From Euzebya pacifica (GTDB lineage Bacteria > Actinomycetota > Nitriliruptoria > Euzebyales > Euzebyaceae), in NCBI RefSeq assembly GCF_003344865.1, contig NZ_CP031166.1, forward strand, positions 496,001 to 560,000: 64,000 nt of DNA, read 5' to 3'. Shown piece by piece: positions 1 to 64,000 of this stretch (position 1 is the stretch's first letter; each line of letters starts with the position of its first letter). Under the pieces are notes generated by a model, which ran no database searches, was not told the origin of the DNA, and was given only the letters and a program-made list of their open reading frames with translations. The position numbers and the translations under genes were made by a program.

Positions 1-89
1 CGATCGCGGTCATCCGCGGGGACCACGACACCGTCCAGGCCCTGCTTCCACCGGATTCCGCAGCAGCGCTCCTGGGCCAACCCGGCTGA
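1..89 (+). CDS. 3' end of a gene cut by the window edge
   Basis: An open frame running from base 3 encodes 28 residues (IAVIRGDHDTVQ...) and stops at TGA 87-89. Almost every third codon position is G or C, as in the proven genes of this window, and the other plus-strand frames look less like protein. No function can be read from so short a tail. It could also be chance, since random frames stay open for a long time in DNA this rich in GC. Confidence 0.4.
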   Translation, partial: IAVIRGDHDTVQALLPPDSAAALLGQPG

Positions 90-409
90 CACAGGTCACT
101 GACCGGTCGACCGTAACGGCGGCCAAGACACAAGCCAGCACCGAAGGCTCACTGCGACACGAACGGGTCGACAGACCCCAACGCAAGACCTCCGGCCCGA
201 AACGCAGAAGGCCGCCCCACGGTTTCCAGGCCAAGACGGGACGGTCCTCTGCATGACAACCACCCTTGAAGGGGGCCATCTCAATGCTCTTGAGTTCAAC
301 CCGACGCGCATCGGGCGGGGACAACGGTAACGCGCCCAAGCCTCTGCGGTCAATCACTTCGGACGCTTACGAAGCGTCCGAACGGTCAGGGACCGTCCGG
401 GACGCTTCG
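90..409. other. Intergenic stretch with inverted repeats
   Basis: No convincing gene lies here. Its distal end holds two dyads: an 11-base arm pair TTCGGACGCTT / AAGCGTCCGAA around ACG (358-382), then CGGTC / GACCG around AGG. A further GGACGCTTCG follows at 400-409, directly against the stop codon of the minus-strand gene that ends at 410. The dyads could act as a terminator for that gene (there is no T tract) or as a protein-binding site, because the same 10-mer recurs on the other side of the gene. Confidence 0.5.
358..409. repeat. GGACGCTTCG repeats, downstream cluster
   Basis: Three copies of GGACGCTT(C/A)CG-like sequence in 52 bases: two form a perfect inverted repeat with 11-base arms and a 3-base loop, and the third is a direct copy at the stop codon of the neighbouring gene. 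Copies of the same 11-mer lie just upstream of that gene at 985-1009, so the gene is bracketed by one motif. This suggests an operator or partition-type site bound by the product, which is an inference. Confidence 0.55.
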
Positions 410-940
410 TCACAGATGCTTGGTCAGTTGTTCCACGACCCGCGCGTGCCCGGTCGCCTGTTCCCGGATGACGTCGCGCAGCTCGACGACTCGCCGTTCG
501 AGTTGGGCGACACGCTCCCGCAGAGCGTCTCGTTCGCCCACGATGGCCGCCAGGTCGGCATCAGCGGGCGCATTCGCGTCTTCGGCGGCGACATCAGCGT
601 CCTGGTCGGACCTGATCGGCACCACATTGCTCGTCGGAACGGCAGGAAAGTTCAGCCTGCTGGCCAGCGTCGGCTGCCGGCCGGCCAGCAGCTCGTCCAG
701 GAGCGCACGGTCGATCGACCTTGTCTGGGCATGGCCACCCCGGCCAGTGCAGTGCCTGTTGGCGAGCGCCGTGTCCAGGGTTGTGGGCGGGTCGGCCACG
801 ATGTCCAGCAGTTCGCGCACCCGGTGCTTGCCGAAGGACAGGTTGTGCGGGGAAAGGCGGTCAGCGAGGTACTCGCGGATGGCGGGGATGCCGTCGACCC
901 ACTCGATCTCCTCGCCCGCGGGGGAAGCGTCCGGCGTCAT
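410..940 (-). CDS. Coiled-coil protein, possible DNA-binding plasmid protein
   Basis: A 176-residue protein with an ATG start. Residues 1-105 are mixed and helical with several basic stretches (GKHRVRELLDIV, HAQTRSIDRALLDELL). After an acidic Ala/Asp linker (about 112-130) comes a clear heptad coiled coil (about 132-170, RDALRERVAQLERRVVELRD). The layout of a globular N-terminal domain followed by a coiled coil resembles KfrA-type plasmid proteins, but I see no specific KfrA sequence match. Repeated GGACGCTTCG elements flank the gene on both sides, two of them about 45-70 bases upstream of the start, which would suit autoregulation. It is transcribed away from the WhiB gene. No function is assigned. 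Confidence 0.7.
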   Translation of the reverse strand: MTPDASPAGEEIEWVDGIPAIREYLADRLSPHNLSFGKHRVRELLDIVADPPTTLDTALANRHCTGRGGHAQTRSIDRALLDELLAGRQPTLASRLNFPAVPTSNVVPIRSDQDADVAAEDANAPADADLAAIVGERDALRERVAQLERRVVELRDVIREQATGHARVVEQLTKHL

Positions 941-984
941 GACAGCGAATCCTACCGGACCATCCGGACCGGAGGCATGCGCCC

Positions 985-1009
985 CGGACGCTTCGTTGCG
1001 GACGCTTCG
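985..1009. promoter_or_regulatory. Tandem CGGACGCTTCG repeats between divergent genes
   Basis: The 11-mer CGGACGCTTCG occurs at 985-995 and again at 999-1009, 14 bases apart. It lies between the start of the minus-strand coiled-coil gene (940) and the GTG of the WhiB gene (1021). The second copy ends 11 bases before that GTG, so a protein bound here could affect both divergent genes. The same core forms the dyad at 358-382. This is a probable operator by position and repetition; the binding protein is unknown. Confidence 0.5.
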
Positions 1010-1020
1010 GGGGTGGCGGC

Positions 1021-1422
1021 GTGACCGGCACCTCCACCATCGCCGCGCTCTTCGGTCTCGACCGCCACAGCGACGGGTGGAAGACGCAGGCAGCCTGCCG
1101 AGACGTCGACCGCGACGGCGTGTTCTACAAGGGCGACGGCGGGATCGATGACCTCTACGAACCAGAACCCGACTTCTCCGACGCTTTGGCGATCTGCGCC
1201 GACTGCTCCGTCAGCGCGCAGTGCCTGAAGGTGGCCATCGCCATGCGCGACCACCAGGGAGTCGCCGGCGGCATGACCCCCCGCGAAATCCAAGCGCTCA
1301 TCACCCGGGGCGGCGCACCACACGGGACCCTGTCCCGATACGCCGAGGGGTGCCGGTGCGACCCGTGCCACGAGGTCGGCTTCGAGTTCGCTCCCCCCGC
1401 CATGGGCATCCCCGCCTTGTAG
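1021..1422 (+). CDS. WhiB-family iron-sulfur transcriptional regulator
   Basis: A 133-residue protein starting at GTG. The four iron-sulfur ligands of the Wbl family are visible as C26, C59, C62 and C68 (spacing C-x2-C-x5-C), followed by the family turn G(V/I)xGG as GVAGG at 80-84 and a basic/polar tail. WhiB proteins bind a redox-sensitive 4Fe-4S cluster and act with the principal sigma factor; they are confined to actinobacteria and their phages. The C-terminus has an extra CRCDPC stretch (111-116) resembling the first Cys cluster of the protein encoded at 6203-6766, which could be another metal site. The start lies just downstream of the paired CGGACGCTTCG repeats. Confidence 0.93.
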   Translation: MTGTSTIAALFGLDRHSDGWKTQAACRDVDRDGVFYKGDGGIDDLYEPEPDFSDALAICADCSVSAQCLKVAIAMRDHQGVAGGMTPREIQALITRGGAPHGTLSRYAEGCRCDPCHEVGFEFAPPAMGIPAL

Positions 1423-1563
1423 CCACGGGAATCGGCTGGGGGTCGCCACTGCGCCCCCAGCGCGGGGACCCGGGGCCGGAATGGTCCGGGCATGCCTCAC
1501 CCACCGCCTGTCGGCGACCCCCGCAACCATGCAGCCATGGACCCACTGGGGAGTTGCGTCTAG

Positions 1564-2226
1564 GTGCTGGCAAAGGGACACGCGCTGTCCGGCGCCGCCG
1601 CGTTCCTCGCTGCGGCCCCGTTCGTGACCAGCAACCCCGCCGAACTCGCAGTCGGGACGCTGTTGTGCGCCGGCGCTGCGACCGCACCCGACATCGACCA
1701 CCCGGGGTCGACCGTCAGCCGAACCGGTGGACTGGCCACCCAGGCGCTCGGCGCCGCCGTCAACATGGCCGCCGGCGGGCACCGGCAGGCCACCCACAGC
1801 CTCGCCTTCGTCATCGCAGCGACCGCAGCCGTCCACTTCGCCATCGTCGCGCCGGCCGTCTCGACCCCCGCTGCGGTATTGACCGGGTTCCTCCTCGCCG
1901 TCTCCGGACCGCTTCTGGCCCGCACCTTCGGTGGCCGGCTGTCGTTCGGCGCCTTCTTCCTCATGGCCGCCGGGTCCGCGTGGGCCATCCACAACGGCCT
2001 CGTCCCCCTCGGTGAATGGTTCACCATCGCCGTCGGGCTGGGCACGTTCACACACCTGCTCGGAGACATGCTCACGCCCGAAGGTGTGCCATTGTTGTGG
2101 CCGATGCGACGACGATTCGGAATCGGCCTCTTCACCACCGCGGGCGCGGTTGAGGGCGTCTTCACCTTCCTGCTTGCCATCGGCACACTTGGCCTCGCCG
2201 TCCGCGCCGTCACTGGTGTCGCGTGA
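1564..2226 (+). CDS. YdjM/DUF457-type membrane-bound putative metal-dependent hydrolase
   Basis: A 220-residue hydrophobic protein starting at GTG. The N-terminal HALSG, the PDIDHPGS stretch (about residues 42-50) and HRQATHS (about 75-81) are the conserved polar motifs of the YdjM/DUF457 family, whose members carry His/Asp residues among four or more membrane helices. Hydrophobic segments lie around 8-40, 85-125, 140-170 and 190-215. Catalytic activity for this family is annotated mostly by inference, and related E. coli YdjM is known chiefly as a DNA-damage-induced membrane protein. The stop overlaps the start of the next gene as GTGA, so it is translationally coupled to the RecB-type nuclease. 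Confidence 0.8.
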   Translation: MLAKGHALSGAAAFLAAAPFVTSNPAELAVGTLLCAGAATAPDIDHPGSTVSRTGGLATQALGAAVNMAAGGHRQATHSLAFVIAATAAVHFAIVAPAVSTPAAVLTGFLLAVSGPLLARTFGGRLSFGAFFLMAAGSAWAIHNGLVPLGEWFTIAVGLGTFTHLLGDMLTPEGVPLLWPMRRRFGIGLFTTAGAVEGVFTFLLAIGTLGLAVRAVTGVA

Positions 2227-3425
2227 CGACACACCAATGCACCTCGCTGGCCACAACCGGCGGCAGATGCGGACACCCCGTCGCACGGCCCGGCGGCGAC
2301 TGCGGTCGGCACAGCAAGAAGGACCCCTCCACCACCGCCCTGCCTGCCAGCATGGCACTCGCCCTCGAAGACCCGTTCGGCCCACCCAAGGACGACGGCG
2401 GAATGCGGCCCGACGGAACCCCATGGCCAACGGTCGTCGACATCGACGGCAACACATGGACCCGCCGGCCACCCTCGAGGCTGTCACCCTCGGCGTTCAA
2501 TGACTGGCGATCCTGCCAACGGGGCTTCGCGTTCGACCGCATCCAACGCCGCCCTTCCGAACCCGGCCTCCCCGCCACCATCGGCGTCCACGTCCACCGG
2601 GTGCTCGACCTCGTCATGGAACTGCCCCCGCAGGAGCGCACCCTCGACCGGGCCCTCGCCATCCACGAAGGACTCAACACCAAGCTGTGGGAGGCCTGCC
2701 GCCGACTCCAAGCCGGCGAACCCGCCGCGGAGGTCGTCGGCGACCGCGACAACCGTGACGAAGACATCCGCCACGCAGTCGAGGTCGTGGTGCTCCGCCC
2801 AGGCCTGCGCGCCTGGAACGACGCCGTTGAACGCGGCGTCCGCGGCTACTTCGCCATGGCCTCACCCGAGAAGGTCGAGGTCATCGCAACCGAGCAGAAG
2901 TTCGAACAGAAGTGGGAGGTCCGCGACTCCGGCCTGATCGTGCCGATCACCGGATCAGCGGACCGCCTCGACCGACTCCCCGCCGAGTACGGCGGCGGCA
3001 TCCGGGTCATCGACTATAAAAACGGCAAGGTCATCTCACCCAAGTTCGACAAGGGCGAACACGATGACCAGATCCTCACCTACGCTGCGATGGTGGAGGA
3101 GGACACTGGGGAACTCCCCACCGCCGGGCTACTGCTGTACGTGTCGCACCAAAAGCCCAAGCATGTCGAAGTGACGCCCGAGAGGGTCGCCGACGTCAAG
3201 GGCCGCATCGGCCGGGCCTGGGCCGACATCCACGACAAGTTCGAGGACGACTCCTACGAACCGAACCCCGGGCCGCTGTGCGGCTGGTGCCCGCACATCC
3301 GCGAATGCGATGCCGGCCAGGCCGAAGTGAGGATGCGCGCGGCCCGCGGGACGGGACGGGGAGGCCTGCGCGAGGACGCCCCTGCCAGGACGCTGCTGCC
3401 CGACCTGTCCCTCGCCTCCGTCTAA
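2223..3425 (+). CDS. RecB/AddB/Cas4-type PD-(D/E)XK nuclease with 4Fe-4S cysteines
   Basis: A 400-residue protein. The nuclease motifs are in family order: GxHVHR (H125), SADRLD (D247/D250), IDYKNGK (D264, K266) and DDQILTYA (Q283), the H...D...DxK...QxxxY pattern of RecB-family nucleases. C98 and C353-x2-C356-x5-C362 match the four cysteines that hold a 4Fe-4S cluster in AddB and Cas4. An extra N-terminal module C6-x9-C16-x10-C27-x2-H30 resembles small zinc modules (DUF5763-like) found in other proteins here. No Cas1/Cas2 or CRISPR array is near, so a Cas4 role is unlikely; a recombination or plasmid-processing exonuclease fits better. Its TAA stop is built partly from the inserted IS element: before insertion the codon would have been TAG. 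Confidence 0.88.
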   Translation: MTTHQCTSLATTGGRCGHPVARPGGDCGRHSKKDPSTTALPASMALALEDPFGPPKDDGGMRPDGTPWPTVVDIDGNTWTRRPPSRLSPSAFNDWRSCQRGFAFDRIQRRPSEPGLPATIGVHVHRVLDLVMELPPQERTLDRALAIHEGLNTKLWEACRRLQAGEPAAEVVGDRDNRDEDIRHAVEVVVLRPGLRAWNDAVERGVRGYFAMASPEKVEVIATEQKFEQKWEVRDSGLIVPITGSADRLDRLPAEYGGGIRVIDYKNGKVISPKFDKGEHDDQILTYAAMVEEDTGELPTAGLLLYVSHQKPKHVEVTPERVADVKGRIGRAWADIHDKFEDDSYEPNPGPLCGWCPHIRECDAGQAEVRMRAARGTGRGGLREDAPARTLLPDLSLASV

Positions 3426-5419
3426 GAGATGTCCCGTAATCCGACGGCCGCGAGTTGGCGGCCGGTCGGTGGGGCATTCGGGTTCGTCGTCGCCTCCGGT
3501 CCCACGTGGTCGCCCGCGTGAGCGGGCGTCTCATTGGGGGTTGGGGGCGGGACCGTTCCCGTTCGGGGCGCAGAACCAGCAGTGAAGCTGGTGGCCGGGT
3601 CACCCTCTGCCGGCAGGATGCCGGGGTCGGGTGTGTCGGTTGACGCCCACGGGTGCTCTTGCACACCCGCAGTCTGAAAGATCGTGGTACGGCTGGCGGG
3701 GTCAGCGGCCAACTGCCCCGCGAGCCGGTAGTCGACGATGGCGGTGGAGGGCTCGTCGGGGTCGGCCATGTCCACACAAGACGCCAGGACCGCGGAGACG
3801 GCGTCCCGGCCACCCGCCAGCCCGCACACGACACATCGGTGCGTGCGCTGGGAGAGCGGCTTCTTCTCCCGGTGACCGCAGGGGCAGTGCTGCGACATCG
3901 CGGTCTGCCTGGTACCCGCCCGCTTCACCGTCGCACCAGGCTGGGCGGCAGCAACCTCCCGCTCGATGGCGGCGATCAGCAGTCCTGGGGTGAAGGCGTG
4001 CACGGCCCGGCCCCACTGGCGTGCCCATGCGGTGATCGATCCGTGCTCGATGGTCAGGTCGGTCCCATGGACGGCGACCAGGTCACCGGCCATCCGGTCG
4101 GCCGTCTGGCGACGTGCGATCGTGGCCGCTCGGGCCTGCTTGGCCGCAGCGGCGCGGCCCCGGCGGTAGCCGTTGGTTAGGGTGTCTCGGCGGTAGGCGC
4201 GTTCGGGTTTGCCGTCCGCTCGGGCCTTGCGGGGCCCCTTGGGCATGTGGGCCTTATTGGGAAGGCCTCGGTCGGCCCGCCGCTTGGCCGCCCGTTCCTG
4301 CCGCTTGGACAGGTGGTACTGGTCGGCGTTGGAGTTCCGGCGGCTGCGGTCGAGGGACTTCTGCCGGCGTCGTTCCTTGACCCGGCGGGCCTGCGCGCGT
4401 GCATTCTGGTCGGCGGTCCGTTCGATCGTCGTCACTGCGAGGTCGCTGCCGTCGCCGTCGTGGCTGGCGATGGTGATGTTGGAGACGTTGACGTCCCCAC
4501 CGGCACGCCGGCCAGCGGGCACCGACTGGCGGCGCTGCTGGGTCGACTCGGAGACGTAGGGGTCGGTGAGGCAGAGCAGGTGGGCCTCGTAGGCCCAACC
4601 ACCGGGCCTGTTGGGGTCGCGGTGGCGGACGAGGTCGATCTGGTGCCACGCCTCCGGCCGGCCGAGGAAGTGTTCGAGGTGCGCCCGTTCCGACGGAGCC
4701 GTGGGCAGCCGGACCGGGAGGACCAGGTCGCCGCTGCCGACGTTGGACATCACCACCATCAACGGGCCGTCCCAGGCCCACCAGTCCTTGGACCGCATCC
4801 CGGTCGGCGGAGCCGGGGTGGTAACGGGACGGTGGTGCCGCCAGCCACCGTGGGCCATGGCGGGCCTGGTGGCGTCGAGGGTGCCGTGGAGTCGGAAGGT
4901 CTCCCACTTGTTCCCGGTGGCGGTGTGGGATCGGGCGCGGCCGGGGATGTGGTGGAAGTCCCACCAGCCCGTGATGTGCGGGCGGCCGGACCGTCGGCCG
5001 ACCTTGTCGGGGAACAGGTGGCGTCGGGTGGGTTCCCACACGGTGTCGGCCAGATGCAACCCGAGTGCTTTGGACGACCAGCACAGCAGATGCGGCGCAC
5101 GGTCGAGATGCTCCTTGGCCGCAGCTTCCAAGCCCTTCTTGGTCAGCTCAAGCCGTTCCCGCACCCGCTTGGGTGCGTCCTCATCTGCGGCGCGTTCGTG
5201 GTGGGCGGCCCAGTACGCATTGATGCGGTGTCGGGCATCGGACTGCACCGCCCGCCGCAACTGGAAGCATGCACCGAACAGCTTCTCGACCTTCCGGCGC
5301 TGCACCGGATCAGAGGTATCCAGGGCGAGGCGGATGGTGGCCTTCGGCAGCCCGTCAGCGGACCAGTTCCCCTCCGGGGACCGGGTCTTGCCACGCGTCC
5401 GTCGCACCTTCGTTGTCAC
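3422..5419 (-). CDS. tnpB: Long TnpB-like RNA-guided-nuclease-family protein (RuvC + zinc ribbon)
   Basis: The N-terminus resembles the TnpB wedge region (LALDTSDPVQ..., residues 32-60). A split RuvC nuclease follows: Asp309 in GGDVNVS, Glu458 in TIEHG and Asp539 in GGRDAVSA, with a zinc ribbon (C512, C514, C529, C532) between the last two. The start is taken at GTG 5419, giving 665 residues; the frame stays open further upstream but there overlaps the divergent transposase. TnpB proteins are usually about 400 residues. The extra length is an insertion around 120-300 and a Pro/Thr-rich tail (about 555-665) after the last catalytic residue. TnpB cuts DNA guided by an RNA encoded at its own 3' end. 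Here the tail region may double as that RNA. The TAG stop is completed by flanking DNA. Confidence 0.82.
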   Translation of the reverse strand: MTTKVRRTRGKTRSPEGNWSADGLPKATIRLALDTSDPVQRRKVEKLFGACFQLRRAVQSDARHRINAYWAAHHERAADEDAPKRVRERLELTKKGLEAAAKEHLDRAPHLLCWSSKALGLHLADTVWEPTRRHLFPDKVGRRSGRPHITGWWDFHHIPGRARSHTATGNKWETFRLHGTLDATRPAMAHGGWRHHRPVTTPAPPTGMRSKDWWAWDGPLMVVMSNVGSGDLVLPVRLPTAPSERAHLEHFLGRPEAWHQIDLVRHRDPNRPGGWAYEAHLLCLTDPYVSESTQQRRQSVPAGRRAGGDVNVSNITIASHDGDGSDLAVTTIERTADQNARAQARRVKERRRQKSLDRSRRNSNADQYHLSKRQERAAKRRADRGLPNKAHMPKGPRKARADGKPERAYRRDTLTNGYRRGRAAAAKQARAATIARRQTADRMAGDLVAVHGTDLTIEHGSITAWARQWGRAVHAFTPGLLIAAIEREVAAAQPGATVKRAGTRQTAMSQHCPCGHREKKPLSQRTHRCVVCGLAGGRDAVSAVLASCVDMADPDEPSTAIVDYRLAGQLAADPASRTTIFQTAGVQEHPWASTDTPDPGILPAEGDPATSFTAGSAPRTGTVPPPTPNETPAHAGDHVGPEATTNPNAPPTGRQLAAVGLRDIS
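3423..3440. repeat. Left terminal inverted repeat of the IS element
   Basis: TAAGAGATGTCCCGTAAT, matching the reverse complement of the right end at 16 of 18 positions. The first two bases (TA) are probably target sequence rather than element. Read on the minus strand it encodes the last residues (RDIS) of the TnpB-like protein, so the end of the element is also coding. Confidence 0.85.
3511..3528 (-). other. Strong hairpin in the 3' part of the TnpB-like gene
   Basis: CGCCCGC and GCGGGCG pair perfectly around a four-base loop, about 85-105 bases before the element edge. On the minus strand this would form a stable hairpin in the 3' end of the tnpB transcript, where omega RNAs of TnpB systems carry their scaffold. 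It is also coding sequence in a low-complexity tail, so the RNA role is inference. Confidence 0.4.
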
Positions 5420-5447
5420 ACCAGGAACGTACGACGGGGGTGTGACA
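5414..5447. promoter_or_regulatory. Dyad containing both divergent IS start codons
   Basis: TGTCACACC (5414-5422) and GGTGTGACA (5439-5447) form a perfect 9-base inverted repeat around a 16-base spacer. Each arm contains a GTGACA that serves as the first two codons of one of the divergent genes, so the two reading frames begin symmetrically. There is hardly room for separate ribosome-binding sites. Leaderless transcripts or a shared operator are possible readings. Confidence 0.5.
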
Positions 5448-6206
5448 CCAACAATCCGACGGCTGGTCGTGTTGACCGGCCTGACCCGCACCCAGCTCGA
5501 CACCATCACCGCCGCGCTGGCGAGTCCACCGGGCCCCGGTCGCCCGTGGGCGCTGCCGTTGCCCGCCCGGATCGTGCTGACAGCAGCGGCGTTGCGGACC
5601 AACCTGACCGTCCGGCAGATCGCGGCCGTGTTCGACATCCCCAAGTCCCAGGCCCACCGGATCATCACCGACCTCACCCCGAAGCTGGCCGGACTGCTGC
5701 CCAGCACCATCGACGGCGACCGCCGTTGGTCATGGACGGTGGACGGCACCCTCATCCCGACCCGCGACCGCACGGTAGCTGGCAAGTCGAAGAACTACCG
5801 GTACTCCACCAACGCCCAAGTCCTCAGCCGACGCCGTGATCTGCTCGTCATCGACATCACCGGCGGTGGTGCCGGGAACCGCAACGACACCATCCCCTAC
5901 CGCGACTCCACGGTGCAACAACGGTGTGCCGAGCATGGGCGGGTGTATGCCGACGGCGGCTACCGCGGCATCACCGAACTCCATACGCCCACGTTCGCTG
6001 GCGGCCGGATCGTGCGGGATGCCGCGTGGCGGCGCCACCGCAAGAAGCGCGCCCGGGCGGAGCACTGCATCGCCCGGCTCAAGGACTGGCAGGTCCTGCG
6101 CGACCACCGCCGACGAGGTCACCGCCTGCCCGACACCCTCCGCGCCGTCGCCGACCTCCACAACCTCCGCATCCTCACCCGCACCCCATTACGGGACGTC
6201 ACTTAG
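5442..6206 (+). CDS. IS5-family DDE transposase
   Basis: A 254-residue protein. Residues 50-78 form the N-terminal helix-turn-helix (LTVRQIAAVFDIPKSQAHR), and the catalytic triad is visible as Asp101 (WTVDGTLIP), Asp171 (YADGGYRG) and Glu207 (RAEHCIARLKDW), with the GNRND loop at 145-149. This is the usual arrangement of IS5-family transposases with an HTH_Tnp_4 domain. The start is GTG 5442 within the central dyad; GTG 5469 is a possible later start. The stop TAG at 6204-6206 is formed by target-site bases, and the last residues (RDVT) are encoded by the terminal inverted repeat. Confidence 0.9.
   Translation: MTPTIRRLVVLTGLTRTQLDTITAALASPPGPGRPWALPLPARIVLTAAALRTNLTVRQIAAVFDIPKSQAHRIITDLTPKLAGLLPSTIDGDRRWSWTVDGTLIPTRDRTVAGKSKNYRYSTNAQVLSRRRDLLVIDITGGGAGNRNDTIPYRDSTVQQRCAEHGRVYADGGYRGITELHTPTFAGGRIVRDAAWRRHRKKRARAEHCIARLKDWQVLRDHRRRGHRLPDTLRAVADLHNLRILTRTPLRDVT
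6188..6205. repeat. Right terminal inverted repeat of the IS element
   Basis: ATTACGGGACGTCACTTA, the partner of 3423-3440 in inverted orientation (16 of 18). The final TA is probably the duplicated target dinucleotide. It encodes the last residues of the DDE transposase. Confidence 0.85.
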
Positions 6207-6766
6207 TCGTCGAGGCTGCGGGCCACGAGGTCACGCACGGGCAGGGGGAGCCGATCGAACACCGGCCACCCTTCCAAGCGGGCCGCAAGGGCAGCCATGT
6301 GCACTTGGCTCCCTGGGCGTGTCGAACGGCGTTCTCCGGTGAGGAACCGCCCGAGTGTTCGGAACATCATCGTGCACCGTTCGGTGCACACGAGGGTGTT
6401 GGGGTTGCCGGGAGCGAACTTGGTGCCACACATCGCGCATTCGCGTTCACCGTCCACCAGAGCGCTGACGGACCCCGGGACGGGTTCGGGGCTGGGTGGG
6501 CAGGCGTCCTCCCATGGCCGGCCGGGAGCTAGGGCCTGTGTGTCGCGCAGAACCGTCTGCGCCGACACGCCGTCGCGTTCCGCGATGGCCCTGGTGGACA
6601 ACCCTTGGACGCGCATGTCGACCCACCGCTTGGCCCGTGCCGCAGCGAACGTGCAGTCGCTGCACTGACAACCCCGGTTGAACGGCACCACCCCGGGTGA
6701 CGTCCCGTGCGCACGGTCGTGCACGGTGGCAGTCCGTGGGTCCCGGATCGGACGGGCAAACTTCAT
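6203..6766 (-). CDS. Helix-turn-helix protein with two cysteine clusters
   Basis: A 187-residue protein whose ATG overlaps the stop of the upstream coiled-coil gene as ATGA. An N-terminal cluster (C33, C35, C38) precedes a clear helix-turn-helix (about 54-75, GLSTRAIAERDGVSAQTVLR). A second cluster (C110-x2-C113, C127, C131) lies in a context like small zinc fingers. The two metal sites and one DNA-binding helix pair suggest a DNA-binding regulator. The N-terminal RGCQCSDC resembles EGCRCDPC at the end of the WhiB protein. It ends exactly at the IS insertion: the original stop was TAG and is now TAA. Confidence 0.75.
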   Translation of the reverse strand: MKFARPIRDPRTATVHDRAHGTSPGVVPFNRGCQCSDCTFAAARAKRWVDMRVQGLSTRAIAERDGVSAQTVLRDTQALAPGRPWEDACPPSPEPVPGSVSALVDGERECAMCGTKFAPGNPNTLVCTERCTMMFRTLGRFLTGERRSTRPGSQVHMAALAARLEGWPVFDRLPLPVRDLVARSLDD

Positions 6767-9606
6767 GGCTGCACCGACGCTCCTGCCCGCCAACCGCCGA
6801 CATCCTCCGGTTGCGGCGCGGCGGCCGGAACGACAGTCGAGGAGGTGTCCTCCCTTGGTGGGAAGGATCCGCCGTTGCCCTCCTCCCGTGCAGCCGTCTC
6901 CTTCGCCGGGGCAGCTTCGGTCTCTGCCCTGTCCGTTGCGCCGCTGTCGACGTCGTTTTCGATCCGGTCGCGATCCTCCTCGCCCTGTCGCACCCGCTCG
7001 GTGGTCTCGAATGCGTGTTCCTCGGCGTCCCGTGCCGCCTCCCGTGCATGGGCGAGTCGGTTGCGTTCCGATTCAGCGACAGCGGTCAGGTGAGAGATCC
7101 GTTCGTTGAGCTCCTCGAGCAGTTCCCGTGCTTGCGCCTCGCTGGCTGCGGCCCGATCGGCCTCCGTCTCGGCTTCCGATGTTTGGGCCTGCAGGGACGC
7201 GATGTCCTGCTCCAACTCGGCGGCCCGTTCCCTTGCCGCATCGAGTTCGCGTTGCGCTGCGTCGTGTGCTTCCTGCGCCGCCACGGAGGCCTCGGTCGAC
7301 TCGGTGACCGCATCGGCCGCCTCCTGCTTTTCGCCTTCGAGACGCTTGATCGCGGCCTGCTCGGCTTCGAGTTCTTCCCGTGTCCGGGCCAGGAGGTCAC
7401 GGTGTCGGTCACGCTGCTCGGCCAGTGCCCGGCCCTGCTCGACCGATTGGGCGATGTCCTCCTCAAGGGCCTGCCGTTGCGTGCAGGCGTTGTCCCGTTC
7501 TTCCAGGGCGTGCTCTGCGGCGGTGAGTGCTTCGTCCCGTTCCGCTGCGAGCGACTCGGCGTCCGCACGCGCAAGGCGCGTCCGTTCCTTCGCCTCCTCG
7601 ATCAGCGATGTGGCCTCGGCGGTCACGTCCTTGGCCCTTGCCAGCGCAACACGCGCCTCGTCCCGCTCACGCTCAACCGCTCGCAGGGCCGCTTCTGCGG
7701 TCGCCCGTTCCTCCTCCGCGTCGGCGACAGCCGTCACGGCGTCGTCGCGGGCGGCGACCGCGTCCTCGAGCTGACCGGTCAGGCGCTGCAGCGCGTCCCT
7801 GATGTCAGCGGCACGGCCCACCAGTTCGGCGGCCTCACCCTCGACCGCCTCGGCGCGAGCGGCAGCCTCTTCTGCGGCGCGACGCAACTCGTCGTGCTCG
7901 ACGGTCGCAGCCGCCTCCGCCTCCTCAGCAACCCGCAGGTCGGCGGCCGCGTCTTCAAGGTCCGCCTTGGCCCCAGTGAGGGCTTCCAATGCTGCCTGCT
8001 TCTGCCCTTCGGCGGCAGCCCTCGCCGCAATCGCAGCCCGGTGCCGTTCCGCCGCCGCCTCGGTTCCGACGGTGAGCTCGCGGAGGGTTTCGCGGACCCG
8101 TTCCAGTTCCTCGGAGGTGCGCATCTCCTCCTGGCGGGCCGCATCGCCGTCAGCTTCTGCCTGCTCGGCCTCGCTGATCAAGACGGCAGTCCTTGCGTTG
8201 AGTTCCTCGGTCTCGGCGGTCAACCGCCGGAGTTCCTCGGCGGCCTTCTCGGCCCGCGCTGCTGCGTCATGGGCCGCCGACTGCGCGTTCTCGCGGCGGT
8301 CTTGCGCCTCCTGGTGGCAGCGCTCCGCCTGCTCATGGCGTTCCCTGCACTCCGCGAGGTCGGTCTCGGCCGTCGCGGCCGCCTCGGTGGCGTCGGCGAG
8401 CTGCGCTTCGGCGGCAACGGCGGCGGCCTCACTGTCGCGTGCCAAGGCCATGGCATCTTCGAGCAGGGCAACGATCGCGTCCCGGTCGCTGATGAACCTT
8501 CGGCGTTGGGCTTCCCGCGCTTCCCTCTCGGTCGTCGCGGTGGACACCCGGCGGCGGAACTCCCCGATCGCAGCCTCGGTGGCGTCAGCGGTCGAGCGCG
8601 CAGTCTCCGTCTGGGCGACCAGGACACCGAGTTCCTGCTTGATCTGCTCGACCGCGGCCTCGGCAGCCTCGGCCTCGCTGCGCGCTTCCCGTGCTTCCTC
8701 CTCTGCCGCCTCGGTCTTCCTGACGGTTTCCGCCGCTTGCCTGCTGATCCGTTGGAGTTCATCTGCTGCGGAGACGTGGGTCATCCCCAGGTCGGTGGCG
8801 CGTTCCACTGCGTCGTCGCGGGCCTGACGGGCCCTTTCGGCCTTGGCCTGCAGGTTTCGCAGCTCCTCTCTGGCCCGTTCGACCTCAACGGAGATCTCGT
8901 CGATCTCGGCGGTGTCGTGCTCGATTGCGGCTCGGGCCTCATCGGCCTCAGCAACGGCCGCGGCGAGTTGCGTGGCGAGTTCGGCCGTGTCGTCAAGGAG
9001 TCGAGACCGTTCCGCGATCAGGTCCGCCAGGGTTCGGCGTTGGGAGTCGGCTGCGGTCCGGTCCGCCTCTGCCGTCTGGGTCGCCGTTGCGACTTCGGCC
9101 TCCAGCCGCGCGGCCTCCTGCCGGGCCTCCGTGACGCGCTGCCGTGCCTCTTTCAGAGCGGCTTCTGCATCCCGACGCTCCTGCAAGGCTTGATCGGCCT
9201 GCGCGGTTGACGTCTCGACCACGTCGTGGAGTTCGTCCAACCTGTCGAGTAGTTCACCGTGCTCACTGAGCAGGTCGGCCAGTTGCGCCTGGGCGTCCTG
9301 GGCTGCCGTGCGGTGGACGTCGGCGCGTCGATCCTGTGCGGCCTGTTCCCCTTCGGCGTTGCGGACCTGCCGGCGCGTCGACTCGACCTTGAGCGCCGCG
9401 CGGACGAGTTCCGCCTCACCGACGCCTCCGGCCGATGCGTCCATCAGTGGGTCTTCGTCAGGCTCCTCTTCGGGGAGGAACGCCCACGGGTCGTCCTCGC
9501 GGGGCTGGCCGGAACCGTCATGTGTCGCCGGGGCTCCGTGGCCGGCCGCTCCTGCTGTGACGCCGGTGGCTTCTGGGTGTTCCACGTCTCTGATGGTCGG
9601 CCGCAC
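6763..9606 (-). CDS. 947-residue coiled-coil (KfrA/SMC-like) protein
   Basis: After an acidic N-terminus (about 1-60, including EEEPDEDP) the protein is one almost unbroken Ala/Glu/Arg coiled coil from about 65 to 900, ending in a disordered Pro/Glu tail. No Walker motifs are present, so it is not an SMC ATPase. Long KfrA- and Alf-type filament-forming proteins on plasmids have this look and assist partition or nucleoid binding; that function here is inference. It is the first gene of a two-gene unit with the helix-turn-helix protein (4-base overlap) and is divergent from the zinc-repeat gene at 9708. Bases 9607-9625 separate it from that gene's promoter. Confidence 0.85.
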   Translation of the reverse strand: MRPTIRDVEHPEATGVTAGAAGHGAPATHDGSGQPREDDPWAFLPEEEPDEDPLMDASAGGVGEAELVRAALKVESTRRQVRNAEGEQAAQDRRADVHRTAAQDAQAQLADLLSEHGELLDRLDELHDVVETSTAQADQALQERRDAEAALKEARQRVTEARQEAARLEAEVATATQTAEADRTAADSQRRTLADLIAERSRLLDDTAELATQLAAAVAEADEARAAIEHDTAEIDEISVEVERAREELRNLQAKAERARQARDDAVERATDLGMTHVSAADELQRISRQAAETVRKTEAAEEEAREARSEAEAAEAAVEQIKQELGVLVAQTETARSTADATEAAIGEFRRRVSTATTEREAREAQRRRFISDRDAIVALLEDAMALARDSEAAAVAAEAQLADATEAAATAETDLAECRERHEQAERCHQEAQDRRENAQSAAHDAAARAEKAAEELRRLTAETEELNARTAVLISEAEQAEADGDAARQEEMRTSEELERVRETLRELTVGTEAAAERHRAAIAARAAAEGQKQAALEALTGAKADLEDAAADLRVAEEAEAAATVEHDELRRAAEEAAARAEAVEGEAAELVGRAADIRDALQRLTGQLEDAVAARDDAVTAVADAEEERATAEAALRAVERERDEARVALARAKDVTAEATSLIEEAKERTRLARADAESLAAERDEALTAAEHALEERDNACTQRQALEEDIAQSVEQGRALAEQRDRHRDLLARTREELEAEQAAIKRLEGEKQEAADAVTESTEASVAAQEAHDAAQRELDAARERAAELEQDIASLQAQTSEAETEADRAAASEAQARELLEELNERISHLTAVAESERNRLAHAREAARDAEEHAFETTERVRQGEEDRDRIENDVDSGATDRAETEAAPAKETAAREEGNGGSFPPREDTSSTVVPAAAPQPEDVGGWRAGASVQP

Positions 9607-9625
9607 GGGCCGTCATGACGGACCC

Positions 9626-9662
9626 TTGCACAACCCGAGCCAATGCGCTAGCATTGCTAGCG
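9626..9662 (+). promoter_or_regulatory. Promoter with TGCTAGC element
   Basis: TTGCAC (9626-9631), a 17-base spacer and TAGCAT (9649-9654) make a good -35/-10 pair. The -10 box runs straight into TGCTAGC, giving TAGCATTGCTAGC; GCTAGC therefore occurs twice around ATT. A GAAGGAGG ribosome-binding site and the ATG at 9708 follow. The same arrangement, TACTAT followed by TGCTAGC, lies in front of dnaB. Confidence 0.65.
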
Positions 9663-9707
9663 GTACATTGCATGCCAGCCGTGGCCAAGCGAAGGAGGAG
9701 TCAAGCG

Positions 9708-10055
9708 ATGATCGTCACGAGCACCTGCACCCGACCCGAATGCTCGGCCCCCATGCGGCGCGACGGCCTGTGCTTCCCCCACTTGATCCTGGCCGCACAA
9801 GGACCCACCGAGCCCTCCACCCCGGCAACCATCGCCAGCAAGTACTCGTGCGGCGAGTCCGAGTGCACCGAAGAGGTCCACGCCAAGGGACTCTGCAAGG
9901 CCCACTACGAAGCCGCGCGGCGCACCGGTGCCCTCGTCGCCAAGACCTGCAACATGGACGGGTGCGACGACGCGCACTCTGCCCGCGGCCTGTGTGCCCG
10001 GCACTACATGCAAGCCCGCCGCGGCAACCGTGAGGCCCAGGCGGCAGCGGCCTGA
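9708..10055 (+). CDS. Small protein of three tandem zinc-binding modules
   Basis: A 115-residue protein. The ATG is chosen because GAAGGAGG lies eight bases upstream. It consists almost wholly of three copies of C-x4-C-x8/9-(G)LC-x2-H: C7/C12/C22/H25, C48/C53/C63/H66 and C81/C86/C96/H99, the last two ending GLC(K/A)xHY. Such treble-clef-like repeats are common in actinobacterial plasmid and phage proteins and probably bind zinc. The protein at 48802-49608 has four related modules. DNA or protein binding is plausible but not shown. Confidence 0.8.
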   Translation: MIVTSTCTRPECSAPMRRDGLCFPHLILAAQGPTEPSTPATIASKYSCGESECTEEVHAKGLCKAHYEAARRTGALVAKTCNMDGCDDAHSARGLCARHYMQARRGNREAQAAAA

Positions 10056-10056
10056 C

Positions 10057-10263
10057 ATGGGCGACCGACAACGTCTGGCCGCCCATCCCGACCCGCTCGT
10101 GCGCCGCCTCGCAGCCCTGACCTTCGAGGACCTCCTCGACATGCAGGACCGAGGCGTCCTCACCGAGTTCAACGATCTGCTGCAACAAGCGCTTATCGAC
10201 ATGCTCACAAAGGCCAACGAGCGGCTGCGCCGACGTGTAGCGACACTCGAGGGAGCGGGCTAG
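10057..10263 (+). CDS. Small helical protein of unknown function
   Basis: A 68-residue protein whose ATG lies one base after the stop of the zinc-module gene. The sequence is predicted helical throughout (LVRRLAALTFEDLLDMQDRG, then LTKANERLRRRVATLE, a short coiled coil) and suits a small dimeric adaptor or regulator. It ends in a 4-base overlap (CTAG) with the convergent gene at 10260. No family is recognised. Confidence 0.7.
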   Translation: MGDRQRLAAHPDPLVRRLAALTFEDLLDMQDRGVLTEFNDLLQQALIDMLTKANERLRRRVATLEGAG

Positions 10264-11510
10264 ACCGTCGCCCCGGCGCGCACGGCGATCGGGTTGACCA
10301 CCACCGCCTCGTCAATCCCGGACCAGCCGAGCCGATCGATGCCCTTGGCGCGCAGGCAGGCCAGCACGTCACTGCGTTCCACGTCGTCGCGCACCGCGAT
10401 GCGGTCGGGCCCGTGAGGGCCGAAGATGTCGATGCCCATCCCGATGCCGATCTGCGGCGGGATGACCGACTCGGCGACCGATCGGCCTGTCGGGTCGTAC
10501 TCGACCGGTGAAGACGGGATCATGCCGAGCGGGACCGGTGTCAGGTCCTCCACGACCACGGTGAAGTCGAGCCTGTTCATGAGCCGGCCGACCACGTCGG
10601 ACCACACCAGCGCCAAGGGCGGCATGATCGGATCGTCGGAAAGGTCCACGAACACTCGGCCGGCCTTCCCCGTTGCCCGGTCGGCCCGCTCAGACGACCC
10701 GAACCCGGCCGGAAGTCCGAGCAGGCGTCGACGGCGCTGGGAGAGCAGAACCCCGGACTCGAGGACATCCAGGATCCCGCCGCGCCCGAACACCGGGGCC
10801 ACGTGGTGCACACCGGTGCCGACGACCAGTCGTTCGGGAGGGGCTGCGATGCGCAGGCGTCTGAAGGACACGATCCCGGCCGGTCCGATGTGCGGGCGGG
10901 GGTCATAGCGGCCGGTTGATCGCATGGCCTCCACCCCGGCGTACCCCAGCCGATGGGCGAGCACCTGCTCAACTTCTGCCGAGGGCGCGTCGCCGGGAAC
11001 GGCGAGCGACGGGTCGACGACGTTGAGGTTGGCAACGAGCCACCGGTGAAGATGCCCGGCCCGGTCAGCAAGGCCGGTTGTCACGCCGGCACGACCGAGC
11101 GCCCCAAGGAGCCGTTCGGGCGTCGTCTCCGGCAGCCGACCGACAGCGATCACGTGGAGGGCGTCCCCATCGTTGATCCAGCTCAGGGTGATGCGGTCGA
11201 TCCGGACCGCCTCGACTCCCGCGATCGAGGTCAACCCATCCCATGTGACCCGGCCGTGCACGTTGCGTACAAGCAGCGGCCACAGCGGTTCCGCCGGAGG
11301 GCCTGCGGAGCGCAACAAGCCAACGATCCCCGGGTCGAGTTCGGCACCCAGCATCGTCCATTCGCGACCCCGAGGATCCGGGGTCACCAGAAGGCTTGCT
11401 GGTGCGCCCACGGGGGTCGGTGCACCGGCTCCGAGGAGGAGTTGCGGTGTCCCGCCGGGGGCACCCACCGAAGGCGGGGCGGCGGGAAGAAGCAGTCCTC
11501 CGGCGTCCAT
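10260..11510 (-). CDS. Unknown 416-residue protein, possible ADP-ribosyltransferase-like C-terminal half
   Basis: Residues 1-45 are Gly/Ala/Pro-rich and likely disordered. Residues 70-200 form a mixed alpha/beta domain without recognisable motifs. From about 215 the sequence GTGVHHVAPVF...GILDVLESGVLLS, then S..RA.....GRVFVDLSD, resembles the start of DarT/PARP-like ADP-ribosyltransferase folds, where a His-containing strand is followed by an 'IL..G.LS' helix and a later VF strand. The match is by eye and weak. The gene follows the pentapeptide gene by nine bases, so the two are probably co-transcribed. Confidence 0.6.
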   Translation of the reverse strand: MDAGGLLLPAAPPSVGAPGGTPQLLLGAGAPTPVGAPASLLVTPDPRGREWTMLGAELDPGIVGLLRSAGPPAEPLWPLLVRNVHGRVTWDGLTSIAGVEAVRIDRITLSWINDGDALHVIAVGRLPETTPERLLGALGRAGVTTGLADRAGHLHRWLVANLNVVDPSLAVPGDAPSAEVEQVLAHRLGYAGVEAMRSTGRYDPRPHIGPAGIVSFRRLRIAAPPERLVVGTGVHHVAPVFGRGGILDVLESGVLLSQRRRRLLGLPAGFGSSERADRATGKAGRVFVDLSDDPIMPPLALVWSDVVGRLMNRLDFTVVVEDLTPVPLGMIPSSPVEYDPTGRSVAESVIPPQIGIGMGIDIFGPHGPDRIAVRDDVERSDVLACLRAKGIDRLGWSGIDEAVVVNPIAVRAGATV

Positions 11511-11519
11511 GTGCTGGCC

Positions 11520-12320
11520 TCAGGCGGCCGGGTAGCGCACCCAGGGCGTGTAGTTGCCGTTGGCGGCGTCGCTTTCGATCTGCGCCCAGGCTTCTGCCAG
11601 CCGGCCGGTCCGGTCAGGCGCGTGCGTCCACCCGTTGGCAGTGGGGTCGTAGCCTGCGGGGAACCGGGTGTCGTCGTCGTAGGTGCAGCCGTCGAACCGG
11701 GCCGTGTCGATGTTGCGGACGTTGGAAAGGTCGGCCCCGTGGAACTGCGACGCCGTCCAGCCGGAACCGTGCAGGTCCGCAGTCCCGAAGTCGACCCTGT
11801 GCACGGAGGTGCGCATGCCGATGGTGTGGCGCATGTTCGCGCCGTCCAGGGAGCCGCCGTGCATCGAGGGGACGCGGGATTCGGCCAGGTCGGCATCGGT
11901 GAAGTCCGATGCGACGTGCAGGCCGCCGACGGCCGCCCGGTTGGCGTTGAGGGCCGTGAAGTCGCAGTGGGTGAAGACCCCGTCGAGGCGGCCGCCCTTG
12001 AGGACCGCTCCGGAGAAGTCGCAGCGGTGGAACTCCGGTTCGTCGTGGAAGGCCACCGCCGACAGATCCTCACCGGCGAAGCTGGCGTTGTCGTGCCGTC
12101 CGCTGACCAGCCCCTCACCGATGGCCTGTCCGACGGCCGACGGTCCGGATCCGGCTGTGCCGAACGGGTCGGCTCCCAGCGAGGTCGTGGAGGGAACGTG
12201 GGTGTCGGGGAGTGCCGCCTTGGTCGGGTGTCCGGCGGCGCATTTGCTGGCACCACTGATCGGGTGCCCGCAGCGACGGCCGTCTGCCGTGCGTGCTCCG
12301 CAGGTCTGCGAGTTGCTCAT
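11520..12320 (-). CDS. Pentapeptide-repeat protein with N-terminal zinc module
   Basis: A 266-residue protein. The N-terminus carries C7-x9-C17-x9-C27-x3-H31 (TCGARTADGRRCGHP...), the same small module as the RecB-type nuclease at 2223. From about 75 to 210 there are pentapeptide-like repeats of the form A(D/N)(L/F)xx (CDFSGAVLKGGRLDG, DFTDADLAES, DFGTADLHG, FHGADLSNV), which fold as a right-handed beta helix. Some pentapeptide proteins mimic DNA and shield gyrase (MfpA, Qnr); many have unknown roles, so this is not assigned. It is upstream of and close to the 416-residue gene. Confidence 0.78.
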   Translation of the reverse strand: MSNSQTCGARTADGRRCGHPISGASKCAAGHPTKAALPDTHVPSTTSLGADPFGTAGSGPSAVGQAIGEGLVSGRHDNASFAGEDLSAVAFHDEPEFHRCDFSGAVLKGGRLDGVFTHCDFTALNANRAAVGGLHVASDFTDADLAESRVPSMHGGSLDGANMRHTIGMRTSVHRVDFGTADLHGSGWTASQFHGADLSNVRNIDTARFDGCTYDDDTRFPAGYDPTANGWTHAPDRTGRLAEAWAQIESDAANGNYTPWVRYPAA

Positions 12321-12403
12321 CAGGATCTGGTCCTCGGGTTCGACGTCGATGTCGTAGACATTCCGTGTTGCCGTAGCCGGTTGACACGGTCAACCGCAGA
12401 GGG

Positions 12404-13438
12404 CTACTCGCAACCGGTGAGGATCGCCTTCAAGGCACCGTGCTCGGCTGGGGTGAGGATGAGGTCGTAGGCCACCACGACGCGGACGAACCGGTTGGCG
12501 TACAGGCATGCAGCCGTGGGGTCCTCCGGTTGCCACCTGTCAGGACCGAGCGCCCCTTTGGCCCGGTTCGACGACGCCGTGACCGCCACGAGGTTCGCCG
12601 GGTCGTTGGCCAGTTGCTCCCGGCGCGGGTCGTCGGCCGCCCACTCCGCGGCCCCCGAGGCGTGTGCCCAGCCAAGCGCCACCACATGGTCAACGTCGGC
12701 ATCGGAGGGATCGGCAAGTTCCTGGCGGTCCCAGACCGACACCAGCGTGCCCGTTCCGGCAACGACCGTGCAATCGCTGACGGTCGCGCCGTTGAAGTCC
12801 CGAATCAGCGTGTCCTGCCGCGCGTTACAGCCGTTGCCGTCCGGATCCACCCAGTGCGGGAATGCCGAGCGGTCATACCCGCCGCCGTCGAAGGGGGCGG
12901 CCCCTTCAACCCGAGCCGAGGCGAGAACAGTCAGGCCACTGCCCGCCGGCAGCTCGGGCGCACCCGGCGGACGTTCCAAGGCGATGGCCGCGGGGACGGT
13001 GTCCGACCGACCCTCCCCGGCAGGGGTTTCCGCGGCAGTGGGTTCGGCGCGGCCGGTGTCCCCGTCGGGGTCTGACGGACCGGTGCCCGATGCGTCGTTC
13101 TCCGTCGCAGGCAAGAGGTTGGTGATGGCACCGCCGGTCTGCGGGCCGAGCACGACCCCCAGCACCACAAGGACGGCCAGGGCCACCAGCGCACCCAACG
13201 GCACCTCGGCCACCACCTCCTTGATCCGCGTCACGGAGACGGCCAGGAGGCGGCCAGCAGCGCCGCCTCCTTCCTCGTCCAGGTCGCTCCCCGGGTCTGC
13301 CCAGGGGGCGTCGTCCCAGTCGTCGTCCCAGTCGTCGTCCCAGTCATCGCCACCGCCATCAACGGCGGCGGGAGGCCCATCCGTCGTGCCCTCGGCACGG
13401 TCGTCCCTGCGACGCCACGGGATGGTCACTCCTCGCAC
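12404..13438 (-). CDS. Membrane-anchored HNH nuclease (DUF1524/GmrSD C-terminal type)
   Basis: A 344-residue protein. An acidic N-terminus with a DDWDD repeat (31-43) precedes one transmembrane helix (about 82-98, ALVALAVLVVLGVVLG). Then comes a Pro/Glu linker and a His-Asn-His-type nuclease domain: YDRSAFPHW, DGNGCNARQ, the catalytic DVDHVVAL (D250-H251), and NDPANLVAVTASSNRAKG. The domain would lie outside the cell, as in many actinobacterial DUF1524 proteins; a role in breaking DNA at the surface or in a conjugation or defence setting is inferred. It begins inside the 3' end of parB. GTG 13429 (GTGA overlap with the parB stop) is an alternative start three codons later. Confidence 0.83.
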   Translation of the reverse strand: MRGVTIPWRRRDDRAEGTTDGPPAAVDGGGDDWDDDWDDDWDDAPWADPGSDLDEEGGGAAGRLLAVSVTRIKEVVAEVPLGALVALAVLVVLGVVLGPQTGGAITNLLPATENDASGTGPSDPDGDTGRAEPTAAETPAGEGRSDTVPAAIALERPPGAPELPAGSGLTVLASARVEGAAPFDGGGYDRSAFPHWVDPDGNGCNARQDTLIRDFNGATVSDCTVVAGTGTLVSVWDRQELADPSDADVDHVVALGWAHASGAAEWAADDPRREQLANDPANLVAVTASSNRAKGALGPDRWQPEDPTAACLYANRFVRVVVAYDLILTPAEHGALKAILTGCE

Positions 13439-14679
13439 TGCGCCAGCGCCCGAATCCGGCCGGCGAACCCCTCAAGGTTGCCGGCGAGCATCAGCAGCGT
13501 GGCGGCGTCCCGCGATGACACGGGCGCACCGTTGGCCACCTGCCCGCTGACGGTCCGGATGTGCGGTTCGACCTTCTCCGACAGCCCGTTGTCGATGTCG
13601 CGGAGACGACGGATGAGCGCGTCGGCGTCGACGGGGTCCGGGTCCGCCACCTCATCGTCGGGCTCGATCTCCTCAACCCGGTCCAGCACGCCCAACGGCC
13701 GGTCCGGCTCGAGCCGCTCGGCCATCCCCCGTTCGGCTGCCACCTGGTTGACGATCTCGTCGGCACCCATCTCCGGGTTGTCACGGCGCAGCAGCATGGC
13801 CTCCTCCACGAGCCGGGAGTCGGCACCGTCCTCTCCGAACTGCTCGATGGCGGTCAGGATCTCATCGGCGGCGTCCTGACCGGAGGCCGCCGTGACCTCG
13901 GCTGCTGCCTTCCTTGCCCGGTGTGACGCACCCTGACCGTCGAGCTTGGCCGACAGCGTTTCGCCCAGGTCCCGGAACTGCTTCGCCTTGGCCTTCGCGG
14001 TCGGCTCAGACATGTCCAACCCCAACGCCTCGGCGGTGTCCAACCAGTTCGCCCCCGTGGTCCCCAGCCCCGCAATCGAATCCTTCCATTCGAACAGGGC
14101 CACGCACCGGTCCGCCGGGTTGGAGATGCCCATGATCTCATCGGGAACCTCCTGGTCCTGTGCCGTGACCCGCTCCACCAGCAGCTTGCAGCGGGCCATC
14201 CACAACGCACGACCGACATCGGTGGCGGTGAGGTCCTTCCGCTTGATGTTCTCCGCAAGCTGGACCGCCCACAACTCCCACTCGCTGAGCGGACCGGGAA
14301 ACACCAACGCCTTCATCGTCCCGTTGAAGTGGCGGCTGTCGATCTCCTCGGCGTGGGCGAACTCCAGCGCGTTCATCCGCCGCTGGCCGGCGATCAACTG
14401 GAGGGTGCCGTCAGGCAACTCCTCAACGATCACCGGCTGCAACTGCCCGATGAACCGCATCGACTGGATGAGTTCGTCAACCCCTTCGCGGGTCAGGGCG
14501 TGCGCCTGGGCCGGACGGACCTGGGGGTTCACCCGCGGCGCGCCCTTGCCGAGCACGGGCAGGTCCCGCAGTTCCATCGACTTGAACCGGTCCGATGTGT
14601 CCAGACGCGACAACAGGTCGATCGTCTCATCGACACGATCGGTTTCGACGGTCTCTTCCGGGGCGGTCAGGGTGCTCAC
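13426..14679 (-). CDS. parB: ParB-family partition / DNA-binding protein
   Basis: A 417-residue protein. The ParB N-terminal CTPase/nuclease-like domain is clear: a region starting RPAQAHALTREGVDELIQSM, then GQLQPVIVEELPDGTLQLIAGQRRMNAL (residues about 85-112), where GQRR stands for the usual GERR. ENIKRKDLT then leads into the helix-turn-helix region. The C-terminal third is acidic and helical. ParB binds parS sites and spreads along DNA. The only ParA in the window is 44 kb away, so this may be a stand-alone regulator. GTG 14679 is preceded by GAGGAG. The nuclease gene downstream is translationally coupled. Confidence 0.85.
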   Translation of the reverse strand: MSTLTAPEETVETDRVDETIDLLSRLDTSDRFKSMELRDLPVLGKGAPRVNPQVRPAQAHALTREGVDELIQSMRFIGQLQPVIVEELPDGTLQLIAGQRRMNALEFAHAEEIDSRHFNGTMKALVFPGPLSEWELWAVQLAENIKRKDLTATDVGRALWMARCKLLVERVTAQDQEVPDEIMGISNPADRCVALFEWKDSIAGLGTTGANWLDTAEALGLDMSEPTAKAKAKQFRDLGETLSAKLDGQGASHRARKAAAEVTAASGQDAADEILTAIEQFGEDGADSRLVEEAMLLRRDNPEMGADEIVNQVAAERGMAERLEPDRPLGVLDRVEEIEPDDEVADPDPVDADALIRRLRDIDNGLSEKVEPHIRTVSGQVANGAPVSSRDAATLLMLAGNLEGFAGRIRALAQCEE

Positions 14680-14772
14680 TGGGTCTCCTCAACGGGTCTG
14701 GTCTCCACCGCCATTCCTGTCACCGGGGCTGACACCCACCCGCCCACGAACCCGGGCGCGACCATCACCCCC

Positions 14773-15009
14773 ATGGACCACGTTGATCTGTACTCCCCCG
14801 ACCTCCCCGAACGGGTCGCCGCACTGGTCGGGGCGCTCCCCGGGGTCGAGGCCACAACGGTTGACGGCAAGCGAGTTCGCGGCCCGATCGTGTCGTTGGA
14901 CAGCACCCCGGGCCGCCCGGTGTCCTTCTCCATCAGGACCGACAAGGGACGGCAGTCCCTCTCCGCGGCCCAGTGCCTGTCGCTGGCGGTGATCGGCCCA
15001 ACCGGCTGA
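14773..15009 (+). CDS. Small unknown protein
   Basis: A 78-residue protein (MDHVDLYSPDLPERVAALVG...) with an alternating strand/helix pattern and codon use like its neighbours. No ribosome-binding site is visible before the ATG, so it may be leaderless or start differently. It is divergent from parB across 93 bases and leads a run of three rightward genes. Confidence 0.55.
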   Translation: MDHVDLYSPDLPERVAALVGALPGVEATTVDGKRVRGPIVSLDSTPGRPVSFSIRTDKGRQSLSAAQCLSLAVIGPTG

Positions 15010-15059
15010 AGCCCGGAATGGCAGGGGGGACGCCCCCGACCCATGAGGAACGCCAACCG

Positions 15060-15641
15060 GTGACGACCACGACGACCTTCCGCAACACCACGACCCGACG
15101 TCGGCCCGATGGCAGCCTCGCTCCCGTCCGGCCCCACGAGGTCACGGTCAAGCGGGCAACGCCGATCACACCCGCCCCGACGACGATCGCACCGATGGTC
15201 GACCCCGGACTCGACCCGATGTCTGGCCGGCCCACGGGCGACCTCTCCGCTGACGAGTGGGCACGCTACGCGGACTTGTGGCACGCCCGAGCCGACAAGG
15301 CCGAAGCCGCCGGTCCGTCCGACCGCGTCAATGCGGCGCTGTATCGCCGACGCGCAGAGATCTGCGAAGCGCGGGGCAAGGCCGACTTCCAGGTCCTGCT
15401 CAACCCCAACGGCAAGATCGCCAACGCAACCCCGATCGACACCTACGAGGGGCCCCGCTGGGCGGTGTACCCGGCCCGCGACACGGCCCGGTCCGGCAAG
15501 CCGCGGTTCATCAACCCCGATGGCAAGCATGCCGCCGAAGGTTGGCGGACTGACACCAAAGCTCTGCCCGCCTGGGCCGAGGTGGTCATGTCCACCACCA
15601 CCCAGACCGCACTCCTCCGCACCTACCCGGTCAACCGGTGA
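15060..15641 (+). CDS. Unknown 193-residue protein
   Basis: GTG 15060 is preferred over upstream starts because GAGGAA lies nine bases before it. The N-terminus is Thr/Arg-rich and probably disordered (to about 75). Then comes a helical segment (LSADEWARYADLWHARADKAE, ending RRRAEICEARGKADF) and a beta-rich tail. Its stop overlaps the next start as GTGA. No family is recognised. Confidence 0.65.
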   Translation: MTTTTTFRNTTTRRRPDGSLAPVRPHEVTVKRATPITPAPTTIAPMVDPGLDPMSGRPTGDLSADEWARYADLWHARADKAEAAGPSDRVNAALYRRRAEICEARGKADFQVLLNPNGKIANATPIDTYEGPRWAVYPARDTARSGKPRFINPDGKHAAEGWRTDTKALPAWAEVVMSTTTQTALLRTYPVNR

Positions 15642-16417
15642 ACTGCGGACGCCCGACCCCCACCGGCCCCTGCAAACGGCCCCGCCAGCAGGGGGCCACG
15701 GGTTGCGGCGTCCCCCACAAGCCCAAGTCGGTCGCCGCAGCGGCAACGATGACTCCAGCATCCAAGGTGGCGGCGGCCACCGACCCGATGGCGGAAGTCA
15801 TCCCCTTCCCCTCGGGTGCCGCACCGGAACCCACTGCCCGCAACCGGCCGCGTGTCCGCCGCGACCCACGCCTGGACGATGCCCGGATCGGCGGACGGCC
15901 AATGGCCGAGATCGCCGCACTCCCCCCGACCCCCGACAGGCTGACGCGGCCGCCGGTCGTCATGCGCCGCGGGAAAGCCGTCGTTGACCGGTCCCGCGAC
16001 TGGAAACCCGGCGTGTTCCGCCGACTCGGCTTCGACACCCCTGAACAACTCGCTGAACTCAACGGCCGGTGGTCCGGCTACTTCTCAGCCGATGACATCG
16101 CCACGTGCGAGGAAAGCGGCATCGCACCGCAAGTCGCGCTCGAACGGGTCGCCCAGACCGCTGAGATGATCAACAAGGCCCAAGCCATGATGCGCGCCGC
16201 AGCCGAGAAGGCGGGGGTCACACCCAGCGAACTCGACCCGGACATCGACCAGTGGCTGTTCTGGGCGGCGTTGACGTTCCGCACCACAGACCCGGAGCAA
16301 AGGGGCAGGTCGGTCACCCAGTACGCCCTAACCGTCAACGAAGGCGGCATGCTCGGCTGGGACCTCAACCGCCGCATCCTCGAAGCGGTGGTCCGCCATG
16401 GACCCGGTGCCGCCTGA
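15638..16417 (+). CDS. Unknown protein with N-terminal zinc-like module
   Basis: A 259-residue protein. The first 27 residues hold C3-x8-C12-x10-C23-x3-H27, a variant of the module at the N-termini of the proteins encoded at 2223 and 11520. After a disordered linker, residues 120-255 are helical (WKPGVFRRLGFDTPEQLAEL, QVALERVAQTAEMINKAQAM) and end in a domain with TFRTTDPEQRGRSVTQYAL. It is translationally coupled to the gene before. Function unknown. Confidence 0.68.
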   Translation: MNCGRPTPTGPCKRPRQQGATGCGVPHKPKSVAAAATMTPASKVAAATDPMAEVIPFPSGAAPEPTARNRPRVRRDPRLDDARIGGRPMAEIAALPPTPDRLTRPPVVMRRGKAVVDRSRDWKPGVFRRLGFDTPEQLAELNGRWSGYFSADDIATCEESGIAPQVALERVAQTAEMINKAQAMMRAAAEKAGVTPSELDPDIDQWLFWAALTFRTTDPEQRGRSVTQYALTVNEGGMLGWDLNRRILEAVVRHGPGAA

Positions 16418-16424
16418 CCAGTTC

Positions 16425-18650
16425 TCAGCCGCCCAGCCCGACCTTTGCGAGCAGGCCGCGCCACCCACCGCTGCGTCCCATGCCGTCCACCGCCGGCGGC
16501 GCCGACGAAGGCCGCAGGGAGTCATCCCCGGTGATGTTCGCCAAGGCGTGCAGAAGTGCATCACGAGCGGGAGATGTGGCGAGGTGCAACCGGGCATCGT
16601 TGGCTGCCCGCAGGATCGCGTCGGACTCCGGAACGGCTCCGGCAAAGTTGTATTGCCGGAACTCGTCGCGGACGTTGACCTCGTCGTAGCCCACACCGTC
16701 GCGCGCCCGGTTCAGCAGGATCCACAGGTGCTGCATCGGGAATGCCCTGCCGCCACCGGCTACCGGGTCGCAGGCGATCTCGGCGAACTCGAGGTTGTTC
16801 TCCTGCGACTCCTTCTCGGGGTTGGTGACAATCACGAGCTCGTCGGCATCGGTGAACACGAACTCATCGAAGATCGGCTCGCCCACGTTCTGGGCCACGG
16901 GTGTGTCGATGATGATGTACCGGTAGTTGTTCCTGAGCTCGTTCACGATGCGGCGGAACAACTGGGGCGTGATGTTGCGGATCCTCTGGTCGCGCTTGTT
17001 GTGCGGCGCGAACAGCACATGCAGGTTGGTATCTGGGATCGCAGTGAGGGACCGCGTCACCTTCTTCGGGTCCCACGGCGGGTCCAGGAGCCGCATGATG
17101 TCGGGCACGGCCTCATTGCGGAGGTCCAGCAGCGTGGAGATCGACGCCTGCGCGGTGTTGGCGTCGACAAGCACAACCTCCCCCGGCTTCCCAGCGGCCT
17201 CGGCCAGCGCCGACGCGGCCAACAGGGCAGCGCTCGTCTTCCCGGCACCTCCCTTGTAGCTGGCGAACACCAGTACTTGGGGTGCGGTGCCGGACCGCCG
17301 GTTGCCGACGCCTGCGTTGAAGACCTCCACGGGGCCGGTCTCCTCGGCTGACCGAGAGAAGTCGCCGTTGGTGCCCCAAGGCACGTCATGTCCGTTGGTT
17401 GGGGTCTGTGGGAACCCGTTGACGGTTGCTGGAGACGGGTTCCCTCGGTGCGGTGCCCACCCGTTCGTGACGGGTTGCGGTTCGATAGGCGGGGATTCGG
17501 AGGTCCACGCCGGAGGCACCGGCTCGGGGTCGGGTCCGGACGCCCATGCCGGGACGTCCTCAGCCGGTACGGGCCCAACCGGGGCTGCCTGGGCCGGAGT
17601 AGACACGGCCGGAGCGGCAGGCTCGGGCTCGTCCGCCCAGGCCGGTGGCACCGGGCTCGCGGTCGGTTCCGGCTCTGGATCTGGTCCGGCCGCCCATGCC
17701 GGAACGGCAGGCTCGGGCTCGTCGGCCCAGGCCGGTGGCACCGGGCCCGCGGTCGGTTCCGGCTCTGGGTCTGGTCCGGCCGCCCATGCCGGAACGGCAG
17801 GCTCGGGCTCGTCGGCCCAGGCCGGTGGCACCGGGCCCGCGGTCGGTTCCGGCTCTGGGTCTGGTCCGGCCGCCCATGCCGGAACGGCAGGCTCGGGCTC
17901 GTCGGCCCAGGCCGGTGGCACCGGGCTCGCGGTCGGTTCCGGCTCTGGATCGGGTCCGGCCGCCCATGCCGGCATCGCAGGGCCTTCAGGGTCCCCCCAG
18001 TCGGGTTCGGCCTCCTCGGGGTCGGCCTCCTCGGGTTCGGCCTCCTCGGGTTCGGCCTCCTCGGGTTCGGCCTCCTCGGGTTCGGCCTCCTCGGGTTCGG
18101 CCTCCTCTACAAGCATCCATGGCGGCTGAGAACCGCCATCCGAGCTCCCCGCCCAAGCCGGCACGTCCACGTCAGCTGCACCAACGAGCTCGTCCCCGTG
18201 TTCCGGCGGCGGCTCGATGCCCGCATCGTCCCCCGGCCCATCATCGGATTCAGGAGCCAACCCGGAGCCCGACATCCTGAGCTCCCCGTCCTCGCCGCCG
18301 ATCGGCAGGATGAAATCGGTCTCCGGCAGGTCGTTGAGCGCCGCGATGACATCGTCGGGAGTGAACGGATCCGCGACGACGCCTCCCTCACCAACGACGA
18401 GGGTCCGGAACGCCGCCTTCTCCAGACGGGCAACGAAACCCGCAAGACTGTCGTCGTCCCCCATGACGACCACCACCCCGACGGTCTGCACGTCGAGGCC
18501 CTTGAGCCCTTCGACCAAAGCCTTGTTCAACGCCGTCCCCTGGGGGACGGTCCGCACCTGCTCGATCACACCCGCACCAACGAGGTGGTCCTCAAGGGTG
18601 CGACCGAGGTCCTCGTTTCCGAGGACGATCAGATTGGCAAGCGGCTTCAT
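16425..18650 (-). CDS. CpaE/TadZ-like MinD-family ATPase with repeat linker
   Basis: A 741-residue protein. Residues 1-110 look like a receiver-like domain (LIVLGNEDLGRTLEDHLV, TVGVVVVMGDDDS). Residues 175-415 are a Pro/Glu/Ala-rich linker holding seven PEEAE-type 5-residue repeats and four 30-residue repeats. From about 455 comes a MinD/ParA-type ATPase: deviant Walker A YKGGAGKTS with Lys471, then VVLVDANTAQ and YIIIDTPVAQN. CpaE and TadZ proteins share this receiver-plus-ATPase layout and place secretion or pilus machines. Just upstream lies virB4 (its stop 44 bases before this start), suggesting a role in positioning the conjugation apparatus, which is inference. Confidence 0.82.
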   Translation of the reverse strand: MKPLANLIVLGNEDLGRTLEDHLVGAGVIEQVRTVPQGTALNKALVEGLKGLDVQTVGVVVVMGDDDSLAGFVARLEKAAFRTLVVGEGGVVADPFTPDDVIAALNDLPETDFILPIGGEDGELRMSGSGLAPESDDGPGDDAGIEPPPEHGDELVGAADVDVPAWAGSSDGGSQPPWMLVEEAEPEEAEPEEAEPEEAEPEEAEPEEADPEEAEPDWGDPEGPAMPAWAAGPDPEPEPTASPVPPAWADEPEPAVPAWAAGPDPEPEPTAGPVPPAWADEPEPAVPAWAAGPDPEPEPTAGPVPPAWADEPEPAVPAWAAGPDPEPEPTASPVPPAWADEPEPAAPAVSTPAQAAPVGPVPAEDVPAWASGPDPEPVPPAWTSESPPIEPQPVTNGWAPHRGNPSPATVNGFPQTPTNGHDVPWGTNGDFSRSAEETGPVEVFNAGVGNRRSGTAPQVLVFASYKGGAGKTSAALLAASALAEAAGKPGEVVLVDANTAQASISTLLDLRNEAVPDIMRLLDPPWDPKKVTRSLTAIPDTNLHVLFAPHNKRDQRIRNITPQLFRRIVNELRNNYRYIIIDTPVAQNVGEPIFDEFVFTDADELVIVTNPEKESQENNLEFAEIACDPVAGGGRAFPMQHLWILLNRARDGVGYDEVNVRDEFRQYNFAGAVPESDAILRAANDARLHLATSPARDALLHALANITGDDSLRPSSAPPAVDGMGRSGGWRGLLAKVGLGG
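17617..17976. repeat. Four 90-base tandem repeats within the ATPase gene
   Basis: Four copies with exact 90-base period (beginning near 17617, 17707, 17797 and 17887) encode 30-residue units of the type PAWAAGPDPEPEPTAG followed by PVPPAWADEPEPA. Copies two and three are nearly identical and the outer two differ at a few bases, as expected for recent slippage or unequal crossing-over. A degenerate part-copy lies near 17513-17557. Confidence 0.9.
18001..18105. repeat. Seven 15-base tandem repeats within the ATPase gene
   Basis: TCGGGTTCGGCCTCC repeated seven times with minor change, encoding PEEAE-type repeats on the minus strand. It sits between the receiver-like domain and the 30-residue repeats and is likely to vary in length between relatives. 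Confidence 0.88.
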
Positions 18651-18694
18651 CGTCTCTCTCCATCAGGTCCGGATACCCCTGATGGTCGACCGGC

Positions 18695-21166
18695 TCACGC
18701 CACCTGCTCGGCCCGTTCCGCGATTGCTGCCAGCTCCCGGGCCTTTCGGTCGTCGATGTTGGTCGAAGCAGCCGCCAGGAAGTCCTGACCCAACGGCCCG
18801 AACGACACGATGCTCTTGCGCCCCTGCAGGTCTCGGTAGTAGCCGAACGATGGCCGCACCCCCGACTGCAACCGAACCGCTCCGAACTCCCGCATCTGGG
18901 CGATGCGTTCCTCAGACGGTTCGAACCCGACGAGCTCCAACGCCGCAGCCGCCTCAGAGGCATCCGTCATCTTCAACGCGAACACCCGACTGATGTAGGA
19001 CTCCAGCGACGACCCGGTTCCACCGACCTTGACCAGGTCAGACACCAACTGGGAGATGTAGACCTGGGCCAGGTTGAGCGAACGGCCCTCACGCATCAAC
19101 TTCTGGATCTGGTTGACCGTGTCAGGGTGGCCAAGGATGTTGTGGGCCTCATCAACGATGAACATCCCGCCCGAGGTACCAGCCAGCATCCCCACGTTGG
19201 CGGCCGTGACCGCCCTCACTGCCGCAAGCCCGATCCGCTCTGCGTCGCTGTAGTTCTCCCGCAGGCCTGCGGGCAGGTTCAGGTCCACGTCGAACTCGGT
19301 CAGCACGAACTTGCCCGTGCCCTCAGCACCCGCAACAGAATCGAGTCGGGGTCGGGGGCGATCTGACATGAACAGAGCGAACAGCGGGGTTGAAGCCCAC
19401 ATCGCCGTGACCTGCTCACGAACGAAGTCGTCGGTCACGTGCTGCAACGCCTCCATCGCACAACGGGCGCCCCCCTGTGCGCCCTGATTCAGACCGTGAC
19501 GCAAGGCAGTTCTCTGGGTCTGATCGAAATCCAACACCGTGGTGATCAGGTTCGAGACCAGAGCGGCCGCCGTGGCCGGTTGCCGGGCGTAGCGGAACGG
19601 GTCATAGGTGCCTGGCCCCTCGGTTTCGAAGAGCCGCGAGATCGACACCCACTCGCAGTCCAGCCCCTGTGACCGCATCCACTCCACCATCGGGTACAGG
19701 CTGTCCTGCCCCTTCGGGTTCACGAACGACACGTTCAGACCACCCAGAACGGCCTGAAGGGCCATATGCAGGGCCAGGAGCGTCTTCCCAGAGCCGGGGA
19801 TCCCGAAGATGCCGGTGGCTGGTGGCTGGTTCTGCCGGGAGGCTTCGAGGGGGTCGAAGTAGACGGGGGTGCCTTCGGGCAGGCCGCGTCCAACGAAGGC
19901 GCCTTGGCCGTCGCCGAGTTCGGTGAACATGCCGAGGCCGGCGTGGGCGGCCATTTCGGTGGAGATGTGGAGCGGGAAGGGGTTGCTGCGCTGCTGTGAG
20001 CAGGGCATGCATTCCTCGAGGGCGGCGAGTTGCCGGTGGGTGAGCGGTTTGGTTTCGATGCCGAAGTTGTGCCGGAGCCAGTCGGTGTAGGGCTCGCGGT
20101 CGTAGTTGGTTTCGCGGTGGCCGAAGATCACCGAGCAGTTGCGCAGCGAGGCGGGCGCGTCGGCACCGGAGTACTTCTGCTCGGCGAAGACGGTGAGTTC
20201 GTTCTCCTGCAGCTCCTCGACGCGGTCGACTTCTCCTGTCTTGGCGGCTTCGGCTTCGGCTTCGCGGCGTGCCCGGATCGACTTGCGCAGTTGCTTGCGG
20301 GTGTCGGTTCCTGGTTGGAGTTGCGCGCGTAGCGAGACGACGCAGGGGCCGTCGCCGTGGTCCATGACGGCGGCGATCCATTCGGATCCTGGGGCGCGGA
20401 ACGCGGTGGTTTGGAATCGTTCGAGGGCGGCGAACTCGATCTTGTCGTCGCGGTCGATGAGTAGGTGGTCGGGGTGGGGGATGATCTCCGGTTCGGCCCC
20501 GTTGCCGTGGTTGAACCAGCTTTCGAGTTGGCGTCGTTCGTGATCGGTGGGAATCCTGCCGCCGTGCGCGGCGAGCTTCTGGTGCACCCAGTCGCGGTCC
20601 TTGCGGTAGAACGCGAAGTTGGTGGGGTTGTCATCGAAGGCTTCGGCGACGAGGTCCTTCATGAGTTCGAAGATGCTGTTGGCGCGGGAGACCTTGGAGG
20701 CGTCGAGGTTGGAGAGTCGGACGCCTACGAACATGGCTTGGGCGGGTGCGACGAAGGCGAGAACTTCTTGGTCCTGGTAGGCGGCCAGTGGCCTGTTCGA
20801 GCTGGCTGGCGGTACGGGGCGTTCGTACCAGCGGACGGTCAGGAGGTGGATGTCGCGGTAGAACCCGGCGGGGGCGTTGGCCATGCCGGGGGGTGCCTTG
20901 ATGGAGGACTGGCCGAGGTCGTTGAGGATCGTTTCGAACTTGCGTCCGTGGTCGAGTTTCTCGTCGATGTCGGAGTACTGGAGTGGGGTGTTCTCGATGA
21001 CGCGGTACAGCCAGATGGAGCGGTCGAGGCCGACGTACATGCCGTCGTCGCTGCGTTCCATCCATGGTGTGGCCCGGTGCTGGCCGGTCTTGCGGTCGAC
21101 GGTACCGACCTTCTTTGCGGGGTCGCCGAGGATGGCGTTGCGGGCTTTGGCCAGGTAGGGGTTCAC
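18695..21166 (-). CDS. virB4: VirB4-family conjugation ATPase
   Basis: An 823-residue protein of normal VirB4/TraE length. The N-terminal half (1-440) has the family beta-rich region (IHLLTVRWYERPVPP). The C-terminal motor has Walker A GIPGSGKT (455-462), Walker B GGMFIVDEAHNIL (about 666-678) and a following REGRSLNLAQVYISQL segment. VirB4 powers assembly and substrate transfer in type IV secretion. Its ATG overlaps the stop of the TcpC-like gene (ATGA), and the MinD-like gene follows, so the three form one leftward unit. Confidence 0.9.
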   Translation of the reverse strand: MNPYLAKARNAILGDPAKKVGTVDRKTGQHRATPWMERSDDGMYVGLDRSIWLYRVIENTPLQYSDIDEKLDHGRKFETILNDLGQSSIKAPPGMANAPAGFYRDIHLLTVRWYERPVPPASSNRPLAAYQDQEVLAFVAPAQAMFVGVRLSNLDASKVSRANSIFELMKDLVAEAFDDNPTNFAFYRKDRDWVHQKLAAHGGRIPTDHERRQLESWFNHGNGAEPEIIPHPDHLLIDRDDKIEFAALERFQTTAFRAPGSEWIAAVMDHGDGPCVVSLRAQLQPGTDTRKQLRKSIRARREAEAEAAKTGEVDRVEELQENELTVFAEQKYSGADAPASLRNCSVIFGHRETNYDREPYTDWLRHNFGIETKPLTHRQLAALEECMPCSQQRSNPFPLHISTEMAAHAGLGMFTELGDGQGAFVGRGLPEGTPVYFDPLEASRQNQPPATGIFGIPGSGKTLLALHMALQAVLGGLNVSFVNPKGQDSLYPMVEWMRSQGLDCEWVSISRLFETEGPGTYDPFRYARQPATAAALVSNLITTVLDFDQTQRTALRHGLNQGAQGGARCAMEALQHVTDDFVREQVTAMWASTPLFALFMSDRPRPRLDSVAGAEGTGKFVLTEFDVDLNLPAGLRENYSDAERIGLAAVRAVTAANVGMLAGTSGGMFIVDEAHNILGHPDTVNQIQKLMREGRSLNLAQVYISQLVSDLVKVGGTGSSLESYISRVFALKMTDASEAAAALELVGFEPSEERIAQMREFGAVRLQSGVRPSFGYYRDLQGRKSIVSFGPLGQDFLAAASTNIDDRKARELAAIAERAEQVA

Positions 21167-22638
21167 TGGGTGTCCTGCGGCGGGGTGTCGTCGGCGTCAG
21201 CGGTCGGTTCGGGCGTCGGGTCAGGGGTGGCCGGGTCCTCGGCGGGGTCGTCGGGACTGGTGGCCCCGGTCTGTGCGGTGGCGGCTCCGCCGGCGGCTGC
21301 TTCATCGGCTTCTTGGAGGGTGAGTGGGCAGCGTCCGGGCACGACGCCGGAGACGTGTGTGGCGTGGAAGGAGTCGCCGCCGAGGACGGCTTCGACGCAG
21401 AAGCCGACGCCGTTTTCGTAGACGCGTCCCTCGACCTGGGCCCTGGTGCCGGCCAGGGGGGCGTTGGCTTCTCCGAAGGCGTTGCTGAAGGAGGTGGTTT
21501 CGAGGGTCCCGAAGGTGGCGTAGAGGCCTCCGCCGATGTCCCGTGCGTATGCGCGTTCGATGGCTGCCAGGTTCTCGAGGACTTCGCGGGCGCGGCGGGC
21601 GAACTGGCGGGGGTCGAGCTCGTTGGATGCCTGTACGGGGAGGCCGGCGTACTGCACGGCGTTGGGGTCGATGGCGTTGCCGTACGGTTCGAGGACGGGG
21701 CCGAGGCCTTGGCTGTGCCATGCGACGATGTTGGGGAAGGGCCGGTCGTGGCCGTCGACAAGCAGGTCGTAGGAGAGGTCCAAGGCAACGCCGGTGTCGG
21801 CGATCATGGCGATCCGGACGGCGACGACGAGGAGGTCGTCGCTGTTCCGGAAGGCGGCGTCGAGGATCTCGACGCTTCGAACTTGGAACCCTCCGATCCC
21901 CGGGTATGTGCTGTTGTCGGGGTCTCCGGTCAAGGCGAGAAGGGCTGTGCTGTCGGAGGCGGCGTAGGCGTCGGCCCACTCGTTGACCCTGGCGAGGATG
22001 TTGTTGCCGACTTCGACGGAGTCGCTCACGTCGGCCCATCGGGGGGTGGGCACGGTGGTGGTTTCCGGCGAGTCGATCCAGGGTGCGATGGAGAACATGC
22101 CGGCGACGACGGCGGTGTCGGTTGCGTTCTCCCGCGGGACGGGTGCGACGGGCACGGTGAGGCGCAGCAGGCCACCTTCGGTGACGACGAGGAACCGGTG
22201 GTGCTCGATCTGGCCTTCTTCGGTGGTGACGAAGTAGGCGTCGGACCAGATGATGTCGCTGATACCCAACGGGACCCGGTTCTCTGCGTCGACGTCGTCG
22301 TCGTCGAGGAGCAGCAGGTCCATGGTCCGTTCATCGAGGCCGGGCCGGCCGATCAGTTCAGCGGCTGTCGTTTGTCCCGCGGCGGCGAATCCGCCGGATC
22401 CACCCCATGCCCATCGGGCGGCTGCGACTTCGGCGAAGGCTCTGTGCGCCGGTTGGGGTTCCTCGCCGGTGAAGGCCAGTGCCGCGTTGGCGGTGACGGT
22501 GGCGCTGCGGGCGATGAGGACCGCAACCGGTGACAGCAGGGCAAGCAGGGTGAGCGTCCCGATGATCATGATCGCCCGGGTCTTGGCCTTCTTGTGGGTG
22601 CTGAACTGTCGTGGAACTGCGGTGCGTCGGGTGCTCAC
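21163..22638 (-). CDS. TcpC/VirB8-like conjugation membrane protein
   Basis: A 491-residue protein. GTG 22638 is chosen because GGGAAGG lies just upstream, although the frame stays open far into the divergent gene. A short basic N-terminus is followed by one transmembrane helix (about 22-45, IMIIGTLTLLALLSPVAVLIA). The outer part shows at least one NTF2-like domain typical of TcpC/VirB8 (ILARVNEWADAYAASDSTALLALTGD), and the C-terminus is an acidic Pro/Thr/Asp tail. TcpC is a bitopic scaffold of Gram-positive conjugation channels. It is the first gene of the unit with virB4 and the MinD-like ATPase. Confidence 0.75.
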   Translation of the reverse strand: MSTRRTAVPRQFSTHKKAKTRAIMIIGTLTLLALLSPVAVLIARSATVTANAALAFTGEEPQPAHRAFAEVAAARWAWGGSGGFAAAGQTTAAELIGRPGLDERTMDLLLLDDDDVDAENRVPLGISDIIWSDAYFVTTEEGQIEHHRFLVVTEGGLLRLTVPVAPVPRENATDTAVVAGMFSIAPWIDSPETTTVPTPRWADVSDSVEVGNNILARVNEWADAYAASDSTALLALTGDPDNSTYPGIGGFQVRSVEILDAAFRNSDDLLVVAVRIAMIADTGVALDLSYDLLVDGHDRPFPNIVAWHSQGLGPVLEPYGNAIDPNAVQYAGLPVQASNELDPRQFARRAREVLENLAAIERAYARDIGGGLYATFGTLETTSFSNAFGEANAPLAGTRAQVEGRVYENGVGFCVEAVLGGDSFHATHVSGVVPGRCPLTLQEADEAAAGGAATAQTGATSPDDPAEDPATPDPTPEPTADADDTPPQDTQ

Positions 22639-22769
22639 GGCAACCTTCCCGATTGGATGGTTCTGGGGCGGTTGCTCGGTGATGGTGGTCCGGCGCGGCG
22701 TTCGTTCCGCAACATCGGCTGGGGGTGTTGGGCGTCGATGTTGGGTCGTTCGGGCCTGTCGTCGTCCGG

Positions 22770-22794
22770 AGCGGTTACAGTTGAGGCAACCGCT
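22770..22794. promoter_or_regulatory. Inverted repeat in divergent intergenic region
   Basis: AGCGGTT and AACCGCT are perfect 7-base arms around 11 bases, 20 bases before the ATG at 22814 and within the 175-base gap between the divergent conjugation operon and the helix-turn-helix gene. This is the place and form of an operator, possibly for the adjacent HTH protein. No consensus promoter was found with certainty. Confidence 0.4.
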
Positions 22795-22813
22795 AAAGAT
22801 TGGAGCATTACAG

Positions 22814-23554
22814 ATGGCCACGCGACAGACCGTGCTGGACCTGATGGAGAGCGAACGCTGGACCCAGGATCGAGACAAGGACAACCCCGACGGGTTGACG
22901 CCTGAGATGCGCGAGTACGCCAAGGAACTCGCGGAACGCATCGTTGATGAGACCGACGCCGAGTTGAACGCCATCTTGCAGATCGAGGATGAGGACACCC
23001 GCATCCTTGAGTTGGACGCTGCTGTGCAGCGAGCCGCTCTGATGATGGAGAAGGCCACTGAGGCTCGTGACGCCGCTATGAAGGAAGCAGTGGATGCCGT
23101 CCCCGGCCGGTTCCCCGGTGCGGCTCGCCGCCGCGAGGTGGCCGATCTGGCGTTCATGACGCGCAGCCGCATGCGGCAGGTCATGGCCAAGGACAACCTT
23201 GGCGCGTCACAGAAGGGCTATGAGCACCGCGAACGGGTGCGTCGCCAGTTCACCGAGACCGAGTACAAGACGATCGACGGCAAGAAGGTCGCGGTGTCGG
23301 GCAAGGAGTGGTTGCGTCGGGTGTTCTACGACGAGGGCCGTCGGCAGGTCGACATCGCTGAGGAGGTCGGGTGCGCCCCGCACACCGTGAAGGCCTATCT
23401 CGAGCACCACTTCGGCGGGACCGAGCACGACACCCGCGAACGGGACGATGACGGCACCCCGATCGGTGCCTTCCGCAACAACAGTCACTACCAGCGGCGC
23501 GACGCCGAGGAGAGCAGGTTGGCCGAGGAGGAGTCGACGGGCGCCGACGCCTGA
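22814..23554 (+). CDS. Helix-turn-helix protein
   Basis: A 246-residue, highly charged and helical protein. The ATG has GGAG eight bases upstream. The middle is coiled-coil-like (LELDAAVQRAALMMEKATEA). A helix-turn-helix lies near residues 175-200 (RRQVDIAEEVGCAPHTVKAY), preceded by a YKTIDGKKVAVSGKEWLRRVF strand/helix segment. The HTH near the C-terminus and the operator-like dyad upstream suggest a regulator of itself and of the divergent conjugation genes. No family name can be given. Confidence 0.72.
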   Translation: MATRQTVLDLMESERWTQDRDKDNPDGLTPEMREYAKELAERIVDETDAELNAILQIEDEDTRILELDAAVQRAALMMEKATEARDAAMKEAVDAVPGRFPGAARRREVADLAFMTRSRMRQVMAKDNLGASQKGYEHRERVRRQFTETEYKTIDGKKVAVSGKEWLRRVFYDEGRRQVDIAEEVGCAPHTVKAYLEHHFGGTEHDTRERDDDGTPIGAFRNNSHYQRRDAEESRLAEEESTGADA

Positions 23555-23629
23555 CCGGGGCTGGCGTTGGCGGCGCTTCCGCCGACCATCGCAGGTGATG
23601 ACTGCTTCCACCCGTGAGGGAGACACCTG

Positions 23630-24109
23630 ATGGACGTCGATGTCAACGGCGAGAAGACCGCCTATGACGTGCTTGGTCTTGACCGCAACGCCTCGGCTGA
23701 GGACATCCGGTCCGCTTACCGGCGTTTGGCCGCCACCCATCATCCCGACGCCGGCGGCAACGAGGAGACCTTCAAGGCCGTCACCCAGGCCCACACCCTG
23801 CTGAAGGATCCGAGGGCTAGGGCGCAGTATGACGCCGAGCTCGACTTCACCGATGCCCTCGACGAGGCGGAGTTGGGTGACCTGCTGCTCCATGGCGACG
23901 CTCCTTCCTGGGAGCAGTCCGATCTGGGTGCCAGCGACCCGTTCTGGTTCCTTTCAGCCGATCATGGGCCGGGGGATCTGCGGTCCTGGTCAGCACCGTC
24001 CGTTGAGGGTTCCCCGGCGGGCCAGAGGTTCCCCATGGCCGCCGTTGCCGTCGCCGCAGCGTTGCTGATCGTCGTGCTGCTGGCGGTCGGTTACGTGATC
24101 ACTGGCTGA
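23630..24109 (+). CDS. Membrane-anchored J-domain (DnaJ-like) protein
   Basis: A 159-residue protein. Residues 8-70 are a full J-domain (TAYDVLGLDRNASAEDIRSA...) with the HPD triad at about 38-40 and the KDPRARAQYD end. The usual Gly/Phe and zinc-finger regions of DnaJ are missing. Residues 137-157 are a transmembrane helix (AVAVAAALLIVVLLAVGYV) at the C-terminus. It would recruit DnaK to the inner face of the membrane; the client, perhaps the conjugation machinery, is not known. Confidence 0.87.
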   Translation: MDVDVNGEKTAYDVLGLDRNASAEDIRSAYRRLAATHHPDAGGNEETFKAVTQAHTLLKDPRARAQYDAELDFTDALDEAELGDLLLHGDAPSWEQSDLGASDPFWFLSADHGPGDLRSWSAPSVEGSPAGQRFPMAAVAVAAALLIVVLLAVGYVITG

Positions 24110-24345
24110 TGCAGACCCGGCATTTGCCGCTTTCGTTCCACCTTGCTGGGCGGATCGACCAGCCGAAGCGAACGCGGCATTGGCTTAGTGTCGCAACGCC
24201 TTCAGCCAACAGCGGGGGTGGCAGTGAGTCCCAATGGGGGTTGAGAGGGGGCTCGTGGGGCCTGACTAGTCCTAAAGGCCGGTCCTAACTTGGACGAACG
24301 CGACGGTGAGACCACGTGACCGTCCAGTCGCAAGATGAGGCCCCT

Positions 24346-25719
24346 ATGCCGAAGATCAGCGCACAACATGCAGAGGATCTGATCACCCGCATCCACGCGG
24401 GCAAGGTCGTTGACCCCAACGCCATCCCCGACGGGACACGCGGCGCCATCCCGGTGCACCCGACCGGCCTCGTCGCCGGCAACACCAAGGCGTTCCCCGT
24501 GCAGCACTCCATCGCCCCCGGTGTGCCGCTGCCCCCAGGCGTCCACGAGAACCACTGGCAGGCCACCACCCGCAAGGACGGACAAACCGTCGTCATCGCC
24601 CGCGGCGTCAACTACATCGTGGTCGGCGAGGGCCTCCCCGCCCCCGACCCCACCGCCTACAAGGCAGACGGCACCCCTCTCCCGCAGGTCCCCACCGAGT
24701 TCCGCAACTACTCCCACCCGGTGATGTCGTCCGCCGCGCTTCGCCGCGCGGCCCACCAGATCATCCGTGACGCCAAGGTTGCCCGCGAGAGGCTCATCCA
24801 GGACCTCGACGCCCACGTCCGCAACGCATCCCGTTCCCTGGACGTCCACGACCGCGCCGGTCACAGCCGCGAGGACGTCACCCAGGTCGCCCGAGAGAAG
24901 GCGATCAAGGCCGTCGACGACTACATCGACCCGTCCACCCCCCGGCCGCACACCACCATCACCGGGTTCGTGTTCACCCGCGTGAAGCGCGACGTGCCCC
25001 GCGAGGTGCGCCGCACCGCCGGCGCCTCCGATGAGACGGTCCGTCTCGCCAGCTTCGTCAACGCGCAGGAGGACGCCGACAGCCTCGACAGCCGCGCAGC
25101 CGCCGTCCGCTACCACGCAGACAGCGTCCGGGCGGCCCGCGCCAAGTCCTTCAGCGGCAAAGCGACGACCGATGCCACCGAGGCCCAGCTGGCCGCTACC
25201 GAACGGAACATGGAACGCGTCATGCGCGTCCGTGCCCTCCTCAAGCCGCAGGCGTCCCTCGATCGCCCGGTCGGCGACAGCGACGGCAGCACCTACCTGC
25301 GAGACACCATCGATGACCCCTCCGCGCAGGCGGCCTTCGAGGACGTCGAGCAGGGCAACGCGATCACCAGCATCCTGAGCAAGTGGTTCGCCGGCGCGGG
25401 GGTCGACACCTCTCGTCTCACCGACCTCGTCCGCATCATGGCCGAGACCGGCGGCAACCCCACGATCGCCGACCTGAACTCCTCCGCTGAGAGCGAGTAC
25501 ATCCAATGGGCCCTGACGCCACTGCGTCAGCAGACGGAGTCCTGGTCCGACCAGGCCGACGTCACCAAGATCATGGCCCGGTTCGGCAACCTGGTGTCCC
25601 GTCAGGGGCAGGTCAAGACCGAGGTCGACATCGCCAACGGCTGGTCGGCCTACCAGAGCCACCGTGAGTACGCCGAACGGCCGGCCGTGCCCAACTACTT
25701 CACCGCACTGGCCTTCTAG
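24346..25719 (+). CDS. Divergent sigma-70-like protein
   Basis: A 457-residue protein; ATG 24346 is chosen because GATGAGG lies just upstream, with GTG 24316 as an alternative. The first 135 residues are unlike sigma factors. After that three stretches resemble sigma-70 regions in order. A region 2-like part (about 140-222) has SREDVTQVAREKAIKAVDDY and GFVFTRVKRDVPREVRR. A region 3-like part (about 280-330) has LDRPVGDSDGSTYLRDTIDD, the typical 'SLD.PVGDDDGSTL.D.I.D'. A weak region 4-like end has TIADLNSSAESEYIQWALTP. It may be a plasmid sigma factor or a decayed relative acting otherwise. It is followed by a strong hairpin terminator. Confidence 0.55.
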   Translation: MPKISAQHAEDLITRIHAGKVVDPNAIPDGTRGAIPVHPTGLVAGNTKAFPVQHSIAPGVPLPPGVHENHWQATTRKDGQTVVIARGVNYIVVGEGLPAPDPTAYKADGTPLPQVPTEFRNYSHPVMSSAALRRAAHQIIRDAKVARERLIQDLDAHVRNASRSLDVHDRAGHSREDVTQVAREKAIKAVDDYIDPSTPRPHTTITGFVFTRVKRDVPREVRRTAGASDETVRLASFVNAQEDADSLDSRAAAVRYHADSVRAARAKSFSGKATTDATEAQLAATERNMERVMRVRALLKPQASLDRPVGDSDGSTYLRDTIDDPSAQAAFEDVEQGNAITSILSKWFAGAGVDTSRLTDLVRIMAETGGNPTIADLNSSAESEYIQWALTPLRQQTESWSDQADVTKIMARFGNLVSRQGQVKTEVDIANGWSAYQSHREYAERPAVPNYFTALAF

Positions 25720-25739
25720 GCGCAGCAGGAAGAACTCAC

Positions 25740-25769
25740 GAAGGCCCCTCCGGCACCGGAGGGGCCTTC
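25740..25769 (+). terminator. Strong hairpin terminator after the sigma-like gene
   Basis: GAAGGCCCCTCCGG and CCGGAGGGGCCTTC pair perfectly (14 bases) with almost no loop, 20 bases after the stop codon. The run after it is GTCGTTCCC rather than pure T, as is common for terminators in high-GC actinobacteria. Confidence 0.8.
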
Positions 25770-25857
25770 GTCGTTCCCGGCCCCGGGCGGCCCGTGCGGC
25801 CGACCATCCACCGTGCACGGACGAACCGCAGCACCCAGAAGGCCCAACCCCTTGGAC

Positions 25858-26586
25858 ATGACCGCAGATGACTGGAACCGCCTCTACGCGGTGCTGGTCG
25901 CCCTCGAAGTCCCCCAGCCGGTCATGAACTTCCCCCATCCCAAGGACAAGGACGACCCGTTGCCGTTGGCCTGGCCCAAGCAGCGGATCGGCATCTGCTT
26001 CGACCACAACGACCCCAAGGCATGGGAACGCATCGACTGGCGCGTGTTCAGGCTCACCCGTCAACTTGCACGCGAACTCCCGGGCCCCCTGCGGTTCATC
26101 TCCGATGTCGCCTTCGCGCACCGGATCGAGCAGCTTGAGGCCGACGCCAAGCAGAAGACCTCCCGGACCGAACGGGTCCTGCTCGAAGCGATCATGCGGG
26201 CCGGACTTCCCGAACCCGACCGCAACATCGAGATCCGCAACGACGACGGCCGCCTGCTCACGATCCCCGATTTCGCATGGGAGGACCGCTACCTCGCCGT
26301 GTTCCTCGATGGGTGGGCATTCCACGCCGGCAAAGAAGCCAAGGAGGCCCTCACCGCCGCAGCCAAGGACGCCGGCCACCGCAAGGTCGTGCAGGACCGC
26401 ATCAAGACCAAGGCTTCCTCCGACGCCGCCGCGCGGGCATGGATGACCGCCAACGGGTGGACCGTCATCGCGGTGGGTGACGGCACCGTGGACGAGGGCG
26501 CCCAGGCACTCGCTGATGCCGTCGACAACATCTGCGCCACATGGGCGCGCCTGGACCACAGCGACGCCGTCCGATCCGCACCGTAA
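25858..26586 (+). CDS. DUF559/Vsr-like endonuclease-fold protein
   Basis: A 242-residue protein. Residues 100-205 show the order of the Vsr/DUF559 PD-(D/E)XK fold: SRTERVLLEAIMRAGL, then IPDFAWEDRYLAVFLDGWAFH (D138, D151, H156), a long helix, an RD/KTKASSDAAARAWM segment and GWTVIAVGDGT (GW at 200-201), matching 'PD...vE.DG..H...R...L...GW.V'. The first 95 residues are extra and unknown. TTG 25852 is a possible alternative start. It lies between the terminator and phoH; a DNA-repair or restriction-type role is only a guess. Confidence 0.65.
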   Translation: MTADDWNRLYAVLVALEVPQPVMNFPHPKDKDDPLPLAWPKQRIGICFDHNDPKAWERIDWRVFRLTRQLARELPGPLRFISDVAFAHRIEQLEADAKQKTSRTERVLLEAIMRAGLPEPDRNIEIRNDDGRLLTIPDFAWEDRYLAVFLDGWAFHAGKEAKEALTAAAKDAGHRKVVQDRIKTKASSDAAARAWMTANGWTVIAVGDGTVDEGAQALADAVDNICATWARLDHSDAVRSAP

Positions 26587-26636
26587 GCCACCATCCGGAA
26601 TGACCGGGGCGCAACGTCCCCCAGAGAGGAACGCAC

Positions 26637-27983
26637 GTGACCACCCCGAAGCGGACCTTCGTGCTCGACACCAACGTCCTGATCGCCGACCCCCAGGCGA
26701 TCGGCTACCCGGCCGCCAACGGCCGCTTGGCGTTCCCTGGCCGGTTTGACGAACACGACGTGGTCATCCCGATCCGCGTCATCGAGGAGCTTGAAGGGCT
26801 CCGCAACCGGCCGTTCGAAGTCGGGTTCGCCGCACGTGAGGCGCTACGCAACATAGAGGCGCTCCGTGTCGTCCATGGAACCCTTGCGAACCCCGTCACG
26901 ATCAACGATCAGGGCGGCACCGTCCGCATCGAGTTGAACAACACCAGTCGGGCGAACCTCCATGAGGCGTTGCAGGCTGACACCAGCGACCATCGCATCA
27001 TCGCCGTCGCCAAGAACCTCGCCGACGCCGGCCATGACGTCGTCTTGGTCTCCAAGGACGCCCCGGTCCGGATCAAGGCATCAGTGGAGGGCCTCGCCGC
27101 CGAGGAGTTCAAGAACGAGCAGTGGGGCGACTCTGGCTGGTCCGGCGTCGTGGACGCCCACGTCCCCCAGGAGTTCATCGACGAGCTCTACGCGTCCGGA
27201 CCGGTCGGTGTTGCGCTCACCGACGCCCCCGACAGCTTGATCAACTGCGTGGCCAACACCTGCCTGAACCTCTCAGGCCCGCGGTCAGGCACGCTGGCAC
27301 GGGTCCACGCTGACAAGCGGGTCCGGGCGATCGCTGACAGCCAGACGCTCGGCGGAAAGATCAGGGGCCGCAACGCCGAGCAACGGTTCGCCATCGACCT
27401 GCTGCTCGACCCGCGGGTGGGCATCGTCAGCCTGGCGGGTCTTGCGGGATCTGGGAAGACGATGTTGGCGGTCCTGGCCGGCTTGCAGCAGCGCGACGGC
27501 GGCCGTGTGCAGGTATTCCGGCCCCTGGACGCCGTCGGCGGTCCCGACCAATCGGTTGGCTTCCTCCCCGGCACGTTGCACGAGAAGATGAGTCCGTACG
27601 TGTCGGCGATCCGCGACAGCCTCGAGGTGGTCTACGCCCCTCACGAGATCGACTCGATGCTGGAACGACGCAGCCTCACCGTCGAACCCGTCACCTATGT
27701 CCGGGGCCGCACCCTGCGGGGCCACATCGTGCTGGATGAGGCCCAGTCGTGGGAGCGCCGGCCGCTTGAGGCGCTGCTGACCCGCGCCGGTGAGGACTCC
27801 AAGGTCGTGCTGTGCTGGGACCAGGCCCAGTCCGACAACTCACGCGCCACCCCTGAGGCCGGTGTCGCGGGGCTGCGGGACCGGTTCAAGGGTCATCCGA
27901 TCTTCGGCCACGTAACGCTGCGGCGCACCGAACGGTCCGCGATCGCTTCTGCGGTCAACGAGGTCCTCCACGGCACCAACTGA
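26637..27983 (+). CDS. PIN-PhoH (PhoH2-type) RNase/ATPase
   Basis: A 448-residue protein starting at GTG with AGAGAGGAA upstream. Residues 7-145 are a PIN nuclease domain with its acidic residues in view (D11 in VLDTNVL, E50/E51, D118 in SDHRI, D141 in SKDAPVR). Residues 240-445 are a PhoH ATPase with Walker A GLAGSGKT (268-275) and a Walker B-type segment HIVLDEAQ. Mycobacterial PhoH2 of the same layout is an RNA helicase and sequence-specific ribonuclease. No partner antitoxin-like gene (PhoAT) is obvious upstream. Confidence 0.92.
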   Translation: MTTPKRTFVLDTNVLIADPQAIGYPAANGRLAFPGRFDEHDVVIPIRVIEELEGLRNRPFEVGFAAREALRNIEALRVVHGTLANPVTINDQGGTVRIELNNTSRANLHEALQADTSDHRIIAVAKNLADAGHDVVLVSKDAPVRIKASVEGLAAEEFKNEQWGDSGWSGVVDAHVPQEFIDELYASGPVGVALTDAPDSLINCVANTCLNLSGPRSGTLARVHADKRVRAIADSQTLGGKIRGRNAEQRFAIDLLLDPRVGIVSLAGLAGSGKTMLAVLAGLQQRDGGRVQVFRPLDAVGGPDQSVGFLPGTLHEKMSPYVSAIRDSLEVVYAPHEIDSMLERRSLTVEPVTYVRGRTLRGHIVLDEAQSWERRPLEALLTRAGEDSKVVLCWDQAQSDNSRATPEAGVAGLRDRFKGHPIFGHVTLRRTERSAIASAVNEVLHGTN

Positions 27984-28071
27984 CTTCCCGCCCGGGCGTC
28001 GCCGCTGGAATGGTAGGGAGGCGCGCCTGCTCATCGAATCGCGTCACAACCTCCCGTCGAAAGGCCAACAG

Positions 28072-28278
28072 ATGTCCGCAGTCCTCTCCCCCGCCCCGAT
28101 CCTGTCGTTGCCCCCCAAGGTGGTGGTTGGCAACGGATCCCTGGCCATGGTCGCCACCGACGACGGTGACCGGTTCGTCAAGGCCGGCAGCGTCCTCACC
28201 GTGGACGGGCAGCAGCTGCGCGTCGACGCGATCTCCGGTAGCAGGTCGACCTGGTCGGTCGACGCCTCCGCGGCGTAG
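28072..28278 (+). CDS. Small unknown beta-rich protein
   Basis: A 68-residue protein with GAAAGG upstream of the ATG. The sequence alternates short strands (KVVVGNGSLAMVATDDGDRF, VLTVDGQQLRVDAIS) like a small SH3- or Hedgehog/intein-like barrel, without family motifs. It ends three bases before the convergent conjugation operon. Confidence 0.65.
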   Translation: MSAVLSPAPILSLPPKVVVGNGSLAMVATDDGDRFVKAGSVLTVDGQQLRVDAISGSRSTWSVDASAA

Positions 28279-28281
28279 GAG

Positions 28282-28974
28282 TCAGGACAGCTGGTCGGCC
28301 GAGATTGGGTTCACGACCAGGTCCGCGACGAGCCAGCGCCCTCCCGCCACCGTCGGCGCGGTGAGGGTCAGCAGCATCGAGTGGGTGTCGCGCCGCTCCT
28401 CGGCCCCAGCGGTCACCATCGCCTCCACGACCACCAGCACCCGAACCTCGGCGGGGCCCTCGGCCACCACGGAGTGTTCAACGACGGTGCCCACCGAGTC
28501 CTGCCGACGCAGGTCCCGAACCGCGTCGGCCTGGTCGAACAGCCCGTCCGTGTCGGTGGTCAACCGTTCGTGCACCTGGTCGGTTACCCATGGCCGCAGC
28601 GACGCCCGGTGCTCGGCGGTCCGGAGTCCTGCCGGGATCGTGTAGTAGGCGGCGGCGAAGTCCAGAGCCGACACCACGTTGCGTGGGCTCGCTGGGACCA
28701 GCAGGTCCTCGCCGTCCAGCTGCGGGATGTCCTCGTCGTCGAGCAGGACGTCGGCCAGTGCCGGCTGCGGATTGGTCAGCGTCGGGTCGGTCAGGTCAAC
28801 GTCGACCTGGCCGTCCCCGCCGTTGGGCGCGTCGGCCACCACGGGTGGCACGGCCGGTTCCGCACCGCCGCCGGACTCCGAGGGTGGGGCGCCCCCGCCC
28901 AGGGGGGCCAGTAGCACGAGCAGGACGACCACGACGATGGCGGCGCCTGTCACCAGCAGGTGTCGGCTGGTCAT
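28282..28974 (-). CDS. Membrane-anchored NTF2-type conjugation protein
   Basis: A 230-residue protein; the ATG overlaps the stop of the wall-hydrolase gene (ATGA). One N-terminal transmembrane helix (about 6-24, LLVTGAAIVVVVLLVLLAPL), then an acidic Pro-rich linker, then a domain (about 95-228) with SALDFAAAYYTIPAGLRTAEHRA..., VRVLVVVEAMV and RWLVADLVVNP. This is the helix-then-sheet order of TcpC/NTF2-like domains. As the last gene of the long conjugation operon it is likely an outer-face accessory of the channel. Sequence identity to a named family is not certain. Confidence 0.68.
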   Translation of the reverse strand: MTSRHLLVTGAAIVVVVLLVLLAPLGGGAPPSESGGGAEPAVPPVVADAPNGGDGQVDVDLTDPTLTNPQPALADVLLDDEDIPQLDGEDLLVPASPRNVVSALDFAAAYYTIPAGLRTAEHRASLRPWVTDQVHERLTTDTDGLFDQADAVRDLRRQDSVGTVVEHSVVAEGPAEVRVLVVVEAMVTAGAEERRDTHSMLLTLTAPTVAGGRWLVADLVVNPISADQLS

Positions 28975-31900
28975 CCGGGTTGTCCTGAGCAGGTTCGGGC
29001 TGGCATGCACTTGGTGGACGTGGCCGAGGCGAAGATTGCTTGGTCCATGCCGCCGGGCGCGCTACCAGTTGTGGTTCCCATGTTTTGGGCGCACACCACG
29101 CTCATCACCTCGTACAGCGGGGAGGAGGCCCCACCGTTGGGATGGAACTGGTGGTGGTTGTGGGCCGGGGTGCCGTAGGCGTTGCCGGTGTAGCCGACGG
29201 TCCCAAGCACCTGCCCCTGCTGCACCCGTACCCCCGGGGCGATGGTTGGGTCAATGGAGTCCATGTGCAGCGACAGCCAGTGGTTGCCCGAGTCGCCGCG
29301 CAACTGGACCCGGTTGCCGGGGTTGCGGCTGGACGACAGGCCCGAATAGCCGATGGTGCCCGACTCGTTGGCGACGATCGGCACGCCAACCGCCGCGAAC
29401 ATGTCCAGGCCCTTGTGGGTTCGGCTGCCGCCACCGCGCGACGCCCCCCAGTCGTTCCAGAATGTCGTCGGGCCCGCGTTTGGGCACACCAACCCGTTGG
29501 CACCGACCAACGACAGCCCACCAACGGTCATGCAGGCGCCGGCGAAGGCCTGGGTTCCTGCTGGCTGTCCACCGGGCAGCGGAGGCTTGCTGCCTTCGGG
29601 AGGCGGGTCGTTGATCCGGTCGCCAAGCGCGGCCTCGGCGCCGGCTCGTGCCTCGTCGAGCCACTGGGTGTGGCGGCCGGCGTTGAACGCCGACCAGGGC
29701 GTGAAGTTGTAGCCGCCGCCGCGGGGCGCAGTTCGGTAGATGTCGTAGGCGAAACGGGCATTGACCACCGGCTCGTAGATTCCGGGGATGGGCGGGTTGT
29801 GGATGTCGTTGATCTGCCACAGGCCGTAGTCGATCGTCCCGTTGGTGTTGGTCCCGGCATTGTTGATGCTCGGGTTGCGCCCAGACTCCGGTTGGGTGAG
29901 CGCCACGGCGACGATGAGGTCCTCGCCGCGGAACCCGGCGTCGTAGGCGATCTGGGCGATCTCCTCCCACGACAGCTGTCCGGCGCCGGTGGACAGGTCG
30001 GTGGTGCCCGTCAGCGTTGTGCCTGCCGAACCGAAGCCGATGCCGCCGCAGTCCTCCCCGACCATCGACAGGGCGTAGGCCATCACGTAGTTGGCGAAGT
30101 CCGGGTGTGCTGCTGGCGTCCATGTGGGGACTTCCACGATGATCGCCGGATTGGCGAGACGACTCACCGACGACGTGACTCCCCACTGGGCCGAGGTCAG
30201 GACCGACTGGCCGTCCTCGCTGCGGAACGCTTGGGCCTGCGCGTGGGCGTAGAGGCGGCGCACCGCCTCGGGGGCAGCGTCCCCGGAGGGTTCGTCGGCC
30301 GGGCCGGTGGGGTCCTCGAAGACCGACAGGTCTGGGGACACGGAACGGAACGCGTCAAAGACCGCGTAGGCGAACAACCGGTCAAGGTGGGGTTCGCCGT
30401 CGGGATAGGGCGGGGCGCACGCCTGGTCCACCGGGTCCCATTGCTCCATGCCCTGCAGGTCGGCCCACAGGGTCGCCAGCGCATCGGCCCCCTCGAGGAG
30501 AAGACCGCCGGAGGACGGCAGCCGCCAGGTGTCGGGCAGGGCGAAGTCCTCACCCATTAGGCCGCCGACGAACTGCAGCAACGCCTGGTCGCACACCAGT
30601 CCGCCGCCGGCCCATTGGCCGATGACCGCGGGGCCGTCAGCGGGGAAGTTGTCGTTGCCGGCGGCCTTGTCGAAGATTCCGTCGTCGTTCAGGCCGCCGA
30701 CCCCTGCGTTCCAACCCCAGCCGCGCAACATCCATTCGTAGGGGCGGGCGGGGTGGCTACCACGGACCGGTGCGGCGTGCTGATCGATCAGTCCAACGCC
30801 GGGCGGGAGGCTGTGATGGCCGACCATGGCGATCTTCAGGTTGGTCGCCTCGTCGCACCGGTCGTAGTAGGGAACGGGGGGTGTGTCGGGGTTGTTGTCA
30901 TCGTCGTGCAGCGGTGACGGCGGGACCGGGAAGATGCCGCCGATGCTCCGATCGGAGTCGCACGGGACCTTCTGCCCCCATTCGTTGTAGAGCCATGCGA
31001 CCTGGACGGCTTCCTGTCCGAGCAGGTTCACCGCGTCGTTGCGGTCCATCACGTTGCCGGTGACCGGGTCGATCACGTGGATGGGCAGGTTCAGTGCTTC
31101 GCACCGCACGGCCCGGTCGATCTTCTGCGGGGTGGTCAGCCCGTGCACGGGAAGGGTGCAGATCTGCACATCGGTGAGGTCGACCATCGGTTCGATGGCC
31201 TCAAGCGCCATTCGCCAGTAGGCGAGGTGCGTTTCCCAGTCCTGGTCCGACGCGAGGAACCTGCGGTCCATGTTGCCGACCCGCACCAGCTGGGTGATCG
31301 CGTCAGGATCCAGATCGATTGGGGCGAACCCGCCACCCCCAAGGGCGGCGTCTGCATCGACCCACGGGCCGGCGACGCAGTCGCCGAGGTCGGTGGCGGT
31401 GAACTGCCGCATCGTGACCGGCGCGGGTTTCCCTGTGCCGCAAGTTCCGGCGGGTTGTCCGAGGTGGACACCGATGGCGTGGTTGAGCAGGTAGGCCCGC
31501 CAGTCGCTGCCACCGGAGAAGTGGCCGGGTGGGGCGGTCCAGGCGCTGAGCCCGACCGCGATGACGTTGCCGGACACACAGAGCGGGTCCGGGCCGCAGA
31601 GGCTGGTCTTGGTGGCGTCGCTGACCAGCACGACGCGGACGTGGGCTAGCGTGAGGCTGGCGGTGCGCTGCAAGGGGCGGCCGGCCGCCGCCCATGACCG
31701 GTGGTCGAGCAGGACAGCGTCCACGGTGCCGGCGACCGAGGCGGCAGTGGGGCCGAGGCCGTCTTCCACCTCCACGGTGTAGGCAACCGGTGTGCCTTGG
31801 CCCGACGCGTTGGTCGACCCGGGCGCGATCACCCAGCCCTCGGGGGAGACGATGTCCTCCTCGAGTTCCGGCGCGAGTGCGTCGGCGTCTATTCCGGCGT

Positions 31901-33698
31901 CGTCCTCGGACGTCACCGGGCCGCTAGTTGACGTGCCCAGGTAACCGTTGAGGTACTCGGTGGGCCCACTGACTTCGCCGTCCAACCACAGGCGAAGGTA
32001 GGCGTTCATCTCGGTGAGGATCGCGTCGAGTGCGGCATCACCCATCTGCGGATTGCCGGCGAAGCTGGACTCCGACCAGTTGAAGGCCCCGTCGAGGTAG
32101 TCCTCGGACAACAGGAACGGGCCGTGCCCACCCGAGACGAACTCGGTTGGTCCAATGACGGCAGCGCCGTCATCGTCGAAGAACCCACCCGCTCCACTGT
32201 CCGCCACGGGTGCGGGGAGCGGTTCGCCGGTGGCAGGAGTCGGGCTGGGCGAGGGATCCACGCCGGTCTGGGAGAAGACCACGTGCCCCTCTCCGAGGGA
32301 GGCAGTTGAAGAGACTTCGGTCCCGTCCGGGGTGGGCGTGGAATCCGGTGAGCCAACTGCGGGAGTGGCTGCTTGGGTGAGGGCGTGCTCTGGTGCAGGG
32401 CCACTGCGCGCCCTCGGCCACCCGCCGGTCATCTCGTCGAGGCTGTACGGATGAACCGTTTGGTGCCGACTGGTGAGGTAGCCGATGCCCGCGACGACTG
32501 GCCACGGGACGGACCGACGGGTCGCGAGCGACCGATAGGCCGACAAGGTGTCTGGCTGCGCCGAGGCCACCGCTTCTCCAGCACCTGAGGGTTCAGGATT
32601 GGCAGCCGTTCCTACGGGAGACCCGCCACCCAGAAGCGTCATGACGAGGACGAGGACGAGGATCACCGGCAAGGAGCACGCCGCCGCAAGACCCAGGGTG
32701 AAGGCAGGCGTTGACCGGATCGCTGCTCCGGAACCAGGCAGGATCACGTTGGCGCGCTTGAGCAGACGGTCGTATCGCTTCTGCAGTTGCTGGCCAAGGA
32801 ATCCGGACTCCTCAGCGATCCGGTCGATCGCCTTCTGGTTGAGGTCGATCTTCTTGGCGGCTTTCTCCGCGACTGCCGCTGCGGGTTTCAGCCCGGCGGT
32901 CAGGGCTTGGTGGGCCGCGCCCGCGCCTGACGCGGTGAGCGCGCCCTTGATGGCTCGTTCCTCAGCCATGTCCCGGACCTTGCCTAGCGCATGGCCAGCG
33001 GCTTGGACTTCCTGCCCCGACTGCTTGGTTCTTTCCCCGGCATCCTTGATCTGGGTGCCGGCTTCTTTCGCCTTTGCCCCGACTTCTTTCGTTGCCCTTC
33101 CGGCGCGTTCGGCCACATTGCCGGCTTTCTGGGCTCCTTTCCCCCCGACCTCGGATGCCTTTCCGCCGGCCTCGGCGGCTCCACCCGCCACCACACCGAC
33201 GGCACCAACGATCATGATCGGGACCCCGACGATCGCGCCCTTGCCGGTCGCCGACAACTTCGCACCCGCCTGCACGGCCTTCTGCGACGCCTCCCGGAGT
33301 GCCTTGCCGCCCTTCTGGGCTGCCTTGCCGCCGGCCTCAGCAGCGCGACCGCCGGCCTGGGCCGCCTTGCCGCCCACCTCAGCGGTGCGTCCGGTCCGTT
33401 CAATCCCTGCGCCGGTTGCCTCGATCGCCCGTCCCGTCCGCTCAACACCAGCACCGACGCGTTCAATGTTGCGTCCAGCGGCCTCCACACGGCCTCCAAC
33501 GAACCCCTGCTCGACCTCGGCGGCCTCAGAGGGGGGCTGCGGTGCCAAGGGCTCACGGTTGGCTCGGAGTGCCTTGAGCGCGTTCGGCGCCTGCGCCCCG
33601 TTCGCTGCCGGCTCTGCCGCAGTGGGGTGAGATGTTGGCTTGGTCGTGGGGGTCTTCGCCGGTGGCTTGGGCGTCAGCGGCACACCGCCGGAGGTCAT
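28971..33698 (-). CDS. Giant cell-wall hydrolase of the conjugation system (transglycosylase + M23 peptidase)
   Basis: A 1575-residue protein. Residues 55-300 are a repetitive Ala/Gly/Lys helical region with KAAQ.GG-type repeats, and a transmembrane helix lies near 345-370 (LGLAAACSLPVILVLVLVM). A large central part has no clear family. A lysozyme-like transglycosylase domain lies near 1270-1390 (DLIVAVALTQPESGRNPSIN, IDYGLWQINDIHNP). An M23/LytM peptidase occupies about 1425-1560 with its zinc ligands in THKGLDMFA and AHNHHQF. Together these would open the wall for the mating channel, like TcpG/VirB1-type hydrolases but much longer. It overlaps its neighbours on both sides by 4 bases. Confidence 0.88.
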   Translation of the reverse strand: MTSGGVPLTPKPPAKTPTTKPTSHPTAAEPAANGAQAPNALKALRANREPLAPQPPSEAAEVEQGFVGGRVEAAGRNIERVGAGVERTGRAIEATGAGIERTGRTAEVGGKAAQAGGRAAEAGGKAAQKGGKALREASQKAVQAGAKLSATGKGAIVGVPIMIVGAVGVVAGGAAEAGGKASEVGGKGAQKAGNVAERAGRATKEVGAKAKEAGTQIKDAGERTKQSGQEVQAAGHALGKVRDMAEERAIKGALTASGAGAAHQALTAGLKPAAAVAEKAAKKIDLNQKAIDRIAEESGFLGQQLQKRYDRLLKRANVILPGSGAAIRSTPAFTLGLAAACSLPVILVLVLVMTLLGGGSPVGTAANPEPSGAGEAVASAQPDTLSAYRSLATRRSVPWPVVAGIGYLTSRHQTVHPYSLDEMTGGWPRARSGPAPEHALTQAATPAVGSPDSTPTPDGTEVSSTASLGEGHVVFSQTGVDPSPSPTPATGEPLPAPVADSGAGGFFDDDGAAVIGPTEFVSGGHGPFLLSEDYLDGAFNWSESSFAGNPQMGDAALDAILTEMNAYLRLWLDGEVSGPTEYLNGYLGTSTSGPVTSEDDAGIDADALAPELEEDIVSPEGWVIAPGSTNASGQGTPVAYTVEVEDGLGPTAASVAGTVDAVLLDHRSWAAAGRPLQRTASLTLAHVRVVLVSDATKTSLCGPDPLCVSGNVIAVGLSAWTAPPGHFSGGSDWRAYLLNHAIGVHLGQPAGTCGTGKPAPVTMRQFTATDLGDCVAGPWVDADAALGGGGFAPIDLDPDAITQLVRVGNMDRRFLASDQDWETHLAYWRMALEAIEPMVDLTDVQICTLPVHGLTTPQKIDRAVRCEALNLPIHVIDPVTGNVMDRNDAVNLLGQEAVQVAWLYNEWGQKVPCDSDRSIGGIFPVPPSPLHDDDNNPDTPPVPYYDRCDEATNLKIAMVGHHSLPPGVGLIDQHAAPVRGSHPARPYEWMLRGWGWNAGVGGLNDDGIFDKAAGNDNFPADGPAVIGQWAGGGLVCDQALLQFVGGLMGEDFALPDTWRLPSSGGLLLEGADALATLWADLQGMEQWDPVDQACAPPYPDGEPHLDRLFAYAVFDAFRSVSPDLSVFEDPTGPADEPSGDAAPEAVRRLYAHAQAQAFRSEDGQSVLTSAQWGVTSSVSRLANPAIIVEVPTWTPAAHPDFANYVMAYALSMVGEDCGGIGFGSAGTTLTGTTDLSTGAGQLSWEEIAQIAYDAGFRGEDLIVAVALTQPESGRNPSINNAGTNTNGTIDYGLWQINDIHNPPIPGIYEPVVNARFAYDIYRTAPRGGGYNFTPWSAFNAGRHTQWLDEARAGAEAALGDRINDPPPEGSKPPLPGGQPAGTQAFAGACMTVGGLSLVGANGLVCPNAGPTTFWNDWGASRGGGSRTHKGLDMFAAVGVPIVANESGTIGYSGLSSSRNPGNRVQLRGDSGNHWLSLHMDSIDPTIAPGVRVQQGQVLGTVGYTGNAYGTPAHNHHQFHPNGGASSPLYEVMSVVCAQNMGTTTGSAPGGMDQAIFASATSTKCMPARTCSGQPG

Positions 33699-34720
33699 GT
33701 GGCCCCCCGCACCGCAACGGCCCGTTGGGCTGCCTCACGGGCACCACCGATGACGTGATCCCATGCTTGGGTCAACGCGCGCCACAGACCTGCGAGGTTG
33801 GCCTCGTCCGGGTGTCGCGAGGCGCGTCCTGTCATCTGGCGCAGGTAGTCCGCCCGACGAGACTCCTCGGTTTCCAGCTCTTCCAAGGCCGATTGCAGAT
33901 GCAGTCCCTTGCCGGTCTTCGCAACCCGTTCGGCCGAAACCATGACCAGGCCAGCCCTGCCGTAGGAGTCGATCAACGCAATGAAGGCCTCGACCGCCTC
34001 GGTCAACTGTCGGCGCGCTTCGTTGCCTTGGTCCTTCTCGTACATCGATGCGGCCGCCAGGACCGAGGCCATGTCACGTTCCATGTCCGCGTCATCGATC
34101 AGGCGCTTCTGGGCGGCGAAAACCTCGTCCGCACGGTTCGCGAACCGTTGCTTGAGCGCGTAATAGCGGGCGCGGTACTCCGCCGCGATCGACTCCGCGA
34201 ACTGACGGATCTCCTCGCGGGGGGTCGGCCCGTCGGGGAGGGTGAACTTCGCGAGCCAGTCAACTCGTTCCCCGTTGGCATAGTCGACGAGTTCCTGGCC
34301 GAAGTCGGGGTGCTCGACATCGAGGTCGTTGAGCTCGAACGGGTTGATGACCTGCTGGGTCTCCATGTCGATCATCTGCCGATCGAGCAGTTCGAGGTGG
34401 AGACGGATCGCGTAGACGTCGTCGTCCTCAGACTCGCCTTGACGGGTCACCATGGGGGGAAGCCAGAACACGGGATGGATGGCTACGGCGAGTTCCAGCC
34501 CAGGCCACAGTCGCCCAGAGTTGTTGCGTTGCGCCCGCGGGGGACGTGGCATGGGGGCGAAGCCATACGGCGTGACCAGCACCTGATCGGGGGCGAGTCC
34601 GTACCCCTCACATGCGGCTGCGATCATGACCGACCACTCAGCGTCAGTCACGACGTTCCCTGGACGGAGCACGACAACCTGGGTGTCACCGTCCATCACG
34701 GCTGCTTGTTCGCCAGTCAT
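33695..34720 (-). CDS. Unknown conjugation-operon protein
   Basis: A 341-residue protein without signal or membrane segments. Residues 1-140 are mixed (VVVLRPGNVVTDAEWSVMIA, ELAVAIHPVFWLPP). Residues 160-335 are helical and charged (IRQFAESIAAEYRARYYALK, ALEELETEESRRADYLRQM). It lies between the VirB6-like gene and the wall hydrolase, overlapping the latter by 4 bases, so it should be a cytoplasmic component of the same system. No family is recognised. Confidence 0.72.
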   Translation of the reverse strand: MTGEQAAVMDGDTQVVVLRPGNVVTDAEWSVMIAAACEGYGLAPDQVLVTPYGFAPMPRPPRAQRNNSGRLWPGLELAVAIHPVFWLPPMVTRQGESEDDDVYAIRLHLELLDRQMIDMETQQVINPFELNDLDVEHPDFGQELVDYANGERVDWLAKFTLPDGPTPREEIRQFAESIAAEYRARYYALKQRFANRADEVFAAQKRLIDDADMERDMASVLAAASMYEKDQGNEARRQLTEAVEAFIALIDSYGRAGLVMVSAERVAKTGKGLHLQSALEELETEESRRADYLRQMTGRASRHPDEANLAGLWRALTQAWDHVIGGAREAAQRAVAVRGAT

Positions 34721-34732
34721 GGTGTTGGCCTC

Positions 34733-37700
34733 CTAGCCGCTCTTGGGGTCTGACGGGGGGGTGCGGCGACTGTTCGGGCGGGCGGACGCGTCCGCGACCC
34801 GACGTTCGGTGTCTGCGGCCCGTTCAGCAGTGGCGCGGGCGTGGTCGGCGTTGGCCGCCTTGACCTCGTCGATGGTCTTGTCTCCCTGTTCCTTGGCAGC
34901 GGCGACTTGGCGCGCAACCCGGTCGCCATGGGCCTCTTGGGCCGCGCGGACGCCGGCAACGTGTCGTTGCTGTCCCGCCTCGGTAGAGCGCTGGTGCTGA
35001 CGAAGGTCCGCGCGTCGTTGCGCAGCCTGTTGGTCGCCGAGCGCTCGGTGCTGCTCGATGCTGGCGACCCGTTCCTCTGTCGCCTCGGCTGCTGCGAACT
35101 CGGCGTATCGCGCCTCATCGGCTGCTCGACGCAGCGAGTGACCCGCGCTTGAGGCGCTGGCGGTAGCGGTTCCGGACGCGGTGAGGGCGTCGTCGCGTGC
35201 TTGCTGGGACTCGGCGCTGGACTGGACCGCTTCGTTGCGAGCGCTCACGGAGTCGTTCCGTGCAACTTGGGTGTCAAGCCGCGACTGTGCGGCTCCTAGG
35301 GCAGCACCAGTCGCCACGTTCTGCGCTGCGACGGACCCGGCCTGGGCCTGCTCCGCACCAAGCCTTGACTGTTCCGCTCCCTGTGCCGCCGTGGCCGCCA
35401 CATGCGCGTGCTGCGCTACCTGGGCAGCGACCGCTGCGATAGCGGGGTCAACCCCGCCAGACTGGGTCGACGACTGCACGACGGTATGCACCACCGGTTG
35501 TGCGGGCGCGGGGGCGGACTGCGCCACAGGCACCGGTTGCGCTGCAGACGCGGGTTGGACGGACGCGGGCTGGGCGACTGGTTGGACCGGGGCCGGCTGG
35601 GCCACGGGGGCCGGTTGGACCGGAGCGGCCGGCTGTATAGGGGCGGGGGCCACGGGCTGGACGGGAGCCTGTTGGACCGGAGTAACCGGTTGGACCGGAG
35701 CGCCCGTTGACGTCGTCGCCACGCTGCTTTCGGGGACCTGCACGACCCCAGCGACTTGAGCGACTGAGGGGGACGTGGCTGAAACCCCACCGATCGCCGG
35801 CACCGCCGACCACGCGGACCCTTGCCCGCCAAGGGACGGTGCACTGACGGGCTCAGGAGCCACCGGTGCTGGTCCCGCGACACCAACTGGCACTGCCCCG
35901 GCAGACAACTCCGATGCCGCATTGAAATCCAGGACCGGGTTGTCGGTCCCCAGCACTGCGCCTGCGGGAAGGCCGTCAGCGGCCACCAAGTACTCGTCGG
36001 CGGCCACGGTCGCGTCTGGCACCCGGCCAGCGATCCGGCCGACAACCTTCCGTCCTGCATACACCAGTCCGACGGCTGCGAGACCAGGGACCAGCGCTGA
36101 ACCTCCGGCAGCAGTCAGTGTCGTACCGACACCGAATGCCCCAATCGTCTTCGCAGCCCTGGCTCCGTTTCGCCAGGCGAAGCGACCAACTGCGGTGGCG
36201 GTGATTGGGTCCTTGATCCGGGCCTTGGCCAGACGCCCGATGTTGGTTGCTGCAGCAACGCCCTCACCGATTGCGCCGGCCTTCTCACCGAACCAGTTGA
36301 ACCCTCCCGCAGCCCCACCGCGGGCTCGTACCAGTGCACGGCCGGCTCCGGTGTCAAGGAACGACTGAGCGAGTCCCTGTGCCCCGTCAAGGACCCGGCC
36401 TCCCCGACCGGCGACGGCACGCAGGGCGGCCGCAGCGATGAGGTTCTTTGTGGCTGCCTTCGCCCTGTCGACCTCATCGAGGCCGGGAATCCGCTCGTAG
36501 GTGCCGTCGGGCTTCTGGTAGTACTGCGGACGGCCGTACTCGTCGTCATCACCGACGACCGCCTCCGGATCGAACCCGAGAGCGTTCCCTGCAACAGGGT
36601 TGCCGGACGGGTCCACGCCAGCGCCAACGGGGATGGGTTTGCCGTCGGGCCCCACCAGCCGCCTGCCGGACCTTCCAACCGGTGCTCCGGTTGGCCCTAC
36701 CCCAGCTGTCCCGAGCCGGCCGGCAAGCCCTCCTGGACCTCCCTGTCCCGTCGGGCCGGGCCCGCCAGGGCCGGGCTTGCCTGGGGCACCGGGTGTTCCT
36801 GGGGCACCGGGTCCACCCGCACCGCCGGGGCCACCGGGTGTCCCGTTGCCCGGCCTGCCACCCTTGGTGTTGGGTGCGTGCCCACGGTGCTTACCGCGGG
36901 CGCTTCCGCCGCGCTTGTCATCGGGTGCAGCCCCGCCCCGGTTCTTCCAGCGGTTGCGGGCCCTACGCGCCACCTTGTGGACGGCCAGGGGGCTACGCGG
37001 CGACAAGGGGTCGGCGTAGCGGCGAAGCCGCTGGCCAAGGCGGCCGGGGGTGTGCGTCGACGGGTCGGTCGCGTACTTGCCGACGTTGCGGACGAATCCG
37101 GAAGCACCCTTGAACGACAGGGGGTTGCCGAACCCGAGCTGCTTTGCTCCCTGCTTGATCGCGAAGTAGGCGAGCAGCGGAGGCAGGGCAGCGAAGAGCC
37201 CACCGGTGAAGCTGTCCGGGGGTGCGTCGGTGGCGATCCGAGCGAAGACGAGGAACCCGCTGAGCTCGGGCTGCACGGTGTCAAAGGAGGCGATCGCCCC
37301 GCCGTTCTGCCACACCTCAATCAGTGCCCGGAACACACCGGTCATCGTGGTCAGCAGTCCAAGGATGAGGATGAAGACGAATCGGGCGAAGATCGCCGAC
37401 AACAGCAGTCGGAAGTACTTCGTGCCGCGCTCGCGCATCTTGTCCGACGGCCACACCATCGCAGCGAGGAAGAAGGGCAGGAAGATCGCACCGATCACCA
37501 CTACGAACTGGGCGATGATCGATCCGAGCGCCGCACCGCCGAACACCAGCAGGTGGACGAAAGCGATGACGATAGCGATGAACGCCCCGCCGGTGGAGTT
37601 GCCCAGGCCATGGCCGTTCTGGCCGAGCCAGTACTGGCGGGCGTGCGCCAACCCGGCTTCCACCTCGGCGCGATCCTGATGGAAGACGTTCTGCGGGTCG

Positions 37701-39202
37701 GTGGCACCGACCCGAGCAGGATCGGTGTGGGAGTAGATCTGGTCGCCATCGGTGATGTACAGCGGCCGGTCGCGTTGCTCGACAGCGTCATCGCCATCGT
37801 CTCCATCGGTCATCCACCAGCTCTGGCAGTACCCGTCCCACTCTTTGACTAGGTCTTCCCGATTGTCGGCATTCGCTGGCCGGTCCCCACCCCCATTGGG
37901 TCCCGATGTGTCGTTGGTGCCCACAGCAATCCACTCGGGAGCCACACTCCAACCGTTGGGTCCAATGAACATGCCAACGTCGGAGGCCCCTTCCGGGAGT
38001 GCTGCACCGGGTCCCAACCACAGACATGACGATGCTGTCGTCCAGTCCGCGCGCAGATGGGCGTTGGACGCCAGCAAGCTGAGCACGGCCGGATCGATGT
38101 GCGTGCCGTCCTGCGGTTCCTCTGAACCTGAGTCATCGGTGAAGACCTCGCCTGGGAAGGTCTGGTTGCCGTCGAAGGATCCGTCGTAGGCCCTGCCAAC
38201 CTCAACGGTGATCGCCTGCTGCTCGGCACCGGGAACGCGCCGGAAGTTCTCCAGCGTCCGGCAGTAGCCACGACGCCCGGAGGAGGTGTTGTTGAACTGG
38301 GCGTAGATCCACGAGTCCAGATAGGTGGTTTCCCACTGGACACTCATGAGCTGTGCAATCGACGCGGTCGACACGTCGTCGAACTGGCCGTCCAACGAAA
38401 CCCCGCCGAGTTCGCGGAGGTAATCGGAGTAGTAGGAGCAGTCCAGCAGGTTGCCCTCGATAACGGGCTGCTGCCCCCCGGACAGGCCGGTGGACAGGAA
38501 CGAGGTCGCCAACGAGTTCCCAGCGGTGTCGGAGAAGTCACCAATGCGCTGAACGAGCCATGCCGGGGATGCTGTAGGCACCTCGAAGCCGTCCTCGATG
38601 GCGAACTCCCGGTCCGCAGCCCCCCGGAGCCCCTCCACTGACGTCTCGATCGATGCTGCCCAAGCCACCAGCACCGACAGGGCCATCAGCGATGGCAGCC
38701 ACTGCTTGAAGAAGCCACCACCCGAGCCCCCGGACCCCTTGATGAACACCCGGAAGGTGACGCTGACCAGGCCGAACAGCAGGAGTGCCGGCAGGATCCA
38801 AGGTTCAACGACCTGGTACATCGCAAGGAAACCGGCGTTGATGAAGGGCAGCACACCCTCGAAGCCGAGCACGTTCAGGCTGGTCGCCTGCCGCATCAGC
38901 CACAGCACAACGATCCAGATGATCTGGGCGATCCCGTAGAAGAACTGGGGGAACGATGACCCGGCAACGGCACCGAGGTCGAACAGCCCGAAGTTGGTGA
39001 AGAACTGGCCCGCGGAGAACTGCCACCTCCACGCCGGCATGCAGTCATAGCCGTTCTCGCAGAACCGCGCGACGTTGTCAGCGGCGGTCTGCGCCCACGA
39101 TGGGATCGCCCCCCACACAAGGATGAACAGGCTGAGAAAGGCCGTGACGACAGCCCGGCACAGAGTTGCGGATACGCGCTTGATCCTGCTCACCTCCTCC
39201 AC
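34733..39202 (-). CDS. VirB6/TrbL-like polytopic membrane protein with long tail
   Basis: A 1489-residue protein. A signal-like N-terminus (about 12-38) leads to hydrophobic segments near 70-160. After a long loop with cysteines come further segments near 555-650 (IAIVIAFVHLLVFGGAALGS, IIAQFVVVIGAIFLPFFLAA, IFARFVFILILGLLTTMTGV). This two-block pattern is that of VirB6/TrbL channel proteins. Beyond about 750 is a soluble tail: a collagen-like GPxG stretch (about 770-830), Ala/Gly helices, a PVQPVxP repeat region (near 1180-1280) and a C-terminal Ala/Gln/Arg coiled coil. GTG 39202 is used; GTG 39193 is nearly as good. Confidence 0.82.
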   Translation of the reverse strand: MEEVSRIKRVSATLCRAVVTAFLSLFILVWGAIPSWAQTAADNVARFCENGYDCMPAWRWQFSAGQFFTNFGLFDLGAVAGSSFPQFFYGIAQIIWIVVLWLMRQATSLNVLGFEGVLPFINAGFLAMYQVVEPWILPALLLFGLVSVTFRVFIKGSGGSGGGFFKQWLPSLMALSVLVAWAASIETSVEGLRGAADREFAIEDGFEVPTASPAWLVQRIGDFSDTAGNSLATSFLSTGLSGGQQPVIEGNLLDCSYYSDYLRELGGVSLDGQFDDVSTASIAQLMSVQWETTYLDSWIYAQFNNTSSGRRGYCRTLENFRRVPGAEQQAITVEVGRAYDGSFDGNQTFPGEVFTDDSGSEEPQDGTHIDPAVLSLLASNAHLRADWTTASSCLWLGPGAALPEGASDVGMFIGPNGWSVAPEWIAVGTNDTSGPNGGGDRPANADNREDLVKEWDGYCQSWWMTDGDDGDDAVEQRDRPLYITDGDQIYSHTDPARVGATDPQNVFHQDRAEVEAGLAHARQYWLGQNGHGLGNSTGGAFIAIVIAFVHLLVFGGAALGSIIAQFVVVIGAIFLPFFLAAMVWPSDKMRERGTKYFRLLLSAIFARFVFILILGLLTTMTGVFRALIEVWQNGGAIASFDTVQPELSGFLVFARIATDAPPDSFTGGLFAALPPLLAYFAIKQGAKQLGFGNPLSFKGASGFVRNVGKYATDPSTHTPGRLGQRLRRYADPLSPRSPLAVHKVARRARNRWKNRGGAAPDDKRGGSARGKHRGHAPNTKGGRPGNGTPGGPGGAGGPGAPGTPGAPGKPGPGGPGPTGQGGPGGLAGRLGTAGVGPTGAPVGRSGRRLVGPDGKPIPVGAGVDPSGNPVAGNALGFDPEAVVGDDDEYGRPQYYQKPDGTYERIPGLDEVDRAKAATKNLIAAAALRAVAGRGGRVLDGAQGLAQSFLDTGAGRALVRARGGAAGGFNWFGEKAGAIGEGVAAATNIGRLAKARIKDPITATAVGRFAWRNGARAAKTIGAFGVGTTLTAAGGSALVPGLAAVGLVYAGRKVVGRIAGRVPDATVAADEYLVAADGLPAGAVLGTDNPVLDFNAASELSAGAVPVGVAGPAPVAPEPVSAPSLGGQGSAWSAVPAIGGVSATSPSVAQVAGVVQVPESSVATTSTGAPVQPVTPVQQAPVQPVAPAPIQPAAPVQPAPVAQPAPVQPVAQPASVQPASAAQPVPVAQSAPAPAQPVVHTVVQSSTQSGGVDPAIAAVAAQVAQHAHVAATAAQGAEQSRLGAEQAQAGSVAAQNVATGAALGAAQSRLDTQVARNDSVSARNEAVQSSAESQQARDDALTASGTATASASSAGHSLRRAADEARYAEFAAAEATEERVASIEQHRALGDQQAAQRRADLRQHQRSTEAGQQRHVAGVRAAQEAHGDRVARQVAAAKEQGDKTIDEVKAANADHARATAERAADTERRVADASARPNSRRTPPSDPKSG

Positions 39203-39218
39203 GCCTCCCGCCGCTTGC

Positions 39219-39668
39219 TCAGTTGGGCATCGTCACGTGGCCGCGGTCATCCACCAGGGCCGGGTTGATCTCCACTGCCGACCGTTCGATCAGGACCGGT
39301 TCGCCGGAATGGAAATCGCGAACCCTCGCCAACCCCACGTACACGGGAACCCATTCGCCGTCGATCTCGTGACGATGAACGCGTCCGCGCACTGCGGCGA
39401 GCAGGTACTTGGGGATCGACTGGCCGTCCGCTTTGGCCTGCGACGCGAACACGGCCATGGCGATGGCGGCCGCGTTGATCAGCAGCCCTCCCACCGGCCA
39501 GAACCGGTACACGAACACCGAGATGGGCATCGACGCCACCAGTCCGAAGATCCCGACAAGGACCTCACGCACCGGAATGAGGAAACGCCCCCACGCCTGA
39601 CGCGTGGGGGGCTTCTTCACCAGCGCCGTGATGTCGACCATCAGCGGCGCGGAACGGTCGTCGATCAC
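39219..39668 (-). CDS. TcpE-like small membrane protein
   Basis: A 149-residue protein with two close transmembrane helices (about 33-55 VREVLVGIFGLVASMPISVF and 58-76 VGGLLINAAAIAMAVFA). A basic segment follows (IPKYLLAAVRGRVHRH), then a beta-rich end. This shape matches TcpE/PrgI-type proteins of Gram-positive conjugation systems, which sit beside VirB4 and VirB6. It is followed at 16 bases by the VirB6-like gene. Confidence 0.7.
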   Translation of the reverse strand: MIDDRSAPLMVDITALVKKPPTRQAWGRFLIPVREVLVGIFGLVASMPISVFVYRFWPVGGLLINAAAIAMAVFASQAKADGQSIPKYLLAAVRGRVHRHEIDGEWVPVYVGLARVRDFHSGEPVLIERSAVEINPALVDDRGHVTMPN

Positions 39669-39674
39669 GAACCC

Positions 39675-40067
39675 CTACTCCTCCGGCGCACCATTGCGGC
39701 TGGTGTTGGGTCCGGTGTTGGTCTCGAAGGTCTCGGCCTCGGGAGCGAAGATGTTGCCGATCACCTCAAGCGCACCGGTCGCACCGGAGATGCCGGTGTC
39801 GACCATCTGACCCAGGAAGGTGGGGACGAAGATCGCCGCTGCGGCGAGCAGCCCGAGGACGATCTGGCCGAAGCCGCCGCCCTGACCGCCGCCCTGCCCC
39901 TTGCGCTTGTCCCACACGAACTTCGCGAGGACCATCAGGATGAAGATGACACCGAGTCCCTGGATGACCGCACGGACGAAGTCCTGGTCCTCGATGAAGC
40001 CTTCGATGACGCCACGGCTGGACTGGGCGAGAACCAGCAAGTCGGGGTTGAAGAAGATGTCGTTCAT
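39675..40067 (-). CDS. Small two-helix membrane protein, pilin/TcpD-like
   Basis: A 130-residue protein; the ATG is chosen because AAGGAG lies eight bases upstream. Two transmembrane helices (about 32-50 VIQGLGVIFILMVLAKFVW and 63-85) with a Gly/Gln-rich cytoplasmic loop KRKGQGGGQGGG between resemble VirB2- or TcpD-type subunits. It ends six bases before the TcpE-like gene starts, so the small membrane proteins and VirB6 are co-transcribed. The 287 bases upstream of its start hold no gene. Confidence 0.68.
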   Translation of the reverse strand: MNDIFFNPDLLVLAQSSRGVIEGFIEDQDFVRAVIQGLGVIFILMVLAKFVWDKRKGQGGGQGGGFGQIVLGLLAAAAIFVPTFLGQMVDTGISGATGALEVIGNIFAPEAETFETNTGPNTSRNGAPEE

Positions 40068-40354
40068 GGGGGTCTGCTCCTTGTGAGGCTCTTCGCGACC
40101 CCCGTGAACGTGGACAAGGGTCTGCGAGCTGTTTTGTTCTTGAGGTCCTTGCTGCCGGTCGTGACCACCGGCGGCCTCACAGATGACCGTCGTCCGGCTA
40201 CCCGACCCCTGTCCGAACATCGCGACCCGCCAGTCCCCGGGGTCGGGCGCGCCACTTTCAACCGGATGGAGCCGTGCGGCCCGAGACGTTGCAGGACAAC
40301 AGCAACAACCCCACCGCCAACTCCGGGACCACCCCGTGCGTTCGTTCCCGGGGC

Positions 40355-43300
40355 TCAGCCCAAGTCGGCCAGCAGTTCGTCGAGGTCTGGGTACTCCTCA
40401 TCGGGACGACCCCAGTCAGGGGCATCTCCGCCTTCACCCTCCGGCCGGTCCCGTCCATCCGCCACGGGTTCCGTCTCAGCCCGGCCCTGAGCGGCCCCCT
40501 GAGCCGCTGACGGTGCGACCGCACCCGGCATCACTGCCCGACCGCCGGTCGGCAACCACACCCCGGACGGATCCGGCGGCGGAGCCGCGACCACCGTTGG
40601 TCCGGTGGTGCCCGGAAGCCGACCGCCGACCTCAACCCGGCTCTCGCCGTCCTTGGGCACCGGTTCGAAGAACATGTCACGGTCGTTGGGCGCGTCCGGG
40701 TCCTTCTCATCAGGGGCGCGCACGAACAGGCACCGGACTCCCTTGTAGGACTTGCCGTACGACATCTTTCCCCGACCGGGCGTCTTGATGCCCTGCAACC
40801 CTGACTCCTCAATCGTCAACATCGACCCGATCCTGTTCATCGACAGGCCGATACGTCGGCACTGCGCCAGCAGCGTGGTGGGGATGTTCTCCTTCTTCGG
40901 GTACTGCGTCATCGCCGCGATGTGCATGCCCGCCGACCGGGCGATACGCGCCATCTCCTCAACGTGTCCGATCAGCCTCTCCCAGTCGCCGTGCTGCTCC
41001 TTGTTCGCCGGCTTCTTGAAGAACGTCGAGCACTCCTCAATGATGATGAACTGGTACGGAAGCATGAACGGGTGTGCCTCCGGGGGGCCGTCCCACCACG
41101 GGAACGCCGTTGCCGCCGGCCAGTAGTCAGGGACCGTTCCCGCATGGGCGTGGGCGATCTCCTGACGGGCGATGAACCTTGCCTGGGTCAACTTCTGCGG
41201 CTTCGCCGGATGCATCGTGAACGACTGGTTGCGCCGGTACGTCTCCTCCTTCAAGTGCTCGAGCAGGTCGGCCATCGCCCCATACGGATTGGCCATGAAC
41301 CCAGGTGTCGTCAGACCCAAGAAGTGGTTCACATGGGCGGCGTCCTCGAAGTACACGAGCTCGGTCTTTGGGTCGGCGAGCGCGAACTTCACATCCGCCG
41401 GATCGTTGTTGTGCATCAGCTGCAACAGCATCCAAAGCGTAGTAATGCTATTCATCGATGGCACTAGACCCTCACCCGAGAGGAAGACGTGGCTGGGTGC
41501 ATCCACCTCTATGCATCGCGTCGGTCGCCGGTCTACTGCTTCGACCGAACGGACCCAACGTCGACCGGCGATGGGCGGTGTGCTCTTCGGCAGTCGCTCT
41601 GCCTTGCGGGCCAGACGTACGGACCGGACGCATGATGTCCACCCAACGATCCATACCGGGCCGTAGTCGTGATCGCGGAGGACCGACCGCGTCGTGGTGA
41701 TGGTGGCCTTCGCGCCAAGCGACCTCGCAAGAGCCAGCACCCCTCTGGCCAGACGCTCGGATACGACTCCGAACAGGGCCCTGCCGTTGCGGTCCACATG
41801 TCCGTCGGTGTCCATGAGCCCTTGGAGGAGCGCGAGCCGCTGGTCGGCTGATCCGCGCATGTAGAGGTCGGGGATGAACTTGGTGTGGGACTTGGTGCCG
41901 GAGAGCCCCAGTTCTGCGAGTGCCTGACGTAGGGGGCTTGGCTGCTTGGGCCGGTCGCAGGTGAGGTAGCCGGTGTCGAACCCCGGACGTTGCCGAGAGA
42001 TGCTGACACCGTCGGGCAGGTGGGGTTGGATGAGTCGGGTGGTGGCGGCGAGCACGCCGATGCCGCCGTTGGTGCCTCGGCGCAGTCCGGCGAGGCAGGC
42101 CCCAGCGAGGAAGGACGTGGTCGTCCCGTCCGCACGGGTGGGCCATGCGTCGTCGGTGGTGACCTCATAGCGGGTCGCCCCTCCCCTGCCGGTGTAGGCC
42201 TGCACCCGTGCGGTCCTCCCCGACTGCTCGGCGACGGCGGCGAGTTGACGGGCCGCCGTCTCGGTCGAGGTGACCGGGTTGCCCCGGTATGCGGGGGAGG
42301 CGGCTATCGCCCCGCGGAGGACCTCGTCGGGGTCGTGGATGCCGATGAGTTCGCCGGTGTCGATGTCGACCCCGATCTTCTCGCGTAGCCAGAGGTTGGC
42401 GTCGTTGTCCCGGTAGTCGCGTTCGGGCCAGGTGATCTGCCAGCACAGTTCGGTGCCGTCGTTGCGGACTTCGATGTCCATGCCGTCGGGCAGCACGCGC
42501 CGGACGTGGTCGATGATCTCGGGGTCGGCGCTGGTGATCCATTGGCGGGACGGGAATCCGATGTCACCGTCGCCGAGGAGGACACCGAGCAGGTACGGGT
42601 CGATCGGCAGGTCGACGTCGTCGGCCTGCGCGGCGGGTGCCAGGTCGATCGACCAGACGTCGCCGTCGGTGTGGCCTGTGTGGAGGTCGCGGGTTTCCAG
42701 CTTGCGGTAGGTGCCGGCCTTGCGGTCGGTGCGGTTCTGCACGACCCACTCGTGGGCGGCGTCGGCCACGATGGAGGTCCCGTCGTCGAACGTCACCTCG
42801 AAGCAGGGTCGGTCCTGCCAGATCGGTGAGAGGCCGACAACGGCGCATGGTTGCCCCTGGTCGTCATAGACGCGGTCGCCGATCCGCAGTTCGCCCATGG
42901 TGGTCCACCCGTCGGGTGACGGGATGGGCGTGTCGAGGGCCAGTGCCTTCCCAGATCCGGAGTTGTGGGCGACGAGGCCGTTGGCGAGGTAGTTGTGCGT
43001 TGATGAGACCGTGAGGTCGTAGAGGTCCATCACGCCGACGTGTGCGACATCCTTGACGGGGGTCCAGTAGGCGGTGCCGCCTCCGTGATGCCCGTCTGGG
43101 TGCTCGGTGGCGACCATGTCGCCGTGCCGCAGAGTCGCCAGGCCTCTCCAACCGGTGGGGGTCCACACGGGATGGTCGGGCGAACCGGTGAGTTGCCGAC
43201 CGTCGATCAGCCGCAGGGACCAGGCGTCTGCCCGACGGACGGTGCCTGCATGGGTCGATCCGGCCCAGCCGAGGCGTCCGTCGGGCAGACCGGTGCGGAT

Positions 43301-45643
43301 CGCGAGCTTGTGGTCGTGGCCGGGGTGGACCAAGTCGCCGATCGGCACGGGGTCTTGACCCATGGGCCGGACGAGGGTGTCCGGGGAGAGGCAGGCGCCG
43401 CCGATGAACAGGTGGGGGTTGTCGCCTTCCCACTTGTCGATGAGGAGGTCGCCTTCGGCTCCGGGTCCGACGGCCCAGTCGATGTCGGGGACGCCGGGCA
43501 CGGGTGCGTGGAGGACGGTGGTGTTGGTGTTGGGCTTGGGGCCGTTGGCGTAGTCGATGGCGAGGTAGGGACGGTCGAGCGGGTCGATCTTGGCGGCGAG
43601 CAGCTTGAAGAGGGCGGCGTCCTTGGGGTGGCTCTCGATCTCGACGTAGCCGAGCCCTGAGGTTGCCTTGAGTGCTTCGACGCCGTCGACGAGGTCGCTG
43701 ATGGGTAGGCCGGGAACGGTCCGGCATTCGTAGGAGGCGACGCCTTGCTTGTTGACGGTCTTGGAGATGACCGCAGGGCTTCGCCGGTCGGATCCGACGA
43801 GCCCGCAGGCCCGGAAGTAGTCGTCCCAGTCGAGGGCGTCGAGGAACAACCGGTCGCTGTTGGTCTCGGGTCCAACGAGGGGTTCGTCGGGGTTGTAGCC
43901 GGCGGGGTCGCCGAGCATGACGGTGTCGGAGGGGTGGCAGCCGTAGATGACCGACACGAGCGGGGAGGGGTTGCCGGAGGGGTCGTCACGTCGGGTGATC
44001 CGCAGGTAGTCGACCTCGATCTTCTCCGCGAGGGCGGCGGTCTTCTTGGACACGGCGGCCCAGTCGATGCTGGCGGACAGTCGGAACTTCGCTTCGGTGA
44101 TGGCGGGCCGGCCGGGCTTGGTGAGCCGGACGGCTTCCTCGAGCACCGGGGCTCCGAGCTTTAGCGCGTAGAAGGCGGCGTGCAGGTCCAGGGCTTCGAG
44201 GAACGCCCGTGTCTTGGGGTCGACTTCGACGGTGTCGGGGTGGTGACCGAAGCAGATCGAGATGGCGGTGTCGGGCAGCACCCGTCCGTCGGAGTCGTGG
44301 GTGCGCCGTCCGATCCTCAGCCACGGCGCGTCGATCTTCTCTGCGATTGCCTCGGCCTGCTTCATCACCTTCTCGTAGGTGGTGCCCTGCGGCAGGTTCC
44401 AGATCGTTTCGAACAGTGCCCGGTCGGCGGTGCGCACGAGTGGGATGGGGCGGACCAGGTCGGGCATGCCGAGTTTGAGGGCGTTGAAGGCCCGGTCGAA
44501 CGCCTGGTGGATGGCGTAGGCGAGCGTCCAGTTGTCGAGGTCGCCGGCGAGGTGTGGGGCCGCTGGCAGCGGCACGGTGTTCCACACGACCTTGAACTGC
44601 TGTTCGTTGCGGCTGCCGGGAACCGGCTGTCCGCCGGGGTCGGTGTCGGGCATGGGGGCAACGAGGACGTACTTGCCGGTGCCCGGTTCGGTTGCGACGG
44701 CCGACATGAGTTCTTCGGTCTTGTCCTTGTACTTGGCGATCGTCCCGCCGGCCGGGACTTGGAAGATCGCCATCTTGTGGGTCTCCTCGCCGTTGCCTTC
44801 CGGAGGCTGGGAGAACTCGCCGGCGTACTGGGGTGGTGGCACCTGGCCGAGGCGAACCGACATCCAGCGTTCGCCCCACAACTGCGCGTTGGTGAGGAAC
44901 TCGCGTTGGGGGGCTGCGAACTCGATGATGTAGCGGCGCGCGCCGATGGAGGCGCCGGTGAGCAGGCCGATGGCAACCCATGCGGTGGTGATGATCGGGA
45001 GGGACAGTGCGAACCCGTCGATGCCGCTGGCCACCCTGATGGTCGCGACAGTGCCGACGGCCGCGATCGCGATCGCCGTGGCCAGTGGCGCCCAGATGAT
45101 CTTGGTGGTCCCGAGCCTGCCGATGACGTCGGCGTCGATGACGGCGGCGGGGAAGGTTCCCTGCATCTGGAAGTCGGCGTAGGCGGCGTCGCGCGACCCT
45201 GCGGCGACGGCTTGGGCGAGCAGGAACACCGCGAGGGTGTCGATGGCGAAATGGGGCATCGCGATGCCCGTGGCTGCCATGACAAGCAGTTCAGTGAGGC
45301 CGGCGGTGAGGCCTGCGAGGAATGCCCACCAGGCCGAGATCCTGATCGGCGGCCACCACGAGTTGCCGTCGGGACCCACCCCGCCGAACCAGGCCTTGGC
45401 TCCGAGGGGTTGCATCAGGTGGGCGGCGTACAGCTGTGCTTTGCCGGCGTTGACGAACCCCGGCCCCTCGATGTCGTAGATCTCCTCTGGCTTGGGCCAG
45501 CCGAACCGGACGAACACGGCCGTGGCCAGGTAGGCACCGACTCCTGGTAGTCGGAACCAGATGCCGCCGACGAGAAGGACGACTGCGATCCCGATCTCGA
45601 CCTGCTTCTCCGACCACGGGTTCGGTGGCTTTCGGACGGCCAT
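40355..45643 (-). CDS. FtsK/TcpA-like conjugation ATPase interrupted by two inteins
   Basis: A 1762-residue precursor; removing the inteins leaves about 1119 residues. Four or five transmembrane helices lie in the first 250 residues, followed by a cytoplasmic ATPase. The Walker A motif reads GGA / SGSGK / S once the inteins are removed: intein 1 occupies residues 751-894, SGSGK is 895-899, intein 2 is 900-1398 and the next extein residue is Ser1399. Walker B is FIIIEE (about 1532-1537). A Pro/Ala/Glu tail ends in EEYPDLDELLADLG. This fits a TcpA-type FtsK-like coupling or pump ATPase. ATG 45643 is six bases after the NERD gene. The ATPase can work only after both inteins splice out. Confidence 0.87.
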   Translation of the reverse strand: MAVRKPPNPWSEKQVEIGIAVVLLVGGIWFRLPGVGAYLATAVFVRFGWPKPEEIYDIEGPGFVNAGKAQLYAAHLMQPLGAKAWFGGVGPDGNSWWPPIRISAWWAFLAGLTAGLTELLVMAATGIAMPHFAIDTLAVFLLAQAVAAGSRDAAYADFQMQGTFPAAVIDADVIGRLGTTKIIWAPLATAIAIAAVGTVATIRVASGIDGFALSLPIITTAWVAIGLLTGASIGARRYIIEFAAPQREFLTNAQLWGERWMSVRLGQVPPPQYAGEFSQPPEGNGEETHKMAIFQVPAGGTIAKYKDKTEELMSAVATEPGTGKYVLVAPMPDTDPGGQPVPGSRNEQQFKVVWNTVPLPAAPHLAGDLDNWTLAYAIHQAFDRAFNALKLGMPDLVRPIPLVRTADRALFETIWNLPQGTTYEKVMKQAEAIAEKIDAPWLRIGRRTHDSDGRVLPDTAISICFGHHPDTVEVDPKTRAFLEALDLHAAFYALKLGAPVLEEAVRLTKPGRPAITEAKFRLSASIDWAAVSKKTAALAEKIEVDYLRITRRDDPSGNPSPLVSVIYGCHPSDTVMLGDPAGYNPDEPLVGPETNSDRLFLDALDWDDYFRACGLVGSDRRSPAVISKTVNKQGVASYECRTVPGLPISDLVDGVEALKATSGLGYVEIESHPKDAALFKLLAAKIDPLDRPYLAIDYANGPKPNTNTTVLHAPVPGVPDIDWAVGPGAEGDLLIDKWEGDNPHLFIGGACLSPDTLVRPMGQDPVPIGDLVHPGHDHKLAIRTGLPDGRLGWAGSTHAGTVRRADAWSLRLIDGRQLTGSPDHPVWTPTGWRGLATLRHGDMVATEHPDGHHGGGTAYWTPVKDVAHVGVMDLYDLTVSSTHNYLANGLVAHNSGSGKALALDTPIPSPDGWTTMGELRIGDRVYDDQGQPCAVVGLSPIWQDRPCFEVTFDDGTSIVADAAHEWVVQNRTDRKAGTYRKLETRDLHTGHTDGDVWSIDLAPAAQADDVDLPIDPYLLGVLLGDGDIGFPSRQWITSADPEIIDHVRRVLPDGMDIEVRNDGTELCWQITWPERDYRDNDANLWLREKIGVDIDTGELIGIHDPDEVLRGAIAASPAYRGNPVTSTETAARQLAAVAEQSGRTARVQAYTGRGGATRYEVTTDDAWPTRADGTTTSFLAGACLAGLRRGTNGGIGVLAATTRLIQPHLPDGVSISRQRPGFDTGYLTCDRPKQPSPLRQALAELGLSGTKSHTKFIPDLYMRGSADQRLALLQGLMDTDGHVDRNGRALFGVVSERLARGVLALARSLGAKATITTTRSVLRDHDYGPVWIVGWTSCVRSVRLARKAERLPKSTPPIAGRRWVRSVEAVDRRPTRCIEVDAPSHVFLSGEGLVPSMNSITTLWMLLQLMHNNDPADVKFALADPKTELVYFEDAAHVNHFLGLTTPGFMANPYGAMADLLEHLKEETYRRNQSFTMHPAKPQKLTQARFIARQEIAHAHAGTVPDYWPAATAFPWWDGPPEAHPFMLPYQFIIIEECSTFFKKPANKEQHGDWERLIGHVEEMARIARSAGMHIAAMTQYPKKENIPTTLLAQCRRIGLSMNRIGSMLTIEESGLQGIKTPGRGKMSYGKSYKGVRCLFVRAPDEKDPDAPNDRDMFFEPVPKDGESRVEVGGRLPGTTGPTVVAAPPPDPSGVWLPTGGRAVMPGAVAPSAAQGAAQGRAETEPVADGRDRPEGEGGDAPDWGRPDEEYPDLDELLADLG
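41450..42946 (-). other. Intein 2 (499 residues) with LAGLIDADG endonuclease, class 3-like
   Basis: It starts with Ala (ALALDTPIPSPDGWTTMGEL) instead of Cys or Ser, as in class 3 inteins. It has the class 3 Trp in block B (ADAAHEW) and the internal block F Cys (TRCIEVD). Two LAGLIDADG-type motifs are present (LLGVLLGDGDIG and LALLQGLMDTDGHVD). The end is VPSMN before extein Ser: class 3 inteins usually have Thr where this has Ser and His before the final Asn where this has Met, so splicing may be slow or conditional. Confidence 0.88.
42962..43393 (-). other. Intein 1 (144 residues), mini-intein without endonuclease
   Basis: It begins CLSPDTLVRPMG, has the block B TxxH pattern in TGSPDHPVW, and ends YDLTVSSTHNYLANGLVAHN before extein Ser. 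These are normal class 1 features: Cys1, penultimate His and final Asn. No LAGLIDADG or HNH insertion is present, so it cannot home by itself. Only 15 bases of host sequence separate it from intein 2. Confidence 0.9.
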
Positions 45644-45648
45644 GGTGG

Positions 45649-46281
45649 TCAGCGCCCGTGCGCGGTGACGGTGGTCTGGTCGGGCAGCAACCCGTGGAGG
45701 GATCGGAGGATGGGGCCGCACGGTGCCGGGGACCCGGTGGTGTCGAGCATCTTCTTCAGTCGTCCGGCGGCCCTGGGCCCGGCGGCGATCGCGGTGCCGT
45801 CCTTGGGCCGGTACAGCGTCGTGTTGACCTTGCCGTTGTCGTTTGAGGCGAACACCACGGTGACTGCGTCGATCCGGAGTCCAGCGAGGTGGGGCTTGAC
45901 CGCCGGGGTGCTGTCCCCCACTGCGAGGATGCGTTCGCGGAGTTTGCGGGCCGCGGCGGCCAGGGTCTGCTTGTCAGCGTGCGGCACGGCCTCACGGCCA
46001 CGGCGGGTCGTTCCGCCCATCGTCCAGTACAGGCCCGGCTTCCACTGCTTCGCGTCGATCACGAGGATGTGGAACCCGCGGACGACGACGTGGTCGACGT
46101 TGGCCTGGTAGCCCGGGATGCGGAGATCGTGGAGGACGTAGACGTCGGGGTCCGCACTGAACGCCTGCCCGAGCAGTTCGGCGCATGCGAGCTCGCCGAC
46201 GCGCCCCTGCGCGGCCCGGTCACCGGTCGTCCAGCCGCCGGCTCGGACGAGGGTGCCGCCGGGGGTTCCGTAGCTGTTCAT
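45649..46281 (-). CDS. NERD-domain putative nuclease
   Basis: A 210-residue protein (ATG 46281). Residues 22-80 carry the NERD signature: QGRVGELACAELLG, then DLRIPGYQANVDHVVV and FHILVIDAKQWKPG, where Glu, Asp and the DxK of a PD-(D/E)XK-like fold are in place. NERD proteins are usually thought to be nucleases and are frequent on plasmids. It lies at the head of the FtsK-like gene, six bases away. The remaining residues have no named domain. Confidence 0.82.
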   Translation of the reverse strand: MNSYGTPGGTLVRAGGWTTGDRAAQGRVGELACAELLGQAFSADPDVYVLHDLRIPGYQANVDHVVVRGFHILVIDAKQWKPGLYWTMGGTTRRGREAVPHADKQTLAAAARKLRERILAVGDSTPAVKPHLAGLRIDAVTVVFASNDNGKVNTTLYRPKDGTAIAAGPRAAGRLKKMLDTTGSPAPCGPILRSLHGLLPDQTTVTAHGR

Positions 46282-46707
46282 CGTCCGGTGACGGTCGACC
46301 GGCCCCGTCCGCGGGGCACCGCTCCCCGCCCCGGGTGCTCGTTGACCGCCGGGTCTGCGACTTTCGGAATGGCCGACCTGCGGCTGCGTCGGAGGGCAGC
46401 TATTCACTCTCCCGACACACCAGTCGCCCGGCCCGCCCGCGCCACGCGGAATGACCGTAAGCACACCCCACAAAAACGCCCGTCCCCCGGCCGAGAGGTC
46501 GCGTTCTCGAACCAGGGGACCAGGACAAACAGAAGGCCACCCGTCGAGGAGACCTGTTGACACTGTAACCCTACAGCGTCAATGGGTCCAACCCTTCCGT
46601 CCCCGGGGAATGGGACAGGAAGCAGAAGAGGACCACGAGATGACCAGCAAGTGCGGAGCAACACCGGCCCAAGCCGGCACCGCGCCCCTGACGCAAGGGG
46701 CGAACCA
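46282..46707. other. Intergenic region upstream of the replication block
   Basis: No convincing gene. A TTGACA at 46557-46562 followed by TGTAACCCTACA, a small TGTA/TACA dyad, might be a promoter or operator for the rightward genes, but a clear -10 box at proper spacing was not found. GCAAGGGG lies about ten bases before the GTG at 46708. Confidence 0.4.
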
Positions 46708-47040
46708 GTGGCGGTAGAAACCAGCGCATGGGTGATGCGCCACTCCCCCACCCACGCCCAAGACCTCGTGGTCCACCTGTGCATGGCCGACCTCGCCGAC
46801 TCCACCCGCGGCGACCGTGTCGAGGTCTCCATCGACCGTCTCGCATGCATGGCGCGCGTCACCCCCGAAGAACTCCGTCGATCCCTGACTCGCCTCATCG
46901 ACGCCGGCCTCGCCGCCGAACTGGTCCCGGGGCGCGCCGCCAACGTGGGTGTGTGGCGCCTGCTGTGCGACCCGGCCTCCGACGTCGTGTTCGACCGCCA
47001 CGTAATGTTCGCCGGAGAGGAGGCCCGCAGTGTCCGCTGA
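46708..47040 (+). CDS. Winged-helix protein, paralogue of the next gene
   Basis: A 110-residue protein starting at GTG behind AAGGGG. It is a winged helix-turn-helix domain (HTH_36 type): AWVMRHSPTHAQDLVVHLCM, then EVSIDRLACMARVTPEELRR, then LIDAGLAAELVPG. It aligns along nearly its whole length with the first 105 residues of the following protein (shared WV.RHSP, MAD.A, D.LA.MAR, RLLC, FDR/YDR). It overlaps that gene by 11 bases. A shortened or regulatory version of the replication initiator is plausible. Confidence 0.75.
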   Translation: MAVETSAWVMRHSPTHAQDLVVHLCMADLADSTRGDRVEVSIDRLACMARVTPEELRRSLTRLIDAGLAAELVPGRAANVGVWRLLCDPASDVVFDRHVMFAGEEARSVR

Positions 47041-48016
47041 GAACGTCGCTTGGGTCTACCGCCACTCCCCCTACAAGGGCGTGAAGTTCGGCATCCACCA
47101 GGCCATGGCCGACATCGCCAACGCCGCGCACGGCAACGAGATCTGGATGCGCCACGACAAGCTCGCGGCCATGGCCCGCACGTCACGCTCCAGCGTGTCG
47201 AGGTTCTGCACCGAGATGATCGAGGACGGCCTGCTCGAACTGGTCGAGGACAACTCCCAGAACGGCCGCAACGACGCTTCCCGCTACCGGCTGCTGTGCC
47301 CAGCCGACGCCGAGGTCATGTACGACCGGTTCACCAAGTCCGGCCGTCCCGATGACACCCAGCCCGAGGTCGAGGGCCAGCAGATCAGCCGGTTCCGCAA
47401 GTCGGTGTCGCAGAAGCAGCGCGAACGCATGGAGGAAGTCGACGCCCCGACCCTGCTCGACGGCCTGTACGAAGAGGACGTCATCGACGTCGACCCTGAC
47501 GGGCCGCTGGCACCGGTCTTGTCCATGAACCCCCCGGCGGGCAGCCGACGGGCCGACCCCGACAAGCCGCAGACCTCCCAGGAAGCCTACGAGCGGCTGT
47601 CGGACCTCCCCATCTCCCCCGATGACGACGCCGAACTGAAGGCGGCGTCCGGCCTGGTACTCGCCTACTACACGTTGTGGCGCACCGAGAACGGCCTCGG
47701 ACGGATGCGGAACAACAGCTGGCACGGCGAGGTCCGCAGCATGGCCAAGCACCTCATGTCAGCCGAAGCCCTGCCGCCACAGGTCGTCGCCCAGATCGTC
47801 ATGGAGTGGCACGACAAGAACATGGAGTTCACCGCCTCCGGTGGGACCGCCTCGCGTCCCGGCTACATCAAGACGATCGCCCAGTCCTGGATCGACCGCG
47901 GCAACGGCATGGCCCAGCACGGCATCGACGGCAAGGGAACCTCTCGCCGCCAGCACGAGACCAACACCCGCCAAGCCCCCATCGCTGACCGCGCCCACCT
48001 GGCCAACCTGATCTGA
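47030..48016 (+). CDS. Winged-helix replication-initiator-like protein
   Basis: A 328-residue protein. Residues 1-105 are a winged helix (MRHDKLAAMARTSRSSVSRF as recognition part). The middle (110-190) is linker-like. The C-terminal domain (about 195-315) is helical (SGLVLAYYTLWRTENGLGR, PQVVAQIVMEWHDKN, GYIKTIAQSWIDRG). This order, N-terminal winged helix plus C-terminal helical domain, resembles phage O/DnaD-type initiators. Its position before another replication-type gene and dnaB supports an initiator role, but no catalytic Rep motifs are present and the assignment is inferred. Confidence 0.68.
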   Translation: MSAENVAWVYRHSPYKGVKFGIHQAMADIANAAHGNEIWMRHDKLAAMARTSRSSVSRFCTEMIEDGLLELVEDNSQNGRNDASRYRLLCPADAEVMYDRFTKSGRPDDTQPEVEGQQISRFRKSVSQKQRERMEEVDAPTLLDGLYEEDVIDVDPDGPLAPVLSMNPPAGSRRADPDKPQTSQEAYERLSDLPISPDDDAELKAASGLVLAYYTLWRTENGLGRMRNNSWHGEVRSMAKHLMSAEALPPQVVAQIVMEWHDKNMEFTASGGTASRPGYIKTIAQSWIDRGNGMAQHGIDGKGTSRRQHETNTRQAPIADRAHLANLI

Positions 48017-48024
48017 CGGCACTG

Positions 48025-48789
48025 ATGCAACGAGAAGAGTTCGTCATCTGGCACCGCGAGGTGCTGGACAAGCTCTGGCCGCACAACCGCGACCGGCCAG
48101 TTCCCATCGACGACGATCCGGAACACCCCTCCACCCAGGCCTACGTTGCCTACATGCGTGCCCGCTACCCGGCGATGTCCCACATTCCCGTGGAGCACGC
48201 CCTGCACGCCGCCTACGCCCTCGCCCGCTCGCGCAACTCCAAGTACGAGCCGCCGCTCAGCGAGTTCGTCCGCTACGCCGAACGGTCCATGGGGTTGGCG
48301 CCGGCATCGGGCACGGCCCTGTCATGGCCGGACGCGCAACGGCTGATGAACGAGGCACTGCGCGCCCATTCCGGGGCCGGGCACCAGGTCCGCCCCCACG
48401 ACATCCGCGAGTTGGAGAACGGCAACGTCGAGGTCGTCCCCAACATGGCGTGGAAACCGGCATGGGAAGTCGCCGCCGGCCCGATCGTGGCCCGCTTCAT
48501 CCGCGAGACCGGCGGCATCCTCGTGGTGGCTCGCCGGTGGCCCGACACGACCTACGTCGCCCAGTTCCGCATGTGGATCGAAGCGCTCAACGACACCGAT
48601 GACGTGGAATCCGACCTGCGCATGGCCCGCCACAGCCTCGCTGCTCTGTCGGAGAAGCCCCCACCGATGCTCAGCGATTCAATCGCCGCGCTCATCGACC
48701 AGCTCCCGTTCCGCCTCGATCCACCGGGCGACCGCCGGGCGCTCGGGACGGGCCGCGAGGGCGACCAGTTCCACGCCGAAGCCAACTGA
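48025..48789 (+). CDS. Unknown protein, possible helicase-loading factor
   Basis: A 254-residue protein beginning eight bases after the winged-helix gene, without a visible ribosome-binding site. The first 85 residues are helical (FVIWHREVLDKLWPHNRDR, VEHALHAAYALARSRNSKY), like the small N-terminal domains of phage helicase loaders. The middle has MAWKPAWEVAAGPIVARFI. No ATPase motif is present. The gene order initiator, this gene, DnaB (convergent) is the only reason for the loader suggestion. Confidence 0.55.
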   Translation: MQREEFVIWHREVLDKLWPHNRDRPVPIDDDPEHPSTQAYVAYMRARYPAMSHIPVEHALHAAYALARSRNSKYEPPLSEFVRYAERSMGLAPASGTALSWPDAQRLMNEALRAHSGAGHQVRPHDIRELENGNVEVVPNMAWKPAWEVAAGPIVARFIRETGGILVVARRWPDTTYVAQFRMWIEALNDTDDVESDLRMARHSLAALSEKPPPMLSDSIAALIDQLPFRLDPPGDRRALGTGREGDQFHAEAN

Positions 48790-48801
48790 CCCCCGAGGGG
48801 C

Positions 48802-49608
48802 TCAGTCCATGTGTGGGATCAGGTCGACGAGCGCGGTCTGCCAGCGCATCCCCCACATGTCCTGCGGCGTGGTGCCCATCGCGTTGGCGATGTCGTCGGC
48901 GGCCGCCATCGATACCCGGTTGGCCTCAACGGCACGGCTGGCCCGCTTGGCTGCGGTGTCCCGCTCCTTGCGGGTCAACCCTTCCCGGAGCATCTGGGTG
49001 TAGCCGCCTGCCCGGCGCGCGGCCTCCACGATCGGTTCCACCGGCAGGTAGACCTTGTCCAGCGGTCGCGGAGCGGCATGGGCGGTTCCGGCCGGGTCGG
49101 GGTGCCCGGACCGCTTGATCTTCGCTGCGTGCCTGTCGCAGTACCCGCCGGAGTGGCGCCGGTCACCGCAGCCGTCCAACAGGCACGTGTGCGCCAGGCA
49201 GAACCGCACGTCGGATCCCACGACGACATCGCAGGACGCCTGCCCGCACTCCTCGGAATCGGACGGTGCGACCGGAGGTCCGGTCACCATCGCGGGGGCT
49301 GTGCGCACCTGCTGCCGCTCGTAGTGCTCCTCGCACATCCCGTTCTTGTGCCAGGGGGCAGCGCAGTCGTACACGCCGTCCTCGCCGGTGTGGATGCAGT
49401 GGGGCTTGGGCCTGCCGCGTGACAGACCCAGGTAGCCCTGGTTGAACCAGCGGGAGTGGTGCTTGCGGCACAACCCCAACGCGACCGACTTGCTTTCGCA
49501 CGGGCCGGCTCCGTCAACGTCGACCCCGCAGGGACCGTCGTTGGCCTTCCCGTCGGGCAACGGGTCGGGCAGGACGCGCACGAAGTCGGCGGCGATGGTG
49601 TCGTTCAT
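48802..49608 (-). CDS. Protein of four zinc-binding modules with C-terminal HTH
   Basis: A 268-residue protein; ATG 49608 has GGAG eight bases upstream, while GTG 49638 (GTGA overlap with the dnaB stop) is the other option. Four modules of C-xn-C-xn-C-x2-H are visible: C27/C37/C47/H50, C71/C82/C92/H95, C121/C126/C137/H140 and C142/C147/C157/H160. The last 70 residues look like an XRE-type helix-turn-helix (KRASRAVEANRVSMAAADDI, then ANAMGTTPQDMWG). It probably binds DNA and is co-transcribed with dnaB. Related modules make up the protein at 9708. Confidence 0.75.
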   Translation of the reverse strand: MNDTIAADFVRVLPDPLPDGKANDGPCGVDVDGAGPCESKSVALGLCRKHHSRWFNQGYLGLSRGRPKPHCIHTGEDGVYDCAAPWHKNGMCEEHYERQQVRTAPAMVTGPPVAPSDSEECGQASCDVVVGSDVRFCLAHTCLLDGCGDRRHSGGYCDRHAAKIKRSGHPDPAGTAHAAPRPLDKVYLPVEPIVEAARRAGGYTQMLREGLTRKERDTAAKRASRAVEANRVSMAAADDIANAMGTTPQDMWGMRWQTALVDLIPHMD

Positions 49609-49634
49609 GGCTGGGTCTCCGGGGGGAAGTGGGG

Positions 49635-52600
49635 TCACAACGCTCCGCCGGCGTCGGGCGGGGCGAGGCGTCGTTCGAGAGGCTTGAACATCGAGTGCTG
49701 CGGGATGAAAGAAGCGGAGACGACCCCGATCGGGCCGTGGCGGTTCTTGGCGAGGCCGAACTCCACGATCCCGACGTCCGGGCTGTCGGGGTTGTAGACC
49801 TCGTCGCGGTACAGGAACACCACGGCTGCGGCGTCCTGTTCGAGGGCCCCGGAGTTGTGGGAGACGATGTCGTTGGCGATGAAGGCATTGGGGCCTGGCA
49901 CCGCCGCGTCGAAGGTCTCCTCCTCCCCGGCTGGGCTGATGGCAACGATCTCGTCCCAGAACAACTCGGAGGCTGCGGTGTCAGCGACGCCCGCACCGCG
50001 GCGGTAACCGGTTGTGCCGGTGTCACCCCCCAGTGGGACGTTCTGGACGCCCGCCGCGCTGCTGTCCGGGTCGTTGGGCCGCTCCGGGTCCGTGCTGGTC
50101 CCGACCGCGGCGAGCAGGTCACCGACGACGAGGTCCCCGGTCTTGGCCCATCCGCCGAAGCTGAGGAAGGGGTGGTTGTCGGTCGCGCGGACACGCCTGC
50201 CGGAGGCCAACTGAATCTCTGTGACTGGCTTGACTCCGGTCGACCACACCTCGGTCATCACCGACCGGATCAGACGGCCCCGGTCATCAACGCTCCACAC
50301 CTTGACCGGCCCACCGTCGACGAGGTCCCGGATCGGGACACGGGCGCCGGTGTCGGCCCGCCACACCTTCGTGTCGCCCGTCAGGCACTCGCGGAGGTCG
50401 GACAGGATCGGTCGGCGGTCCTGTCGTTCCTCGACCTTCCGGGACAGCTGGGAGAGTGCGAGGACGGCGCAGTTCTTCTTCTTGGCGAGCAGCTTGAGCC
50501 GCCGCGAGACGGTGGAGACCTCCTGCTGGCGGCTCTCGACGCGTTCCCCGAGCTCGACGAGCTGGAGGTAGTCGACGATGATGAGGTCGAGGCCGTCGAG
50601 TTCGCGTTCGGCCCGTTCGATGCGGGCGGCGATCTCCCCGAAGGTCATGGCGTCGTCGATGATCATCATCGGCAGCACGTCGAGCCGGGCGGCGGCCTTG
50701 GAGATCATCTGCCACTCCCGGTCGTCCATCGTGCCCTGCTCCATCTTGTCGGTGGGCATCCGGGCCTCGGCCGACATGAACCGCTTGCCGAGGTCGAGCT
50801 GCGACATCTCCAGCGATACGAACGCGGTCTTGTAGCCGCCCCGCGCCGCTTCGAGCGCGAGCTGGCCGGCGACCAGGCTGTTGTGAACGATGAGGTCGTC
50901 GGCGATGAAGTTGTGGTGGGGGTCCACTTGGATGTCGTAGGTCGCTTCGGTCCCGTCCGGTTCGACTGAGACGATGGGGTCGAAGCCGGTGTCGCCATCG
51001 AGGAGGCGGTGCAGGCTGTCGTCATCGAGCACTTCGGCGAAGGCGCGCAGTCGTGAGGGGGTGAGTCGCCTGGTGCGGTCGCGTCCTTGTTTGTCGGTGC
51101 GCAGTCCGGCGCGCCGGAACAGGTCGGGCCACGACATCCCGGTGGCCTTTCGGGCCGTGTCGATGCGTTCCCACATGGTCGCGGGGTACATGAGCAGGCC
51201 CGTGCGGCCCCCGTCGCGTGCTGTGGCGATCGCACGAACGCGGTCTACGGCGTCCTGCTTGCCGGGGACGGTGATGAGGTCGCAGAACCGCAGAGCTTGG
51301 TCGGCGTCGTGGATGGCAACCTGCCAGGCGCCGGCGTGCCCGTTTGGCTTGTAGTCGATCCGTGCGGCGATGCCGAGGCGCAGCAGCAGGTGGGCGACGT
51401 CTCGGGAGAGTCGTTCCGAGGATGACGCGAAGCCGATGTCGATGGCGCCGATCCCGTCCATCCGAGTCGTGTTCTGTGAGTAGGCGATCCAACCGTCGGT
51501 GGCCCACAGGCATCCGAGGAACTCAGTGAGTTGGTCGGCGGGAAGCCGCATGATGGCGTCGGGGATGTGCTTGTCGTGGGTGTGACACGGCCACAGGCCG
51601 TGATCATCGAGCAGGACCTGGACGGGACCGCGTCGGTCGGTGCTCCACCGCAGTTCGGCGATGGCTCGCTCGATGCGTTGCCCAGCATCGCCACGGGTGC
51701 CTTCGCCACGACGGTGGCGCTTGGACACGCCGATGGTGACGCCAGCGCGTTCGCAGACGTCGTCCCTCGACGGAAGACGGCCGGCGGCGAAGGTGATCTC
51801 GGTGGACCGGTTGTCCTCCGTCCAGGCGCGTTTGACCCTGGTCCGTGCACCGAGGGCTTCCGCGCACGCGATGACGTCTGCGAGCACCTCGTCGAGACCC
51901 GCAGTGAACCCAGGGCTGGTCTTGACCGTGGAGAAGGAACCGTCGCCGAGCATGTACCCGAGGAGTCGGACCTCTTCTGACTTCATCCGTGCCGGGTCCT
52001 GTGGCATGGGAAGGCGCAGCGGAACTTCGAGGTGGTCGGCGCCGACGCGGAGGTCGCCGACCTCGATGAAGCCCCGGTCGGTCAGCACCCGGTGGTTGGC
52101 AGTGGCCCTGACGGTCCGGCCCGACGCGGTGGTCACGCGGTAGACGGCACGCCGGCCGTTGTCGGCGACGCCCACAACCGGCGAGGCCACGATGCGGCCA
52201 ACGGTCCGGTCCAGCGAGGCGACCATGCCGCCCCCCGCTGCCACGATGTCGCCGATGGACCGCACCGACCCCGTCGCGGGGTCGAGCACTCGGGTTGATG
52301 CCGGCAGGCACTTGCCCATTGCGGGTCGGGCGGCGATGAGGGTGATCTCGGTGCGGCGCAGTCCGCGGGTGAGTTTGTCGAGGTCGGGGAGGGTGAAGGA
52401 GGGGCCGAGGAGGGCGCCGCCGCTGGTCTCGACTTCCTCGGCCCAGTCCAGTACCTGTCCGATGGCGGCGCCGATGGTGATGTCGTGGCCCTGGATGTCG
52501 GCGGCGGCTTGGAGTGCGGCGAGCTCGTCGGTGAGGCGGCTGATTTCGCCGGCGACGTCGAGGGTGTCGCTGCCGGCCTTCTGTGCGTCGGCGCCGAACT

Positions 52601-52952
52601 CGAGGAGCTTGCGCTGGACCGACAGGGTGCGCAGTTCGAGGACGTACTCGCCGATCCGGTCCGGCGTGACGACCGATTCCTGGGCGTGGCCGAGGATGGC
52701 GTCTGGTCCGCCGGCGGCGTCGGCGGTGCCCTCCCGGACGAGCCGGTTGAACACCAGTGGCATGTCGACGGCTCCGCCGGCGTCGTTGAGTGCGGTGATG
52801 GCGTCCCAGATGAGCCGGTGGGCGGGGGTGTGGAAGTCGGCTGACTGGACGCCGGCGCCGATGGTTTCGGAGAGTGCGTCGGGGCTGGTGAGGCACGCCC
52901 CGATGACCCCGGACTCGAGTACGGGGTTGTGCAGGTTCGTGGAGTCGCTCAC
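49635..52952 (-). CDS. dnaB: Replicative DNA helicase DnaB with two inteins
   Basis: A 1105-residue precursor; the exteins add up to 450 residues, normal for DnaB. GTG 52952 follows AGGA by eight bases. The N-terminal domain (LHNPVLESGVIGACL) is followed by the RecA-type motor. Intein A (residues 215-691) is inserted directly after ARPAMGK of Walker A and before Ser692. Intein B (856-1033) lies after LSDLRE, before SGALEQDAAAVVF. Walker B is LDLIIVDYLQL. Both are known DnaB intein sites in other bacteria. A plasmid-borne DnaB indicates that the element supplies its own replicative helicase. Confidence 0.95.
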   Translation of the reverse strand: MSDSTNLHNPVLESGVIGACLTSPDALSETIGAGVQSADFHTPAHRLIWDAITALNDAGGAVDMPLVFNRLVREGTADAAGGPDAILGHAQESVVTPDRIGEYVLELRTLSVQRKLLEFGADAQKAGSDTLDVAGEISRLTDELAALQAAADIQGHDITIGAAIGQVLDWAEEVETSGGALLGPSFTLPDLDKLTRGLRRTEITLIAARPAMGKCLPASTRVLDPATGSVRSIGDIVAAGGGMVASLDRTVGRIVASPVVGVADNGRRAVYRVTTASGRTVRATANHRVLTDRGFIEVGDLRVGADHLEVPLRLPMPQDPARMKSEEVRLLGYMLGDGSFSTVKTSPGFTAGLDEVLADVIACAEALGARTRVKRAWTEDNRSTEITFAAGRLPSRDDVCERAGVTIGVSKRHRRGEGTRGDAGQRIERAIAELRWSTDRRGPVQVLLDDHGLWPCHTHDKHIPDAIMRLPADQLTEFLGCLWATDGWIAYSQNTTRMDGIGAIDIGFASSSERLSRDVAHLLLRLGIAARIDYKPNGHAGAWQVAIHDADQALRFCDLITVPGKQDAVDRVRAIATARDGGRTGLLMYPATMWERIDTARKATGMSWPDLFRRAGLRTDKQGRDRTRRLTPSRLRAFAEVLDDDSLHRLLDGDTGFDPIVSVEPDGTEATYDIQVDPHHNFIADDLIVHNSLVAGQLALEAARGGYKTAFVSLEMSQLDLGKRFMSAEARMPTDKMEQGTMDDREWQMISKAAARLDVLPMMIIDDAMTFGEIAARIERAERELDGLDLIIVDYLQLVELGERVESRQQEVSTVSRRLKLLAKKKNCAVLALSQLSRKVEERQDRRPILSDLRECLTGDTKVWRADTGARVPIRDLVDGGPVKVWSVDDRGRLIRSVMTEVWSTGVKPVTEIQLASGRRVRATDNHPFLSFGGWAKTGDLVVGDLLAAVGTSTDPERPNDPDSSAAGVQNVPLGGDTGTTGYRRGAGVADTAASELFWDEIVAISPAGEEETFDAAVPGPNAFIANDIVSHNSGALEQDAAAVVFLYRDEVYNPDSPDVGIVEFGLAKNRHGPIGVVSASFIPQHSMFKPLERRLAPPDAGGAL
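49854..50387 (-). other. DnaB intein B (178 residues), mini-intein
   Basis: It begins CLTGDTKVWRADTG, has the block B motif RRVRATDNHPFLS (TxxH) and ends FIANDIVSHN before extein Ser. Between about residues 85 and 135 it has a Pro/Gly/Ser-rich segment without LAGLIDADG motifs, so the endonuclease appears to be lost. Confidence 0.9.
50880..52310 (-). other. DnaB intein A (477 residues) with LAGLIDADG endonuclease
   Basis: It begins CLPASTRVLDPATG, has block B VRATANHRVLTDRG and ends YDIQVDPHHNFIADDLIVHN before extein Ser. Two LAGLIDADG-type motifs are seen: LLGYMLGDGSF and FLGCLWATDGWI. All splice residues are standard. It interrupts Walker A after GK, so the helicase is inactive before splicing. 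Confidence 0.92.
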
Positions 52953-52971
52953 CGGGGCAATCCTATCATGT

Positions 52972-53008
52972 GCTAGCAATAGTAGCACAATATAGTGGGC
53001 TGTGTCAG
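52972..53008 (-). promoter_or_regulatory. dnaB promoter with TGCTAGC element
   Basis: On the minus strand CTGACA (53008-53003), an 18-base spacer and TACTAT (52984-52979) form a promoter. TACTAT is followed immediately by TGCTAGC, as in the promoter at 9626-9662, and GTGCTA/TAGCAC makes a small dyad around it. The GTG of dnaB is 27 bases downstream, with AGGA in between. The -35 box overlaps the stop codon of the upstream gene. Confidence 0.6.
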
Positions 53009-54255
53009 GCGACGTTCGGGGTGGTGAGCGGTGCCTGTCCGGCCCATGGCGGGGTCAGCAGCCAGTCGTGGGGCTTTGGGGCGGTGATCGTAGGGCGGAA
53101 GGGGTACGCAGCGGCGTCGGCGAGGCTCACCGTCCCCCAGGTCTTGCCGTTGGCGGTGTAGGCGCAGACCAGGTCCACCGCGGACTCCGACACCGCGTGG
53201 TGCGGCGGGAACCAGTCCTCCCACGCGGCGACCATCACCTGTGACCGGGCGCGCTGGACGGCTTCGGGGTCGGCTAGGGGCCGCTGCCCGGAGTGCCGAC
53301 GCAGCGTCCCCGGGGAGATGATCTCGGCGTGCATCTTCCGGAGTTGCCCGGCGACGTGCCGGTGGTTGTCGCGGTGGGCGTTGAGGAACACGACCACGAC
53401 GCCGGTGTCGTCGATGCTGCGCCCCGCGAGCCACGAGGCCCACTTCTCCATCTTGGCGGCGTGGTGGTCCAGGTTGCGGGACGCGCACACCTCGATGACG
53501 ACGCGCAGTCCGTCGTCGCGCCAGAGGGCGATGTCGCCGGTGTAGTGGCCGGGGTCGTCCTTGTCGTTGGTGAGGGCGACGGGGCCGGTGGCGTGCTCGG
53601 GGGAGGCGGCAATCCAGGCCGGTTGGACCTCCATGAGCCGCAGGGAGGCCTCGACGGTGAGGAGGTCGTGTCGGGCGTGGGGGCCGCCGGCGTGGTGGCG
53701 TGGCGGCAGGTTGGCGAAGATCCGCCTGGCGGTGTCGGGTGGCAGAAGTCCGGTGTAGCGGCGGATCGGCTTGCCGTCGTGGAGCTTCCACAGGTAGGTC
53801 TGCTTGCCGACGTGCTTGTGCCCGGCGGCGTAGCGGCCCCGCTCCACCAGTCCCACGTCGAACATGGGGACGAACCGCAGCGACCGGTTCGAGGCGCTGC
53901 TGGCGCTCCACGCGACCAGTTGGGCGGTGTTGGCGTGGTGGAGGCCGTCGAGGATGGAGAGAATCCGGTGCACCGATGGACTGCGCAGGCAGGTCCGCAT
54001 CGCCTTCGCGCCCTCGTCGCTGGCGGGGTCGAGCAGGTCGGTGGTCTGCACCCACAGGGTCGCGTCGGTCAACTCGTCGACGTCGCGGTGCTCGGTGAAC
54101 CTGGGGCTGAACACGGCGGGCGCTGACCAGTAGCCGGCGGCCCAGTAGGGGTCGGGCCGCTTCCAGTACGGGTAGGAGTCGATCGCCGAGATCGGCGGGT
54201 AACGATCGGGGGAGTCCTCGGCGGTCCCCCGGCCGGTTGCGATCGGGCCGCTCAT
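53005..54255 (-). CDS. Replic_Relax-family protein (candidate relaxase)
   Basis: A 416-residue protein; the ATG overlaps the VirD4-like stop as ATGA. Residues 75-190 follow the Replic_Relax (PF13814) pattern: a winged-helix part (SVHRILSILDGLHHANTAQL), then VPMFDVGLVERGRYAAGHKH and TYLWKLHDG. A later part (about 235-300) has HYTGDIALWRDDGLRVVIEV, then KMEKWASWLAG, like the 'PD...E.D....K...Y' core of that family. Replic_Relax proteins are linked to plasmid relaxation or replication in actinobacteria. Its coupling to virD4 supports a DNA-processing role in transfer. No HUH or MobA relaxase is present in the window. Confidence 0.7.
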   Translation of the reverse strand: MSGPIATGRGTAEDSPDRYPPISAIDSYPYWKRPDPYWAAGYWSAPAVFSPRFTEHRDVDELTDATLWVQTTDLLDPASDEGAKAMRTCLRSPSVHRILSILDGLHHANTAQLVAWSASSASNRSLRFVPMFDVGLVERGRYAAGHKHVGKQTYLWKLHDGKPIRRYTGLLPPDTARRIFANLPPRHHAGGPHARHDLLTVEASLRLMEVQPAWIAASPEHATGPVALTNDKDDPGHYTGDIALWRDDGLRVVIEVCASRNLDHHAAKMEKWASWLAGRSIDDTGVVVVFLNAHRDNHRHVAGQLRKMHAEIISPGTLRRHSGQRPLADPEAVQRARSQVMVAAWEDWFPPHHAVSESAVDLVCAYTANGKTWGTVSLADAAAYPFRPTITAPKPHDWLLTPPWAGQAPLTTPNVA

Positions 54256-57041
54256 CGGACGACCGTCCCGGCGGGCAGCTCGCGGGTGTAGGCCTCCAGG
54301 TCCCGGACGCCGTCCATGACGTAGGGGAACACCACCGTGAAGGGGGCTTGGCCGTTGCCGTGGAGCCGCAACCGGATTGCCGCGCGGCCCTTGTCCTGCT
54401 CGCGGATGTCGCGGGCGGAGAAGGCACCCTCGGGGCCGCCGCACAGGTCGATGGAGGCCTTCTTGGCGAGCTCGGCGTTCTCCAACCGCAGGTAGGCGCG
54501 GGTGCCGAAGCCGAGGACCGCGTCGCCGGTGCGCTGCGGGAGCTGTTCGAACCGTTGGGTGGCGAAGGTCAGCTGCATGCCGAACGCCCGTCCCTTGTCG
54601 TGCATTTGCGCGATGACGTCATCGCCGGAACCTGTACCAGAGAGGTGTGACAACTCATCGGCGTACAGGCCGACGGACCGGCCGTGGTCGAGCCATCCGG
54701 CGCAGCGCGTCTTGACGGTCTCCCACAGCATGTAGGTCAGGATCGCCCCCATCCGTTCGCTGGTCTCGGAGTCCACCCCCTTGCTGCCAACGGCACCGAA
54801 GTTGAGGATCGCTGCGCAGTGGTAGTCCAGCAGGTCGTTCAACGTGACGACCTTCCGTGACGGGTCCGGGTCCCAGACGCCCGACAGTCGCGCGAGGGCA
54901 ACGAGTTTGTTGCGCGGCGCCTCGAAGATTGACGACCACTCCCGGCTGGGCACGCCCAGTTCGTAGTACGCCCAGGCCTGCGCGGCGTCGTACATGGGCG
55001 ACCCGGTCGATCCGCCGGTGGGTTCCTCGGTCTTGAAGCGGCCGCGGAAGTCCTCGGTGAAGGTGCCGGTGTGATCGGTCGGCGGGCCCTCCCACCCGGT
55101 GAGCCGCATCCGCTGCAACGTCGCCTCGTGCAGGAACGCCTTGAGCAGGCGCCCCTTCAACTCGTTGTTGTCGGACCGTTCCATCAGGATCGTGGCGATC
55201 CGCACGGCGTTGGGGACCTGGTCGCCGAGTCCGACCGCCCCGGCGCAGGTGTCGGTGACCTGCAGCGCGAGGGTGAACGCGGCGTTGAGAGCGGCCTCGG
55301 ACCTCGCGCCGATCGAGCCCTCGTCGAAGGCGTAGCGCATGGCCGCCACCAGTCGGGCAGCCGCCCCCTCGGGGTCGGTCCGGTCCAGCAGTTCAAGCCT
55401 CGGACCGGTGTTGGAGACGGCGTCGATGCGCACGTAGCCGGCGGGGTGGCGGTTGGGTTCGTAGCCGACGTGGCGCAGCAGCCGTTCGGCGTCGTCGGCA
55501 CCGCCGCCCTTGGTCTCGATCCACAGCATGGCCATGCGGCCGTCCCGCCGATCCTTGGACTGGCGGGCGCGGGCGTCCTCCGCCCAGACCTGCAGGAGGC
55601 TGTTGGTCTTGCCGGCGCCGGGGTCGCCGACCATGAACAGGCCGTACTTGCGGTCCTCGTCGAAGATCGCGACGGGGTTGCCCTTTGGGTCGTGGCCGAG
55701 CAGGGACGCCGCTCCCCTGCCGGCGTCGCGCGTGGCCTCGATGACGTCGCCTGGTGCGGTGATCGCGACGGCTTCGGTCCGGTCGGTGCCGGTGGACGAC
55801 ACCGACGGGAAGGCGATCAGCTGGCCGATCTGTTCGGAGGAGAGCACCAGGGTGTGGGGCCGGTATGGGTAGGGGCCGGCGATCTGCACGCCGGGCCGGG
55901 CGGCGTTGTCGTCCTGGCCGGCGCGGGCACGGGCGGCGAGGTGCCGCCTGTAGCGGTAGTACCGCATGGGGCTGTACCGCCAGGCCCGCTCCACGGGCAG
56001 CAGCCCGGCCGCGAGGTGCATCTTCCACTCGCGCTGGGCGGTGTTGAACCCTGCTGAGGTGTTCCACGCGATGGCACCCGCGACGACCATGACGGCGGCT
56101 GCGGCGATGAGCGCGAGGGTCGTGCCTCCGCCGATGAGGTGGCCGATGGCCTCGCCCGTGGCGGCGCCGTCGAAGATCGTGCCGCCGAGGAACCCGAGGG
56201 CGGCTGCCGCCCAGGTGATCGCGCGCCACAGCAGGACGACGATCGGGCCGGCCGCGAGGGCGAGGCCGGTGGCCAGCCAACCCCGTGTGGAGGCCACCAT
56301 GAGGCCTCGGTCCTGGAAGGGCCACCGGTGGAGCTGGTCGGGCACGCCGGAGGTGAGGGTCTTGGCCAGCGTCGGGTCGTCGGTGGTCGCGGCGATGGCG
56401 ACGCGGGCCGCCTGCCCCTGCCCGACGGACTCGGTGTCGTCCCAGATCCCGGACCGGGTCTGGTACCAGTCGCGGAGCCGGTCGTCCTCCCAGTTCCGGG
56501 TCGGTTCGCAGGCGATCGACAGACAGATGTTGGCGTCGGGGTGCGCAGACATCATCCTGACGATCTCGTCGGCGGCCCGTTCGACAGGCGGCAGGCCGGC
56601 GCCCTTGTGGGCGTTGTTGCGACCGAGGTAGGACTGCCGGACGGTGTGCCACACCTGCCCGGCGTCGGGCAGCGCCAGGTCCGGTTCGCGGTGGGCCGTC
56701 GCACCGACCGCCGAGGCGATGCCGTCGGCAACGGTGTCGGGTTCCCGGCTGCCGTAGACCACCAGGGCCGTGGCGACGGCGGAGTCGTCCCGGAACCGGT
56801 GGACGACGATGCCGCCCCGGTAGAACTGCCGCCACTGGTGGGTGTCGACGGTGGCGAGCTGGCCCGAGACGCCGTTGGTCACCTCGTCGAGGTCGACCGG
56901 CCGCGACCCGCCCGGCACCAGCCGGTAGGTGACGGCGGTCCGGGCCATCTGCCGCCATCGCGCGAAGGCCCAGACGCGGGGCACCCACACGAAGGCGACT
57001 GCCGCAAGAGTGATGGGGACGACGAACTGGGTGGGATCCAT
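54252..57041 (-). CDS. virD4: VirD4/TraG-like coupling ATPase
   Basis: A 929-residue protein. There is an N-terminal membrane segment (about 5-25) and a hydrophobic pair near 255-330 (LALAAGPIVVLLWRAITWAA and LALIAAAAVMVVAGAIAWN). The motor follows with Walker A VGDPGAGKT (471-479), a Walker B-type strand SVGLYADELSHLSG and the later FATQRFEQLPQR segment seen in type IV coupling proteins. It would bring the processed DNA to the channel. It is leftward with the Replic_Relax gene and divergent from a ribbon-helix-helix-like gene. Confidence 0.85.
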   Translation of the reverse strand: MDPTQFVVPITLAAVAFVWVPRVWAFARWRQMARTAVTYRLVPGGSRPVDLDEVTNGVSGQLATVDTHQWRQFYRGGIVVHRFRDDSAVATALVVYGSREPDTVADGIASAVGATAHREPDLALPDAGQVWHTVRQSYLGRNNAHKGAGLPPVERAADEIVRMMSAHPDANICLSIACEPTRNWEDDRLRDWYQTRSGIWDDTESVGQGQAARVAIAATTDDPTLAKTLTSGVPDQLHRWPFQDRGLMVASTRGWLATGLALAAGPIVVLLWRAITWAAAALGFLGGTIFDGAATGEAIGHLIGGGTTLALIAAAAVMVVAGAIAWNTSAGFNTAQREWKMHLAAGLLPVERAWRYSPMRYYRYRRHLAARARAGQDDNAARPGVQIAGPYPYRPHTLVLSSEQIGQLIAFPSVSSTGTDRTEAVAITAPGDVIEATRDAGRGAASLLGHDPKGNPVAIFDEDRKYGLFMVGDPGAGKTNSLLQVWAEDARARQSKDRRDGRMAMLWIETKGGGADDAERLLRHVGYEPNRHPAGYVRIDAVSNTGPRLELLDRTDPEGAAARLVAAMRYAFDEGSIGARSEAALNAAFTLALQVTDTCAGAVGLGDQVPNAVRIATILMERSDNNELKGRLLKAFLHEATLQRMRLTGWEGPPTDHTGTFTEDFRGRFKTEEPTGGSTGSPMYDAAQAWAYYELGVPSREWSSIFEAPRNKLVALARLSGVWDPDPSRKVVTLNDLLDYHCAAILNFGAVGSKGVDSETSERMGAILTYMLWETVKTRCAGWLDHGRSVGLYADELSHLSGTGSGDDVIAQMHDKGRAFGMQLTFATQRFEQLPQRTGDAVLGFGTRAYLRLENAELAKKASIDLCGGPEGAFSARDIREQDKGRAAIRLRLHGNGQAPFTVVFPYVMDGVRDLEAYTRELPAGTVVR

Positions 57042-57166
57042 GGGGGCCTTGCCTTCTGGTGTCGCGGACGACCGGTGATGGTCGGCCGGCGGCCTGCCGA
57101 TGGCAGGGGGTCCCCGTGGGATCGGTCACACCCAGATGTCGCGGGTCTGGTCCATCCTTGGTGCCG
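57042..57166. other. Divergent gap beside virD4; possible transfer-origin position
   Basis: The 125 bases between virD4 and the divergent basic protein hold a perfect 6-base dyad CCTGCC/GGCAGG (57093-57107) and a loose GTGATGGTCGGCC region. Transfer origins often lie between coupling or relaxase genes and a small DNA-binding accessory gene. Nothing here matches a known nic site, so this is only a place to look. Confidence 0.25.
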
Positions 57167-58024
57167 ATGACCGACCGGGAACGCGTTGCTGTTCGGCTCC
57201 CCGCACCGCTCGTGGCGCGGGTGGGCCGGCTGGCGCGGCGACGGCGGCGCGACGGCCGGCCGGGCGGTTCGGTCTCGGCGGTCGCATGCGAGGCCGTGGC
57301 CCTGGCGGTGGCATGGCCGACCGGTGAGCTCGTGGAGCGGGTCGTGCTGGCCCGTTCCGCCGACTGGGGGCCGACCCGGATGCTGCAGCCCCGCGTCCCA
57401 TCGGTGGTCGTGGCCGACGTCGACCGACTGGTGTCGGAGGTGTTCGTGCGGCTGGGACCAGGCGTGGGGCGGAGCCACGTGCTTCGCGCGGCCCTGGAGG
57501 CCTCCGTCCCGCCGTTGCGCCGGAGCCGGTCGACCGAGCGGATCCGCGTGACCGTCCGGTTGCCCGACCCGCTCATCGAGTCGGCCCGTGCCCGGTCCCG
57601 GACGCTGCCGGCGGTCACCCAGGGTGGCGGCCGCGTCTCCGCCCTTGCGACCGTGGGGGTCATGCGGACCGAGCCGGTGCCGTCCGGCGACGTCCGCCGG
57701 GTCGCTGCCATGGCCGAGTGGTCCACCACCTCCGACTGGCAGTTGTGGCTGCCGCGCCACCGGGTCGAGGCGATGGAGCTGCGGCGCGACGCCGACGGGC
57801 TGCTGGTGTCGGACCAGGTCGCCGCCGGCCTGCTGCTGGTCACGTCGGCCCGTCGCCCCGCGGCCGCCACTCCCCCACCGGTGGCCGCTGCGCCGGCCGA
57901 GCCGGACCCGTTGGATTTCGACGTGATGGACGACGACGCTTTCGACGCGGCGCTCGCGGAGTTCGACGAGGCCATCGCCCGGTCGGCGGAACTTCTGGGA
58001 CAGCTTGACCGGCCGGGCCTGTGA
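57167..58024 (+). CDS. Ribbon-helix-helix-like repeat DNA-binding protein
   Basis: A 285-residue protein (ATG 57167). Two similar units begin RERVAVRLPAPLVARVGRLA (about 3-22) and ERIRVTVRLPDPLIESARAR (about 125-144), each with the strand 'RVxVRLPxPL' followed by helices, as in ribbon-helix-helix proteins. A third weaker unit (WQLWLPRHRVEAMELRRDAD) follows. The C-terminus is acidic and coiled-coil-like. Divergent position next to virD4 suggests a relaxosome accessory or a repressor of the transfer genes. Confidence 0.68.
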   Translation: MTDRERVAVRLPAPLVARVGRLARRRRRDGRPGGSVSAVACEAVALAVAWPTGELVERVVLARSADWGPTRMLQPRVPSVVVADVDRLVSEVFVRLGPGVGRSHVLRAALEASVPPLRRSRSTERIRVTVRLPDPLIESARARSRTLPAVTQGGGRVSALATVGVMRTEPVPSGDVRRVAAMAEWSTTSDWQLWLPRHRVEAMELRRDADGLLVSDQVAAGLLLVTSARRPAAATPPPVAAAPAEPDPLDFDVMDDDAFDAALAEFDEAIARSAELLGQLDRPGL

Positions 58025-58787
58025 AACATCACAGGTGGACACAGCTTGCGAAGCATTCCCTGTAGCCGCGTTTCCGCAGGTCAGAGGCCATTCTATCACG
58101 CTCGCCGGACTTCCGGGCACCCCCTTGCAATCAAGGTTCCACGGGGCCTTCTGGGCGATCCACGGCTGGTCGTCCGCACGCCCGTCCATGGCGGCCGTCC
58201 TGCCTCGGATCCGCTCCTCGCGAAATGAGCCGAACGCCCGCGACATCGACCGATCCCCCTTGCGAAGGGCAGGACCAGAACTTCCAGCTGTTCGAGCCGA
58301 GGAAGCGCCTTCTCGTGCGTTTTCGCAGGTCAAGGCCGTTTCAGAGATTGAAGTGACATAATGTTGGCGTGGATGCATGCCTTCGGGTGCTCCGGTTGCG
58401 CCAACGGGATGCCTGTGGGGAGTAGGATCGGATCGTGAAGATACAGCTGCTGACCTGCGAAAACACCGCACCAATGGTGTGGCCGCGGGGTGCTGCCACG
58501 GCGGTTGCCGTGGGTGCTGCTCATGTGGCAACTGTGGTTACAACCGTGGTTACCACTGTGGTTACAACCAAGGCGTCTGACTTTGGTGGCAATACGGCGG
58601 CAACTCCGGTCGCAGCCCATGCGGTACCAACGGTGAACGCACGGTGCGTCACCCTGGGTCACACCACGGGTGTCGCTCAGGTGCGTGCATGGGGTGCACC
58701 GTTTGGTCCAACCCGTGTGGCACCATGCCCGGCTGCCGGGGTCACCACCCGCGCGACGACCCGTGCACCAGAAGGAGCAGTCACCAG
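58025..58787. other. Non-coding repeat field upstream of parA
   Basis: No credible gene. It holds three copies of CGCAGGTCA (58075-58083, 58324-58332, and inverted at 58451-58459). The first two sit in a longer duplicated block of the type CTTGCGAAG ... GCGTTTTCGCAGGTCA. There are also three tandem 12-mers (58534-58569), many GTGGC/GTTAC-type words, and the RBS GAAGGAG of parA at its end. A CATAAT at 58357 could be a -10 box without a good -35. The field resembles a centromere and operator region of a par operon. Confidence 0.6.
58534..58569. repeat. Three tandem 12-base repeats (GTGGTTACAACC)
   Basis: GTGGTTACAACC, GTGGTTACCACT and GTGGTTACAACC follow each other without gap, about 220 bases upstream of parA. 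Short in-phase repeats before parA are typical centromere or operator sites bound by the small ParB-like partner. Around them are similar words in less regular order. Confidence 0.75.
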
Positions 58788-59687
58788 ATGTTCGGCAACT
58801 CGATCGCACTCATGTCGGGCAAGGGGGGTGTCGGTAAGACGACGCTGGCCTCCAACATCGCCGGCATCCTCGCGGCGGTCGGCCGCAAGGTCCTGGTGGT
58901 CGACCTCGACCACCAGGCCGACCTCGGCAAGGACCTCGGCTATGCCTACACCGAAGAGGGGTTGGCCGACGGCGGCAGCGCCCTGCTGAGCGCAGCCATC
59001 TCGCAGGTGTCCCTCGACAAACCGCCGTTGGTCGGGGTCCGCGACAACCTCGACGTCATCCCGTCGGGCGGGCAGACCGAAGCGCTGAAGAAGTTCATCG
59101 AGAGCTACTACCCGGACGGCGGCGCCCAGGCCTACGAGCACCACGGGGCGATCCTCGGAGGTGCACTGTACGACTTGGTCGACGACTACGACGTGGTGGT
59201 GTTCGACTGTCCGCCGGACTTCACGTCTGGCCTGGTCTACGAGGCGCTGGCCTGCACCCGGTGGCTGCTGGTCCCGTCCGCGGTTGACGCGGCGTCGGAA
59301 GAGGGGCTGATCAACGCCCACCTCGCCACCCAGGTGGTCGCCGAGCGAAACCCCGACCTGGAGATGGTCGGCGCGGTCCTGTTCGACCTGCCGTCCAACG
59401 CCAGTCGCCTCGCGCAGGAGTTCAACGAGGACATCGCGGCGATCGTCGCCCACGCCGGACTGCGCGAGGACCTGGTGTTCCCGACCTGGGTGCGGACCTC
59501 AAAGAAGTCGGCGAGGGACATGCGCAAGTACGGCAAGCTCGCCCACGAGTACTACGGGGAGCACGGGACGCTGGACAGGTGGGTGGACGGCAAGTTCAAC
59601 CCCGACCTCGCCTCGGGTGCCGCCGAGGCGCTCAAGGACGACTTCCAGTTCATCGTTCGCGAGCTGATCGAGAGGACGGGGCTGTAG
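58788..59687 (+). CDS. parA: ParA-family partition ATPase
   Basis: A 299-residue protein. The ATG has GAAGGAG ten bases upstream. The deviant Walker A is SGKGGVGKTTLASNIAG (about 10-26), followed by VLVVDLDHQADLGKDLGYAY and a Walker B-type VVVFDCPPDF, then VPSAVDAASEEGLINAHL. It lacks the N-terminal helix-turn-helix of type Ia ParA, so it is type Ib-like. The next gene starts two bases after its stop and encodes a basic DNA-binding-like protein, which should be its partner. Confidence 0.9.
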   Translation: MFGNSIALMSGKGGVGKTTLASNIAGILAAVGRKVLVVDLDHQADLGKDLGYAYTEEGLADGGSALLSAAISQVSLDKPPLVGVRDNLDVIPSGGQTEALKKFIESYYPDGGAQAYEHHGAILGGALYDLVDDYDVVVFDCPPDFTSGLVYEALACTRWLLVPSAVDAASEEGLINAHLATQVVAERNPDLEMVGAVLFDLPSNASRLAQEFNEDIAAIVAHAGLREDLVFPTWVRTSKKSARDMRKYGKLAHEYYGEHGTLDRWVDGKFNPDLASGAAEALKDDFQFIVRELIERTGL

Positions 59688-59689
59688 TC

Positions 59690-60478
59690 ATGGCCGGCTC
59701 GGAGAGCACCCTGAACGCGTCGATGCTGCAGAAGCTCGGTGGCGGCAAGCCCAAGCCCGCCAAGCCACCGCGCCCCGGTGCGCCGACACCGCAGCCCAAG
59801 CGGACCCCCCCGTCGACACCCCCGGGTGTCGCGGCGGTGGCGGACCCCTCGCCCCCCAGCGACCGTCCCGACGGCAGTTCGGCCGTGGCGGTCCAGCCGC
59901 GCACCGAGGCGCGCGGCCCGGCCGTGGGCGATCCTGCGGGGCCGACCCCATCAGCGCCAGCGGGATCGGGGCCCGCACGCGGCGACACGGCAGCAGCCCC
60001 GCCGACCGACGGTGGCCGTCCGGCGCCGGCATCGGAACCGCGGCGGCCGACCCGTGAGCAGCGCAGGGCGGTGCGGCACCTGCGCACCCCGGCGGGGGAG
60101 GAGCGCCGGGAGGTCAAGATCGGCTTCCGGGTGCTGGCCTCCACCCACACGGCGGCCAGGGACCTGGCGCAGCGAAGCGGACCCGATGTGTCCTTGGCCG
60201 ACGTCACTCGATCGGCTGTCGCCCACCACCTCACCGACGTGGTCGAGGAGCTCGCCAAACCTGCCGATCGGCCGCTGTTCGCCCGACGCACGCCACGGCT
60301 GCCGTCACAGCAGGCCGACGACGGCGTGCAGCGCCGCGTCGCCGTCTCGGTGTACGTGACCCCGGAGGAGGACGACTGGATCAAGGGCCACCTCGAGGGC
60401 GTCCGCACCCCAGCCAGCCAGGTGCTGGAGGAGTGCCTGACCCGGCTGGTCGCCGCGGGCGGCCCGGTCGACGTCTGA
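59690..60478 (+). CDS. ParA partner, ribbon-helix-helix-like DNA-binding protein
   Basis: A 262-residue protein starting two bases after the parA stop. Residues 1-120 are a disordered Pro/Ala/Gly/Lys region. Two similar C-terminal units follow: EVKIGFRVLASTHTAARDLA (about 139-158) and RVAVSVYVTPEEDDWIKGHL (about 215-234), each a short strand followed by helices with a later (L/V)(A/E)xxxxxxV-type helix. A long flexible arm with ribbon-helix-helix units is typical of the centromere-binding partners of type Ib ParA proteins. The repeat fields on both sides of the operon are the likely targets. Confidence 0.72.
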   Translation: MAGSESTLNASMLQKLGGGKPKPAKPPRPGAPTPQPKRTPPSTPPGVAAVADPSPPSDRPDGSSAVAVQPRTEARGPAVGDPAGPTPSAPAGSGPARGDTAAAPPTDGGRPAPASEPRRPTREQRRAVRHLRTPAGEERREVKIGFRVLASTHTAARDLAQRSGPDVSLADVTRSAVAHHLTDVVEELAKPADRPLFARRTPRLPSQQADDGVQRRVAVSVYVTPEEDDWIKGHLEGVRTPASQVLEECLTRLVAAGGPVDV

Positions 60479-60880
60479 CACCATGGCTGGTGGTCGGTCT
60501 GGCGGCGCACTGGCCGGGGCCGCCGCACAGTCCACGAGCGCGAGGATGGGGGAGGGGCCGCCCCGTTCTCCGGCTCGGCCGCCGCTTGTCGGGCCGCGGC
60601 CGTCAAGATCTCCGGGGCGTGAGAGTCCTCGGCGTTCCGGTGGCGGATTCGTGCAGGTCGAGGGCTGCGCCGTGAGAGATCCGGCTGCGGCTCATAGTCG
60701 GCAACCTGCGTTGGCGATGAGACTTTGTGAGCCTGTGGACAACCACCAGTGGAATGAGTGGCACGGCTGGACCCGGCTCTCACTTCGCGTCCGCCTGCTC
60801 TCAGTTGCTCTCACGACAATGAGATCTTCTCTCATCGGCACGGGAATCGACCGAGTCGGCCGGTTCGACACCCCTGGCAA
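60479..60880. other. Intergenic region after the par operon
   Basis: No convincing gene. The frames that stay open here are Arg/Pro-rich and have poor codon use. The segment gets richer in A and T from about 60660 (a TTGTGAGCCTGTGGACAACC stretch contains TGTGGACAA, close to a DnaA box TTATCCACA in reverse) and leads into the hairpin array. Confidence 0.45.
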
Positions 60881-61240
60881 AACCGCAGGTCACGATGGTG
60901 TGTCCGCTCGACACACCATTGGGTTCGTGGGGGCCCTAGGGCACGAAACCGCAGGTCAGACTGGTGTGCGCTCTCGTCACACCATTGATCGGCTCCCGAC
61001 GAAACCGCAGGTCACAATGGTGTGTCCTCTCGACACACCATTGCCTGGTGTGTCGAACCGTCACACCGCGGTGTGCGCTCTCGACACACCAGAACGCGAC
61101 CTCCCCAGCCGCCAAAACGGCCCGATTCGCCGCAAAAGCGCAGGTCAGAATGGTGTGCGCTCTCGTCACACCATTGAATCAATGGTGTGCGCTCTCGACA
61201 CACCCTTAAGAACTCAAGAGAACTCAAAGGGGAACTCATC
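60881..61240. repeat. Array of hairpins and CGCAGGTCA motifs (candidate oriV/centromere)
   Basis: Seven dyads of GGTGTG ... CACACC with CGCTCTCG-like loops. The clearest are ATGGTGTGTC/GACACACCAT (60895-60919), AATGGTGTGTC/GACACACCATT (61016-61042) and AATGGTGTG/CACACCATT (61149-61175); others centre near 60973, 61057, 61080 and 61194. Four are preceded at fixed distance by CGCAGGTCA (60884, 60950, 61006, 61139). The array ends in three GAACTCA repeats (61210, 61220, 61232) in A-rich sequence. Iterons, dyads and an A-rich stretch are what a plasmid origin or centromere shows. Which of the two it is cannot be told from sequence. Confidence 0.8.
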
Positions 61241-61570
61241 CCTTACGGGGTCCGCGCCTTCGGCCCGGACCGGATGCCCAACCGGTTCCCCGTCGGGATC
61301 CACCCTCGACACACCACCGGCGCGCCCCAACCGGTCCTCGCTGATCTGGCCTCCCGGACGGGAACCCAAACCCCATCAGCGAGCAAAGGGTGGGGGAGTG
61401 CCGCGCCGGGGTCCCAGAACGGCCTCAGGCGCGTCCAGGGGCCCGACAGCCCCCAGAGCCCTCTTCGAAGCCCCAGGACGCCTCCTGCGGCCTCCTGGGG
61501 CCTCCTGGGGCGATCTGGGCGTCCGGCCGCGCCCCACGGGTGGGCGGACCGGGTGAGGGACCCCGCTGGC

Positions 61571-62029
61571 GTGTCGAGCGGGCACACCATCCCGGCAACC
61601 GGGATGCTGGCGGTCCGGGCGGCGCTTGTCGCCCTGCTCGCTGACACCGTGGGGGCCCACTGCGGCTTCGTGGACCTCGCGGTGACCGTGATCGCCATCG
61701 CGCAGGACTCGCCGAACCCCGCCGGCTACGCCACGTCGTCGGCATGCGGCACCTCTGCGGTGTCGAGCGGGCACACCAGCGTCACCGAACCGGCCGCCCG
61801 GCAGGCCTGCCAGGCCGCAGCCGCCGACCTGCTCGCCGCCGGGGTTCGGCTGGTCGACGCCGACCGTGTCCGCTGGCTGGACCATCCCGAGCAGTGGCGC
61901 CACGACACCGACCGGTGGATCCCCGACCCGGACGCGTGGTCGCTGCCGGACTCGTGGGTGTTGCGCCAGCCGCTGTGGCGATGGCTGCTGGTGACCGTGG
62001 TGCTGGTCGCCGTGGCCAACGGCTGGTGA
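61571..62029 (+). CDS. Small putative membrane protein
   Basis: 152 residues from GTG 61571 or 141 from ATG 61604; neither has a strong ribosome-binding site. A hydrophobic part near 14-40 (VRAALVALLADTVGAHCGFV), a middle with ADRVRWLDHPEQWRHD, and a C-terminal transmembrane helix (WRWLLVTVVLVAVANGW). Its DNA contains two copies of the word GTGTCGAGCGGGCACACCA (61571, 61758), related to the hairpins of the nearby array, so part of the coding sequence may double as regulatory sequence. Function unknown. Confidence 0.5.
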   Translation: MSSGHTIPATGMLAVRAALVALLADTVGAHCGFVDLAVTVIAIAQDSPNPAGYATSSACGTSAVSSGHTSVTEPAARQACQAAAADLLAAGVRLVDADRVRWLDHPEQWRHDTDRWIPDPDAWSLPDSWVLRQPLWRWLLVTVVLVAVANGW

Positions 62030-62034
62030 CTGCT

Positions 62035-62766
62035 GTGACGACCCAGCACACCATGCGGCCGTCCGGTGGTCTGCGCGGCGCGGTCCCCGCCGCGCTCGGT
62101 GGTGGCCACCGCCACCTCGAGGGGCCGGTCGGCCCGTCCTCGATCGTCGCCGTCATCGGCACGGGTCGGCCGCCCGGCCGCGACCGCTCCGGCGAAGCGC
62201 ACATGGCGGGGTCCGTCGCCCTGCTCGCCGATGGCCCTTCGGTGCGCGGCGTCGCCCGGTTGGCATGCGACGGCCGACGCACCTGCGCGTGCGTCCGGTC
62301 GGTCCGGTCGTTGCACGCCCACCTCCGGGCGCTGGGATGTCGTGACGGCGTCTGGCTGGTCGACCACGCGCTCGTCGGCTCCGCGGTGGTCGCCGGGCTG
62401 CCGTTGCCACCGACGGGCGGGGTGCTGTACGAGCTCGCCGTCGCGGGTCGGGTCGCGGTGGACTGCACCGTTGCCGACGGGCACCTGTTGTGGCAGTCGC
62501 AAGGCCCCGTCAACGACCGCCGCCGGCCGGTTGCACGTCCGGTCGTCGCCTGCCACGAGTCGGTGCTGCTCCGGGCCCCCGAACCGGTGCGGCGAACCGT
62601 CGCGCCGGTGGGGGAGGGGGTGACCTGCGGGGGCTGCCTGGCGGCGGTCGCCGCCGTTGCGTCCGCCAGCCCCGACCTGGTGGTGCGGCTGGTCGACGGC
62701 GGCCGATGCCGTCCGCTGCCGGTCGACCCGATCGGTCTCCTCGCCGCCGTGGTGTCGGGGGGGTGA
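62035..62766 (+). CDS. Unknown cysteine-containing protein
   Basis: A 243-residue protein from GTG 62035, five bases after the previous stop. There are two Cys clusters: ACDGRRTCACVRSV (about 80-93) and GVTCGGCLA (about 203-211), plus AVDCTVAD and VACHES. The mixed alpha/beta pattern and its GTGA overlap with the next gene support a real gene. The clusters could bind a metal. No family is recognised. The pattern C-x5-C-x-C has a counterpart in the partial gene at 63699. Confidence 0.55.
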   Translation: MTTQHTMRPSGGLRGAVPAALGGGHRHLEGPVGPSSIVAVIGTGRPPGRDRSGEAHMAGSVALLADGPSVRGVARLACDGRRTCACVRSVRSLHAHLRALGCRDGVWLVDHALVGSAVVAGLPLPPTGGVLYELAVAGRVAVDCTVADGHLLWQSQGPVNDRRRPVARPVVACHESVLLRAPEPVRRTVAPVGEGVTCGGCLAAVAAVASASPDLVVRLVDGGRCRPLPVDPIGLLAAVVSGG

Positions 62767-63038
62767 CGGGCCGCGTGACCGGTGGGGTGTCGGCGCCACC
62801 GGTTACCGTCGCGTCCATGGCCGAGCGGGAGTGGGTGGCTGCGGTCCGCACGGCTGCTGCGGTCCAGGTCGAAACCGGCCTTGCGACGTGCGGCCGTCCG
62901 GTCGCTGCTCGCCGACCTGCCGACGCCGTGCCCGGTGCGGTCCTCCACCAGCCGGCAGGGATCCGGGTGCCGTTGACCGCCGCGCCCGCAGCCGCCGGCA
63001 GGTCGCGGTCCGACTCGGCCGCGAAGACGGGCGCCTGA
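62763..63038 (+). CDS. Small unknown protein
   Basis: 91 residues from GTG 62763, which overlaps the previous stop as GTGA; ATG 62817 would give 73 residues (MAEREWVAAVRTAAAVQVET...). The sequence is Ala/Val-rich with a Cys (LATCGRP) and no family motif. It could be a helix-pair adaptor. Coding potential is moderate. Confidence 0.42.
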   Translation: MTGRVTGGVSAPPVTVASMAEREWVAAVRTAAAVQVETGLATCGRPVAARRPADAVPGAVLHQPAGIRVPLTAAPAAAGRSRSDSAAKTGA

Positions 63039-63040
63039 CG

Positions 63041-63706
63041 ATGCGACGCGGCTCGTCCGGCGGAGCGTGGCACCCGTGCCACCGGCCCGCCAGCGGGTGC
63101 GGTCGTCCCGACCCCGTGGCGGTCGTCGGCGACGGCGTCGTCCCGGCCGCGTCCGCCCCCGGCCTCGGTGGCGTCCCGAGGGTGTGGCCGGCCGCTGGTG
63201 ACCTGCCGTTGTCCGCAGTCGACTGGTGTGCCGACACGACCGTGGACCTCTCCGCGCCGACCGAGGTCATGTCCCTCGCCGCCACACCCGATGACCGGGC
63301 AGGCGCCACAGTGCGTCGCGGCCAGCGGGTGTGGCGCCACCGTCATGCCGGCGGCCGCGCTGGTGGGTGGCGGACAGGGGCGCGCCGGAATCCGCAGGAC
63401 GCGTCCACGGAACCAGGCGCACGCCTCGAGGTGGCGGCCGACAACGTGCACACGGTAACGGCCCCAGGCCCGACCACGACAGGGGCCTCCGACCGGTTCC
63501 GGGGGGTCGCAACGTGCAGGCGTCGCCGCCCCGAACACGTCACCGGCCGCGTCGCCGACCCGTCGCGGTCCGAGGTGGCCGCGGGATGCGCCTGCCAGCC
63601 GGCACAACCGTTGCGCCACTCGACGCGCTCGCCCCGGTCGGCACCGAACCGGTCGAGGCGACGGGTGGGCGACGCGCCCGGCATCGGCGGCGGGCCCGAT
63701 GGGTGA
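63041..63706 (+). CDS. Possible gene, unknown product
   Basis: 221 residues beginning at ATG, two bases after the preceding stop. The first 80 residues look like protein (VAVVGDGVVPAASAPGLGG, LSAVDWCADTTVDLSAPTEV). The last 100 are Arg-rich and unlike protein, so it may be frame-shifted or partly non-coding. Its tail overlaps the start of the next gene by eight bases. Confidence 0.35.
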   Translation: MRRGSSGGAWHPCHRPASGCGRPDPVAVVGDGVVPAASAPGLGGVPRVWPAAGDLPLSAVDWCADTTVDLSAPTEVMSLAATPDDRAGATVRRGQRVWRHRHAGGRAGGWRTGARRNPQDASTEPGARLEVAADNVHTVTAPGPTTTGASDRFRGVATCRRRRPEHVTGRVADPSRSEVAAGCACQPAQPLRHSTRSPRSAPNRSRRRVGDAPGIGGGPDG

Positions 63707-64000
63707 CCCAAACGGGCCGGTGACGCTGGTCGAGTTCGCCGACGAAGTGCCCGGCCACCTGGTCGGCGCGGTCACCACCGCCGGCGGGTCCCGACTGTTC
63801 GAGTGCGGCCCGTCGGAGTCGGGTTGCCGCTGCGTCGCGGATGCATGGCAGGCACTGGTGGACCATCCGGCGGCCGACATCGCCTGCGGGCTGGTGTCGC
63901 TGTCGGCGTCGGCGCTGCTAGCGGTCGATCCGCCACCGTCGGAACGGTCGTCGTTGCCGCACCGGTTGGCCGACGCGGTGCTGCGCGGTTGGGCGGGGGA
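63699..64000 (+). CDS. Partial gene running off the window
   Basis: From ATG 63699 the frame is open for 100 codons to the window end (MGDPNGPVTLVEFADEVPGH...). Codon use is good, and the product has a Cys cluster ECGPSESGCRCVAD (C36, C43, C45) followed by helices (WQALVDHPAADIACGLVSL, LPHRLADAVLRGW). The HLVGAV...C...C-x-C order recalls HMAGSV...C...C-x-C in the protein at 62035, so the two may be distant relatives. Function unknown. Confidence 0.55.
   Translation, partial: MGDPNGPVTLVEFADEVPGHLVGAVTTAGGSRLFECGPSESGCRCVADAWQALVDHPAADIACGLVSLSASALLAVDPPPSERSSLPHRLADAVLRGWAG

Follow-up and report, generated by a model that had tools for sequence, protein, structure and literature searches.

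In mycobacterial DnaB, a single helicase carries the class 3 intein DnaBi1 at the GK↓S site of the P-loop (arrow, insertion point) and the class 1 intein DnaBi2 (PMC6195587), and in DnaBi1 of M. smegmatis a disulfide between Cys48 and the block F Cys has been tied to the inhibition of splicing by H2O2 (PMC6195587). Two insertion sites one residue apart in one P-loop, TerL1-a and TerL1-b, are described for mycobacteriophages (PMC5050341). In haloarchaeal MCM, the endonucleases of the inteins at the neighbouring sites MCM-a and MCM-d interfere in homing, and extein stretches of 34-35 bp are cleavable homing targets (PMC10643990).

The locus presented here lies in a stretch of 64,000 nucleotides from Euzebya pacifica, which is called the window and to which all positions refer. 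The Walker A motif of an FtsK/TcpA-like ATPase encoded in it reads GGA-[intein 1, 144 aa]-SGSGK-[intein 2, 499 aa]-S. We consider it quite probable, judging from the sequence, that two unrelated inteins were inserted independently in the P-loop of a T4SS motor ATPase and that both would have to splice before ATP binding. The pair bears on the questions of whether two Hint domains five residues apart can splice, and in what order, and of how a second mobile element homes into a site already broken by the first.

The interrupted ATPase and its replicon

The ATPase gene, which was recognized from its translation, PF01580 and plasmid homologues, is encoded on the minus strand at 40355..45721, a frame of 1788 codons with zero stops in which both inteins are in frame (1788 aa); its start is likely Met27 (MAVRK). 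The three extein pieces were delimited on the same strand by translation and alignment. The N-extein (43394..45643) ends with ...NPHLFIGGA, the middle extein SGSGK (42947..42961; TCC GGA TCT GGG AAG) comprises 15 bp and supplies five P-loop residues, and the C-extein (40355..41449) starts with SITTLWML and includes the Walker B-like FIIIEE. Counted along the P-loop GxxxxGKS, intein 1 separates residue 2 from residue 3 (site 1), and intein 2 separates residue 7 from residue 8 (site 2).

A profile search found an FtsK/SpoIIIE ATPase domain, whose Walker A (the P-loop) and Walker B motifs align with those of plasmid homologues; the match of the C-extein to PF01580 (FtsK_SpoIIIE; 2.5e-5) has 24.3 bits and is barely above the cut-off of 24.0. 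The homologues, encoded on plasmids of Glaciihabitans and Curtobacterium, have approximately 22-24% identity to the exteins and lie downstream of a NERD-domain gene, as in the window. Their P-loops are uninterrupted (IAGASGGGKSVS on the Glaciihabitans plasmid and LAGVTGAGKSVL on Curtobacterium pS16), and when both inserts are removed from the ATPase, the alignment closes exactly and runs without a break through both Walker motifs, the spliced protein reading GGASGSGKSITT. The perfect P-loop GGASGSGKS, which an earlier note made from the letters of the window had predicted upon removal of both inserts, is thus found in the sequence and in the alignment to the empty homologues.

These homologues form one weak set in the plasmid collection, and close relatives of the exteins were detected neither in the genome contig nor in the viral contig collections; for the N-extein, no close relative was found in 66 genomes of the class. 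Two Curtobacterium megaplasmids (L039 and L040) encode TcpA-like homologues that have an empty P-loop and carry a class 3 intein elsewhere (NDLK↓D...PTHN↓TNLAR), of which the second LAGLIDADG motif seems degenerate (MDHAG).

The window sits in a contig of 571,580 bases, which we infer to be probably a megaplasmid, in a genome of 6.37 Mb and two contigs. Neighbours of the ATPase gene encode a VirB4/TcpF-like ATPase and a lytic SLT/M23 protein, with the NERD gene upstream as on the related plasmids; a neighbouring TrbL/VirB6-like protein gave a weak match, under the cut-off. A T4SS-like transfer operon around the ATPase gene is therefore likely, and these neighbour genes bear out the context proposed in the earlier note. 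We propose that the ATPase is the coupling or motor protein of a Gram-positive-type conjugation (T4SS) operon, its role in DNA transfer being predicted from gene context. A relaxase was not found in the scanned proteins, and conjugation itself is therefore unproven.

Several other genes of the window, all on the minus strand, may be recorded here. A protein of 1575 aa (28971-33698) with DUF3152, SLT_3 and Peptidase_M23 domains probably serves the transfer operon by opening the cell wall. A second, uninterrupted P-loop ATPase (54252-57041; GDPGAGKTN) is coupling-protein-like and has no Pfam or NCBIfam match, and a protein of 787 aa (3422-5785) has a weak match to a Cas12f1-like/TnpB nuclease domain. 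The same replicon encodes a DnaB-like replicative helicase (49635-52988) with two class 1 inteins: the P-loop intein A (50880-52310; 477 aa, LAGLIDADG, GMGK↓C...HN↓S) and intein B (49854-50387; 178 aa, LRE↓C...HN↓SG). Together with the ATPase, four inteins are present in two proteins within 12 kb.

Two inteins of different class

Intein 1 (residues 777-920, 144 aa; 42962..43393, minus strand) has Cys at position 1, SPDH in block B, a C-terminal part reading YDLTV...HNYLANGLVAHN with the ending LVAHN, and Ser at +1, and it has therefore every residue by which class 1 is recognized, namely a nucleophile at position 1, the block B His, a terminal HN and a +1 nucleophile. In block B, Ser replaces the Thr of TxxH and His is kept; since TxxH is usual in class 1 inteins and not obligatory, this Ser is no bar to class 1 membership. 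The segment matched PF14890 (Intein_splicing) with an E-value of 1.9e-7 in the genome search, the total for the frame being above the curated cut-off, and also TIGR01443 (intein C-terminus), and the closest solved sequence was the MtuRecA intein (phmmer, 2e-8). In a model of the tandem inteins, the pLDDT of intein 1 was approximately 30 over most of its length for want of aligned rows, and it was modelled separately for this reason. The separate model (pLDDT 83) has the predicted Hint fold, with Z scores of 21-22 to the SspDnaB, NpuDnaB and MtuRecA inteins (for 6fre, Z 21.8 and 1.9 A over 147 residues; for NpuDnaB, Z 21.6). The endonuclease is no longer present in intein 1. When 30 genomes of the same order were searched, its closest relative was a class 1 intein of a chromosomal-type DnaB, inserted at a different site and 34% identical over the full length.

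Intein 2 (residues 926-1424, 499 aa; 41450..42946, minus strand) starts with Ala1 and ends with PSMN, so that the terminal Asn (N499) and Ser+1 are present. In accordance with class 3, it has no nucleophile at position 1, and has Trp at B:12 (W67, in a block B that also contains DxxH) and Cys at F:4 (the block F nucleophile C478; 41513..41515, minus strand). Its Cys48 (42803..42805, minus strand) was aligned to Cys48 of DnaBi1 in the phmmer alignment and the class 3 comparison. Both LAGLIDADG motifs, LLGVLLGDG (42566..42592, minus strand) and LQGLMDTDG (41801..41827, minus strand), keep the catalytic Asp, and the Pfam profiles LAGLIDADG_3 and Hom_end match above the cut-off; from these motifs, with both catalytic acidic residues, the endonuclease looks intact. 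The closest solved structures are mycobacterial class 3 DnaB inteins (phmmer, 2e-26), and the predicted model of intein 2 superposes on one of them (6bs8) with Z 22.2 and 1.2 A over 125 residues, and on PI-SceI with Z 22.9 over 323 residues. In sequence, intein 2 is closest to class 3 P-loop inteins of phages and plasmids.

From viral sequences 85 class 3 inteins were extracted, 75 of them distinct, and these together with seven from plasmids gave a comparison set of 82. The Trp, the block F Cys, the block B His and the terminal Asn are invariant in this set (82/82), as is Thr at G:5, for which intein 2 has Ser497, and the penultimate His is present in 79 of the 82, where intein 2 has Met. By its residues, intein 2 is of class 3 type, with the triplet WCS, and is not a canonical WCT member. 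We keep it in class 3 because the Trp, the Cys, the fold and the nearest relatives are all those of class 3 and because the change from Thr to Ser is conservative. The PSMN ending is a new finding, through which the class 3 mechanism would gain a naturally occurring variant. Intein 2 occupies the classic P-loop site, between lysine and serine, and class 3 inteins at GK↓S/T account for 51 of the 75 distinct viral ones.

The boundaries given in the earlier note (41450-43393 for the whole, with inteins of 144 and 499 residues on either side of SGSGK) proved correct to the base upon translation, and its assignment of a class 1 mini-intein and a class 3 intein with endonuclease agrees with the profiles, motifs and predicted folds. 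As both segments match intein profiles and the homologues are empty, its reading as inteins stands. The separate origin that it suggested is likewise favoured by the difference in class and by the nearest relatives, which are a chromosomal DnaB class 1 intein for intein 1 and phage and plasmid class 3 P-loop inteins for intein 2.

Rarity, splicing and origin of the pair

Inteins are common in P-loops, alternative sites in the P-loop are already known, and in archaeal RFC such inteins may lie close together; two inteins in one P-loop with a middle extein of five residues are an extreme case. For such a pair, no description was found in the literature examined and no repeat in the collections searched. 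These searches used exact patterns, required the HN ending, covered plasmid and phage collections, IMG/VR and approximately 650 actinobacterial genomes, and were inspected for the best-ranked matches only. With the junction as a query, no second case was present among the best-ranked matches in 72,556 plasmid records and 50,697 phage records; tblastn matches that apparently spanned both inteins turned out to be terminases or helicases carrying a single class 3 intein. An exact DNA pattern that finds the window itself found nothing in IMG/VR. Searched for in 396 genomes from across the phylum, the pattern HN↓[ST]GxGK had its one true match at the ATPase locus, and four others were chance occurrences outside proteins of such kind; a set of 250 genomes from a second actinobacterial order contained none. 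Among the viral class 3 inteins, none has a second intein five residues upstream, and none of the class 1 inteins from viral contigs is followed by [ST]GxGK.

The simplest reading is that the pair represents two selfish elements accumulated in a conserved motif, both of which would have converged on the part of the gene where the DNA is most conserved. Intein 1 would splice via Cys1, with the first Ser of SGSGK as the +1 nucleophile, and intein 2 via the internal block F Cys, with the Mg-binding Ser of the P-loop as the +1 nucleophile. Each intein would see the other as extein sequence, which should make either order of splicing chemically possible, and once both are excised, GGASGSGKS would be rebuilt and the ATPase would be able to bind ATP. 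The precursor, with its P-loop split in three, is very unlikely to bind ATP until both inteins have been excised. It is from the boundaries, the predicted folds and motifs and the empty homologues that we infer that both inteins splice, that the precursor is inactive, and by which route the pair evolved. Against this explanation are the two departures of intein 2 block G from the class 3 consensus and the Ser in block B of intein 1.

Because the two sites are 15 bp apart, less than targets of 34-35 bp, either insert should disrupt the target that the other needs for homing, and the second arrival would consequently have depended on a tolerant endonuclease, on co-conversion or on ordinary recombination. 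The GC3 is approximately 0.69 over codons 1351-1450 (41372-41671 of the window), which cover the junction of intein 2 and C-extein, compared with approximately 0.87 over most of the gene, and this dip could be a faint sign of a recombination or co-conversion tract from the second arrival.

The same dip, together with the two departures at nearly invariant block G positions, would also suit a reading in which intein 2 is impaired in splicing (PSMN against PTHN), the ATPase is dead or poorly matured and the transfer operon is decaying. The PSMN ending may indeed slow splicing, and the Thr of WCT, which a class 3 structure places in the catalytic triad proposed for it (PMC7664689), is replaced in intein 2; however, Ser retains the hydroxyl, inteins without the penultimate His can splice through compensating changes (PMC7664689), and the frame is open to the end, with Walker B kept in the C-extein and the endonuclease motifs intact. 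We regard such impairment as unlikely. The earlier note raised the idea of a regulatory switch for conjugation, which received no support; selfish accumulation explains the pair equally well. In its fuller form the pair would be a maintained lock with two keys, each intein answering a different condition and intein 2 responding through oxidation of Cys48 and the block F Cys, and the exit of a slow, redox-sensitive class 3 intein and a class 1 intein from one P-loop would tie DNA transfer to the state of the cell. Intein 2 does keep the equivalent of Cys48 and the block F Cys, the disulfide pair of the redox-inhibited DnaBi1 (PMC6195587), the unusual block G residues could slow its splicing, and there is no P-loop before both inteins are spliced. 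But the Cys aligned to Cys48 is common in class 3 (56 of the 82 inteins) and thus indicates no special adaptation, the endonuclease is kept in intein 2 as for a mobile element, and the pair is conserved in no relative found; with no close relative having the pair, conservation of the arrangement cannot be demonstrated. This makes a maintained switch distinctly unlikely in our estimation.

With five residues between the inteins, the two active sites must be close, and both inserts might exit together by cross-splicing between the N-junction of intein 1 and the C-junction of intein 2, by which SGSGK would be lost and GGA-SITT formed. Each intein, however, has its own complete splice-site residues and its own predicted Hint fold, and the product would be without a P-loop, so that we consider this highly improbable. 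An artefact of assembly or annotation, for which no point in favour was found, is hardly credible, because neither insert breaks the reading frame, the terminal motifs of both are complete, and the segment is internal to a contig of 571,580 bases. Independent accumulation of two selfish inteins is accordingly the explanation that we prefer.

Comparison with known systems

The FtsK-like motor ATPase of plasmid pRDE01 of Rhodococcus sp. RDE2 resembles the ATPase of the window in having a class 3 intein at GSGK↓S and differs in being without a second intein. On the Streptomyces sp. NBC_01454 plasmid NZ_CP109461.1 (3890-8185 of the segment L044), a ClpB-like double AAA ATPase has two class 3-type inteins, with one intein in each P-loop (GSGK↓T and GTGK↓T). 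The TerL1-a and TerL1-b sites are like those of the window in that two intein sites lie within a single P-loop, and are different in that the host is a terminase and that the excerpted part of PMC5050341 treats them as distinct sites and mentions no TerL with both. Haloarchaeal MCM is likewise an ATPase with two inteins, of which one sits at the P-loop Lys, but there the sites are in separate motifs, whereas those of the ATPase in the window are 15 bp apart, less than the target stretches of 34-35 bp in MCM.

Mycobacterial DnaB shares with the ATPase of the window a class 3 intein between Lys and Ser of the P-loop and a class 1 intein in one ATPase, and intein 2 is closest, among solved structures, to the DnaBi1 type by sequence and fold. 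The class 1 intein of the mycobacterial helicase, however, is in motif H4, off the P-loop, whereas the ATPase of the window has both inteins in the P-loop, five residues apart, and its class 3 intein carries an endonuclease.
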